Source: Tubulanus polymorphus (lineage: Eukaryota; Nemertea; Palaeonemertea; Tubulaniformes; Tubulanidae). Taken from it: a stretch of DNA of 64,000 nucleotides. This document shows, piece after piece, positions 1 through 64,000 of this stretch; positions within the stretch are counted from its first letter, which is position 1, and each line of letters starts with the position of its first letter. The position numbers and the translations under genes were made by a program. The DNA lies in assembly GCF_964204645.1 (NCBI RefSeq), contig NC_134030.1, positions 2,519,855 to 2,583,854 of the forward strand. The letters are read 5' to 3'. The notes under the pieces are model-generated. The model saw nothing but the letters and a program-made list of their open reading frames with translations. It searched no databases and had not been told where the DNA came from.

Positions 1-13
1 GCTTTTGTCTTAC

Positions 14-1094
14 CTATTGTTGTTGTTGTTGCTGATGTGGTTGTTGCTGTTGTGCCTACAGATTTTTTGTGCTGAGTCGAACCAGACCCGGCGTCGTGAG
101 GTGTAGCGCTTTCATCAGCTGCAGTCGGCGTTAGTTCAGTAGTGTCACCTAAAATCAAGCAGGTCACACGAACAAAGGTCATATTTTTGCAATGATTCAT
201 TTACATAGTTCAAACAATCGGAAACGAATTTTTCACAATTATGTTATTTAAACGGAACACGAATTCAAGTTTAGTTCAAATACAAGCATTGAAACGTCGA
301 AACGTATCTTTTATATATACCTGTTGTAGCCACTGTTGTCGTTATTGCTGTTGTGCTGACAGAATTTGCTTCGTTCGCGGAATCATCGTTCACTGTCGAA
401 AATGAACATTTTAACATATCGAATCTACTTCAAAATGTATTCGCTAAAGGATAAGTTGAGCTTAGATCATCTTTGAAATATAGTATATTTCATTTCTAAT
501 TTTATTTATGACATTTGAGGTTTTAATTACGTATATTTGAGAAAATATCAACAAACCCGTTAACTGTTTTTCTCTACTTTTGTCGACTGGATCACCATCA
601 TTCCTCCCCTCACAAATCCATTTATCGGACGTAGAGTTCTTAATTACTCCCGATATTGTGAGGATTACATTCGATCGTCCAGTTTTATTTTCATAAGTAC
701 CCTTGATGCTGTCTACCCTCGATGGTGTCTGATCTGATACTCCAGTTTCATATTTACAGACGATACTTACTTCATCACCCGAGGAATCGGATGTCACATC
801 TTCAGTATTACATGTTATTTTGATTGTTCCATTTTTTTGAATAAAGTGAACCTCCTTAGTTTTGGCGATATCTATTGAACCACAAGTAAAGCTGACTGTG
901 TCTCCAACATTTACAGTTTTCGGGTTTATTTTGAGCTCATATTCACTCCACGCACAATTAATCATTTCAACTGGAAAATTCAAAAAGATTCTTTTCCGAT
1001 CTCCCGATTCCGGAACTAGTTCTAAATACATGGATTTTTTCTGATACTTACTGAGAATAAAAAGACGGATCAAAGTAGAAATAAATGCATCAAT
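14..1094 (-). CDS. Ig-like, Thr-rich extracellular protein, 3'-truncated gene
   Basis: Minus-strand exons with good splice signals and matching phase 1 are seen at 557..970, 321..392 and 14..148; the rest of the gene lies off the left edge. The large exon encodes an Ig-like fold of about 138 residues: a strand with GDTVSFTC, a later Cys, and a final strand with SDKWICEG, typical of Ig F and G strands, plus several NxS/T sites. The next two exons are rich in Thr, Ser and Ala (runs such as TTATTTSATTTT) and look like an O-glycosylated stalk. A short hydrophobic exon at 1052..1094 (ISTLIRLFIL) joins in phase and could be part of a signal peptide, but no start codon was found for it. The protein is probably a secreted or membrane adhesion-type molecule. 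No specific family name can be given. Confidence 0.6.
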
Positions 1095-1436
1095 CTAAAA
1101 CACAAAATTTACAAAAACTGTACCCTGTTGCCGACGGTAGAAGTTTTATGGCTTTGTCGGTTGTCGCTATCCCACTTCTGATAGTCGGACGCAGAGTTTG
1201 GGTTCAAAACTAAATTAGCCTAAAAACATTTTTTTTTTCAATTTTTTAGCTTTGTATTTCGTCATTTGTTTACATTGAAAACATGTAAAACAATTGATAT
1301 ACCGGTAATCGAATACTTTTATTTCGATTCAAATTCCTTAAACGTGATAGGTAGGAGTGTAATCGGTAATTCCTAGATCGTTAATCTGGCCCGGATCCCT
1401 AACGGCAGATTGTCCATTCAGGCTATATGAAAGCAG

Positions 1437-1463
1437 GGAAGTGTGATGTCTCATCACACTTCC
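1437..1463. repeat. 12-bp stem, 3-base loop hairpin
   Basis: The arm GGAAGTGTGATG is followed by TCT and then its exact reverse complement. It lies between the Ig-like gene and the GPCR, in a stretch without coding signal, 37 bases before a second hairpin. Confidence 0.8.
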
Positions 1464-1500
1464 GTGATGAAAGCAATTAAAACTCACCATTATTTCAACC

Positions 1501-1527
1501 TTGGAGTAATCAGGTGGATTACTCCAA
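1501..1527. repeat. Hairpin with TTGGAGTAATC arms
   Basis: Arms of 11 bases (TTGGAGTAATC and its reverse complement) are separated by AGGTG. The same arm sequence forms the outer part of the perfect 38-base palindrome at 60284..60321, so the two are probably relatives of one small foldback family. Confidence 0.75.
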
Positions 1528-1982
1528 GTTTCAACTGAGTTCCTCAAACATCTAGCAGCTATAATAGACTACAGCGAGACAGCGTGGAGTGATATTTATT
1601 TAGACTGATTTTTAGTTCCTATTTCCATAAATAGCTACTGGACCAGGAATATTGGCCAGATACGGGTATATAACAAATGATATAACAATTGGCGATGAAT
1701 GAATAAAGCGGAAGTCATGTAAATAAAAGAATCTAACGGTATAATCGCAGTTCTAGGTTTATGACGTCATTGCGTGAGCTGAAATTCGCCAGTGACTTCA
1801 CAATCATGTATCAGATATCAGTGAAAAAATATTCCATTCATTTGCGCGTGGACAAAATCTAATGTAGTAAACCAGCATTTTTTTCATGTGTTCGTATTTT
1901 AAGTAAATAACTGAATGATAAATGGAATATGTTTATAAATGATGCAAGATAATGAAAATAGAAACAAACTATATCTGTAAAA

Positions 1983-3059
1983 ATGCAGTCGAGTAATGTA
2001 AGCGACACATTTACCACAATAACAAGGCAGCCTTCTCTAAGCTGGTGTCAGGGTGTCAGGAAGAGATACCCAATCCGTTGGAACTATAGATTCAGTGTAT
2101 TCATGTACCTGGGTTTATATTTACCGGCTTCGATTCTAGGTATAATACTCAATATTTTCACGATATTCGTTCTCAGAAAATTGAAAGGCGAATCTTATTT
2201 TCTCGTCAAACTTCTCGCGTTCAACGATCTTTTGTTTATGATGGCGGCTTTCGTTCTGTATCCGCTGAGAACTGCCTATATTTACACCGTGTTAGGGGAT
2301 ATTTTGTTCAGAATCGATGACTGGCATTTTGGCGCTGTTTTCATCACGGTAGCCATGCCGTTTTTCTTTATATTTCAAATGACACGTAACTGGTGCACAG
2401 TTATTCTGAGTCTGGAAAGGTTGATCGTAGTTCTATTTCCAATAGCTTCACGTAAAATACCGAAAAAACTGTTGTCAACAGTTGCCTTCTCTGTAGTAAC
2501 ACTTCTTGCATTTTGTGGGTATTTGATTTACTTTATTCCAATAAAGAATATTGGTAAACTGGGCTGCCCGGATAGATGGCCTTACATCACAGTGACTACA
2601 TCTTGGGCGTCGTATTTGTCATGGGATGTTCGTCATCACTGGGGACATATTGCCGACGTTTACCTGTACATGTATGGAACCGTTCTAATCCCTATTTGTA
2701 GTTTGGTTCTCATCAATTCAATCCTCATTTCTTCGGTGTTAATTCGTAAAATCATCCGACGTTCAGATTTTTTTCAGACCGATCCCTCGTCGAACAAGGA
2801 ACTGAAAGTTTTAAAAATGGTTTTTACAGTTGTAGCAGTGTACATCGTCTGCGAGGGTTTCGGTTTCGTCGATCGTATGAAATACATAAACGTTTTCACA
2901 ATAAGAATAGATTCGATGGTTCTGCGTAAAATTTCCCTGGCATTTTCTATCATCGATTCGTCGGTAAATTTTTTCATATATTGTTTGACAAACGACAAAT
3001 TCAAGAAAGTAGCGATGATAATCACGTTGAAAAATCGAAAATATTTCATTTCAAAATAA
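1983..3059 (+). CDS. Rhodopsin-class (family A) G-protein-coupled receptor, intronless
   Basis: A 358-residue protein in one exon, with seven hydrophobic segments at about residues 38-64, 74-97, 115-147, 163-186, 225-255, 272-297 and 312-335. Class A landmarks are visible: GIILN in helix 1, an LLAFND version of LAxxD in helix 2, LERLIVVLFP at the end of helix 3 in place of DRY, and SSVNFFIYCL in helix 7 in place of NPxxY. The extracellular N-terminus has an N-glycosylation site (NVS). The second extracellular loop has a Cys (KLGCPDRW), but I see no partner Cys at the usual top of helix 3. The overall pattern resembles invertebrate neuropeptide/FMRFamide-type orphan receptors; the ligand cannot be inferred. 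It is a plasma-membrane receptor expected to signal through heterotrimeric G proteins. The chosen ATG is the first in the frame and gives a sensible N-terminus. Confidence 0.85.
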   Translation: MQSSNVSDTFTTITRQPSLSWCQGVRKRYPIRWNYRFSVFMYLGLYLPASILGIILNIFTIFVLRKLKGESYFLVKLLAFNDLLFMMAAFVLYPLRTAYIYTVLGDILFRIDDWHFGAVFITVAMPFFFIFQMTRNWCTVILSLERLIVVLFPIASRKIPKKLLSTVAFSVVTLLAFCGYLIYFIPIKNIGKLGCPDRWPYITVTTSWASYLSWDVRHHWGHIADVYLYMYGTVLIPICSLVLINSILISSVLIRKIIRRSDFFQTDPSSNKELKVLKMVFTVVAVYIVCEGFGFVDRMKYINVFTIRIDSMVLRKISLAFSIIDSSVNFFIYCLTNDKFKKVAMIITLKNRKYFISK

Positions 3060-3837
3060 TATACCGGTATCAGAACTCTGTGAGTTTCTCCGGGTCCCTA
3101 GCCCTGGGGTTGATGCTCGATATCGATGTTTCCCAGGAAGAGAGCGTAAATAGATTAGTTCATAGATTCGCTGTCAGGGGCAGCACATGACGGTCGATAA
3201 TATCATGTTGAAGCCGGGAATGAAACTAATTCGTACCAAAAATAAACCGTATTAGAATCGTGTACAGTGTTTCCTTGTAGGTTTGAGGCCTGGATAGTCG
3301 GCGCGAGTTTTCGTGGATCGAGTAACCTCTGATCCAGGAGGCCATATCATCCCGGCACAAATTAGTTCACATATTCCCCGCCAATGATTTATTTAGGGGC
3401 GGCACTAGACAGCAAAAGCCTACGACATTCCGTATATCTACTGTGGCATGCGAGTACTCACGCAATCGCATTTTTACATATAATTTTACACCTCTGCACA
3501 TTTTTGTGTTTTTGTGCTGTCTAGAATTTCGTTTGTCTCTTTATTGGACACACCTGATATAAAGAGTGTTATGATAGTAACAAAGTATCAATAAAGTTTA
3601 CTTTGACATTGAATTGTTACTGTGGCAAGCGAGTAATCTTTAGGCGTCCCATTACATCATCGATAAACAATTTTGCCGTACTCGAGATATTTAGGCCATT
3701 ATGTGTTTTTTGACAGAGGTTCTCTGTTTAATACACTTTTAATCTCAAAGGTAGTTTGTTTGTTGGTTTCTCTCCGAATATGTTAAAGAACAGTTTGATT
3801 TCATTGCGCTAGAAAAGACGGAGCTGTCGATTCCAGA
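3060..3837. other. Intergenic stretch, no gene recognised
   Basis: No coding region is supported. The phrase TACTGTGGCA(T/A)GCGAGTA occurs twice (near 3440 and 3619), which suggests old dispersed repeat remnants. The 5' flank of the downstream four-exon gene must lie in the last part. Confidence 0.5.
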
Positions 3838-4991
3838 ATGACTGAGGGGGCGTCTAAATCCGTGGAACCAAGTTATGGTACAGTTTGATGAGTTTTCTAC
3901 TTTTTTCTACTTATTTTTTTCGTGACGTGTGCCTCTACTTTACTTGTCTCTATGGCGGCCTCTAACTGCTAGTAAAATAGAAGAGACTGATTGGATTCCA
4001 TTTCTGCCCTTGAACGAGTTATGAATTGATCTGATTTTCTAAATAAATATTGCAGGATTCAATATGCATTATGGTAAAGATGATCTTGTGCGTATAACAG
4101 TAGAGATACCCGGTTTAGAAGCCACTGTAACCGGAGTTAAATCTGGTGCTCATGGATTCGAGCGAAAAGTCAAACCGGATAGTTGTAAACTTGACGTTCA
4201 GTTCGCTGATAAGTAAGTTCAGTAAGCTACATCAGTTTGAGGGCTTTCATCAGTCTGTTTTAGCAGTTACAGGGTTCTTGCAGGTTTCGCAATTTCGTTT
4301 TCCATTCCCAGATCAGGAATTACACATTACCAACCTAGAACAGGCAATTCAAAGTAAACAAGCGCAAATTATCATCACCATCGACAAAGTGTTTTCATAA
4401 TATTTGTTATGGAATATGTAGTAAGAAATTTTGGCATATAGCCTAAAATTCTTAAGTAGAGAAAGAAAATTTTATTTTTAGACCATTTTTCTGATTTTCC
4501 GAAACAAAACTTCCATTTTCCAAAACTTGTGAGAACCTAGTTAGTTACCTAATCGTTGGTGGTAAGCTTTTTATAATCGGATAGGCTTATACCAACCTTG
4601 TGGTTTGTGAAAATATCCGATCGTGAAACTAAACCACAGTCAGGTTACTGACAAGTGAGAACCCTAAACGTAGCATTGAAGGTTCCTCATTCAGTTAGCC
4701 TCATAGAATCAATTTAGAAAACCATTAATTTTGTGCAATCATTAATTCAGGAGAGTGGTGCTGGATGCTCGGATATTATCAGGGACACACACCGGTACAC
4801 ATTATCATCTAGAACTAGACGAAGACGACTGCCGTGTCGCGATAAAGGATCAACCGTTCAGTTCATACGACGTCAGTATCGCAATTACCTCGATGTCACC
4901 TGCAAAACTACACACATCTATATTTACCTAATTATTTGTTTATTTGTAGGTAAAGGATGGAAAAGTTCGCATATATTTAAGAAGATCTTAA
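3838..4991 (+). CDS. Small unidentified protein, 119 residues, four exons
   Basis: Exons are 3838..3877, 4056..4212, 4751..4871 and 4950..4991. Donors are gtacag, gtaagt and gtcagt and all acceptors end in ag; phases agree (1, 2, 0) and the total is 360 bases with the stop. The start is ATG in MTEGASKSVEP. The protein is rich in short alternating beta-strand-like segments (VRITVEIPGLEATV, CKLDVQF, HYHLELDEDDCRVAI, KVRIYLRRS), has no signal peptide and no membrane segment. It could be a small beta-sandwich of the CS/Hsp20 type, as found in the C-terminal part of PIH1-family co-chaperones, but I did not recognise a diagnostic motif, so no function is claimed. An AATAAA follows 169 bases after the stop. 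Confidence 0.6.
4285..4480. repeat. Dispersed repeat (copy 1 of 2), in an intron
   Basis: Segments such as AACCTAGAACAGGCAATTC and AAAGTGTTTTCAT recur in the same order and orientation at about 42185..42400. The family is not identified. An open frame across this stretch is repeat sequence rather than an exon. Confidence 0.6.
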
Positions 4992-5159
4992 CGCGATGTT
5001 TTCGTAAGCGGTATCATATCAGCTGTCAACTGGTAGTTTAACAGGCAGAGATCTTAATTTCGAGGAGATATCTCATCCATTCTAAAGTTTAAAAATAATC
5101 ATGTTGTCTTTAGTTTAACAAAATATGTTGATAATCTTAGCTTCGTTTTTTGCGTGAAA

Positions 5160-5165
5160 AATAAA
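5160..5165 (+). terminator. Poly(A) signal AATAAA of the 119-residue gene
   Basis: Canonical AATAAA 169 bases after the stop codon at 4991, in AT-rich sequence. Confidence 0.5.
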
Positions 5166-6244
5166 CCACCAGTTTTTTGTCCACATGAGTCAGTTGTTTA
5201 TTTAAATATCGGAAGTACATTGTAGCATGAAACATATGAAGTTCATATGTCAATGATGGTAGTGGCCTAAGATCACAAATTGGTGACTTGTAAATCTTTC
5301 CAACACAAGGCTAGAACATCCTCACTTGTCTTGCTATGAAGAGGCAGCAGTGGTGAGTCAGTGACCTCAGGGTGACTCTACAAAATGATGACTCAAAACA
5401 AACAAAATATACAACAAATTTCCATCACAGATTCATTATATTTTAATGAATGAAATAAAAAATATTTTGTTTACAAAAAAAATTCCATTGATAATAGAAG
5501 AATTTGTTCACGTTTATAATAAATTACCAGACCACCGAAGCGAGCTGTTATATTCAATAGTTAAACGTGACAGTTTCGTTTGTTCAAGAGCACATGGAGC
5601 AATTTAATACACAGCCTCGACAAAATTTCAAACCAAAGATTTTTGAAATGATATTCGCAGCACAGCAGCAGCAGCCGTGATACCGGTGTATCGAGTATCA
5701 GCACAGTATCGCATCGATATGGCACCAATACAACCTGCGTCAACATTAACTTCCATTACTGAAATAAAGACAAATAGATTTTAAATACCCTGATTCGCCG
5801 CATCAACTGCATCCTCGCTTGCCAGGGGTCCGGTATCACACTCCCGAACTCGCTTCCACCAGCCCCCTGGCCTCACGAAGCGTGATTTCATTACTGGCGC
5901 TGTCGCGCGTGACGTCATATATCGTTTTGCGAAATATTTCCTTGTTCGGTAAAACGTTCGCTGATTGGTCAATTTAACGGGAAAACCAAAAGAAGTCTAC
6001 TGACGGTTTGTTACAAGCGCTGTGATTGGTACGACCGGATTCTGGTCGGCTGGTAACGACTCGTGAGGTCAAGGGGTTCGGGGAACAGCTTTAGCGTAGT
6101 GGGTTCGAATCCCTTGACGGGTGAAGATGCATCAACTGTGGATTTTCATTAACTCTGAAATACTTAATATCAGAGTCTACACCAGTCACGTTTAAAAGTT
6201 TGTTAAATCAAATCCCACACCTTCACCAATGAATAATACCTACT
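5166..6244. other. Intergenic stretch with a tRNA-like B box
   Basis: No gene recognised. Around 6060..6125 there is a pol III B-box-like stretch (GTGGGTTCGAATCCC) followed by TTGACGGG that can pair with the start of the segment. It lacks a convincing four-arm cloverleaf, so it is better read as a SINE head or tRNA fossil. The rest holds the 3' flank of CCT5. Confidence 0.45.
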
Positions 6245-9200
6245 CTAGAATTCAGATCGGATGTCGTCAATTTTCAGTATCATTTTACAAACTTGTACGG
6301 CTAACATTATCTGGGCTCGTTTTGATGTCAGAGTTTCAATAACGTGTTGAACTTTCATATCTGAAATAATGACACACAATGAAATTCAGGCTCTAAATAC
6401 TGAGATTCACCTCAAATACAAACAGATTACACCCTCTCAACAGACATTCATTAATACTTATTTAGTCATGATTGATCATTCAACCCGTATTAAAATGAAA
6501 TTACAGCAGTGTTCTCGTCCACAACAGGTTTTAGAGTGGCAACCACCCCTTTCATTTTCACATCCGCCCTTCTGAAAGCCAGCCATCCCTAAAGATATCT
6601 GCCCCTATCGGAGTGGATGTCAATATTCTATCAAGGCTGATTTAAAATGCTTTAGAATGTATTGAGATGATGTGAAAAAAGAGGATTACACCAAAATTAA
6701 GCTAAATTTTCTTAAGGGGTCATTCATTTATTACGTACGCATTAGGGGAGGGGGCGTATTTCAGTGCAATGGCGTACTGTACTGTAATGCTTAATGTATA
6801 TGTAAAAATGGCCGATTTTGCGTACAGAGGGGGAGGGGGGGTTGAAGAATTCAAATTTCATGCGTACATAATAAATGAATGATCCCTAAAGCCTCGCTAC
6901 CTCAGCAGCCATGATGTCATACACAAAACAATGATTGAATGCAGCATACAGAGAACATTGCCACAGTAGCGAGTAATTAATTACCTGCGTTGCCGCTGTT
7001 TAAACAATCGATTCCTAATCGTGGATTGTTCTCTTTCACTTGACGTGATTTGATATCGGCTAGCGTTTGTATCGGGGGTAGACCGCTGTTCTCGGCGAGC
7101 GCGAGGGGAATCGATTCTAAAGCTTCGGAGAACGCTCTCATCGCGTACTGTTCTAATGTCGATACCTACACAAATACAGACAATTCATTAACCCTTTCAG
7201 TGCTGGCTCATTCATACCCTATAGTGCCAGAGATAATTTGAAAATCTTGAAAAAATTCCACCCTAGTGTGTTGAATAACGGGAATACCACTATAGTGCGT
7301 CTACACCGCGGCGCGGTGTATCGTTAGTTACTAATATTTCACTATGTTTGTCAGGTGCTGCCAATATTTCAAGAGAGATAATTAGTAATTACTAATTAAA
7401 TCAATACACCGCAGTGCTGTGTACTAGCAAAATCCATCACTGATTCGTACACCGCACTGCGGTGTAGATGCACTGAAAGGGTAAAACTAACTTCCACACA
7501 ACGATTACATGATCACAGAGAGAGGGCGCAACTTTTATCCGACTTGCATTGTTTCCCCTGACGCAATCTGCTAAGAATTAAATCAATTAATGCAGTCAAA
7601 AACGTTAGACATAGATGGAAACTGTTTGATTCTACGCGCGGTCTTACAATCTCAACTTATTTCCCTGCTGATTTTAAGCTTTTTTTTTTTATAAATTTAA
7701 GAAAAAATAAACTCGCTGATTTCCAGGTAAGTGGACACTCAGTCACAATGACGCGAGAAATTTTGGGGCCAAACTTACTTTTTCGGCAGCTTGCGCTACG
7801 GCTACGGATGAAGATATCTCAGCAGCTCCGCCTCCGTAAACGATACGACTATCTCGAACTAAATTACGTATAACGCACAACGCGTCGTGCATCGATCTCT
7901 TCGCTTCTTCAATTATCTGTGAAATAAACGACAAACTTACATACAGAACATAAGATAAAAACCCACGATCTACAGATTAAAAGAATTTAAAAACAAGAAT
8001 TTATTTGTTAAATCTGAAATATATATACGACACTGACATAAAACTGTGAACTAAACACAAATTTTCAAAATCACCGATTTCTCAAAATGGAAGGAGTTTT
8101 ATAAGTTTAAACATCACTCACCATTTTATTTCCGCCTCTGATAAAGATTGTAATCGCTCTCGAGTTTTTACATTCTTCAATCACTAACATTCGATCTTTC
8201 GTCGTGCCGAACGTCAGCTCACGTACGATCCCCGCGTGTCCCAACTTCTCAGCCGTTAACTCTTCAAAACGAGGAACGATTCTTCCACCGGTCGCTATAG
8301 CGATCAACTGAAACGATTGTTGATACCGAATTTAAGAATCAAATGTTGATACATCTTCTCAATGGGAATACAAAATTCTCTGATGTTTTCTTGATGCTTG
8401 ACCAGAAATCATGATCGGTAAAAACCCCCAATATGAAACTACTGCAAGACTGACCTCTATTTCAGGACCTCCGACCCAGCGAATAGCCGGCAATTCTTTC
8501 TGCAGTAGTAAATGGTTGGCTTCATCGTCGAATCCCCACTGACAAATTACTAGATTGGAACCGGTATCTTTCACCTGAACAATTAAAAATAAATCACAGA
8601 TTCAGTGCATGTTCACCTCACCTCAACTCATTCAGTTCTACAGTTCTGAGTCAACCCTACAGTTAATATCAGTTCATTGTCAATGATATAAATCTTCAAT
8701 GAGACGAAGCTTAAAACTCAAACTGTGAAACTGAGAACAGTAGACTCCGCTCAAGTCGGCTTTGATGATCCACCATTAAAATTGGATACTCGTTGAAGTA
8801 TCTTTGTGACACTTTATATGAAATACATGACTATCTAGAGTTTACTGAAATCTATTTTACCTATCTATCTAACTCAGATGTGGAGTGGAGTATATTGTAA
8901 GTAATCTATTTTACCTATCTATCTAACTCAGCTAAAGGAGTGGAGTTTATTGATTATTTTTTACCTGCTGAACCATTTTCTCGAATTTCTCTTTCTCGTA
9001 CGCCTTCAGTTTCTTGTAATCGTCCACACAGGTGACGTCTAATTTATGTTTAGTTTTCGGTTTCGGAGGTTCGAACGGACACGTCAATATCGAGATCTTC
9101 GCGTCTTTCACTTGTTTCGGCATCTGAGGATGACTGAAGTCTTTATCGACGATGACACCTTTAACGAGCATCGTATCCTCCAGTTTACCGCCGACGCGAC

Positions 9201-11526
9201 CTTCCATCTTCATCAACTCGAAATCGACGTCCTTCCTCTCGAAGTCAGCGACGGCCAGAACGGCGTCGACCGCTATTTCAGCCATATGACGATGACATCG
9301 GTTTATACTGTCAATATAACAACATCACATTTAATAATACCGTTTTATGACTAGTCGTAACTGCACCGCTAACAAGAGTGGCCACATTCCGCTCATCTAC
9401 AATTACCATTCAGTTTTCCCTGATTTTTCTGGGATCATTCATTTATTTTACGCATAAAATTTGAATTTTTCAACCCCCCTCCCCCTCTATACGCAAAATC
9501 GGCAAATTTTTCCTATAAACTAAGCACTTCAGTACGCAATTGCACTGACCCCTCCTCCCCTAATGCGTACGTAATAAATGAATGACCCCTCAAAAAATCT
9601 CAAGAAATTGCGTAGAGCTGACAGTGCCCGAGGAATCGCGTAGAGCGGACAGTGCCCGAGGAATCGCGTAGAGCGGACGGTGCCCGAGGAATCGCGTAGA
9701 GCGGACGGTGCCCGAGGAATCGCATAGCGACAGTGCCCGAGGAATCGCATAGAGCGGACAGTGCCCGAGGAATCGCGTAGAGCGAACAGTGCCCGAGGAA
9801 TCGCGTAGAGCGGACGGTGCCCGAGGAATCGCGTAGAGCGGACGGTGCCCGAGGAATCGCGTAGAGCGGACAGTGCCCGAGGAATCGCGTAGAGCGGACA
9901 GTGCCCGAGGAATTGCGTAGAGCGGACCCCGCCGGTGTTTTATGAATACTTACATTTTCGATCCGAGTGTTGTCATAGCAGTCTGTATGAGATTTTCTCT
10001 ATCAGCTTTATCCACGGTGAAGAAGTCACTGATTTTCTCGAGATGTTCAATAGCGACTTTAGCGGCCATTTCGAATCCGTCAGCGATACGTATAGGATGA
10101 ATTCCACGATCTAAAAGCTGTTCGGCCTGTTCTAGGAGTGCTCCGGCAAGAACTACAAACATAGATCATCGGGCATCAATTAGAACGATGGGTTTTAAAT
10201 CAAAACGATTAATGAATTAAATCTGAACTCTGAGTTGTTGAACGGTATTTCTGTAATTTTAGAACTGCAAATGAGACTCATAACTAAAAAACTTCAGAAT
10301 TGGGTAAGACTTCCATTTCTAACAGTAGAGATTGAGTCTAAGGTTGCAGTTAACAGTCAGATCTTTTTGCTGCGATTTCCAACAGGGTTCTTACACTAGA
10401 TTAGGAAATCTAAAATTCCCTTCTATTACTGCGGCCAAAATATCATCGTGGATTTTAAACCAAAATTCCCCGATTTCCCCCCCCCCCAAAAAAAAACCTC
10501 TTGGATTAAAAAGGCAGTAGAATAAGAAAAATATTTCAATGAGTTATCTTTGAGTTGATCTGAGTTTACTACGAAACATAAGGTCTCTGATGAGTTTAAA
10601 ACAACACCTGTAGTCTGCTGCTGGGAATTTAAAATCCAAAATTCAATTTCAGGAATCCGGGAGTTTCAGCACCGTACCTACGACTCCAGTAGTTCCGTCT
10701 CCTATCTCATCGTCCTGTGATTTCGATAGTTGTACCATTAATTTAGCGATCTGATGTTCGACGTCCATCATTCCGAGTATTGTTGCGCCGTCGTTGGTAA
10801 CGGTCACTTCTCCGTCCGGAGATATCATCATCTTATCCAAACCTTTCGGACCGAGAGACGAACGTAGGATGTTAGCGACGGTTTTCGCGGCTAAGATGTG
10901 TGACTGAAAATAAAATATTCCAACAGTTAGATTTTTAAACTTTGAAAGTTTTGGTCGAAATTAAGTGTAATACCCCCTTTCTGAGGCTAGGCCCCTATGT
11001 GGCCCGCGGCCCTAATTAGCGTTACTTAAGTAAGAATAGGGCTAATAGGTTAGGGTCTAACTGCAGTTTGGGTCACCTATCCACTGGGTGGCGCTAGTAT
11101 TATTAAAGAATAGTGTTATGGTAAGGTTAGGTAAATAGCCATTAGGGACACCTAAACTGCAGTCATACCCAACAGTGCATGTGGAATAGTTTGATTGAAA
11201 AGTTCAAAAACGCGACCCCCATATCTTCCTCCTTCCTTGCTGCTTGTCAACAAGAACACCTCTAGATCATCGCCGTCATTTGCATATATTTCCAATAAAT
11301 CCTGCCCCGGCTACATAACAAATTTTTCAAACTCTCTGAACTAAAATGGTATTAAGTTTTCAGAGAAATAGCTTTCAGGCCAGGTATTTGACGAACAGCG
11401 GTAACAAATATAAACAAATCAAACCTTATGCGCGTCGATTCCAGTAAGACGAGTTTTACGATCCTGATCACGCATAATAATGAACGGTCGTCCATACTCG
11501 TCGAAGGCTAGGGCTCCTTGCGACAT
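6245..11526 (-). CDS. CCT5: T-complex protein 1 subunit epsilon (CCT5), complete, nine exons
   Basis: This is one of eight subunits of the cytosolic chaperonin TRiC/CCT, which folds actin, tubulin and other proteins in an ATP-driven cage. Exons from 5' to 3' are 11425..11526, 10678..10903, 9954..10152, 8965..9307, 8455..8574, 8122..8307, 7779..7916, 6985..7165 and 6245..6360. They sum to 1611 bases (536 residues; the human protein has about 541), with phases matching throughout. The N-terminus [15 protein letters not shown] is epsilon-specific. Equatorial nucleotide-binding motifs are seen: LGPKG at 51-55, NDGAT at 71-75 and GDGTT at 102-106, and GGGAAE in exon 7. The apical-domain stretch [17 protein letters not shown] is nearly identical to vertebrate CCT5. 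The protein ends [13 protein letters not shown], shorter than the vertebrate tail. Intron 3 holds a 28-base minisatellite and other introns hold MITE-like elements. Confidence 0.97.
6555..6960. repeat. Dispersed repeat (copy 1 of 2), split by a MITE, in a CCT5 intron
   Basis: The segments CATCCGCCCTTCTGAAA..GGATGTCAATATTCT..GAGGATTACACC and CAGCAGCCATGATGTCATACAC..GCAGCATAC recur in order at about 54375..54625. Here they are interrupted by the inverted-repeat element at 6716..6886, which shows that the MITE inserted later. Confidence 0.65.
6716..6886. mobile_element. MITE family A, copy 1 (TIR GGGGTCATTCATTTATTACG)
   Basis: About 171 bases with inverted ends of about 27 bases (GGGGTCATTCATTTATTACG.. 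and ..ATAATAAATGAATGATCCC), a G-rich interior, no coding capacity, and a TAA on both sides that may be the target duplication. Relatives lie at 9431..9590 (opposite orientation) and 24753..24909. Confidence 0.8.
7188..7484. mobile_element. MITE family B, copy 1 (TTAA-CCCTTTCAGTGC ends)
   Basis: An approximately 290-base element in a CCT5 intron with ends CCCTTTCAGTGC and GCACTGAAAGGG preceded by TTAA, and subterminal palindromes of the type ACACCGC..GCGGTGT. It is closely related to the copy at 42657..42952. TTAA plus CCC ends are the pattern of piggyBac-type non-autonomous elements; the right flank here is decayed (GGGTAAAA). Confidence 0.75.
7545..7680. repeat. Dispersed repeat family G, copy 1
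   Basis: Sequence of the type TTTCCCCTGAC..ATCTGCTAAGAATTAAATC..TAATGCAGT..GACATAGATGG also occurs at about 43395..43525 and, more diverged, at 29757..29895. No ends or coding capacity were recognised. Confidence 0.55.
8850..8932. repeat. Direct repeat in a CCT5 intron
   Basis: ATCTATTTTACCTATCTATC followed by TAACTCAG occurs twice about 55 bases apart, just downstream of exon 4. Confidence 0.75.
9431..9590. mobile_element. MITE family A, copy 2
   Basis: Inverted orientation relative to copy 1: it begins GGGATCATTCATTTATTTTACGC and ends GCGTACGTAATAAATGAATG ACCCC, with a C-rich interior (CCCCCCTCCCCC). Inside CCT5 intron 3, just before the minisatellite. Confidence 0.8.
9603..9928. repeat. 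28-base minisatellite in CCT5 intron 3
   Basis: About eleven head-to-tail copies of a 28-base unit (GAATCGCGTAGAGCGGAC then AGTGCCCGAG, with A/G variation in GGACAGTG versus GGACGGTG). It is more GC-rich than its surroundings and ends about 25 bases before the CCT5 exon 3 donor. Confidence 0.9.
11060..11170. repeat. Possible foldback element with ACTGCAGTTTGGGT ends
   Basis: TAACTGCAGTTTGGGTCACC near 11070 and AGGGACACCTAAACTGCAGT near 11150 are imperfect inverted repeats around about 70 bases, in CCT5 intron 1. Confidence 0.5.
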
Positions 11527-11977
11527 TTTCGCTTTAAATCCGAGCCGATATACGAATGAATTGAGGACGATGAACGCCGATATTTACAGACGCCGTATTC
11601 AGCTGTCAACGTACAGGAATGTTCTAGATCCAATATGGCCGAGCCGGTCCGTCTAACCGATCATCCGAAACGATGAGCTAGAAATTATTAAGAGTCAAAT
11701 CGCATTGTCATTTGAAAATGTTTTAGTAAATATTTCTGAGATATATCATTTTGATCTGCTCTTATGATTTCTTATGCCATGGTGATTCTAATGGCAAATA
11801 CCGCACTTATTTCAATAAAGGTTTTCAGTAATTGATTTACATTTAAAGGCCGGTCCGTTCTGACTATATCGTGTCGCTCACAACCAAAGCCCGTCATGTG
11901 CTGCCATCAGTTCACAGCGGCGAATTGTGAAACTAAAACCCGGAAATTAATCGTATATTTGTCAAATTAGTTCAATA
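11527..11977. promoter_or_regulatory. Shared upstream region of CCT5 and ATP6V1F
   Basis: Only 451 bases separate the two divergent start codons, so both promoters and both 5' untranslated regions must lie here. I see no TATA box at a fitting distance from either start. Both genes are housekeeping, and a TATA-less bidirectional promoter is the simplest reading. Confidence 0.65.
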
Positions 11978-12889
11978 ATGGCTCATTCAGCGCAGAAAGG
12001 ACGATTAATCGCTGTGATCGGCGATGAGGTTGGTTTCTTGTATTTCAGTCTCGTGTTTTAAGAATGTTTTTCTGCTCCTGAAGAATTTTAAACACGTCCG
12101 CGAATGATCGTTTCGATCAAATCAATTCAATTTCAATCTCTTTATTGATCTCATGACTGCTGTATCGTATTTCAGGATACATGCACCGGTTTTTTGTTAG
12201 GAGGAATCGGTGAATTAGATAAACACAGACATCCAAACTTTCTAGTCGTCGACAAAAGTAAGTTCCAATCATTTCACCCAGACTTGATCTATCTTAAAAT
12301 TATTGTCATTAAAATTATTGTTTGAAAATTGATCGAACGAAACATTTAATTTTTCTAGATACAAGTGTTGGAGAAATAGAGGAATCATTCAAAGGTTTTG
12401 TTGCTCGTGATGATGTTGCTATAGTTCTTATAACTCAAAATGTAAGAGTATTCTCCAAAATTCCATATCCCTCACTGACCCCCCCTTTTGTTTTCTTACC
12501 CCTTCAATACACTACTAGCCCTCCAACTCCTTACCCCTTCGATACACACCCTCCGACCCCTTATCCCTCATTGACCCCCTTGTCTTTCGACCCCTTATTC
12601 CTTCAATACACCATATTTCTCATTATTGTAATGTTTTCTATTTGTAGATAGCAGAAATGATTCGTCATATTTTAGATAATTACATGGAGGCGACACCTGC
12701 AGTTTTAGAAATACCGAGTAAAGATTATCCGTACGACGCTAGTAAAGATTCCATTCTGAGGAGAGCGAAGGTTTGTTTAACAAATTTCACCGTGGTCGCC
12801 TGAATTATTGTCTCGAAGTTATGGAAAATCCTCTGTAATTATATATTGTCTATTTTCAGGGTATATTCAGTGCTGAAGATTTCCGATAA
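11978..12889 (+). CDS. ATP6V1F: V-type proton ATPase subunit F, complete, five exons
   Basis: Subunit F is part of the central rotor stalk of the V1 sector of the vacuolar proton pump, which acidifies endosomes, lysosomes and secretory vesicles. Exons are 11978..12028, 12176..12257, 12359..12441, 12648..12770 and 12860..12889: 369 bases with the stop, 122 residues (119 in human). The family pattern is clear in order: [20 protein letters not shown] near the N-terminus, HPNFLVVD, the segment [30 protein letters not shown], and [14 protein letters not shown] near the C-terminus. The start is the first ATG after the CCT5-shared upstream region. Phases are 0, 1, 0 and 0. No oddities were seen in the coding sequence. 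Confidence 0.97.
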
Positions 12890-13114
12890 GTGTATGCCAA
12901 CAGCTACAATAATAGAATTATCTGTGAATGTTGAAAACTAGTCAAATCATCAAATATGAAATGTAGCTTCCGATATTTATTAGTTTAGATTAACTGGGTA
13001 TGAATTGTAATAGATTAATTGGATAAAAAATATCAAGTGGTTTGAAGTATATATTTGGCTATTGACATTCCATACTGTACTTTACTGGAATATATAGTAA
13101 ATAGTAATACATGG

Positions 13115-13634
13115 AGTCTGTATGCTTTCATTGTGAGTCTGCGTCCTCTCATTGTGAGTCTGCGTCCTCTCAATGTGAGTCTGCGTCCTCTCAATATGAG
13201 TCTGCGTCCTCTCATTGTGAGTCTGCGTCCTCTCAATGTGAGTCTGCGTCCTCTCAATGTGAGTCTGCGTCCTCTCAATATGAGTCTGCGTCCTCTCATT
13301 GTGAGTCTGCGTCCTCTCATTGTGAGTCATCGTCCTCTCATTGTGAGTCTGCGTCCTCTCATTGTGAGTCTGCATCCTCTCGATGTGAGTCTGCATCCTC
13401 TCAGTGTGAGTCTGCGTCCTCTCAATGTGAGTCTGTGTCCTCTCATTGTGAGTCTTGTGTCCTCTCAATGTGAGTCTATGCTCTCATTGTGAGTCTTGTG
13501 TCCTCTCAATGTGAGTCTATGCTCTCATTGTGAGTCTTGTGTCCTCTCAATGTGAGTCTATGCTCTCATTGTGAGTCTTGTGTCCTCTCAATGTGAGTCT
13601 ATGCTCTCATTGTGAGTCTTGTGTCCTCTCAATG
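13115..13634. repeat. 21-base minisatellite with a compound 3' half
   Basis: From about 13115 to 13470 the unit is 21 bases (GAGTCTGCGTCCTCTCAATG T with AATGT/AATAT/ATTGT variants). From about 13450 to 13634 it changes to a repeated pair of a TCTTGTGTCC version and a shortened TCTATGC version, giving a 41-base higher-order unit in about four to five copies. Because 21 is a multiple of 3, long open frames on both strands are a by-product. It lies just downstream of ATP6V1F. Confidence 0.95.
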
Positions 13635-13673
13635 TTTAAGGGCTTCGTTCGTTGGAATGACGAAGCCCTTAAA
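13635..13673. repeat. Perfect 14-bp stem hairpin at the minisatellite end
   Basis: TTTAAGGGCTTCGT (13635..13648) and its exact reverse complement (13660..13673) flank an 11-base loop. It begins exactly where the minisatellite stops. Confidence 0.85.
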
Positions 13674-16600
13674 TAATCTGTAAATACTAACTTGTATATC
13701 ATCATTGAACAAATAAATATATACAAAACATGTACAGTCATCACGAATTAATCATTTTATTTTGGAGATTTTATCATTGTTCAATTACCGAGATCGTGTG
13801 GATCCTTCCAGTCACCTCAAGAAATCTCCATCGCCAAAAGGCAATGTTCCCGAAGCCCCAGAGACAAGCCCACAGTACTAATCCAATACAGTTGACTGAC
13901 GGACCAGCCAATGGATGGATGCATCAGCTGATTAGTACATGCAATGTACATACAATGTACATATACTCATATCTTATGTACATCCTCCGAAATAGTAAAC
14001 AAAAGATAAAAACGTTATATTTATAGTTTTTAAAAATAGCATCTATATATTTTGTTTCACAAATACATATTTACATTAATGAATAATACACAGTTTTACA
14101 ATAGAAAAAGCTTTGACGAATCACCTGGTACCATTTCGGTTTAATATCAAATTCGAAACTAATTACGTATGTTTTCTAAAACGTGTTTCACCAGGAATAT
14201 TCTTATTGAAAATAATTTACAATATTGAAAACTCTGCCGCGAAAAACCTACCCCGAACTTTCATAGTTGAGATTTCATCGAAATAAAAACTATAATTTAA
14301 AATTTCATCTGCTTCAGCCCAAACTAACTCTGATTATCTCGAATTTTCCCAGAAATTGAGAGTAATTGTACAGAGAAAATGAGCCATAAATTTACAGCTC
14401 AGATTTTATCCAAGAGTGGTATCCTTTAAACTTTATCTGATTGTACTCTGTGTATTGGAACAGCAGGTCTTGCATCAACGTTGAACAGTTTTCTGCGTAT
14501 TTGTAGTTTCAATTATACAACGATTTCAAACTCCTTCACCGTAATTACATTTCTATATATATTCATAACTTTATATACTTAGTAATAAGTTTGTAAATGG
14601 CGACAGTATTTTATATGTTATTTATGTATGATTTTTATGGACGAATTTCTTTTCAAGGACGTTATTAGTTTTCATGTGGAGTAAATAACTTTTGGACGCA
14701 AACAATGAAATAAGCATAAAACATGGACTGGAATACTTCCGTCTACAAACGTTGAAACGGATGGAGTTTTTAAAGGACGGTGATAGACGCACAATACAGC
14801 GCTTCAACAATGGAATGTAGTCGTCGTAGCGACCTTTAAATATTCGCATAAATATCTCAAAATCGAACATTAGAAGATTTACTTATGTTTTTAGAAAAAG
14901 CAATGACTAGATTTTTGATGACCAAAATTCTGAAATTAATACGATTTCATTTGAAATATGAATGAATATTAATACAAACAGAGATAAACAGATAATTGTA
15001 ACAAACAACGCATCTTGAAAAGATTCACAGATTCCCGCAAACCGATTTTAAACATGCAATTATTTTTAGAATCTTTCCTAGCAAATATTGACCTCCCTGA
15101 ACCTGGTTTAATAGTCAGGGGTCAACTTTTATTTCAGAGCCGAATTTTGAACATTTCTGCAATGATTTAGCTCTGAAAAAATCAAATATCAACCCTCGAC
15201 GATCGAGCCAGTTAACCATAGTCATTGCATTAGTCAGTATCATTCAATAGTTCCTCAACTGACTAATCAATGACTAAAAGGAGTCGGCCATATTTACTAT
15301 TATGCCAATGATTTACAGCATACTTTCTATACATATTCATGTATGTAATAATAGTACATAAATTTTAATACAGTATTATTGGTATAATAGTAGTTTTCAC
15401 ATACAAATCATAACATAACAGATATAATAACACGAAGACTTATCATTTAAATGGAAATATATTGGTTTAAATGTAAATTGTACGAATTATGCAAATTTCT
15501 GCATAATTTACATACATGGATCATTCCATAATTGTTCTGCTATCCCTAGTGGAGAAATGGAATAACCAAGTACATGTATCTATGAAACCAACCCCTGATC
15601 ATTAATGAATAAAAGCCAAACACTGAACGACATGAATGTCGTCAACTCACTAGAAATTATTGCCTTTTCATTTGGGAATGAACGATTCAGTAGGGAAAAA
15701 ATAACAAAGCACTGTTTAACAGTTTAACAGATGATAAAAACCTTCAAGAACAATAACCACGATTTTCAAACAGGTCAGAAAACATTGAATAAAGGTCGAA
15801 AACTTATCTAAAATTATGCAAATTACTTCAAATGAATATTAATTAAGACCCTGTTATCTGAAATATATCTACACTTTAAAACATTTTCAATGTTGTAAAC
15901 AAGTCTGAACACAGTCAAAATCGCGGCTTAAGTCTACATTTGGGACCCGATCAATCGGGTTAATGACTTTATCCAAACGACGACCTACCCTAAGAAAATT
16001 GGAAATACTAGTTATGTTTCAAAAATACAGAGGAAATGACCTATCCGATAATGACTTTGACTATAGATTCATTTTCAGCAAGATTCATATTCTTACTCCG
16101 CGTATAAGCTGCCCACTTTTTCATTTCAATGTCTTTGATCAGAATATTGATAACTAAGTCAGGATTCACCTGGCAGCATCTTAGAATCAGTAACACAATA
16201 TCATGAGATATTTCTTCTTATGGTTGAAATGTATTGCCACCATTTTGCACAAAATATGTTTATAAAGTAATGACGTTGTTTAAGAAAAGTTTTTAATAAT
16301 GTACAATGTTGAAAGGTGATATTCGTCAGGTGACTTTTGTAAAAAAGATCTTGGTTCATAGACACAAAGAAGTGAATGATTTGACCCTGTATCCTGTACA
16401 GGATTCACATGATATGTATATGTTCACTGCCACGTTCACAGGTATTTCACATTCTCCGGATTGCATGGCCTCTTTAAAGATCACACCACAAAAAATTTTT
16501 AGCACATTTTAAAAATAATTCTATCAAATATTTGTTTCAGTAGGAAAAAACTATCTTACACCATCTTATAGAAACTCGAGTAGCTGATTTAACATTTGGA

Positions 16601-19040
16601 GAAAAACGAATGGATCTTAAACGTCACAACCTTCAATTCGCAATACTTTTTTTCAATAACCATTTTACAAAATACGAATGAGAAGAGAAAGAAATTGAAA
16701 TACACACATCAAAAAGACTTCATCTTGTGTCCTAACGCTCTCACCAATATAGTCATTTTTTATTAAAAAAAATGATGTTTGATAAAATTGGAAATATCAA
16801 TCATCTAAGCATACGAGATTCTTAAGTTGAAAGATCTCAGAATCCACAATCATGATTTAGATCTAAGCACAATATGGCCCTAGGCTAATGAATTATAAGA
16901 CCTTGGTCTTAGAAGATGTCCTGTGGTTTATAGGATATAAGAATTCTAGTAAAACTAACAAACGACGAAGTGTTATATATGGCACAATGATACTATGTAA
17001 CATTTTGGAATGTTTTTGAATTTTCTTTTCCATCATCTTCGATTTGACACCAATGACAAATATCGGGGAAAACATACGTACTAAATACTAACACTAAGAA
17101 AACAAGCGAAAACTACAAAATTTTTATCATGATCAACATTGAAAAAGATGTTTCAACAATTAACATCGCAAAACACCACCGAGAAAGTAGGTTTACGTTT
17201 AACGTGGTCAAGACAAAGATCCATTAAAACGCATTGTATTTTAGATCCGTTGTAATAATACTAGTCGTTTAAAAACGTATATATTTTACAAACAGCACAA
17301 GATTTTCTACAAAGTTAAGAAAAATAGTAGAAGACGCACACAAGGGGGGAAGCAAAAATTGACGTAACTTTACAGAATAATCTGGAATTTTATCTCCTGT
17401 TTAAATCATGTGTCGTGACTTGGTGAATTTATGCCCTGTAAGAAAAATAGACGATTGTCAGAATTAACTCAGCTAATCGCGGCACTTCTATTCCACCAGC
17501 CTAGAAGTAGAGGTCTCTTCAACAATCACGGTTAGTTAGTAGACCCCCCGGTTATACAGTCTGATTCGGTACCCATCAAGAGTACAGCAAGGCTTTTGGT
17601 GTCGGCATATTCGATCAAAACAGTGCAGGTCATCGTCATATTGTAACCAGACTGCGGGGGACGGTTTTCCTTTCCCTCAAGAGCTGGTAATACAACCTAA
17701 CTGCACTCGAGTTAAGTAAATGTTCAGTACTCAGACGGGGGTTGGACGGGATGTAGGCTTCACTCAGACCTGGTAAAAAAAGGTATCACCATCACCAGAC
17801 TGTGGATATGGTTTGCGTTTCTCTCTGTACTGGATTATTTGAGTTTTCCTAGCCTTGACCTTGCCCTACGGTGAAGGATCATGCATGAGTGCTGTTTGAG
17901 TGAGGGTCCCATGTGAGCATTACTGAACGAATCAGCTATTTTAAATGTCCAATACTCGGTTTTCCATACAATGCGTGGAGCACAGATATGACAGTGCATT
18001 CGCTGTAAGCATCATCAAATAAAAAACTAATCACCAAAAATATTCCCATATATCAGTAATAACGTAACCAGGTTTTCAAATAGCCCATTATCGCATACAA
18101 ACAAAAAATGTACCCATTTTTATATTTCAAAAAAAAAACCAAACAAAAAGCAAATAAACTGAAAATTCCAGCTGGTTTAAAAGTTTCTACTGAATTTATA
18201 CTTATACTTCACATGACCTGATTCAAGGATTTCTTATAGACAGGAATTTTCGAAAGATGGGATATAAAGTTTTGGGTAACGAAATGAAGATTTTGTAGTC
18301 AAGATTCAGAGTATGTTGTGGGGGTAGCTAACAGTCCATTGCCAGGTTCAATAACTTTTTACATTAAGAAAATGATAAGAAAAATACATTTCTTACAGTT
18401 TAAAGAACATAAACATTTCTCAAAATTCTTGGATTCTTCATTTTGTTTCTTCATTTTTTTAAACTGCATGAAGTATATTTTGTCCTCGTTCTTTCACCGC
18501 AATATTCTCATAAAAAGCTTTTTCATGTTTCGTTTTAGTTATAATCAGATGAATAAAGTTACTATACAGAGGTCACTAAGAACTAAGTATAGTGAAAAGC
18601 CAGCAGCAATGTGTGATAGAGACCTCTAATTTTACCTAAAGACTCTGTATATAAAACCAGTGAATAGTTAGACCTCTAGCGATATATATCTTAAAAAGAT
18701 CATATGTACCGTACATATTTTCAGTCAGATTCATCATATATCCCAAGCCATTCTACGTAGTTTAAGTGAACTATATGAGTTTTATATGAAAATTCTGAAC
18801 AATTGCGCAGCTCATCTTACTTCGAGAATTCTTTGAAACAAGGCAAAAGTGGATTTTGTAACTACAGGACCCATTTTCACAAAACGTACCGTTCAAAAAG
18901 TTTCAATTAGGACAATAATTCAAATTTTAAGCTTAAACTTTTTCGACCCCAGCATCAGTTTCATAAACATCGTCAATTCCTAAATTGAATTAAGATAAAC
19001 TTTGGGTGGTTTCGATTGAACGTATTCCAGTTTAGAAACA
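13674..19040. other. AT-rich stretch without a recognised gene
   Basis: An AATAAA at 13712..13717 may serve ATP6V1F. Beyond it only short unsupported open frames are seen. Part could be 3' untranslated sequence of the large minus-strand gene that ends at 19869, but no convincing minus-strand poly(A) signal was located close to its stop. Confidence 0.5.
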
Positions 19041-19044
19041 GCAA

Positions 19045-19570
19045 TTCCTGATTATAAACTCTCCACCGATCGCTTCTATCAGGTTTACGGATTTCAAACT
19101 CTCTACCGGCCGCTTCTATCAGGTTTACAGATTACAAACTCTCTACCGGCCGCTTCTATCAGGTTTACAGATTACTAACTCTCCACCGGCCGCTTCTATC
19201 AGGTATACTGATTTCAAACTCTCCACCGATCGCTTCTATCAGGTTTACAGATTACAAACTCTCTACCGGTCGCTTCTATCAGGTATACTGATTTCAAACT
19301 CTCCACCGGTCGCTTCTATCAGGTTTACAGATTATAAACTCTCCACCGGTCGCTTCTATCAGGTATACTGATTTCAAACTCTCTACCGGTCGCTTCTATC
19401 AGGTTTACAGATTACTAACTCTCCACCGGCCACTTCTATCAGGTATACTGATTTCAAACTCTCCTCCGGCCGCTTCTATCAGGTTTACAGATTACAAACT
19501 CTCTACCGGCCGCTTCTATCAGGTTTACAGATTACAAACTCTCTACCGGCCGCTTCTATCAGATTTACTG
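19045..19570. repeat. 40-base minisatellite, about 13 copies
   Basis: The unit is GTTTACAGATTACAAACTCT then CTACCGGCCGCTTCTATCAG, with TTTCAAACT, ATACTG and CGATCG variants. A single diverged unit in opposite orientation occurs near 29258..29295 inside otherwise similar flanking sequence, so this array is probably an expansion inside a dispersed element. Confidence 0.9.
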
Positions 19571-19868
19571 ATTATGCTATTCCGGAATAGGTAGAGCTTG
19601 TATTCTGGTCTGAAATGAAACGAACGCGCCAGAAGAGAATTCCGAAATCAGTGGAGACCAATCGAGACCAAACCTGTCTTAATTCATGAAGAAATAAGAT
19701 CAATTTCAATTTGACTTTTTGTGAAACTGAGCACAGAATGACGTTCTCTTCCCTATTAGATATGGCTGAGGATATATGATATATGATGATATATATTTTG
19801 GTGTTGTTGTAAAATGGTTAAGAAAATACTGAAAGCATGCGGCGGCGGCTACAGCAGCATCAATGACG

Positions 19869-22800
19869 TTAGAAATACTCATTAATGTAACGAGGTTCGC
19901 CATCGGTATCGTTATTAGGTTTAGAATTATTAGTAGATGAACCGTACGTTGGATTTTGGAAGGTCGGGTTATCGATTCCGGAGTCGGCTGATTTTCTGAA
20001 GTTTGTCGTTCGTTGGTCGTTATTCTGTAATAGATAAAAACAATACGAGTTGTAGCGATCGTTCAGAAGCAAAGGTTCGAGGAAATGCTGCGTTTAATTT
20101 GTCTTAAGACTTTTGAAATTTGATCATTTTCTACTTTAAAATAAAATTGGACGAAGATCAGATTTACTCAGATTAAGGTGCAATGATTAAGATGACGTTT
20201 TCTATTCAGACCTACAGAAAACCTTGCCCTTCTTGCGACATGGCTAACTTGGACTTTAGACTAACTTCCATAAAAAATAAATCATTTTTTCTGACTTCTT
20301 GACATGTTTACAATTTCCTATCCTTAACTCGAACTTTGTCTACCAAAGACCAATTTTGCCAGTCCTAATTTGCCCGAGTCAGGCAAGGTTTACTGCATTG
20401 TTACGATATAGTTACCAGATGAAAATCTTTCGACTCAATTCACAAGTAAAACTTAAATTTCTAGATCATTTTCACCTCAACAAATAAGGAATTTCTAAAT
20501 AAATGATGAGTAAAGTATACAGGAGTCTGACCTGGTTTGAATGTCGGCTGTTTTCAGTCATTTCCATATCATTACGTCCTCCATTATTAGCATGAGCTCG
20601 AGGAATATAACCAGGTTCCCACGTTTCCAGGGTTACTTCTTTATTCGACATTTGACTGTGCGCGTTACTTCTTCTGAAAGTGTACGAAATAGAAAATACT
20701 TGTTTAAAGTTTAGGTCGCAAGATTCTTGGCCGATTTTAGAGACTGTCTGGTGTTAACTTTAGCCCAGGAGCTCATTCATGATCAATTGGATTAGCCCCA
20801 GGTTTAAGTTAATACCAGGTTGCGAAAAGGTTTCGGCCTTTTTGATGTAAATTACAAATAAAACTAATATCAACTTGAATGTGAACTTGAAGCGGTTACA
20901 ATCAGTTCTCAAAATATGCATTAATTTTGTCGCTTTTGCAGTGGATGAAAGGAATAGATAAAACAATAAAAACGAAAATAATCAAATTTTGAATTAAAAA
21001 TATTCGGGCAGAGGTATTTCTGAAAACTTCATCGCTTTCAAATAAAGAATCATATCAGTGAACTACATCAATGCAAAGTGACTGCAAAAAATGGTGAAAT
21101 ATTTTACAAAGGTTTATTGTGATTCATTTCAGAGTTATAGGTTGGGGGTAATAACACAAATTCAATGAAAGCGCCGTTGAACATTGTATGTATCACAGAG
21201 AAAAAGGCGCCATAGAAATTGAATTACTAATACTACTGTTTATTTGAAGTGTTACACATAAAAGCCACCACGCATTGGCAAACAACCATATATATTGTTG
21301 TAAATAGTTGAGACTATTTACAGTCTTGATGCATATCATTAAAGGAAACCCACAGTATCAATTGAAGTAATAAATAATTCCAATAAACTCTGAAGATGGG
21401 TGGAATATCTCCACCCAAAACGTAAAAAAAAAAACAAGAACAGTTGTTTATATTGATATTGTGGGTTTCCTTCGTAACCATACATTGTTTAGAAACACGT
21501 TGATCATGCAATTACATCACATAATGGCACCATGCACCATAATATCATGATCATAACCGTGACTTGACGTTTTTAGTCTGAAATGTGTGATATTTGTTTG
21601 GAAGAAGGGATTATCTCGACTCATGGGCTGGGATGGGAACTTATATCAGTTAAATAATGTTCATGTTAGCAAATTCCTAATGTATAAACACAAAATGAAT
21701 GGTAGTATTCAGCCACTAGGTTCAGAGTTAGTGATTGAACTGAAATGATATCACAGCCAATCAAAACCCTAACCCTAGGTCACCTGACCAATGAGTAGAC
21801 TACTATACATATTCATAACATCAGGTCATGTGACTGATGGTATCACAGCCAATCATAGCCCTAATCCTATGTCACCTGACCAGTGAAGTGAAGTTCATCC
21901 AGGTCATGCGACTGGTGATGTCATAGTCAATCATGGCCTAATCCACACCTGACCAGTTGGTGTTTTCAAAGCCCTATATGGCCTGATTCATTCATTGTTC
22001 ATGGCCTTAGTGACACCATGGACATATAAACTAGATAGGAGTTTAGTTGTTTATAGGTCCATGGTGACACCAAAGTATTAGGAAATTAATATCCAATGGC
22101 CACCAGTTCCTAGTTCAGTTCCAAATAGAGCAGTCTTAAGAATGCCACCGCCTTATTAGGATTAACTAAGCACACGAATTCAATGAGCGAACAGAAACAT
22201 AGGTTTCACATTGTTTTCATATTAAATGTAAATCGTACCACTGAACTCTACTGATTCATCTGTACCACCAAATATTACATAACGAATAACATTCATAGTG
22301 TAGTACACTGAGCTGATCAAGGGCGATATTTCTCTGATCTTATGATCATAGTTGTGATGATGTACGGGGACTGTAGGTTTTTGTACATAACTTTTACGTA
22401 TAGTGTGCAATTTTAATGTGATTTTGTGTTAATAAGATGGAAAAAAATAAGATTTCTTTTGCAACAGCTACAAACAATATAATCAGAAAACTGCTCTGAA
22501 TAAAATAAGATTATAAATATTCTGTTACTTTTTTTTAATCAAATATACAAAATTAAATGTTTATTGCGTTAACAATAGAGCACGGGCTTCAAAATAAAAA
22601 ACTCTTTTACAAAAGCATTATCAGCACTAGAACGTGAGCCACAAATGTACGTATACAATTCACATGACAAAATATCAAATCAGTTCAGGATTTTCGGGGC
22701 TGGCACTCATCACATCCAAAATTCAGTAGATGTTGGTTTTTTCTTCATTTTACTGATTCAAATCGAATTTTGATGATTTTGTTCCAACACGAAACACACG

Positions 22801-25800
22801 ATGAAGATTTTGACGACGTTTTGTACAGAAACGGTCTCCGTCCCGTAGTGGACTGAGATAGTTGTGAAGCCACTGAAGAAGTTCAGCCAAGCATGAAATG
22901 AAGTTAACGGCCGGTAAACTGTGTAACCATTAAGAGAAGTGACAGTGAAATTACGCACACTCACCAGTGATTGAACCTGGGTCTTGTACACACAGAGCAA
23001 ACATGCTAATCAGGGCCCGGTTTTATAGACTTTAACCCGGGTTAGCCCCCGGGTCAAAGTCAATACCAGTCTATAAAACCATGCCCTGTAGACCAATAGA
23101 ACTAGTCCAGTTCGCCGGCGTAACAACTGTACTCCCTAAATACTACCTCAAATTCACGATAAAGATGATTTTGCCATGCAAGCATTCGACAGATAACCAA
23201 ATAGACCGATTTAATGTTTCGAGACATGTGACTTTCTGGTTGTATAACATTTTGTTATAACACTGTGTTATCATTTACGTAGATAGTATATATACATTTA
23301 TAGTATTGTACATTGTGTTACCTCTGACTACCCATAGAACCGCGTTTTTCATACCCAACATATTGTGGTGTATGTCTACAAAATAAATCGTATTCATTCA
23401 TACGTGACTTGTGTAAATAAATGATCATTAATATTCATAAATTAATATAGTTGTGGATGAGTTGTGATATAAACCTGGTGTCAAAATGAATCAACGTGAA
23501 AACAAGTTGTGCTTTAACTTAATTTCATCGAAATAGAAATTTATCAGACAAATTCGCCGCAGCAATACATGTAAATCAAAATGGACAATTGGCCGCAGCT
23601 ATCATCCAATGCGCCTGACTATAGAGAGGAGGCGAAGAGGGAGCATTGTTATGGTCGTAGCTGAGGACTTTATTTAGGGAAGCTCAACATGAACAGGTGG
23701 TCATAGCTTCATCTGAGAAAGTTACTATGCAATAGTAGCAAAAGCCTGATACTTCTTATGATGAAATCAAGTAACCTACAAAGTACAATCTGTTTTCACG
23801 TTTATTGATAAACTAAAGAGCGATATTCAAGTGATTTTTGTGAATGATCTTTTAAGAAATAGTGTTACTGGACGAGTGATGATTTTGTACGCGTAACTTC
23901 AATGAAACCTTGTCTACAAAATAAAGCGACTAAATTATATATTGAAGGATTGGATGCTGATATCGCTATAGGTGCAGACATTCAACCTCTATTCCCGGGG
24001 TTGGACTCAGTAGGAGTCATTGCCATTTTTAGCATTCTAGAATAACAATAAACAAAAACCGATCAGGAGCCAGTTCCATAGTTCTACGTTAAATGTGACC
24101 CCAGTTCAATTAGTTTATCTTCTATTAGTTTATTCTTAAATTTGCGAACTTTAAGGGTCACATCTAAACTCATAACGTCAGAACTGGATCAAGGACTACA
24201 CCTTAAATACTCACCTTCATAGATTCTACCCCTTTTTCATAGATTCTACCCCATTTATTACATATAGAATTATGGATCTCTAAGTTTGGATTTTGTAGAT
24301 ATTATTTCTATCTCTTTATGTGAAAATGGGCCAGTAATGATGAAGTAAACTCTCAAGATTAGGTAGACTTACTAAAACATAAATTGGAAAATAGATTTTT
24401 TACTAGTCAACATTTCAAAAATGCCTTAAAATAAACATTTTAGATAGCCTCAAATAATCTAGAACAAAGTTTTGAAAAAAACCTATATATAGTGTTGTCA
24501 ATTATGAATACATCTTACATATGATTATATTCTACTGATGATGAAATCATAATCAGTTTTTCTATCGGACTTTAATGTCTTCATATATACGTAGGCTTTA
24601 CTATAAGCAGAGGTTGTGAAGCAGGAATTTAGTACAATAAATAGGTATATGGAGTGCAGCAGTATGCAACGAAAATAGCTTAATGAAATAAGCAAAACCT
24701 AGCAAAAGAACAGCCTCCGTAATAACAGTTTTCAATGCAGAAACCCTATAAGAGGGTCATTCATTTATTATGTACGCATTATGGGTGGGGCAGAGGTGCA
24801 ATTGTGTACTATAATGCTTAAAGCATTGGGAAAAAGGCCAATTTGGTAAACAAGTGGGAAGGGGGTAGGAAAATACAAATTTATGCGTACGTAATAACTG
24901 AGCGATTCCTGTAAGCAGGTTTCACAGTTCTCATTTAGTAATCTAGAGGGTAAAACATTGAAAATGAACTGATTTTTACTCTAATGTCCATATCAACTTT
25001 TCTTGCGATGATGCATTATTGGGTGGCTTGGCTCAGTTAGTTTTAGTAGTAAATACCAGGAACAAGGTCTTAGGACCTGAACAAATGGGCTAAAACATTG
25101 ATTTTTAATCCATTTTATACTGTATTGAAGGATTGTCAAACAGTCTCCGTTGCTGGTCCTATTAAGATGTATGTACTATTAGAACTGACTGAGCGAGGCC
25201 ACTTGACGTTCCCTCAAACAAAATTGAATTTGACACTGCAGTCAAACTTATGCGAGAACCGTAAAACTGGATCCTGGTCTACTTATAACGATTATTCACA
25301 ATGAGAAGCTATCGTTGTCTGTTACTAGATGGACAGTGATGATGATGATAATGATGATGAATTATTGTGCTTGGTTCAAAGGTGTACAATAAAAGCATGC
25401 GACAGAATATATCTTTACCTAGCATCATCTTCCACAGTCCACAACGTTCTTTCTTTACTCGTTCGCCTAAAATCCAAACATAATCTTCCAGATAGAGAGA
25501 GATGCGCGAACAAACGCTAAACGATAATTCCTGAGCCCACATTCAACCCACATCCGACACTCAATGAATTATATATAACTGTAGGAAGATGTATGACGGA
25601 TGAAACGCTTGAAAATGATACCTGAAACTTAGCATCGTAGTTTTGTGCTATTGATTCGAAATTTGAAAGCAAGCAAATAATTACTCCACTTAGTTTAACT
25701 TGATCTCAATATCAGGCTCCAAATGAATGATTTATGAAGCTACAATATAACATAACGATATGGAATCGAAAATAACGATATCTTGAAATCTCACTTAAAC

Positions 25801-26726
25801 TTAATCAAGTATAGGATATCCACTTTTCCCACACCACGATCTGACAAGATGGCCTCCGATTCGACCCTCTATAACTTAATTTCATGAGGCTATTTGAAGA
25901 GTGAGGTTAGGTTCAACAAACACCTCCTCGTACTGAGACAATGCATCCAGCAGATATGGGGAGGGAGACAAGTTTTTCATACTATGGCGTGCTCAAGTCT
26001 GCAGCAAAGGTAAAGGGTCGATAAGCCTCAGTTGTTAATTGTTTGTGATCATTTGTGTCTCAATTCAGTGATGTTTTTTGTTTGTTTTATAATAGTGTTT
26101 TTTGGTGACTATATGCTTCAGAATGAGGAGAGAATCCCACAATGATAATAAAAAGTCCGAAAATGAAACTTCGAGATAGTAGTTTATTTCAACGTTTCGA
26201 CTATATCCTAATAGTCATCTTCAGGAATAATTATCAGGAATCATTATTCCTGAAGATGACTATTAGGATATAGTCGAAACGTTGAAATAAACTACTATCT
26301 CGAAGTTTCATTTTCGGACTTTTTATTATCATTGTGGGACTCTCTCCTCATCGCGTCAACACGGATATAGTGTTCTACCTATCGTGATTATGCTTCAGAA
26401 GTTTTATAGTTCTATTGGAAGCAAGTAAAATGATTGTAGAGTAAAGACAACCGAAATGAGTCAAGTTATTGATAGTTTGTGTTGTATTTTGATGTGATGG
26501 TTGATCAGAGAGAAGTTAGATCGATGTTTGTGCAAGTTTTTCATTCACCACAAATCAAGAAAGTGCCATTCGAATCGATTTTACACCATACACCCGAACG
26601 TACTAGCGTTAGAGACCGATCACGAAAACACTCACCTTCGGAAGCAATAGATCAGTAAAATGATCAGAACAATGAGGAACAATAAGCCGAATATAACTCC
26701 GAGACATATAGCAGTCGTACGCATTT
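19869..26726 (-). CDS. Mucin-like gene exons 42-44: transmembrane helix and cytoplasmic tail
   Basis: Exon 42 (26636..26726) encodes the single membrane helix CLGVIFGLLFLIVLIILLIY followed by CFRR, the stop-transfer arginines. After an approximately 6 kb intron come exon 43 (20532..20673) and exon 44 (19869..20024, ending in TAA). The tail of about 100 residues is hydrophilic, Asn-rich, and contains NPTF and NPTY close together (DNPTFQNPTYGSS) and a C-terminal YINEYF. NPxY motifs are bound by PTB-domain and clathrin adaptors, so endocytosis or signalling through the tail is plausible. Phases 2, 0 and stop are consistent. This establishes a type I orientation with the EGF/NIDO part outside the cell. 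Confidence 0.85.
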
Positions 26727-29700
26727 CTATAATAGAACATAATACATAATTAGATATCTTATGTTGTATGTAGATGCATTTGTACTACATTATCTAGTAT
26801 ATTCTGAATCTAATCCGTTCCAATCTAGAATGAACTAAGCGTCCAAACTAGTGAAAAGTCTGTTCTAAATTTGGAATATTTTATTTAAAAACGGACCAAT
26901 TGGGTCTGTTCTTAAGTCGTCCAATCCCGGAACAGAGCTAATTAGAAAGGGCTAACTAGGGATAGTGTGAACACGACCTATGAAACTCTAAATAGCTCTC
27001 AAGAGTTTTATTGAAAATGAACAATATGGTCAACTAGTGAGTATAAGCCCAATCCAACACTCCCTCATTTCTGATCCCTATACAGTTCAAGTATCTTACG
27101 ATCATAATTAGGATCTATTGTTTCAAATTTTTCACCTATGCAACTCTAAATGGCTCTCAGAGTTTTATTGAAAATGAACAATATGGTCTGTTCTAAATTC
27201 GTCCAATCCCGGAACAGAGCTAATTAGAACTGGCTAACTAGGGATAGTGTGAACGTAACCTATGAAACTTAAAATAGCTCTCAGAGTTTTATTGAGATGA
27301 ACAATATGGTCTGTTCTAAATTCGTCCAATCCCGGAACAGAGTTAATTAGAACGGGCTAACTAGGGATAGTGTGAACGCAACCTATGAAATTTAAAATAG
27401 CTCTCAGAGTTTTATTGAAAATTAACACTACGGTACTGCAGTTAAACTAGCAAGTATAAGACGAATCCACCACTCCCTCATTACACTGATCCCTATACAG
27501 TTCAAGTATCTTACCGTCATATTTAGGATCTATTGTTTCACATCTTTCACCTATGTAGTGATGCGGACAACTGAAAACAACAAAAACAATCCGTAATTTC
27601 GAATTCACTCATCGTCGGGATAAACATAAAATCTTCTGATGACAAATGATAACATTCTTTATGATATAGGCTGTTTCAAGCTGGAACGCTGCAGTACGGT
27701 TTTACTACTTACCGACAGAAATATCCAGGTTTTGTAGATCTGTATTCACAAACTCCTTCGTGTTCACAAGTATCCGGTTTACATGATTCTAAAATTAATA
27801 AACATTCGAATTATTCAAGTTTTCAAACAGTCATCCATTGTTCACATCAATCCGACGACCATCCACCCCCGGCAGGGATTCGAACCTGATGGCATCGAGA
27901 TTGCCACGGTTCAAAACCCTGCCACACTAGACCGAGAGCGCGGCTATACGCGCAGCTTAGATGATATCATTATTAGCCAATCAGATATTCCGTTTCATTT
28001 TACCCCGGGTTTTCCCATTTATAGTTCTTCCGTGAAATTTACCTCAGCGATTACACAACGAGCAATTTGATTGGTGACGCAAGTTTTCATGCGGTAAAGC
28101 CGTGCACGGGGTCTAGTGTGGCAGGGGTTTGTGCCGTGGCTGAGTGTAGCGACGCCATCAGGTCGGATCCCTGCCGTGGGACGATGTCTGATGGCTGAGA
28201 TTAAGAGTAGAATGAATTCATACTTACTTTGACAAGTTTCATTCATAGGATTTGCGCTGTAATATCCGGTATCACAGGCACAGATAAACGATCCCGGTGT
28301 GTTCGTACAGTTTACTAAAGGTATGTTTTTACACGTCGTCTCACATTCATTAATATCTACGGAAAAATTCAAACATCACATTTCAATTCATCGTTACATA
28401 TCTTAACACTAAACCCTTTCAGGGAGGTGTATAAATCAGATGATGGACTTTGCGGTGTATTGATGTAATCAATAATCCGTTTTCATTGTCTTATCAGTAA
28501 AAAAGCGTAGGTGGAAAAGGTGGAAAAGGCGCTCTCAGTAAAAAAGGTGGAAAAAGCGCTCTGAAAAATATTGCCATTGCATTTTAAGAAGGGCATGGGA
28601 AAATTGTGATGTGCTAATTCTATTATAAAGCGAATCTGTGTCAGAATCTTATATAGAATGCTATAGGAAATGGAAAATTGTGACGGAAACACCGTGTACT
28701 CCTTGTGCGCCAGGCTGGATCCACCCCTGTGTACATTTACTATAATATAAATCTCATTTTCAAACATAGATTTCTATACATTGGCTCATGTGGTAGTGTG
28801 TTTATCCTACCATACGTCGAATCTGTACCAGAATCTTATATAGAATGCATCAAAGGGTACTTAAAAAGGAAAGACAGGCTGAACATTATCCATAAACAGG
28901 GATCATCAACATACCGATACAATCTTCAGATTTTCCAGTCGTGCCAAGCATCCTGAATCCGCTGTTACAAACACATTTATAACTATCCGGCGTATCCACA
29001 CATTTCGTACTCAGTAAACAGTTGTGAAAAGTGTGACTAGCGGTACATTCATTAAACGCTGAAAATTCAAAATCAGCTTTAGAAATACTATTTATGTCAA
29101 TTCAGTCAAACATTGTCGAATGTCACCACATTTTTCTCTATTTCTGACTTCCAATTTGTATCATCTAATACAATCTACTTTCCATTGAATTTCGGTTTCG
29201 ATTCTGGCATTTTCGTTTCGACCAGAATACGCTCTATCAATTAGAGAATAGGATAATCTGTAAAGCTGATAGCGGCAGCCGGTAGAGAGCTTGCAATCCA
29301 GAATTGCTATTTGTTAACTAGACTGCCAAAGTGTTTAAAGAGTAGCTATTTGGATAAGTCATCCCAAATACAACTTAAATTAGAGTTTGAATGAATCGAA
29401 AAATGACAATTCAAACAAAATTGGTAGAATTCAATGGTTGAATATCTTCTGATTCAATGCGCCACGTCTTACTTACGCTGTGCTGCGGCAGGCGCGCAAA
29501 CAACTGGAACATTGCTTGAAACACACCCGCCTTGTGGATTTTTAGTAGCATAGTTTTTCCCAGCCGCATTCACTGTGTTCAAATTGACGTTCGGATCAGT
29601 TTGAAAGTTAGCGAGTGTATTAGCGTTCGTTGTTGGAATCGTGCCAGCTGTATTCCTCTTACGACGCGCGCCAGCGGACGAACTGGAATATAAAACAATC

Positions 29701-32700
29701 AAATCAACTACTAACAAGACGAGGTTACCGTGTAGCCTCTTTTATTTGCTATTCCACAGATTTTTCCCTGACACACACATTCTTTTCCATGACTTGATCC
29801 GCTAGGAATCCAATGAATTAACACAGCTAAATACATAAGAAATAGACGGAAACGGTTTGATTTTAGACGTGAAAAGATATCTCCTTGACTATTCCCCGGT
29901 TTCCGGGTTACAGGCAACCCCGATTAATCTATAGAAAATGGTAAAAAAATACTTTTCTGAGATAACACACTCACTGCCAAGGACCAGTTGCTCATAAGTT
30001 GGTAAGAGTTAACCAGTGGATAGTCGATATAGTGACAAATGAAATTTCATCGTTACTATGGTATTTAACGGCTGGTTATCTTTAACCAACTTTTGAGCAA
30101 CTGGCCCCAAACGTCATCTCGTTAGTTAGTACTAGATACATACATAATCTGCCATTTTTCAAAATTGAGAATCAAGCAGGGTTTGTTTGCATCATACAGC
30201 CAATCAGGAACTAGTCAGTTAAGAGCGCGCTTAAGATTTTCAAAGTAGATAACCGTGGGTACGAAAAGAATCAGACAGATTTACGGAGGTGTACTTACCT
30301 AAAACTCAAAACAGTGCAGCCCGAGAACGAAGTGTAACTTTTGTAAATTCCAGCGCACTGAAAAATAATCAAATTCATTCACAGAATCTTGAAATTTATC
30401 TCCATTGACAAGAGCATCTCTATGTTCTAAATTGAAGAAAAAACCACAACTGGAAAGAGAATGATTCATTTCATGGCTCATAGATTTGAGTCGAAATATC
30501 ACTGTTCGTCTTCTTTCTAATTTTTGGCTTATCATTCAAATAAGGAACTTGCAAATTTGTATGAATTTAGAACACAAATACATGTAATGTTGGTCCACGT
30601 ACCACAGATTGTACATCTTTAACGGCTTGAGCGTATTCTGCACTTCCTTTATTCTGCAAAGCAGCTGAATATGGTCTGAGAAGTTTGATTGTTACCCGAT
30701 AGGTCTGTCCAGCTGAAACACAACATTAGCTTTCATTGTACAGATTACTTGAAATAGGGAAATTACATCATTTATGTTGAACACTTACGAATAGAACAGG
30801 AAACAGTTGGTTTTCCAGTAAGTCCGGCCGGACACACGCAATAGAAACTGCCAGGAGTGTTGTAACATTGCGCCAACGTTCCACAGTTATTAGTCGTACT
30901 AGACGCGCATTCGTTTGTGTCTTAAACAAGGAAAAGTCTTTGTAATATTTCTCAAGTCCTCTGGCCGGCTTCATAGACTCAGTTAAGTTACCCCTAGGGC
31001 GAATCCTCAATCTGGGCCCAGTATCAAAGTTACCCCTAGGGATAATCTTCAACCTGAGCATGGTATTATAGACTGTGCAGTGTATCAAAGTTGGGGGTAA
31101 ACCTCAAGCTGGGCCTAGTTTCATAGACTGAGTATCAAAGTTATCCTTAGGGATAAATCCTCAATCTGGGTAACAACCACCATAGTAATAATGAGAAACC
31201 ATGGTTATAACTGAAAAATTTCAAAATGTTCTCAGGGATTTTTTTGCTTCCACATCTATAAAACCGAGCCCTGACGAAAAACAGAATACAGAATTTTGAT
31301 TGATTCTTTGCTTAGTTAAAATCATCACCCGAAGGGAATTACTAGCAGATTCAATTTTCCATTTGCGGTAGTGAATTCATCGGTATCTGAAGAGGGGATC
31401 TTGTTTACCTTTACATGTATAACCATCTCCTGTATAACCAGCCTTACACTGACAAGTGAAACCGACTGCTTTATCTGTACACGTGGCATTTACACTGCAA
31501 TTATCCGTCTTCTCCAAACATTCATTGATCACTGACAAATTATACAAAACAATTGTTACATTCATAGTTACAAAGACAATTATGGACTATTTAATTTCAA
31601 TTAATCACAATGGCCTAGGCAGGTTTCAATTGTAAGTCTTAAAGTTTAAGAACAGGAATTCAGGATTCCAACATCTAGTACAGGCCTTTTCTATCAGGTT
31701 TACAGAGAACCAAAATGAACCTACACATCTGGTCTTGAATTGTAAGATTGGTATAGAACACAAATGAACTTAGACTGGCCTCAACTTGTTAGATTGGTTT
31801 TAGAACCAAAATGAGCTTAGACATTGGTCCTAAAATGTTAAGATTGGCTATATGGAAATGATTCGAAACCTGCCTTTAACCTATTCTCTACAATGGAACC
31901 AAGAACAAAGAAAAATGCACTTACATTGACAAGAAATTTTGTCAGCCAATAACTGTTGACCAGCGGGACATGAACAGTTATAACCACCGGGGAAATTTTG
32001 ACAATGAGCCTGATCTTTGCATCCTCCATTATTTGTACTGCATTCATTTATATCTGTAATAGAAAATCAATGATTATAATTCATTCAAAACACTTACATT
32101 AGCCATCTTCCTCTATGAAACACTGCCATCAATAACAAGTTGAAACTTTGAAAATATTTTATTGGAATACCTAAAGCAAATGTGACGAAATTAATTGGTA
32201 ATGAAATGGTGGATAAGACCCTGAGTAACACCTATCAATTTCTGTTCAAATTAATCAGTAATCAAGGGAAGTAAGACCCTCAGTAAGACCTTCCAATTTC
32301 TATTCAAATCAATCAGTAATCAAGAGGGGTAAGAACCTCTTAGATATTTCTGTATAAACTAATCTGTAATAATTAAGGGGGTAAGACCCTCAGTAACACC
32401 ATTCAATTTCTGTTAAATTAAGTAAATTAAGTTTTAGATGAGGTTGAATAAACATTAATTTGAAACTCAAATTCTTTCAGCTTTTTGAATTGTTGAATCA
32501 ACAGTCATCCTATTACGGGTTAATAAACTATTAAGTTCACTCGAAATTGAGTTGTAAGAAAGAATATTTCAACGTACCGATACAGTTTGAAGAGTTACTC
32601 GGGTCAGCTTTGAATCCTTTGTTACAGTAACAAGTGTCCACTCCAGAAACTTTGGAACAATAATGTAAACACTTATTTGTCGCTGCACATTTTGCTGCTG

Positions 32701-35143
32701 CTTGAGCTGTTTAATAGAGAAAACAAAACATTACATGGAAATCAGAATCAACAGTGTGTATAGCTCAATGGATAAACTGGTGAACCATGTATGCTAGGTA
32801 GCCGCACTTCCGATTGTGGAGTTTCAATACGATACGACCTGGTACTGACCTTGACACAGATTTTTATTAGCGGTGAATCCTGGATTACACGAACACTGAT
32901 AGGTTCCAGGAGTGTTCGTACAAATCTGTTCACAGTTATTCATTCCTGGTATTTTACATTCGTCAATATCTGTACAAAAAACATACAAATGACCTAACAA
33001 CTTTTCAATTGCAGGATTCAACTTCAATTCTCAATCGAAGTTGCATTTTTGATTATTACTGATTCTCCTGAAATTCACTCAGGTTAATTCTTGTTATTGG
33101 TAATTCAAATTCATTTGATGGAAGGTTTATCTGTAGTTATATTTATATCGATGCTATATACCTGTGCAACCACTGCCTGGTGTTTTCTTACCATCACCAG
33201 TATAGCCAGACGGGCAGGTACAGTTGTATGAACCTGGGGTATTAGCGCAGGTCGCTTTAGCATTACACGGAGCGTTCGCTTGGTTCGCAGGTTGACACTC
33301 ATTAATATCTGTAAATAAACAACCCTCCAAAACAATAATGATCAGGGTTGCATCCAGGCAGTCAGACATCTCTCTGAGGGCACAATTTTATAAAAACTAA
33401 TCTGAAAACCATAGTTCTCATTTAACAAGGCACAATTTTTCACTCCAATTTTGTAGAAATTTCTGGAAAAGGGTACCGGTACATTTCCTGTCAAAAGGAT
33501 GCTGCCAAAATGCTTGTTTGTTATCAATTTTCCATGAAATAATCTGGTTAATCCAGGGCTTACAACCTTTGCAAATGAATTTTCTTCGAGACTATTTCAT
33601 TGAAATATGGAAGAAAATGTTCAAATTAACCAGTAATCACTGTTTAAACCCCTCACTTCACATCTTTTAAATTTCAGTGTGTATCTAACAAATCAAATCA
33701 GTATTTCTCTTGACAAAATAGTGAAGATCAGGAACAGCTGGCAGTGCCGTAATATTCTCAGATGTAGGCTTTGATGATCTACCATCATTCAGGGAATATC
33801 AAGGAGTACAATGTATCAATTCAGAACTAACCATCGCAAGCTTTAGTCGTAAGGTTTTTTAGGAATCCTGTTTTACAATCACACGTAAATGAACCGGCCG
33901 TATTCGAACACTTTTCATTCTTCGTTGCGTTGCAATTGTTCAGTAGAGGATTCGAACATTCGTTTATATCTAGAAATAACAAAACAGTTTCATCGCTTGA
34001 AACCTTAAGATTGCAGTTTAATAGCATCAACATTGACTAACGTACCGACACATTGTAAATGGTTTGTCTGGTCAATTTGATAACCAGCTGTCTTGCAGAT
34101 ACATTTATAAGTCCCGAGTTGATTTATACAAGTTGTTGTTGCTGCATCACATTTGTCAGCGTTTGGATTCGCGTTTCCACTGAGAATCTTTTGTTCGAGA
34201 CACTCATCAATATCTGCATGAATAAATATCAACGATGATAATCTTTACTGAGAGAGATTTCAGTTTCTGCACATCAAATTCAGTTTTTGATCGTCCACAC
34301 TCCATATGTGTTCCGAACTTCACCCGAGACATTTTTGATTGTAAATGAACTACTAAGATCTGATATTAGATATCTTATCAACAAACTTTCAAAAACTGAT
34401 TGTCTACATTTCATGTGTTCAGAACTTGACTTGAGACTTCTTAATTGTAAATGAACTACAAACACCAGACATTAGACATTTTATCAGTCAAGAGAGATGA
34501 TGGCAGAACTCACCATAGCACATAACTCCATCCCCTGTCATTCCTTTAGGACAGTTACCACATTTATTCGTATTAGAATCACACGTAACTCCAGGGTAAC
34601 ACGGGTTTGTTTGACAATACGATAACTGACAGTCACGTCCAGCTAGCTTCGCACCACATTTACACAGCGCCAGATTGAAAGAATCTAAAAACAGAATTGA
34701 TGTTGGTTTTCGAGCGCAGTAAATATTCCTCCGAGTTTAGAATCTTGGAAATTCACTGAATTGGTTTACAGTACTGAACGTTGTTCAAATTTGGGAACAG
34801 ATTTCTCATAATCTATCATTCAAGAACATGTTATTTTACAAGGAGTTACAATGTTATCTTGTAGGAGTGGCGTCGCTTTAAGGTTAAGGCGTTGGCTTCT
34901 CAATCGAGATGTCCAGTGTTCGAACCCCGGCTATGCTGTAGTGTCCTTAGGCAAGGCATTAATTCACACTTGCTACCGGCTGAAGACGCCTGATCCGTGA
35001 TTTGCTGATCGGTGTTGTATCTCCCCAGGGAGAGTAAGACTGCTATGGAATGGTAACAGAAGCTGAGTAATAATAATCAGGTTTGACAGCGCAGCTGAAC
35101 TTTGTACACAGGGACATGGAAAGAGGCGCTATACAAATTCGTG

Positions 35144-35187
<44 letters not shown>

Positions 35188-35996
35188 AAACCTGGATAAG
35201 GCGCAGTAAATCCAATGTGTTTATCAAATACTGCATCATTATCTAGATACGTAAACTTGCACGGTGTATCCTGAGCGTTGACCTTTCTGCACTGACACAG
35301 TCTCATATTAACCGGTACTGTGGTCGTTGTGTTAACGCTGTCCTTCACTCCCATCGTCATGATAATCGGTACTGTATCAATTGGTTTATACGTGAACGAT
35401 TTTTGACTGAGCACTAATGCAGATTTCGTGCCGGTATATTGTTTGTCCTGTGATACGAAACCCGTGAGAGGTGCTTTTCCACCTGATACAGTCGCCGTCA
35501 CCGTACACAATTGATCCCAGTTGCACACAGTTGGTACCGGTTGTAAGGTAATAGCGGGTGGTGGGTTACCTTGAAATTACAAATAAAATCAAAATTCATT
35601 GCGATGTTCGACTATTTCGCAGTAAAATCACAATTGCTAAGGGTTAGTTGACTCTAACTTAAAATCAGTTCATTTTCAATGCTTTAACTTGGTCCGGGGA
35701 AACAAGAATATCCAAAATGTTTGCAACATTCAACTCACGGAAGTGTAGAAGATCGTTTTCAAATGTTTTAGCAACACTGACGAAGTAAGTTGCAGCAGCA
35801 GCGTTCTGCATCCGAGCGGCATCAAACATACATTTCTTATAATACTTAGAAGGCATGTTTTTATCGAGACATGTCTGCAATGAGTTGAGAGATATATCAA
35901 TACATATCAATACATATGAATTCGTAATTAATAAAATAAATAAATTCAACCTGGTATAACAAATACAACAAGACTAGCAGTACTATATAGGTTAAC

Positions 35997-36037
<41 letters not shown>

Positions 36038-39000
36038 CTTTATTCATCTAAGCATAATAAGTTACATCTAATTAATTTAAACATAATAATGGCAATCAAT
36101 GCATAGAGAGGACTTCGACAAGCCTAGTGTCTATTTATTAATTGATGAGACCTGTTTTTCTGGGATATTTTGCTTACTTTTTGGGGTACATACCTCATTT
36201 ATGTCTTAACAGAATGCCAAAAATCGCGGACAACAACTGAATATCCGATATTTTTCCAGTTCTGTACCAATTAGATGGATTGGCAAAAAGACTCCTTAAG
36301 TCAAGTTGAATGAGAGAGAAAATCCTCCATTTTGTCAAATTTCTTGAATTTTTACATTGTCACCATGCCTACGAAATGAAGTTATTTTTCTTGTGGGGTC
36401 TCAACAACTAAAGCAGGGTGGCGTAGGCATGGTAACAATGTAAAAATTCAAGAAATTTGACAAAATGGAGGATTTTCTCTCTCATTCAACTGGACTTAAG
36501 GAGTCTTTTTGCCAATCCATCTTATCGGTACAGAACTGGAATAATATCGGATATTCAGGTGTTGTCCGCGATTTTTGGCATTCTGTTAAGACATAAATGA
36601 GGTATGTACCCCAAAAAGTAAGCAAAATATCCCAGAAAAACAGGTCTCATCAATTAATAAATAGACATTAGTAGTTGTACCCAAAACATCAGTTTCAATA
36701 TTTTTCGCTATCAATCTTCAATATTGCGAGTCTTTTTCATATACACTACAGAGACTTTTCTAAACTGATTGTATAATGTTACCTGATTCGCTGTATTCAT
36801 CAACGCATTATTTTGAGCGAAAAGAGTCGACGTGTTGGTCGTATCGTAAGTGTCAGAATACAGGGGAACGTAAGTTGCGTCTTTATAATTTGCGCTCGTC
36901 TGCCCTTGTGGATAGTTAAATAATGATTCAGCCTGGGTGATAGCCCCTAAAATATGAACAAGGCAGTAGTAAATTACACAATTTTTGCCTTAATCATGAA
37001 AGCATTATATCTATCAATTCTACGAGATATCTCACAGTTGCAATGATGGCTCAACTGAGTTAACTCATAGCGCCGATGATGGAAGAACTTGAACCGGCAG
37101 CAAATATGTCAAAGAATTCCCCAAGAACACAACATAAATTGACTTACATGGTTTTACTAGATTTGTGTAGATATTCTGCTCTGAATCCGTATTTGGTAAT
37201 GCATTACCAGTAGGTGGCTGTAATGTACTGCTCAAAAGTCCTTTGACAGAAGCAACAACAGATGCAGGAACCGTTACTTCACATTTCATCACTTTCAGCG
37301 CGCTATCAAGAGTAATCTGTGAATATGATGTAATTGATGTAATGAGGTATCAATGGCACATACCAGATACTATGACAATGCAGTTAGTTAAACATAGTCA
37401 AAATAAGTTTGAACTGTGCTTATAGAATCCCTAATCCAAATATTATCAAACATAATCAAACATTCATTCAATAGATATAAGATTGACTTTCTACTCAGGG
37501 TTTGGTAGTTTTTGCTGAAAATTGATTTACCTTAAAATTGATTGAAACTGAACTGAAACCTGGCAGATCCTCCGATGCCACTGTAGCAGTGCTTCAGCAG
37601 TTTATTCATCATCAAATTTAACAAGAAATCTGCACTTATTGTAAGTCATTATAATGATCATATGCATTTACCTGAACTGTAAATTTGTTTTTAAAAACAA
37701 CTAGTAAAGTGTTTGCTGTTGGTTTTGAGATGATATAGTCAGTTTTGACGATACCGACAGGCGTTAAACGGGCGCTACTCCATGGAATATTCTCGATTGT
37801 TCCATTTGCGTATTTTAAATTCAAAACTAATTCAACTCCATTTTTTAGAAGAACCTGGAACAAAAACAATATGGCAGGCTGTACACAAAACATGTAAAAA
37901 TCCTTTATCAAATGCTTATCAATCAAAATGACCTAGCCACTGAAAATGGTGAATCTGGGAACTAGACAGTATTTAACCCAATAACAGGGACCACAAAGCC
38001 CATACAGATCAGGGAGTTCAAATTCCCTATAATCCCTCAACTTTCCCTGAATTCCATGGTCCACAGGATCCATAGAATAGATGTACATACCTCAATAGTT
38101 TCAGTAGCAGTCGGTTCTACTGTCTGAAATGAAAATGCGGTAAAGATGGTCGCTTGTGGTTTAAAATTAGTCGCAGCCGGAGCCGGTGCTGTACGTCCTT
38201 GCAGTTTGATGGTGTTGAGATTTATAAGCCAGTATTCACCGTACCCATTCATAGTAAACAATGTTCCTCCTAAATTAACTATGTGTGGATCACCAAACAT
38301 TATAGCTAAAATATCAAACACAATCAATAGTAAATAATCATATATAAAACTAAACGTTTGAGATCGTTTGAGACAGCAGATTGTCTGAGATGGTGCAGGG
38401 TACAGACAGCAGATTGTCTGAGAGGGTGCGGGGTACAGACAGCAGATTGTCTGAGAGGGTGCAGGGTACAGACAGCAGATTGTCTGACAGGGTGTAGGGT
38501 CCAGACAGCAGATTGTCTGACAGGGTGTAGGGTACAGACAGCAGATTGTCTGACAGGGTGCAGGGTACAGACAGCAGATTGTCTGACAGGGTGCAGGGTA
38601 CAGACAGCAGATTGTCTGACAGGGTGCAGGGTACAGACAGCAGATTGTCTGAGAGGGTGCAGGGTACAGACAGCAGATTGTCTGAGAGGGTGCAGGGTAC
38701 AGACAGCAGATTGTCTGAGAGGGTGCTGGATACAGACAGCAGATTGCCTGAGAGGGTGCAGGGTACAGACAGCAGATTGTCTGAGAGGGTGCAGGGTACA
38801 GACAGCAGATTGTCTGAGAGGGTGTAGGGTACAGACAGCAGATTGTCTGACAGGGTGCTGGATACAGACAGCAGATTGTCTGAGAGGGTGCTGGGTACAG
38901 ACAGCAGATTGTCTGAGAGGGTGTAGGGTACAGACAGCAGATTGTCTGAGAGGGTGTAGGGTACAGACAGCAGATTGTCTGACAGGGTGTAGGGTACAGA

Positions 39001-41475
39001 CAGCAGATTGTCTGACAGGGTGCTGGATACAGACAGCAGATTGTCTGACAGGGTGCAGGGTACAGACAGCAGATTGTCTGAGAGGGTGCTGGGTACAGAC
39101 AGCAGATTGTCTGAGAGGGTGTAGGGTACAGACAGCAGATTGTCTGAGAGGGTGTAGGGTACAGACAGCAGATTGTCTGACAGGGTGTAGGGTACAGACA
39201 GCAGATTGTCTGACAGGGTGCTGGATACAGACAGCAGATTGTCTGACAGGGTGCAGGGTACAGACAGCAGATTGTCTGACAGGGTGCAGGGTACAGACAG
39301 CAGATTGCCTGAGAGGGTGTAGGGTACAGACAGCAGATTGTCTGACAGGGTGCAGGGTACAGACAGCAGATTGTCTGACAGGGTGCAGGGTACAGACAGC
39401 AGATTGTCTGAGAGGGTGCTGGATACAGACAGCAGATTGTCTGACAGGGTGCAGGGTACAGACAGCAGATTGCCTGAGAGGGTGCAGGGTAAAGACATCG
39501 AATGTTGTCAGTTTATTTGTGTTATTTACCTTTTTTAGGAGATGTATAACCTGTAGATGTTGGCATTGGGCGATATTTGAAATAAAGTTTTTGAATATTT
39601 GCAGCGTAACAGTCAGAATACGCTTTCCCATCAGTAGTTGTATTAATAACCGCCGATAGTGTAAAAAGCATCTGACTTGTCGCATCAAAATTACTGGTAC
39701 CAACTGGATAGTTTTGAAGTTCTCTATCTGAAATGTGAGCGATCATAACTTGGTAAAATTTCAAATAAGAATTTCTGGGAAAAACATCTATAAGTCTATC
39801 GAAACCAGAGATGAAAATTTTTGGAAATACTGAGTGAGTGAGACGTTTAGTAACACCTTTCATATCGAAGCTGAATTTCTCAGACTAAAATAGCAAATAA
39901 CAGGGAACATCATGGAGTAGTTGGTAAATGAATACAGTACTCACCAGTAGAGTAACAACATCTAACGTAGATCGGAGTGTTTTTATTAGTGCCGCCATCA
40001 ACATAATTGAGAGGTTCCGTGAATGCCGATTTAAAACACGACGTCTCGGCTTGGTATACCATGAAATTTGGATCGCGTTGGGCCTGTGCCAGAGTTTTTG
40101 GGCAACTGGTAGGACCCGCCGTTATTTGAATCGTCGGTTTACGGCCCGTTTTCTCCCATATTTTGCAAAGTCGATAATGATTGGGTGAGGCAGACGTCGG
40201 ACCGATATCATATACATAAATACCATTCATATCTACAAAAGTAATTGTTTTGATAATCATTAAAAGTTTCAAATGTTACAACTCGTAGAGGAGTCGTGTT
40301 AACCTGGCTTCAAATCAGTAAATGTGATGGCTTGTAGTATAAGAACTGATTCTATTAGAAATTAAGAGCTTTCTCTACACTCAATAGCTTCATCAGGTAA
40401 ATGAGTAAACAGGTGGTCACTCTGTTAACTGACTTTATTAGAAACCACAAGCTTTCGGTATTAGTGAATATATAGAGTATCTTCATCAGGCAAATACGTA
40501 AATAGGTAATACAAATCTTTGGTAATTACTATTAAAATTGACAAAATTAAATATCAAAACTATTAACGCTTTTATGGTTATTCGAGCACCTGTAATCAAT
40601 AAAATACTTACTGATATTACTGGATTGAGTCATATTCAGTTTATTAACGACTGTGGATTCAATGATTGTTGGATTTACTCCTCCGCTGTTATATCCGATC
40701 TGTATTTGACGCCAGTGAGCGTCCGCGTTCCAGGCTTTATTGGGAACATCTTGATACAAAAAAACGATGAAAGTTCGTTCTCCGTCGGACGTGACTACAA
40801 CTTGAAAACTTGTTTGCTGAAACAATCAAAATATAAAATACTTCTCAATAACTAAGATTGAATGCACCTTGCAAATCAAATACAATGGCTATGATCATAC
40901 ATTGAAACATGATTAAACCACAATTGCATGATCGGATTCAGAATAAAATCAAACTAGCAATAGGGCTCAGTGTCGCGAACAAAATGAACTCAAATTCAAG
41001 GTTTAGTTGCTATTGACTCCCAATGATGGTCTTTGTTTGAAACGTTGTGTCTTGATTTTCGATGTAATCTTTATAATTTGTATATACTGAGTTTTAGTTA
41101 TATCATCTATTCTCTCGTCCGACCGCACAGCTATTCTATTATCAGCTGCTGTTTGTTACTTTGTGCTTTCAATGAGGACAACAATTAGAACTTAACCATT
41201 TTTCACAGAACTACATCATGTCCTTGAATTAACTATTGAGTATTATAGATTCTAATATCAATATTACCAGAGTTAATTTGAAATATTATTTACCTCTTTG
41301 GTCTTGTAATATTTTGATGGATTCGGGCAAATGTTTTCATACGTAACAACTATTGCTTGTTTTGGAACGAACACATTGTTAGCTCCATTTGGATTTTCTG
41401 AAACAGTCACTCACAGTAATAATAATAATAATAATAATTATAATAATAATGATAATAATAATAATAATAATAATG

Positions 41476-41507
<32 letters not shown>

Positions 41508-44500
41508 TCATTTTCTAATAAAGCACACTTACAAATTGTAATCAGTGTGTTATACATCAGAATAGAATAAACGTGAGCTGATAAAATAGTAATCTAAAGA
41601 ACCAGGGCTGGGTTTCATAGATGTGGAAGAAAAATAGTCCCTGGGAACATTTTGAAATTTGTCAGTTACAGCCATGGTTTCTCCTTGTAACTATGGTGGT
41701 TGTTTACCAGATTTAGGATTTATCCCTAGGGATAACTTTGATATTCAGTCTATGAAACCAGGCCCAGGAGAATAAATATTGAGTTAAAATAAGCTAAGTC
41801 TTCATTGCACTGACACTGCACCGTGGTAGACCAAAGTCCAACCTACGTAACTGACCACTGTGGAACTGGATTAAGATCTGTAGAAATGGTTCCTGATAAA
41901 AGTTACACACAGACTCAAAAGACTTACGTTTTTTCAAATATTTTTCGACATCGTGCTTTGCGCGAGCTATCACTTGTTGTTGTTGCGTTTGAGCACTCTG
42001 GGTGACGGTTAACAAGTCCGAATCATAGACATCATAGTACAATTTACCGGGACTGCTCAGTTCTAAAATAGACACACAGTGAACAGCATGAAAGATTTGT
42101 GAAACTGAACTCTTGGTTTCTAAAACCGCTAAATGCATCAGAATGATTAAAAACTTCATAAACCATTAATAGTTCAGAATTTTTACAGCTTTCCTGATTT
42201 TCCATACCCCTAACTTACATATCGCCAATCTAGAACAGGCAATGTAGGCGCATTCCAAGAAAATAAGTACCAATTAATAATACCATCAAAAAAGTGTTTT
42301 CATTAAGTTTGTTATCTAATGTCAAGTAAAACCTTTAGGCATACATAGTCTAAAATTCAAAATAGAAGGAAAATCTTATGCCTTTGCCATAGATAAAAAA
42401 CTTCCATAGCTTTTCAAGGGCCTGGAAAAAGTTTCCAATTTTCCAAAACTTTTCAAAATCCTGTTAGAACACTGTGAGTATATGTACTTTCCAAAGATTT
42501 CGAGATCGATTTCGTTGATAGCAATTCTGCCTCATCAGGTATAACTAACTATTATGCATCAACAGGCATAAGACAAGTTTGTACTGAATTGATAACAGCG
42601 TAATCAATCTTCAAATGTCTGGAAAATATATATGCTATTATCCAATAATAAAGTTCTTAACCCTTTCAGTGCTGACTAATTAATACCCTATAGTGCTGGA
42701 GAAAATTTGAAAATTCTAAAAAATTCCACCCTAGTGTGTTGAACAATGGGAATACCACTATAGTGCGTCTACACTGCGGTGCGGTGTATCGTTAGTTACT
42801 AGTATTTCACTATGTTTGACACTTTCTGCCATTTTTCAATAGAGATAATTACAAATTACTAATTACATCAATACACCGCAGTGCGGTGTACTAGCAAAAT
42901 CCATCACTGATTTATACACCGCACTGCGGTGTAGACGCACTGAAAGGATTAATCATCTTGATTCTATCGTGGTATTACAAATTCGGTTTATCAGAAATCA
43001 TATATATGGACTGCTTACCCATATCTGCCCAGAAAGGTGCGATTATCGACGTTCCCAGAGCCTGTGTCCCTTTTGCCGTAAGCGGTTTAGGTATCGGTGA
43101 ATTCAATTTCGGACGAGTTGGATTCAAAACCAGTCCTATATATCCACTAGTACAAACCTACAATTTACACAGCAAATTTGAACGTTTAATGTGAATTTGA
43201 TAATCATGAAATTAAGAATATCTTCTGTGTGAACTGATACAAACTTACTTCTTTTAAATGGATTTTTAAGATCTCTAATCTTTACGCAATTTTTCTATGA
43301 TCTTTTATTTGCACTTGGACAATACTCTAATATCTAAACAGTTCGACTATTATGAACTAATCGTATTTTTCAATGTAGCCACTTTTATTTGACTTGCTTT
43401 TCCCCTGACTATTCCCTGATGTTCTTTTCCCTGACTTGATCTGCTAAGAATCGAATCAATTAATACAGTAAAATAAATAAGACATAGATAGATGTCTGAT
43501 CATATACGCGATCTAGCTATTACAAAAAATTTCCCTGACTTTTCCATAATTTTCAACTTTTTTACAAAATCCCCTGATTATTCTGCAACTGTTCCATGAT
43601 TTCCAGCTACCCTATTTTCATACTGTATTTCTAAATATTGATAATCGTGCGCAAATATTTTATTTTGAGTATTTTACGACATAAAGCTCTGTCATTTCAC
43701 TTACATAAAATTGCTGAGGAAACTCTGTATCGGGATAGCTTGAACCGTCTGGCATTTTCACCATACCGCTTATACCAGACAGCATCAAACCACCAGGAAT
43801 AACAATCGGATCTGAACACTGACCTCGTCCAGTTGCAGTCGTCTGCACTGTACCAGCCGGGTAAAATAGTCCATCTGTAAATCAGTCAATACGAAAACAG
43901 TTTTTCAATTAAAAATTCTGATCAAAATTAGACATAGGATTTACATTGGATATCTGATTTTCTTCTTTTTTTTTCATCAGCCAATTTATCGATATTAATA
44001 TCGATGGTTTTGAGTTAATAGTTAAAGATTAGTTCATTTTCAATATTTCAACTAAATTGATTACCGGGTAGTCAGATTTTAACTCAGAACTGTTGAAGTG
44101 AATCCTGTATTTCATGAAGGGTGCTACAGATCTGACACTACGTGTACATAAAATCCATAACCGTAGGGCCAACATTTGTTTTCAATTGCAACATTAATGA
44201 AACTTACCGCAGTTTTTGCCATTGAAACCCGGGGTACATGTACAAGTGTAACTACCGGTTGGTTGGTTCGCACAAGTTCCATGAACACATATGGGGGGAG
44301 ACTGGGCACACTCATCGATGTCTGAAATATTCAAAACTCAACACTTTAGATGTCGCCGTGTTTCTTCTCAGTTGCTACAAGAAATCTTATATTTAGGAAT
44401 GGAGCTACTTAATAATCAGCTTTTGTTCATAATTGACCTATAAGTAGGCCTAGTGAGTGATGGCAGACCTGGAACTAACAGATAACTCGTAGTCAACAAG

Positions 44501-47500
44501 AGACACATCTTAAAGAATATTGCTGTATCAATAAGTCTCGGGTACTAATCCACTGATTGTGTCATTTTAGCCGCGATAACACGAGCATTTTTGGCCCGGG
44601 CCAAATATTAGCACCAGACAAATGATTGCGTTTGAATTGCAACTGGTACCGGAAATGATCCACTTCGCTTTGTTTGAGCATTGTTTAGTATCGAGTGAAT
44701 GGTTTGCGTGTGAACGCGCTCTCTAATTAGGCACGGGCCAAATTTGGCCTGAGCCTGATCGGTGCCAATTTGGCCCGGGCCAAATCGTCTCCTTGTGATC
44801 GCGGCTTTTATTTCAGTATCTATTTTGATGTTTTGTTTTACCTGTTGTACAGTCGACGCCTTTCCAACCAGCAGCGCAAGTACATTTATATGAACCAAGA
44901 AGGTTTTTACAAGTTCCGCTATTTTGACAAGGATTCGTCGGTGTGCATTCGTCAATGTCTGCGTTAAGAGAAGCATTCATTTAATAAAGATTCCACTAGA
45001 TATAAATGAACTCATAGTTTAGAGATAAGGTTAAATGTGGGCTCAGGGTCCAGTGGATACCCGATACCTGAGGCGGATTAAGCAGGTGATGTCGAGGGTT
45101 CGAACCCCTGCCTTTCCATTTAAGTTGCCCTTTTTTTTACAAAGATCATCAAAGCCTGCAAATTTGACAATGATCCTCCCGGAATTTGTATCTTATAGGA
45201 TGCATATCTTCAAAAATATCTTAACACCAAGGGAGGGACCCCACTAGTAGCTAGTAGCCTTTGACATGGCTGCTATATCCGAGAAATGCCTACATCTGCC
45301 CTTGGATATAGAGTGACAATCAAAACCGTATCGTAATCATGATATATATTCAACAGTCGAAGAAATAACTCGCCAAGATAACAAAGACATCGTTAAAAAT
45401 GTTTTGAAAATTCTCTCACCTTGATCGCAATTTTTTCCTTTCCATCCTGAATTACACTGACATGTATAAGCACCACTAGCGGTACCCGCTGTACAATTTC
45501 CATTTTTACAAGGTTTTTGTGATATGCAGCGATCTTCTGCAAAAACAAAGCAAATACACGGTTATTCATCAGCGAGCAAATAATCCTGAAGCCGTAACCA
45601 TACAAAATACTAAAAAAAAATTCATTTTTCCGAAGATTCCTGAACTCAATTTATCTTTCATACCATAATAATCGTATGAATGAGAAGCATCGTGCAAATT
45701 ATCATGCACCGATTTATAAGATTTACGTAAGCTTTTCGTGCCTGAAGAACTCGATAAAACAGCTCATCGTGTATCCCGCCCGCGCTTGAGCAGCCTCACA
45801 ACTAGGGAAGTAGTTTTTGATTTATCAGAACCACAAAACCATGTGAAACTAATAACGTGCATATAGTACAATGCCGGTACCTGTCTTACAAGTTGGACCT
45901 GAAAACCCTGTTTCACAAATGCATTCGTAATGCACTGAACCCAGTGGTTTGCAGGCTCCGTTTAAGCAAGGACGATTCCTTTCGCACATATTTAAAATCC
46001 TTCCTAAAATTATTGAAGGATAGCTTTTTTAAAAAACGTTGACCGAAACGCGAGACAATTGTATCTTGTTTTCAACTGGGATAACATGTTCATCCTTATT
46101 CATTCATAACGAGGCAACAAAAATGCAGATATGCTTAATGCTGGTTTGTTTGACTTTATGAAATGTTTCAGACAATCCTACGAATTTATTACCTGTATTA
46201 CAATTGGCACCAGAGAATCCAGTTTCACAGTTACATGTAGCTGCAGGTGATGCTCCAGCTGCTGCTTTCGTACATACACCATTATTTTTGCAGTACGGGA
46301 TTTTGTTGTCACAAGGATGAATTTCGCAAATCGGCCCGGAGAAACTGTTCACACATGCGCACGTATTAGAAGCAGAAGCACATGTTCCACTGTTCATACA
46401 CGGCACATTAATACCGGCGCCACACGTTACTGAAATCAGAATAATCATTTGTACGTATCATTTACTCATGTCAGTTGTTTAGTGACAACTAGAAAGAGTC
46501 AATATTTACCGACATCGCAGTTAGCACCAGATAAACCTGGTTTACAGGTGCATTTAGCCAGTGTATTATTGGTTGGGTCTGTTATACATGAAGCAGTTCT
46601 TACATTGAATTTACAACTTCCAGATTGATTGCATGGATCTGAAGAAAAATACAAGAAGATTGTAAACTAATCAATCAAAATCATAGAGACCATGATGACC
46701 AAAGGGCACTTTCAGAATACCTCTCATCATAACATTTCAAAGAAACTTTAGCTGAACAAAGCTGCAATCAGATTTGGCATGTGCTTAATTAGAGCGTGCA
46801 TTCAGACGTAAATCACTCACTCACTAAAGGGGGGAAAGCTATCAATACAATGCTGCTGTGGCAAGTGAGGTGAGTCACTTCCACAACAAATTAGCATTCA
46901 CACGTAATTATCTGACACGGACCAAAAAAACTTGCGCAATCGCGGCTTATGTTTTACTAACCGGATACGGAGCAATCAGTACCAGTGTAACCAGTAACTG
47001 CAGTATTACAGATGCACTTTTTGTTTGCAGCATCACAAGTTCCCGGATTACACGGTGCATTATCTACTCCACATGTTACTAAAAGATTGAAATATCATTA
47101 TTTATTAAGTAAAAATACATGTATGTTTGAGACTAATTCTTTTATAAGTTTTGTACTGAGTTCATATTTACCGACATCGCAGTTAGCACCAGATAAACCT
47201 GGTTTACAGGTGCATTTTGCAACTGTATTATCGGTTGGGTCTGTAACACATGTAGTAGTTCCGACTTGGAATTTACAACTTCCAGATTTGTTGCATGGAT
47301 CTGAAAAAGAATACAACAGTAATTTTGTTGATTACCTCGTGGACTAGGAGTGTGTTACTATGATAGTTGTAGGGCCATCTTTATGGATGGCCATTCCCAC
47401 CAAAAATCAGCTTTTCGTGTATTTGCCTGTACATTAATAAAATATCATAGTCTAAACTCAAATTGTGTAAATGCAACACTAAATCGTACTCTCGACTAAT

Positions 47501-50500
47501 TGACACAAGAGGGCGATACTGTATGTACGGATGATATATTTGTCATATTTTTCCCGATATATAACATATCAGGCACTTTCAGAATACCTCTCATCATAAC
47601 ATTTCAAAGAAACTTTAGCTGAACAAAGCTGCAATCAGATTTGGCATGTGCTTAATTAGAGCGTGCATTCAGACGTAAATCACTCACTCACTAAAGGGGG
47701 GGAAAGCTATCAATACAATGCTGCTGTGGCAAGTGAGGTGAGTCACTTCCACAACAAATTAGCATTCACACGTAATTATCTGACGCGGACCAAAAAAACT
47801 TGCGCAATCGCGGCTTATGTTTTACTAACCGGATACGGAGCAATCAGTACCAGTGTAACCAGTAACTGCAGTATTACAGATGCACTTTTTGTTTGCAGCA
47901 TCACAAGTTCCCGGATTACACGGTGCATTATCTACTCCACATGTTACTAAAAGATTGAAATATCATTATTTATTAAGTAAAAATACATGTATGTTTGAGA
48001 CTAATTCTTTTATAAGTTTTGTACTGAGTTCATATTTACCGACATCGCAGTTAGCACCAGATAAACCTGATTTACAGGTGCATTTTGCCAGTGTATTATC
48101 ATTTGGGTCTGTAACACATGTAGTAGTTCCGACTTGGAATTTACAACTTCCAGATTTGTTGCATGGATCTGAAAAAGAATACAACAGTAATTTTGTTGAT
48201 TACCTCGTGGACTAGGAGTGTGTTACTATGATAGTTGTAGGGCCATCTTTATGGATGGCCATTCCCACCAAAAATCAGCTTTTCGTGTATTTGCCTGTAC
48301 ATTAATAAAATATCATAGTCTAAACTCAAATTGTGTAAATGCAACACTAAATCGTACTCTCGACTAATTGACACTAGAGGGCGATACTGTATGTACGGAT
48401 GATATATTAGTCATATTTTTCCCGATATATAACATATCAGGTAATATCCCGTATATTTTCATTAGACATAATACTTAAATATTTTGAATGTAGACCGTGA
48501 CATTTTAAGTTTAGACAAATAGACGAGAATGGCTGCCCATACATGTTAGCAAGGGGAATCGTTATAAGGGTAAGTGTAAGTAATAGGGCTGTAATTGGTT
48601 TTACTAACCCGCTGTGGAGCAATCGACACCAGAGAATCCAGTTTTACAGTCACATGTAGCTGCAGGTGATGCTCCGGCTGCTGCTTTCGTACATACACCA
48701 TTATTTTTGCAGTACGGGATAATGTTGTCGCAAGGATGAATTTCGCAAATCGTTCCGGTGAAACTGTTCACACATGTGCATTTACCGGTATTAGAATCAC
48801 ATGTTCCGCCATTTTTACATGGAGCACTACCGGTGCCACATGTTACTGAAATCAGAATAATCATTCGATAATTAACAATGGGGGAAATCCGGACTGACGA
48901 CCGCAACAAATGAGCAACGACAAGATTTCACTTAGTTACCATAGATACGGGTGGGGCGTGAGTTGCTTCAGATCGGAGATACACCTGCGTATAGTTTGAA
49001 TCTCATCTCTAACATGCAGGGTATTCATACTTAATAATCATAACGTGTAGGGTACTCATACAAGGTACAAGGTACTCATACTTAATAATCAAGCGTGTAT
49101 GGTACTCGTACAAGGTACAGGGTACTCATACTTAATAATCAAACATGTTGTTTGGTACTCATACAAGGTACAGGGTACTCAATTCTCAGTGCTTTTACCC
49201 AACCTGGGTATTTGTATTCAATTATGAAACAGGGCAACCATTGATAAAACATTGCATCCATGTTGTGTGAGAGATCCCCGCAATAAAGATGTTTCGACTA
49301 TATCCTGAGAGTTTGAAGATGACTATTGGAATATAGTCGAGAATCGAAAAATACTAGCTCAAGGAATACAGGGTCCAGTTTCACAGTTAACTAATTTAAA
49401 ATGATCTTACTTTAACTCTAGAGTTAACTAAAGCTCACAACTGTGGAACTGGGTGCTGTATCCCTGAAGATGACTATCAGAATATAGTCGAAACATCAAA
49501 ACTACTGGCCCAAAGGAAATAGCTTCAGACTTTATTTCTTCGTAATCATCGTGGGATATTCTATATAAAACAGGGCATTCATCGATTTCTCATCCTTTTT
49601 GTCTTGGGAGTCAGCGTTACGATGCAGCGTACCCATACGCAGCACTACGATGCAACATACCGTACTCCTCTCCTCACATTCAAACAGCGAAGTGATCAAT
49701 GATTTTGGTTTTAATGTCAAACACAGCAATGAAGAGATACAGCAATTTAAATGTCTAGTTGTCACAAACTGAAGACCAGACTACGTGATACCTCTAATTG
49801 TAGTAGTTTCCACCTAAACATTCCAGTAATTTCACATCATCAAAAATGATAGTTGAATTGAAAATGAACTAGAAATTATTCTGAATTTTAGTAGAAGTTT
49901 TTTGGAGTAGTTGCGAGTTCCTTAAAAAAAGAGAAAAAACTACTTTCAAATAGCTGTTGTAGTCGGGTCTGCAAACATTCACTCACACATCTTTAATTGA
50001 CAGAAAAAATATGAGCTTGAATGAAGAAAGCAATGACGATGAAAAGAAGATAAAACCCACTATGAAAAAATTAGAAGAATTGTGAAATCATGAATTTATT
50101 TTCAAAAATCTAAATGACACAACAGAGATCATCCTAGAGATCATCATCGGGTGATCTCTAGGGTGAGATCGATTGATAAAATAAATTCTGGATTTTAAAA
50201 TTCTTCTAATTTATACATAGTGGGTTTTGATCCCATTATCTGTTCACCACGTGTGAGTGTACATGTTATTCTACTACAATGATGAAGAAGTTTTGATATT
50301 AGTACGATGACCATGAACAAGATCCCCCCCCCCCCCCCAGTATTAAGTATTATCCCATGTAGATATTCTCTAATCATATTTCACTTAATTTGAACCTTCT
50401 CAACAAAATTGTTTCATTCACTCAAGCTAGAGACACTCTACGAACGTCAGAAATTCACCGCAAACTTTTCAGTAATCCCCCCATGCTTAATCTGAATGTC

Positions 50501-53500
50501 AATCTATTACCATTCTGTAATCCACATCTAATAACTATATGAAAAAAATATATTGATGCAGAAAATTAGGCAGTGTACTATTAATAATCGAATACATAAT
50601 ATGTCGATCTCCTTTTTAACCCTTTCATTACATGTACCCTGCCATGAGGTGTACAGTCCATCCACCCTACAGTATGCCTACTCTACAATGTGGTGTAGTC
50701 CATCCACCCTACAGTATGCCTACCCTGCCATGTGGTGTACAGTCCACCCAACCTACAGTATGCCTACTCTACAATGTGGTGTACAGTCCACCCACCCTAC
50801 AGTATGCCTACTCTACAATGTGGTGTACAGTCCACCCACCCTACAGTATGCCTACTCTACAATGTGGTGTACAGTCCACCCAACCTACAGTATGCCTACT
50901 CTACAATGTGGTGTAGTCCACCCAACCTACAGTATGCCTACTGTACAATGTGGTGTACAGTCCACCCAACCTACAATATGCCTACTCTACAATGTGGTGT
51001 AGTCCATCCAACCTACAGTATGCCTACTCTACAATGTGGTGTAGTCCATCCAACCTACAGTATGCCTACCCTGCCATGTGGTGTACAGTCCACCCAACCT
51101 ACAGTATGCCTACCCTGCCATGTGGTGTACAGTCCACCCAACCTACAGTATGCCTACTCTACAATGTGGTGTAGTCCACCCAACCTACAGTATGGCTACC
51201 CTGCCATGTGGTGTACAGTCAACCCAACCTACAGTATGCCTACCCTGCCATGTGGTGTACAGTCAACCCAACCTACAGTATGCCTACTCTACAATGTGGT
51301 GTAGTCCATCCAACCTACAGTATGCCTACTCTACAATGTGGTGTAGTCCATCCAACCTACAGTATGCCTACCCTGCCATGTGGTGTACAGTCAACCCAAC
51401 CTACAGTATGCCTACCCTGCCATGTGGTGTACAGTCCACCCAACCTACAGTATGCCTACCCTACAATGTGGTGTAGTCCATCCACCCTACAGTATGCCTA
51501 CTCCACAATGTGGTGTAGTCCATCCACCCAACAGTATGCCTACCCTACAATGTGGTGTAGTCCATCCACCCTACAGTATGCCTACCCTACAATGTGGTGT
51601 AGTCCATCCACCCTACAGTATGCCTACTCTACAATGTGGTGTAGTCCACCCAACCTACAGTATGCCTACTCTACAATGTGGTGTAGTCCACCCAACCTAC
51701 AGTATGCCTACTCTACAATGTGGTGTAGTCCACCCAACCTACAGTATGCCTACTCTACAATGTGGTGTAGTCCACCCAACCTACAGTATGCCTACCCTGC
51801 CATGTTGCGTACAGTCCATCCAACCTACAGTATGCCTACCCTGCCATGTGGTGTACCGTCCATCTAACCTACAGTATGCCTACCCTGCCATGTGGTGTAC
51901 CGTCCATCCAACCTACAGTATGCCTACTCCACAATGTGGTGTAGTCCATCCACCCTACAGTATGCCTACCCTGCCATGTGGTGTACAGTCCATCCAACCT
52001 ACAGTATGCCTACCCTGCCATGTGGTGTACCGTCCATCTAACCTACAGTATGCCTACCCTGCCATGTTGTGTACAGTCCATCCAACCTACAGTATGCCTA
52101 CCCTGCCATGTGGTATACCGTCCATCCAACCTACAGTATGCCTACCCTGCCATGTGGTGTACCGTCCATCCAACCTACAGTATGCCTACTCCACAATGAG
52201 GTGTAGTCCGTCCATCCTACAGTATGCCTACTCTACAATGTGGTGTAGTCCATCCACCCTACAGTATGCCTACTCTACAATGTGGTGTACAGTCAACCCA
52301 CCCAACAGTATGCCTACTCTACAATGTGGTGTAGTCCATCCAACCTACAGTATGCCTACTCTACAATGTGGTGCACAGTCAACCCACCCAACAGTATGCC
52401 TACTCCACAATGTGGTGTAGTCCATCCACCCTACAGTATGCCTACCCTGCCATGTGGTGTACAGTCCACCCAACCTACAGTATGCCTACCCTGCCATGTT
52501 GTGTACAGTCCATCCAACCTACAGTATGCCTACCCTGCCATGTGGTGTACCGTCCATCCAACCTACAGTATGCCTACCCTGCCATGTGGTGTACCGTCCA
52601 TCCTACAGTATGCCTACTCTACAATGTGGTGTAGTCCATCCACCCTACAGTATGCCTACTCTACAATGTGGTGTAGTCCATCCACCCTACAGTATGCCTA
52701 CTCTACGATGTGGTGTACAGTCAACCCACCCAACAGTATGCCTACTCTACAATGTGGTGTAGTCCATCCACCCTACAGTATGCCTACTCTACAATGTGGT
52801 GTAGTCCACCCAACCTACAGTATGCCTACCCTGCCATGTGGTGTACAGTCCAACCAACCTACAGTATGCCTACTCTACAATGTGGTGTAGTCCACCCACC
52901 CTACAGTATGCCTACCCTGCAGTGTGGTGTATTTATCAATTATTTAAATCTTCTATTGAAAGATACCAGAGCACGTATCAATATTGTAAAATATTCACAA
53001 ATAAGATACACCGCATAGAAGTGAGCATTCACATGGAATAATTTGACACAAGCAGAGACGAACCCATTTGGCATCAGTGCCCGGGGTCTGAGCCAGCACT
53101 AGCCAAATTTTGAGCGAGCAAAAATGCTTGAGGCTTTTTTCTCTTTAATTTGATAGTAAGTTCACTGCTGATATCAAATCAGCATTTCTCGCCTCCTAAG
53201 AAATACCCAATGAAAAATCAAAAGGGTTCAGTTTCATAAAAAGTTTGACCCTTAACCCGAAATTAATTTATTATCAAATCATAGCACTCCATTTGAACAA
53301 TCATAGAACACTCGATTTGAGTTCTATGATTAAATCTCTATCTTCATCTAAATCGTTTTAGGAATAAGACTTCTACATGAAACTGGTTACCTGTAAGGAT
53401 ATAAAGTACTTACTTGTGTCACAGTTCTTTCCAGCAAGTAAATCAGGAGTTCCACCTGCAGCTGCAAGACAATCACAGGTGTGATCATTACCTGCAACCG

Positions 53501-53741
53501 GGGTACACACTGCACCACTTTTACACGGATCAGGAGTACACCCAGCGGCCGATACTGTCACTGTACAAAACACGGGAAGTAATAGATAACATATACACAG
53601 CAGATTAAACAGTTTAATCCAACTAAAATCTTTAATCCGTGCGTCATAATCTCTCTTAATCCTATCGAAAGAATCTTCGTTAATCTGTCCGCAGTTATCG
53701 CTGCTGAAATATCGTTGCGATTTATCGAGATTGATTTCCAT
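19869..53741 (-). CDS. Mucin-like type I membrane protein (EGF-NIDO-AMOP-VWD-EGF-SEA-TM), 44 exons
   Basis: I joined 44 exons by splice signals, phase and domain continuity: 6804 bases, 2267 residues plus stop, with no frame break. Domain order by residue: N-terminal part with a hydrophobic signal or anchor segment and EGF (1-109), EGF repeats (110-631), NIDO (632-882), AMOP and linker (883-1044), VWD region (1045-1333), Cys-rich and beta segments (1334-1516), EGF repeats including DIDEC/DINEC calcium-binding types (1517-1878), SEA (1879-2003), EGF (2004-2138), transmembrane helix (about 2140-2167), cytoplasmic tail (2168-2267). This resembles MUC4-like and coral mucin-like proteins. A surface or matrix role is inferred. 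Almost all EGF exons are symmetric phase 1-1. The 5' end is uncertain: the frame stays open to a possible acceptor at 53828, so an upstream exon may exist. Domain blocks are listed separately. Confidence 0.85.
21743..21960. repeat. Degenerate tandem repeat, about three units
   Basis: The phrase GATATCACAGCCAATCA..CCCTAA..GTCACCTGACCA recurs at about 21745, 21838 and 21917 with substitutions. Confidence 0.65.
22998..23092. mobile_element. Short inverted-repeat element
   Basis: CAGGGCCCGGTTTTATAGAC and its near-inverse GTCTATAAAACCATGCCCTG flank a core with CCCGGGTTAGCCCCCGGG. The ends resemble those of family D (GGGC..GGTTTCATAGA). Confidence 0.65.
24065..24190. mobile_element. Inverted-repeat element family F (CCAGTTC ends)
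   Basis: Starts CCAGTTCCATAGTTCTACG and ends with the approximate inverse CGTCAGAACTGG; the inner arms TGTGACCC and GGGTCACA also pair. Relatives with CCAGTT(C/T)CACAGTT ends lie at 49374..49452 and 61565..61613. Confidence 0.55.
24753..24909. mobile_element. MITE family A, copy 3
   Basis: Begins AGGGTCATTCATTTATTATG and has ATGCGTACGTAATAACTGAG near the right end, with a G-rich interior as in copy 1; the right terminus is more decayed than in the other copies. Confidence 0.7.
26121..26379. mobile_element. Long foldback element, copy 1, with CTGANGA..GAAA core
   Basis: Two near-perfect inverted arms of about 105 bases meet around 26230. The right end carries an extra tail CGCGTCAACACGGATATAGT that is the left tail of the second copy at 59094..59323. 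The plus strand at 26250..26279 reads CTGAAGA, a 6-bp stem GACTAT/ATAGTC and GAAA; the minus strand of the left arm repeats it. No coding capacity. Confidence 0.85.
26930..27440. repeat. Tandem repeat of about 120 bases containing an exon remnant
   Basis: Three to four copies of a unit with GTCCAATCCCGGAACAGAG, GGCTAACTAGGGATAGTGTG and ATAGCTCTCAGAGTTTTATT. Between two units, at about 27094..27139, lies a diverged copy of exon 41 with its donor. Confidence 0.8.
27515..29058 (-). CDS. Mucin-like gene exons 38-41: membrane-proximal EGF modules
   Basis: Exons 28915..29058, 28228..28356, 27713..27788 and 27515..27570. Exon 38 (FNECTASHTFHNCLLSTKC) and exon 39 (DINECETTCKNIPLVNC) each encode one EGF-like module of 43-48 residues, phase 1-1. 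Exons 40 and 41 together encode a last EGF (CKPDTCEHEGVCEY then GYFCRCPHHYIGERCE), split by a phase 2 intron. It sits directly before the membrane helix, the same arrangement as in MUC4-type mucins, where SEA or VWD is followed by EGFs and the helix. Confidence 0.85.
27850..28195. repeat. Two tRNA-like SINE heads in opposite orientation
   Basis: On the minus strand at about 27860..27940, TCTAGTGTGGCAGGG and GGTTCGAATCCCTGCC resemble pol III A and B boxes. On the plus strand at 28105..28190, TCTAGTGTGGCAGGGG and ATCAGGTCGGATCCCTGCC are the same family. They flank about 150 bases and form an imperfect inverted pair in intron 39/40. Confidence 0.6.
29195..29320. repeat. Dispersed element carrying one unit of the 40-base minisatellite
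   Basis: Reverse-complement similarity to the borders of the array at 19020..19620: GACCAGAATAC, AGAATAGGATAATCTGTAAA, GATAGCGGC..CCGGTAGAGAG and CCAGAATTGCTATTTGTT match in order. Confidence 0.65.
29477..30712 (-). CDS. Mucin-like gene exons 35-37: SEA domain with RRKR motif
   Basis: Exons 30603..30712, 30299..30357 and 29477..29682 (phases 0, 2, 1). The start GQTYRVTIKLLRPYSAALQN, then EYAQAVKDV, and the later strand CTVLSF followed after a loop by a conserved-looking hydrophilic part fit the SEA fold found in mucins, agrin and enterokinase. SEA domains often self-cleave at a GS(V)VV strand; that motif is not seen here. Instead the segment SSSAGARRKRNTAG holds a basic RRKR that matches the furin-type consensus. 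Exon 37 continues with an Asn/Thr-rich stretch and two Cys. SEA assignment is by eye and moderately sure. Confidence 0.65.
29757..29895. repeat. Dispersed repeat family G, diverged copy
   Basis: TTCTTTTCCATGACTTGATC, AGGAATCCAATGAATTAACAC and AAATAGACGGAAACGGTTTG match the copies near 7560 and 43410. A 68-residue open frame crosses it with several Cys, but it is repeat-derived. Confidence 0.55.
29981..30108. mobile_element. MITE-like element with CCAGTTGCTCA ends
   Basis: GGACCAGTTGCTCATAAGTT and GGTAAGAGTTAACCAG at the left pair with CTGGTTATCTTTAACCAACT and TTTGAGCAACTGGCCCC at the right, so the arms are about 36 bases in a 128-base element. Confidence 0.75.
30789..34213 (-). CDS. Mucin-like gene exons 27-34: eight EGF-like modules
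   Basis: Exons 34046..34213, 33832..33969, 33162..33308, 32850..32969, 32578..32706, 31925..32053, 31409..31531 and 30789..30920, all phase 1-1. Modules begin DIDEC, DINEC, DINEC, DIDEC, an atypical AQAAAKC, DINEC, LINEC and DTNEC. The D-I/L-D/N-E-C start and the later aromatic (GTYKC, GSFTC, GSYNC, GTYQC) are the calcium-binding EGF pattern. Calcium-stiffened rods of this kind are usual in extracellular matrix and adhesion proteins. The fifth module lacks the DxxEC start and probably does not bind calcium. Confidence 0.9.
31111..31271. mobile_element. MITE family D, copy 1, with flanking partial copies
   Basis: Begins GGGCCTAGTTTCATAGACTG and ends CATCTATAAAACCGAGCCC; the core AACAACCACCATAGTAATAA and TTTCAAAATGTTCTCAGGGA is shared with 62875..63024 and, inverted, 41605..41765. 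Between 30957 and 31110 there are tandem fragments of the same end. Confidence 0.75.
31680..31860. repeat. Tandem repeat of about 55 bases (related to 61155..61310)
   Basis: AACCAAAATGAACCTACACA, ACACAAATGAACTTAGAC and AACCAAAATGAGCTTAGAC are successive diverged copies; the inverse sequence occurs near 61170..61300. Confidence 0.6.
32170..32400. repeat. Tandem repeat of about 65 bases
   Basis: About four copies of a unit with TTAATCAGTAATCAAG, GTAAGACCCTCAGTAA and ATTTCTGTTCAAAT in intron 31/32. Confidence 0.7.
34261..34480. repeat. Two-copy tandem repeat of about 117 bases
   Basis: CATATGTGTTCCGAACTTCA/CATTTCATGTGTTCAGAACTT and GATTGTAAATGAACTACTAA/AATTGTAAATGAACTACAAA mark two diverged copies in intron 26/27. 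Confidence 0.6.
34514..35569 (-). CDS. Mucin-like gene exons 25-26: beta-rich segment and Cys-rich module
   Basis: Exon 25 (35192..35569) encodes 126 residues with Cys pairs (VCNWDQLCTVT near the start, LCQCRKV near the end) and alternating hydrophobic strands, like the Ig/cadherin-type insert that follows VWD in MUC4-like proteins; I cannot name it. Exon 26 (34514..34684) encodes 57 residues with eight or more Cys (LCKCGAKLAGRDC, YCQTNPCYPGVTC, CGNCPKGMTGDG), an EGF-like or laminin-EGF-like piece. Both exons are phase 1-1. A SINE fills most of the intron between them and its tail reaches the exon 25 donor. Confidence 0.75.
34864..35187 (+). mobile_element. tRNA-headed SINE with (ATT)n tail
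   Basis: The head has an A-box-like GTGGCGTCGCTTTAAGGTTA and a B box GTGTTCGAACCCC. The body has the widely shared GTCCTTAGGCAAGGCATTAA motif, and the 3' end GGCGCTATACAAATTCGTG is followed by about 13 ATT units. The total of about 320 bases is normal for a SINE. It is antisense to the host gene. Confidence 0.85.
35739..38305 (-). CDS. Mucin-like gene exons 20-24: VWD-type domain
   Basis: Exons 38091..38305, 37672..37854, 37148..37316, 36783..36946 and 35739..35874 (phases 0, 0, 1, 0, 1). It opens with IMFGDPHIVNLGGTLFTMNG and GYGEYWLI, the canonical GDPH start of von Willebrand factor type D domains. It continues through ELVLNLKYANG and TLLVVFKNKFTVQ and the MUC4-type ending SLFNYPQGQTSANYKDATYV, then a Cys-containing helix-rich part (TCLDKNMPSKYYKKC). 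VWD domains mediate oligomer assembly and protein contacts in gel-forming and membrane mucins. Two large repeats, a 246-base-arm foldback and a 33-base minisatellite, sit in flanking introns. Confidence 0.88.
36001..36038. repeat. (AAT)n microsatellite
   Basis: About twelve TAA/AAT triplets in intron 23/24. Confidence 0.95.
36128..36667. repeat. Large inverted repeat: 246-base arms, 48-base spacer
   Basis: The left arm 36128..36373 and right arm 36422..36667 are near-perfect reverse complements (for example GGGATATTTTGCTTACTTTT pairs with AAAAGTAAGCAAAATATCCC); only a few mismatches were seen. It lies wholly within intron 23/24 of the mucin-like gene, so the pre-mRNA would form a long hairpin. 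No coding capacity was found in the spacer. Confidence 0.92.
38371..39489. repeat. 33-base minisatellite, about 34 copies, intron 19/20
   Basis: The unit is CAGACAGCAGATTGTCTG then AGAGGGTGCAGGGTA, with GACAGGG, TGTAGGG, TGCTGGA and GCCTG variants. Each unit contains the inverted repeat CAGACA..TGTCTG. As 33 is divisible by 3 and the unit lacks stops in several frames, open frames of 380-460 codons appear on both strands. These are not genes. Confidence 0.97.
39530..40232 (-). CDS. Mucin-like gene exons 18-19: AMOP domain
   Basis: Exon 18 (39945..40232, 96 residues) carries the AMOP signature: LCKIWEK, SCPKTLAQAQRDPNFMVY, ETSCF and RCCYS, matching the spacing C..CP.TL.QA..D..F....C...CCY of the family. 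AMOP is found between NIDO and VWD in MUC4 and related adhesion proteins. Exon 19 (39530..39727) encodes 66 linker residues with two or fewer Cys. Both exons are phase 1-1. Confidence 0.88.
40612..43874 (-). CDS. Mucin-like gene exons 13-17: NIDO domain
   Basis: Exons 43705..43874, 43019..43157, 41928..42062, 41294..41397 and 40612..40816 (phases 0, 1, 1, 0, 1). It begins DGLFYPAG, then SIIAPFWADM, a PGKLYYDVYDSDLL strand, PKQAIVVTYENI and SFQVVVTSDGERTFIVFLY followed by QIGYNSGG. These are the successive strands of the nidogen-like NIDO domain (LFPYG, IAPFWADVD, VTWENV, NTFQ..L..DG..T...F.Y, GYN.G). NIDO always occurs in extracellular adhesion or matrix proteins, commonly beside AMOP and VWD as here. 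Confidence 0.9.
41419..41506. repeat. (AAT)n microsatellite with GAT interruptions
   Basis: About 29 triplets, mostly AAT, in the intron before NIDO exon 16; it starts about 20 bases from the exon 16 acceptor side. Confidence 0.95.
41605..41765. mobile_element. MITE family D, copy 2
   Basis: GGGCTGGGTTTCATAGATGT at the left and CAGTCTATGAAACCAGGCCC at the right form the inverted ends; core TATCCCTAGGGATAACTTTG. Confidence 0.8.
42185..42400. repeat. Dispersed repeat, copy 2 (partner near 4285)
   Basis: Shares AATCTAGAACAGGCAAT, AAAGTGTTTTCATTAA and GGCATACATAGTCTAAAATTC with the stretch at 4285..4480. Confidence 0.6.
42657..42952. mobile_element. MITE family B, copy 2, exact TTAA flanks
   Basis: A 288-base element between TTAA (42657..42660) and TTAA (42949..42952), ends CCCTTTCAGTGC and GCACTGAAAGGA, in intron 14/15 of the mucin-like gene. 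Subterminal ACACCGCACTGCGGTGT palindromes are intact. TTAA target duplication points to piggyBac-type mobilisation. Confidence 0.82.
43395..43525. repeat. Dispersed repeat family G, copy 3
   Basis: TTTTCCCTGACTTGATCTGC, TAAGAATCGAATCAATTAAT and AAGACATAGATAGATG match the copy near 7550. Confidence 0.6.
44208..48845 (-). CDS. Mucin-like gene exons 2-12: N-terminal EGF repeat array
   Basis: Exons 48609..48845, 48040..48168, 47830..47946, 47172..47300, 46962..47078, 46510..46638, 46193..46429, 45881..46003, 45420..45536, 44842..44958 and 44208..44321, every one phase 1-1. Exons 2 and 8 each encode two EGF modules and are paralogues (both contain YCKNNGVCTKAAAGASPAAT). Exons 3, 5 and 7 form a second paralogous set (DPCN(K/Q)SGSCKF), and exons 4 and 6 a third (VTCGVDNAPCNPGTC). 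Exons 11 and 12 are DIDEC calcium-binding type. Exons 3+4 and 5+6 belong to a recent 868-base tandem duplication. EGF modules with CxCxxGxxGxxC endings dominate. Confidence 0.88.
44568..44807. mobile_element. MITE family C, copy 1 (TAGCCGCGATNACACGAGC ends)
   Basis: Starts TAGCCGCGATAACACGAGCA and ends CTTGTGATCGCGGCT, with paired GGCCCGGGCCAAAT segments inside. It is the reverse of the copy at 56301..56517 (shared core GAGTGAATGGTTTG and CGCTCTCTAATTAGGCAC). Confidence 0.8.
45035..45125. repeat. tRNA-like SINE head or fossil
   Basis: GAGGGTTCGAACCCCTGCC is an intact pol III B box, preceded by GGTCCAGTGGATACCCGATA as a possible A box. No full cloverleaf was convincing. Confidence 0.45.
46705..48440. 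repeat. 868-base tandem duplication containing two EGF exons
   Basis: 46705..47571 and 47572..48440 are about 99 percent identical by eye. Each holds one copy of the DPCNKSGSC exon and one of the VTCGVDNAPC exon with their introns. I count about nine differences, including one G-run length change; five of them lie within exon 3/5. Confidence 0.95.
49010..49190. repeat. Tandem repeat of about 50-55 bases
   Basis: GGTACTCATACAAGGTACAG and GGTACTCATACTTAATAATC alternate three times in intron 1. Confidence 0.75.
49374..49452. mobile_element. Inverted-repeat element family F, copy 2
   Basis: GTCCAGTTTCACAGTTAACT and CTCACAACTGTGGAACTGGG are the ends; the centre TTAACTCTAGAGTTAACT is itself palindromic. 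Confidence 0.65.
50325..50338. repeat. Homopolymer C run
   Basis: About 14 consecutive C in intron 1 of the mucin-like gene. Confidence 0.9.
50640..52931. repeat. Minisatellite of 42- and 44-base units, more than 50 copies, intron 1
   Basis: The unit is ATGTGGTGTAGTCCATCCAC then CCTACAGTATGCCTACTCTACA (42 bases), with a GTGTACAGTCC version two bases longer, CCTGCC versus CTACA, and CACCCAA versus CATCCAC variants. The two lengths interleave, so reading frames shift between units and a ladder of overlapping open frames with a Met-rich repeat appears. None is a gene. Confidence 0.97.
53414..53741 (-). CDS. Mucin-like gene exon 1 as seen: N-terminus and first EGF
   Basis: From the ATG at 53741 (MEINLDKSQRYF) the protein has about 43 polar residues, then a hydrophobic segment FNLLCICYLLLPVFCTVTVSA ending in small residues suited to signal peptidase, then an EGF start (CTPDPCKSGAVCTP). 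The donor follows TGTGACACAA. A signal peptide with so long an N-region is unusual; a signal anchor or a start in another exon are alternatives. The frame is open upstream to 53853 without an ATG, and a possible acceptor lies at 53828. A four-codon ORF (53807..53821, ATG to TAG) lies upstream in another frame. Confidence 0.65.
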
Positions 53742-54374
53742 GTTGTTGTTTTTTTCTTTATTCGTCTTTAACAGGAAGCGCTTAATGTCGATCACACGAT
53801 ACACGTCTAATTTCCGTCCATCAGAAACTGAAAATACACAACATACGCGAATCTATTAATCGTAATTAAACGAAGCGAATTCAAGCGAAATCAAGCGCTG
53901 AAACGCAATGCAAAGCGTTTTAACTAATACCAAAAAAATACCTATGACAGAAACAAGTTTGGTGTCGAGAGAATTCGACGATTTATTTCTTACATTAATT
54001 CACGGCATTTCAAAGACATAAATAATGACGGATGACTTTACCCTACTTTAACTTATTGTGTAATAAAAACAACGCGTAAAGGTGGCGAATTAGCCAATAA
54101 TAGTAGAAATATCGCACTAATAAACAAATACAACCTTGGTATCAGATGGCATTAATCTTTCCCATTGATCTGGACGAAGCAAACTCCATTAGGAAACTGG
54201 ACAGACAGCTATAGGCAAAAATTATCAAATTTGTGAAATGTTTGGTGAACTGACAAGTCCACGGGAAAAATGACGCGCACATGAGCCAAATTTGATGCCG
54301 CAGACTTTGCAGCTTGTTAGTATAGGGAGCCATATTGTCAAAAGATCCTCTACCAGCAGTGTTCTTCATAACAA

Positions 54375-54625
54375 ATTTCATTTTTACATCCACCCCTCTG
54401 AAAATCAGCTACCCCTTAAAAAATATCTGCCAGAGAGGATGTCAATATTCTTTCTATCAATGCTGATAATTGATGCGAAAAATAGAAGATTACACTAAAA
54501 TATAGCTTAATTTTCAGTATTTCCTGAGGATTGAAAGTTTTACTATTTCAGCAGCCACAATATCATACACTTAACAATAAATGAAGCTCCTTTAAAATTT
54601 CAGCATACGGAGATCGCTGACCAGA
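54375..54625. repeat. Dispersed repeat, copy 2 (partner at 6555..6960)
   Basis: CATCCACCCCTCTGAAAATC, GAGGATGTCAATATTCT, AAGATTACACTAAAAT and AGCAGCCACAATATCATACA match the CCT5 intron copy in order, without the MITE insertion. Confidence 0.65.
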
Positions 54626-54832
54626 GATCTCACTGACCGGAGATCTCACTGACCGGAGATCTCACTGACCGGAGATCTCACTGACCGGAGATCTCACTGA
54701 CCGGAGATCTCACTGACCGGAGATCTCACTGACCGGAGATCTCACTGACCGGAGATCTCACTGACCGGAGATCTCACTGACCGGAGATCTCACTGACCGG
54801 AGATCTCACTGACCGGAGATCTGACCGGAGAT
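54612..54832. repeat. 16-base minisatellite
   Basis: About 13 nearly identical copies of GACCGGAGATCTCACT, including the palindrome GAGATCTC in each. It starts at the end of the dispersed repeat (CATACGGAGATCGCTGACC), so it may have grown from that end. Confidence 0.95.
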
Positions 54833-56265
54833 CCGAGGAAGCTACCTCTTATCAGCATAATCATTGATGACGTATATTTCTAACTGTTTATAAAACACTA
54901 GATTTCAATAATATTGTCGGTATGAATAAGACAATGTCAATGTAGCGGTGAATAATGACAGGGTTGGTCTGTCGGTCTCGGTCGGTTGACATTGCGTTTA
55001 TAACATGTGTCACTCTGTATTTCTACTGAAACATCTGCGTCATTCACAATGTTTAACGTTATGCATACATATTCTACGTCATTTATTTGATTTTAAATTT
55101 TAGCAAACGCAGTTGAATAATCAACTATGAAACGCAGCGAAACGCGATTTATTGATGACAGTAAATTCCATCACAACTGGAGCAGCGAAATTTATTTGTC
55201 TTAGCACTGCTGACCGACCTGATCAAAAAAACTTTTTTAAGGACTTCGTCTTTCGTTATCATATTTCGTTATGTTATATTTCGTTATATATATTTTCTCC
55301 ATATCATCATCACAATGACATCTCCGAAAAGGATTTACATATCTCATCAATGGTGAAAACGATACCTCGTTTTTCCCAATCAGCGGCGTCACTTTCATAG
55401 CAATGAAATATGTAATCAGTTTATTTCTATAGCTGCAGGGTCTGTTATTGTTAGCTTGATCATGATTTTTAAAACAGTAACGCACAGGGTAGATATATGA
55501 CCTGCCGGGTTATCTGTTAAGTTCAGCAGACCGAGAGCAGGGTATCAATAGTTTTAGCCTAAATTGTAAAGCGACGGTTGAATTCGAAACGATTCTGGCA
55601 ACGTTTCGAGAAGTGAATCAACGTCGAAAAATGGAACGAGATAATTTGAAATGTAAATGAATAAACGTCGTTTAACATGGATATCAGATTACACAATATT
55701 CATACATATTCCTGAACCCACCGTTACAAAAAGTCAAATAAATCAGCCGAGGCTCACGGCTCGATCTAGGGCTATGTATAAATGCCGTAATTCAACTGAT
55801 TTCAAGATGGTCTTCAAAATGAATGGCGCATTCGCGTGTGATTAATCAATTTTAACCACACCCATTTCACTCATTCGTCGATATAAATATAACACGTTCG
55901 TTCTCTAACAATTCAGTAAAATTAGTCTCATTTTCATATTCACAGAGGTTCAGTTTTTGTAATGCGTCATATAGCTGACAATAACCGAGACTACACTCGG
56001 GATGATTAGACCCGAGTCAAATTAGAGTGCGTTCTCACATAAATCCAGGGCCGAATCCAGAGACTAATTTTGAAGGACTTATCACATGTCTAAAAGGCAT
56101 TTCGTTGTACAAAAAGGCAACGTGTACTCCCGCACTGAAATTCACCAATTATCTTTGTTGACAAATTGGAAATGGGCACACAAAAAAAATATCAAGGACT
56201 AGTACACGTCTCATTGGATCCACTGCCCCTGGCCTTAGCTATGATGAGAATGGTCAGCCAGCCCA
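54833..56265. other. AT-rich flank without a recognised gene
   Basis: Only short unsupported open frames. It lies upstream of the mucin-like gene and could hold its distal promoter or an upstream noncoding exon. Confidence 0.45.
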
Positions 56266-56278
56266 GGTCAAGAACACT

Positions 56279-56517
56279 GGTGTGATCGCGGCTTATACAT
56301 AAGCCGTGATCACACGGAGAAGATTTGGCCGGGCCAAATTGGCAGCGATCAGGCTCGGGACAAATTTGGCCCGTGCCTAATTAGAGAGCGCGTTCACACA
56401 CAAACCATTCACTCGATACTAAACAATGCTCAAAAACAAGGCTCGGGCCTATTTGGCACCCGTGTGAACAGTTGTTCCGGGCCACCAGGGGCAAAAATGC
56501 TCGTGTGATCGCGGCTA
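56279..56517. mobile_element. MITE family C, copy 2, with an abutting terminal palindrome
   Basis: The element 56301..56517 starts AAGCCGTGATCACACGG and ends CTCGTGTGATCGCGGCTA. Just before it, GTGTGATCGCGGCTTATACA forms with it a palindrome, as if the end of a second copy lies immediately next to it. Confidence 0.78.
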
Positions 56518-56697
56518 TAACTTCAAGAGAACTGGTACCATGTGGCGTTAAGCTGACATTGTATCGATCAACATCGAATCAACATTTTAATCATCATTGA
56601 AATGTTGCTTATATTTCAATTTGTAGAGAGTTAGAATTATTTCGAAATACTATTTAGGAAGGAAACTCGCGTCCTCACTTGTAATATAATACTTATG

Positions 56698-56706
56698 TAT
56701 AAAAGG
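56698..56706 (+). promoter_or_regulatory. Candidate TATA box TATAAAAGG
   Basis: A strong consensus match 113 bases upstream of an ATG that opens a signal-peptide-like reading frame. No transcript evidence is available. Confidence 0.35.
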
Positions 56707-56810
56707 GGTCACTATATCGACTGATGTCTAGTCTATAAACGAGATGTCAGTGAAATATCGGAAAACAATATTTTCTAAACTTGTCGTTCTCTTTTAGAAG
56801 AACAGCGAAT

Positions 56811-56927
56811 ATGAATCATAATTGTGCATATCGATATTTATGCTGCGCGTTGTTGTTGGTAGGTGTAACTGAACCACATGTACAGCAGTATACAATACAC
56901 CTAAACTCTATTGATATATACCGGTGA
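56811..56927 (+). CDS. Speculative secreted-type ORF of 38 residues or first exon
   Basis: ATG to TGA gives 38 residues starting MNHNCAYRYLCCALLLVGVT, a plausible signal peptide with cleavage near VGVTEP. A donor-like GTAGGTGT lies inside, right after the Leu run, so this could instead be the first exon of a spliced gene whose later exons I could not find. It follows a TATA box at a fair distance. The function is unknown and the ORF could be chance. Confidence 0.25.
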   Translation: MNHNCAYRYLCCALLLVGVTEPHVQQYTIHLNSIDIYR

Positions 56928-57455
56928 CAGGAGATATATCCACCGTTCAGCTGCGAACAACACAGAAAATAAGGGTTACACTATGTATATGGGTACTCCA
57001 TTGATTACAAAGGGCAGGGCTCCATATTGCGGTATCACGAGGGTACTAGATTTTTTTGTAGGAATATTGAAAATTGAAATGAAATTATCCCGACAGAATA
57101 TTATACATAAGAAATTTTCTGATTTCACCATAAGAAGATGTTTGAATTGTTTTCTGTGTTTTGTTGATTAGAAAATTTAATGAAAGGCAAACCGGCAAAC
57201 CAGCATGAAACTGACATAGTTCGCATCCTGATAAAATACTCTTTAGTCTCAAGCCTTGATTTTTAATATATCACCATTACAAGATGTGTTTTGATTCAAT
57301 TGTTGCCAGTGTTTTTTCTTGAAACCTCACCCAAAGGTAAACTAGGATAAAGGCAATATTAAGTAGTATTAGCGTTTATTCATCATGTACCCAACTACAG
57401 GAAATTTCCTAATCCAATATCGTCACTATTTTAGTACCTAACACATCAACACTAT

Positions 57456-57470
57456 ATATATATATATACC
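57456..57470. repeat. Short (TA)n microsatellite
   Basis: About seven TA units. Confidence 0.8.
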
Positions 57471-57889
57471 AATAAATACTTACAATTTGCGTCAAGCTGA
57501 CTAATGATTTCATCGCATTGTATTTCACTTTAACAATACTTTTTATCTCAGCTGTACTTTCCGTCTTTTCAATTGTCGTTTTATTTTTCCCCCAATTGAA
57601 ACGAACAGACGTTTATCTCGTTGATCACGACACAAATATTCAAAGAATTCTTTTTTTGTTTGTTTAAATGCTGCCTTTTGTAAAATGATACTCGTCAAAG
57701 CGAAAGGGTAAACTACAACTTGTTGACACTGTCTAGAAAACCCTTCCCAACTAAAAACATTGACATCTAGAGATCTGCTTGAAAAGAATGCTTCACGTCG
57801 TTGAAAAGAATAAAATACTCTTGTCAAATCGAAGCGTACCATTCTAAGTCGTTTTTCAGAGTGCATTTGACTCAGAAAACAACCGAACT

Positions 57890-58150
57890 AAAATCAATCC
57901 CACAACTGTGAAACTGGATCCAGTCAAATCAAAACCACACAACTGTAGAAAAGAGACTAATTGAACCCTCACAACTGTGGAACAGAATCCAGAGTCAAAT
58001 TGAACCCTCACAACTGTTGAAATGGATACAAAGTCGAATTGAACCCCAACAACTGTTGAACTTAGTCAGTGCATAGACACTCAAGACACTTAAACATGTA
58101 CAAGTCCATGATGTAGCTGAACCTTCACAACTGTGGAAATGGATCCTCAG
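57890..58150. repeat. Tandem repeat with CACAACTGTGGAA core
   Basis: About five copies, 45-60 bases apart, of AACCCTCACAACTGTGGAA(C/A)..GGATCC..AGTC; the core is the end sequence of family F elements. Confidence 0.7.
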
Positions 58151-59093
58151 TCTCCCTTCAAACATTCACTAAATAAAGTCCACAGAAAACAGGACATCGT
58201 TATAATATTTGCGGAGCGTTGGTTTCTCGAATTACGTTGTGGTTACCACGGTTCTAATATAAAGAGCAAATATCATTGTTACAAAAAATTGTAATGGTTT
58301 ATAACACGAAATATAGTGCCCTACACATCACCCGTTACCATGGTTACATACCACTCGAATACTAAACTCAAACCTTCTCGAAAATGTAAGATATTTCTAA
58401 TCGACTCGTCATGAAATGTGAAGTGATCCTCTTGATAAAAAGAAAATCATTGAGAAAACATCACATGGAGATTTGAATGTCAGGTTTTTCTGGCTTGATT
58501 GAAAATGTCAAGTTTTTCCGGTGACGTTTCAAAGAATAACAGGATGGAACAGGAAGTATTTTTTGCTCTACATGACTAGAGATACAAATAACGTATTCGT
58601 ATCAGAGTTAATCGTTCTTCTAGACAAAATCCTGTTCACAGAAAGAATTAATGTTAACAACGATTCATTTTCATGGTCTCAATTATAGTCATCTTCTGGA
58701 AACTGTATTCCTAAGGATTACAGTATACGGCTGGCTGGGGAACTTAAGTGAAAATGTTAACTTCAAATAATATTAAAGCTCAAAGAAACATCAATAATTC
58801 ATTTCGCTCTCCTCCGAATGAAGGATTTCGTCTTTCATTATCGTTACACCACCGACAAAACGTTTCATCGATATCGATAGATTGCGCATTTAAAACTGAA
58901 AATATGAACTCGAGAATATTCAAATACTGACAGCTTTGTTACAGCCAGAGTTCAAGAGACAAAAATTACACAATCAATTCGTAGAAACAGTTGAAGTATG
59001 AAACCACTTGAATCAGGCTGTCAACGTTCCGTCAACATTTCTGTCAACATTCTGGCAGCATTTCGATTTACAACCACACTCAATCTTACGATT

Positions 59094-59323
59094 GGTAGAA
59101 CACTATATCCGTGTTGACGCGATGAGGAGAGAATCCCACAATGAAAATAAAAAGTCCGAAAATGAAACTTCGAGATAGTAGTTTATTTCAACGTTTCGAC
59201 TATATCCTAATAGTCATTATTCCTGAAGATGACTATTAGGATATAGTCGAAACGTTGAAATAAACTACTATCTCGAAGTTTCATTTTCGGACTTTTTATT
59301 ATCATTGTGGGATTCTCTCCTCA
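59094..59323. mobile_element. Long foldback element, copy 2, with CTGANGA..GAAA core
   Basis: The left end is GTAGAACACTATATCCGTGT then TGACGCGATGAGGAGAG; the arms are the same as in the copy at 26121..26379 but this copy keeps the left tail and lost the right one. The loop is shorter. CTGAAGA 59223..59229, stem GACTAT/ATAGTC, GAAA 59249..59252. Confidence 0.85.
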
Positions 59324-60034
59324 CACTCAATCTGTTAAATATTTCATGCCGAATTAGAACAATTATACATCTATTTTATCGGTGCCGATTTCAAAATCAT
59401 ATTAATGTACCAATTATTCTAGCATTATTGACTGCATAGTCATTAAAGGTTTGATACAGCTTCGACGTTATAAAGATTTTATCACGAAAGAATCGAATAT
59501 CATCGGTAAGAGAAAAATGCAGCGGTGAATCAATAAACGATCGTTAAATACTTTATAAATAATGATGGCAGATCAAGGTCGGAAGCTGAACGGATATTAG
59601 ACTGTGCCGAGCTGTGGCGAGTAACATTTTATAGTCAATATACATCAGTTCGTGCCGGATCTGATGTGAGGTGTTTTGGTCGAGAATCTTAAATAAATAA
59701 AGACATCCGTGATAAAACAAAAACAGACAGACAGTCTGTATAGACAATGAAATCAGACAGATTATGAATAGAGCCTGGCAGCATAACGAAGACCAAGGGA
59801 AACGAGAAGAGGCCGCCTGAAAGTCACCCGGAGACGAGCAATGGCCGGCAAGCTAAAACTAATGGGGCTGAGATGGGACAAAGCGCTGCGGGTAACTAAA
59901 CGATTGAACAAATAGATAATGTTGAGACGAGAAGATACACAATATCCGTGTAAGAAGATAACAAGAGAAATCCCACAATAAGTTCAGCCAAAACGAGAAA
60001 CTTGAATAGAAGAGTTATATATATTTGCGCAACG

Positions 60035-60064
60035 TTTCGGCTAAAGACTATTAGCCATCATCAG
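60035..60064 (-). ncRNA. Candidate hammerhead-like core (CTGATGA-stem-GAAA)
   Basis: On the minus strand: CTGATGA, then T, a perfect 6-bp stem GGCTAA/TTAGCC with a six-base loop, then GAAA and CGTTGCGC. This is the sequence order of the hammerhead ribozyme core between stems I and III. Closing helices I and III and a cleavage site were not demonstrated. Confidence 0.35.
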
Positions 60065-60283
60065 GCGTACTGAGTACAGGAGAATATTACAAGATATTTA
60101 TACAAGACCAAAACAATAGAAGCAGAGTGAGTGATTAAAATATTGAAAGGGGAATAGATTAAAGTAATGACATAACATGTGATAATGTGTTGCTGTGTCC
60201 CACTGCGGGATCAAGAGCATCAATATACATCGAATAAACTTTTCCAGTTCGTCCTGATAAGTTTTAACCGCAAGATCGATCGA

Positions 60284-60321
60284 CCTTGGAGTAATCATTG
60301 AATTCAATGATTACTCCAAGG
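60284..60321. repeat. Perfect 38-base palindrome
   Basis: The arm CCTTGGAGTAATCATTGAA is followed directly by its exact reverse complement, with no spacer. The outer part equals the arm of the hairpin at 1501..1527. Confidence 0.92.
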
Positions 60322-60639
60322 ATTGACTTTCATGGTTTCAAAATCAAAAAAATCTTTATCAACGACTGCTAGAGATGTGTGGAGCTAAATAAAGAAAATC
60401 AGCTTCATACTTTAATCTTGGGTATTATCAATGGTTGGCCTAGTTTAACAGGCCAGACTTACTAAGTCCGAAAGCTGCAGTGACAAGTTTCACAAAAACA
60501 AGTTGAACTCTTTAAATCAATTCAATTTCTTATCATTGCTTTCGTAATGTTGTTTGCAAACTAGATCATAGACCTGACTGGTTTACTGGATCAAAATCTT
60601 ATCTAAATCGCACAGCAGACTACCCCTTAAAGTGAGTAA

Positions 60640-60800
60640 TTTAACATCAAAAATAGCAGTTAAATTCAACATGAACTAGAAATTATTCTGATTTTGGTAT
60701 TTCGATATATTTGGGGGTAATTGAAGTCTCAAAAAGAGACAACAAAAACTTTAAAAACTACGTCTCTCAAATGGTAGTCATAGTCAGGTGTGAAACCGTA
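60640..60800. repeat. Dispersed repeat (partner near 49830..49990)
   Basis: ATGAACTAGAAATTATTCTG, a later AAAAGAGACAACAAAAACTT and TAGTCAGGTGTG correspond to ATGAACTAGAAATTATTCTG, AAAAGAGAAAAAACTACTTT and TAGTCGGGTCTG in intron 1 of the mucin-like gene. Confidence 0.6.
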
Positions 60801-61154
60801 ATTGGGTAAGTTCTATTTTGTTACCTATACAGTAACTTAGTTCCCTATCGATTTTATGAATATATTAAACATAGTTGAATTGTTTAACTGGAGCGTTGTG
60901 TAAACTCCCTCAGCCAGTATAAAGTAATTATGAAATGGTGACAGCTGATAATTATTTCTGAAATCAATTATGGCTTTAAGTGTTCAATGTGAGAAAGCGA
61001 CATATAAGCTGTACCCTGGTAGGTAACATTATAGCCAACTACAATAAATCAACTACTAATCATTTTAATTATAAAATTCCAACACAGTTTACAAGGACCG
61101 GACTGCGGGTAATCATCAGTGAAAAACTCAGTGAGATGTTATATTGATTGGTTA

Positions 61155-61310
61155 AAACTCAGTCTAAGTTCATCTTGGTTCTATAACCGATCTAACAGCT
61201 TCAGACCAGCCTCAGCTCATTTTGGTTCTATAACCAATCTAACAACTTAGAGACCTGTCTAAGTTGTTCTATAGCCACTTAACAACTTAAGACCAGTCTA
61301 TGCCAAACAT
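61155..61310. repeat. Tandem repeat of about 55 bases
   Basis: TTGGTTCTATAACCGATCTA, TTGGTTCTATAACCAATCTA and TTGTTCTATAGCCACTTAAC are successive copies; inverse relatives are at 31680..31860. Confidence 0.65.
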
Positions 61311-62874
61311 TTTGCGTTAGAAAATAAGAACTTTTATTCAACGAATCAATTCAAATTTTTGTGTCTATTTTGGAATCCATTTAATGGTAGGTATATTGAT
61401 GGAGTGTAGATTATATCCGGTGTAAGCAGTAGTGATTCATCACACTCAATCTCATTGGGTGGAGTTCTCTGTCAGACACCTAATTTAGGAGACCCATTAA
61501 TACTGTTTTATACACAAACCGCAAGATATTTCCTTGAGTCAGACACATTTTCCTGAAACTGACACTCTGGACCCAGTTCCACAGTTGAGTCCACCTCATA
61601 ACTGCGGAACTGGTTCACTGTATCTTCTTATAATGTATTGCTGTATTGTTTTGGGTTATCGTTTTATACTATAAATGGAATGATATAATATCAGATTAAA
61701 ATTTGTTCTGAAATAAGGTAAAGTAAAGTAAAGATGTTTGGAAAATGTATGAGAAGTCGAATACTTATAGTGAAATTAACCTCCGTAAAGAAGTCCTGAC
61801 AATTTGGTTCCGTCAAAAAAAAACTGACCACACTTTCATGAGTCGTAGAAAGATATTATCTTCTATGAGTTCTGTAACATATCATCCTGACTGAACTAGA
61901 AGCCAAGTGATGTTGTTGCCTGTAATTTCTGTCCGTTTCAGCAAGGCTTTACCTCCCATGAGATATCTGCTGATATCTTTATCGACAGTCGTTTTCAACC
62001 TATAGACTGAACGACCCTTATAGAATAAAAAGTTAATAAATAACCTTCAGGTGGGTTAGGGTCTATGCAGGTCCCCCATATATTGAATTACACAATCTGT
62101 GCACAGCCAAGTAATAGGTTTCATAAATCATTTTCATGAAATCAGTCAATCATCGATATAATTACCATCTTTATTACTCTTTACGTAATAAGGCGTCTGA
62201 TATTAACTCCACGTGGTTTATATGTACCGAGGGATGTATTAGTAATTAAAACTATACCGTGAATTATTAATGAAAATTTTAAAAATCAGTCTTTATCGCA
62301 ATTGGAATTCAGTGTAGAATGTACGTATATGCGCGTATGTATTTCAGTTCATGGCAGGATTTACATTACACCGGCGAATTTACATATTGAACAGAATACA
62401 TGACAATGAAAATGATACTATGAATTAATTTTTAAATTGTGAATTGAATTCAATTGAAGCTAGCACATCGGGGTTGTTTTTTCCATAAAGTACGTACAAA
62501 TCAATGGGGGAGATGAAGGCTAAGTTAGAAACACAAGGCAATGGCTGATCCAGCAATATAGAAGGGGGGTACCCAAACTTTCCCAGGCCAAGTTTTGTAA
62601 ACAATAAGCCCCATAGATTTGGGGGTTATCTTTGAAAAAACTTCAAAATATTAATCATTTTCTGATCATCTAGAAAAATGATGTTAATACAATGATAGGG
62701 GTCCACCCTGGGTTAAATAGACCTTTCCCTGCACGGAGAAAGCACTTACGCGCCATCTGTGGCAAAGAAAGAGGAACCAAGATGCTCACTTTTCTATATG
62801 TATATAATGGTTAAAATTGTAGGCAGTTTAAGGAATCTAGCATAAAATCGGTCTGAGATGATTTCTAAAAACCA

Positions 62875-63024
62875 GAGCCCGGTTTCATAGACTTAGTATC
62901 GAAGTTATCCCTAGGGTAAAATCCTCAATCTGGGTGACAACCACCATACTAACAATGGTTATAACTGACAAATTTCAAAATGTTCCAAGGGACTATTTTT
63001 CTTCCACATCTATGAAACCCAGCC
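62875..63024. mobile_element. MITE family D, copy 3
   Basis: GCCCGGTTTCATAGACTTAG and CACATCTATGAAACCCAGCC are the inverted ends; core GTGACAACCACCATACTAAC as at 31111..31271. Confidence 0.8.
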
Positions 63025-63877
63025 TAGTTATATAAATATATTTATCCGGAATTTGAAGGCTTATTTTATTGAATATGAAATTATAATACACTTTTATCGA
63101 AACAGCAACTAAGTCTTCTTTGAAATAGAAAAACTAATATATACCCATAGACTAGTGTTGATAATACAGGGATCGATATTAGAATTCAATAATTTCTACG
63201 AAAATATCAGCCGCGCAAATAGATTATAACGAATGAGCGAGCGTACGTCATTGTTTCGATTGTTGCGTCTGCGTCATAGAAACGGGAGTCTGATTCAGGG
63301 TTCGTTCTGTATGTGCTGTACGTGAATCAACATACGAACGAAAAAGTGACATCTGTTCCAAATAGATGACGTTCATTTATTTGGTATCGTGTTTTTTGTC
63401 CATTAAATCACACGCATTGCCTGTCAGGCAAATCTAGCGTGTGTTGCATACACAGGGTTTCCAGTGGTAAGGCCAGGGTAAAAAGAAGTATTTTTTCGGC
63501 AATTTAAGAGCCAAGAGGAGGGACTTTTTTACACGGAAAGAAGTACTTTCCAGTAAAATGAGGGCCCATAAAGGAGCATTTTCGGAATGCTTTTGCCGGA
63601 ATACTAGTTATGTAGACCTGTCATACATCTAAAGGTAATTCCATAGCACTTTCCTGTAGATTAAATCTTACTGATAATTGAATAACCAGGCCTGAGTAAT
63701 GTAATACTTCAACGGTTGGCGACAAAATTGCCCGCAAAAATACATAAAAATCAAATTTGGAAGGACTTCTTTATCAAAAGGAAGGACTTAGAGTCAAAAA
63801 GAAGGACAAAGATGATGTTTGTCCAAACTTTTTCCAAAAGAAGGACTTGGAAGGACCGCTGGAAACCCTGATGCAAT

Positions 63878-63949
<72 letters not shown>
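63878..63949. repeat. (TA)n microsatellite
   Basis: About 35 uninterrupted TA units. An open frame across it is an artefact. Confidence 0.97.
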
Positions 63950-63952
<3 letters not shown>

Positions 63953-64000
63953 GGCCACGTAAAACAGCTATTAGGGGTATAAGATAGTTCGTGCTACACA

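Follow-up and report, generated by a model that had tools for sequence, protein, structure and literature searches.

PMC1553488 discusses how EGF domains expand by exon shuffling and places EGF among the families whose duplications most often involve a single domain. For repeats overall, its abstract describes steps of several domains as common, and the paper considers the exact duplicated segments hard to identify in most cases. The event described here resembles the phase 1-1 EGF exon duplications treated there in its phase 1 flanks, intronic breakpoints, kept frame and more than one round. It differs in being a two-domain step rather than a one-domain step, and is recent enough for its exact breakpoints to be read. 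Teneurin EGF arrays offer the best match to the joined EGF protein of the locus (teneurin EGF model PF25024, top Pfam match, 101.2 bits, cut-off 65; PF00008, 83.5 bits). This likeness concerns the EGF model alone and may represent general EGF likeness, since PF25024 is a stretch of EGF repeats. EGF fragments of Notch/Delta and factor VII were among the 20 solved sequences matched at ≤0.001 (best, Notch1, 1.1e-6), with a weak, general EGF similarity. MUC4-like (NIDO-AMOP-VWD) proteins, as in sea anemones (PMC9080433), have a possible counterpart in the window, by which we mean the whole 64,000-base stretch of DNA analysed. A NIDO match lies farther along on the same strand (28.4 bits on one open frame, above the cut-off of 25, but a sub-threshold 19.2 bits in a typed composite). 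The EGF array precedes the NIDO frame, and a gene shared by the two is a candidate only. No Pfam match to AMOP or VWD was obtained with the open frames or the typed pieces, in which the exons are incomplete, and the likeness to these domains is by eye only.

Copy A of the duplicated unit directly adjoins copy B (Table 1). The two copies aligned with 98.97% identity over 870 columns, with 8 mismatches and 1 gap, and chance is ruled out as the source of such an 867-base near-identical neighbour. The left edge of copy A reads ccaaag/GGCACTTT, the join between the copies catatca/GG/CACTTT, and the right edge of copy B catatcaGG/TAATAT. The copies are offset by 867 bases up to the G-run and by 868 bases beyond it. 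An earlier reading of this DNA from its sequence only had given an 868-base unit with about nine differences; nine were confirmed, and the length applies to copy B, copy A having 867 bases. Both outer edges of the unit are intronic, so the breakpoints lie in introns, and splice borders are intact in both copies. On the minus strand, each copy holds two phase 1-1 EGF exons, of 129 and 117 bases, and the duplication therefore keeps the frame. Copies, edges and frame all agree with the earlier proposal that a pair of phase 1-1 EGF exons was duplicated in tandem and in frame very recently.

Table 1. Positions in the window of the duplicated unit, the EGF exons named in the text and the differences between the two copies.
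Feature	Position	Strand	Remark
Copy A, duplicated unit	46705-47571	minus	867 bases
Copy B, duplicated unit	47572-48439	minus	868 bases; one extra G at 47696
Microhomology GG at join	47572-47573	none	2 bases; same GG after copy B, 48440-48441
Exon E1_237	48609-48845	minus	older relative of C237, 86% over 249 bases
Exon B129 (EGF)	48040-48168	minus	in copy B
Exon B117 (EGF)	47830-47946	minus	in copy B
Exon A129 (EGF)	47172-47300	minus	in copy A
Exon A117 (EGF)	46962-47078	minus	in copy A; identical to B117
Exon C129	46510-46638	minus	older relative of A129/B129, 88-89% over 159 bases
Exon C237, two EGF domains	46193-46429	minus	downstream of C129
Extra G in copy B	47696		G-run length change
Substitution outside 129-base exon	46917 A / 47785 G		copy A / copy B
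Substitution outside 129-base exon	47507 A / 48375 T		copy A / copy B
Substitution outside 129-base exon	47541 T / 48409 A		copy A / copy B
Five differences in 129-base exon	47202/48070, 47221/48089, 47223/48091, 47233/48101, 47234/48102	minus	copy A / copy B
33-base stretch holding the five exon differences	47202-47234	minus	in A129; 48070-48102 in copy B

Overall, the minus-strand gene model comprises 11 EGF exons between 48845 and 44208, in the order E1_237, B129, B117, A129, A117, C129, C237 and four further exons. Joined, they give a stop-free frame of 521 residues. Together with NIDO, such EGF exons separated by introns point to an animal source, and COX1 had no match in the assembly. 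In each of the 11 exons, the length is a multiple of three, the borders are AG/GT and both sides are in phase 1; this agreement is a consistency check and partly circular, because phase 1 and a length divisible by three were already required of the candidates in the search. A frame at 53373–53852, with an EGF match of 18.5 bits (below the 21.5 cut-off), may be an earlier exon. Older rounds of like growth are apparent from the resemblance of C129 to A129/B129 and of C237 to E1_237 (Table 1), and the best reading of these sequences is that the gene probably grew by exon-cassette duplication earlier too. A 44-base minisatellite of about 53 copies (50644–52931) is perhaps located in an intron of the EGF gene.

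The differences between the copies were 8 substitutions and one change of G-run length. The 738 bases outside the 129-base exon hold three of the substitutions and the G-run change, in agreement with the earlier count of about four, and the 117-base exon (exon 4/6 of the sequence-only reading) is identical between copies, as had been reported. The remaining five differences lie in the 129-base exon and span 33 bases rather than the 36 first given. They represent two within-codon double changes and one single change, and the three altered codons are those named before (B/A: AAT/ACC, Asn/Thr; CTG/GTT, Leu/Val; TCA/CCA, Ser/Pro). Going by the EGF cysteine pattern, two of the changed residues presumably fall in the interval from cysteine 3 to cysteine 4 and the third in that from cysteine 5 to cysteine 6. 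The pathway-averaged count for this exon was 2 synonymous and 3 nonsynonymous changes. The earlier statement that no synonymous-only codon change was seen is correct to the letter, although 2 of the 5 base changes are scored as synonymous. Fragments of a dispersed repeat family were noted at 46766–46927, 44684–44746 and 56361–56423, with many genomic matches of about 72–87% identity. Use of a dispersed repeat to polarise the intron differences was dropped, the compared genomic copies being only about 74–79% alike.

The clustering of 5 of the 8 substitutions within 33 bases had p 0.0005 when each substitution was counted separately, p 0.006 when the adjacent pair was taken as one mutation, and p 0.07 when both within-codon pairs were merged, leaving three events. 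The description of the differences as focused in one exon consequently stands as a raw count and loses significance once three events are counted. For the number of substitutions in the 129-base exon, the same three ways of counting (unmerged, adjacent pair merged, both pairs merged) gave p 0.003, 0.012 and 0.046, and for the number in either exon p 0.046, 0.106 and 0.226. All clustering and exon-count tests were post hoc, made after the data had been seen. According to PMC9500374, within-codon double substitutions in primates and yeasts are largely due to mutational bias, and the two double changes observed here are possibly multinucleotide mutations. The evidence for a special process behind the exon cluster is weak to moderate.

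We consider it highly probable that the locus contains a real, recent intragenic tandem duplication of an exon cassette, with differences that are ordinary ones acquired since or allelic. An 867-base segment with both ends in introns would have been copied beside itself, probably by joining at a 2-base microhomology; the sharing of two bases (GG) there points to non-homologous joining or to template switching during replication. As the two exons are phase 1-1, a protein produced from the locus would be extended in frame by two EGF domains. The nine differences would be mutations since the event or, with copies derived from two haplotypes, allelic differences that existed beforehand. Of the 2,902 possible positions for an 867-base segment on the exon map inferred for the state before the duplication, 26.6% carried exactly two whole exons, so special guidance is unneeded; the other placements carried one whole exon (9.9%) or three (6.5%), or cut an exon (57%). 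The three breakpoint stretches folded as single-stranded DNA showed nothing unusual (z −0.73, 0.98 and 0.68).

The control set comprised 20 pieces of 10 kb and the 64-kb window, in which adjacent pairs with an offset of 300–5000 were counted. A pair at ≥97% was present in 1 of 21, the window only, at 90% in 3 of 21 and at 80% in 5 of 21; these values give a rough rate only, because the window had been picked for holding the duplication and the pieces were placed by hand. By a looser count, 7 of the 20 pieces had some direct pair of at least 150 bases at ≥80%, including one non-adjacent 454-base pair of 98.5% identity, 6,075 bases apart. Near-identical adjacent copies were absent from the 20 control pieces, which makes the event an uncommon one on a scale of 200 kb.

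The window contains other repeats and open frames. A 33-base minisatellite of about 34 copies (38371–39497) has a unit that is a multiple of three, and a putative coding frame of 491 residues on the minus strand is open through it into a stretch that looks VWD-like by eye. A 548-base near-palindrome at 36124–36671 is 92% self-complementary, and smaller ones lie at 26123–26351 and 59123–59323. By eye, a 365-residue open frame at 1962–3059 has the look of a seven-helix receptor, and open frames at 8107–10960 on the minus strand that of a chaperonin TCP-1 subunit.

A related history, which we regard as rather unlikely, is that the cassette is a copy-number-variable module that still segregates in the species, copies A and B having been joined from two diverged haplotypes by unequal exchange. 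The exon differences would then be older allelic variation of the EGF domain, now side by side in one protein.

It is improbable that the duplication is an assembly artefact, with two haplotype versions of one region set end to end. Copies A and B differ by about 1%, and alleles in many marine animals differ to a similar extent, which would suit such a join. The whole 1,861-base query, however, had a single placement in the assembly (267.8 Mb, 77 contigs) in a search scoring the best candidates only, and the next best among the scored matches was exon C at 89%. In PMC9516828, false exon gains occur among the false duplications, and the marks given for these are half depth, gaps between copies, discordant linked reads and single-copy k-mers. 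Gaps, a main mark, were the one checked, and the 64,000-base window contains 0 N. An assembly join is unlikely because of the single genomic placement and the N-free window, and the caution raised earlier about an artefact or haplotype join is reduced to that extent.

We regard gene conversion with exon C, or a different EGF exon, as donor as a quite improbable source of the exon differences. Exon 5 (A129) does resemble exon 7 (C129) at some sites, as the sequence-only reading had noted: at the five exon-difference bases, A agrees with C at three and B at two. Moreover, A129 is identical to C129 over the final 46 exon bases and 8 intron bases (p 0.02 within the exon, 0.003 when 15-base flanks are added). 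However, C is matched by A at codons 22 and 33 and by B at codon 26, while codons 23 and 27 are shared by A and B and differ in C. No contiguous tract was found in which one copy matches donor C at every varying site. As a single tract, the conversion from exon 7 that had been suggested is not supported, because agreement alternates A, B, A, with sites where A and B together differ from C in between. The 29-base A and B versions have no other genomic site within 3 mismatches, and the exon-pair protein search gave six matches, five in the window and one elsewhere at 39% identity. Differences between C237 and E1_237 lie mostly in the first half and at the end, with a long, nearly identical middle. 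This patchiness may mark older conversion in the array; from the sequences, both it and the A129/C129 identity possibly reflect older conversion, or constraint.

Diversification of the new EGF domain by positive selection is very improbable: a residue is altered in all three changed codons and the 129-base exon carries 5 of the 8 substitutions, but the either-exon counts are weaker, at least 3 nonsynonymous changes of 5 have a probability of 0.92 from site numbers, and dN/dS is about 0.45 (0.031/0.069), not above 1, with little power from five differences, so that the selection option offered before gains no support from 2 synonymous vs 3 nonsynonymous changes.

The tandem duplication of the exon cassette leaves current understanding unchanged, and no sign of unusual selection was seen. 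It is a genuine, well-resolved and ordinary event that represents an ordinary mode of growth of such genes. Its exact breakpoints and intact frame, together with the older rounds that the gene has undergone, provide a clean snapshot of the growth of an EGF array.
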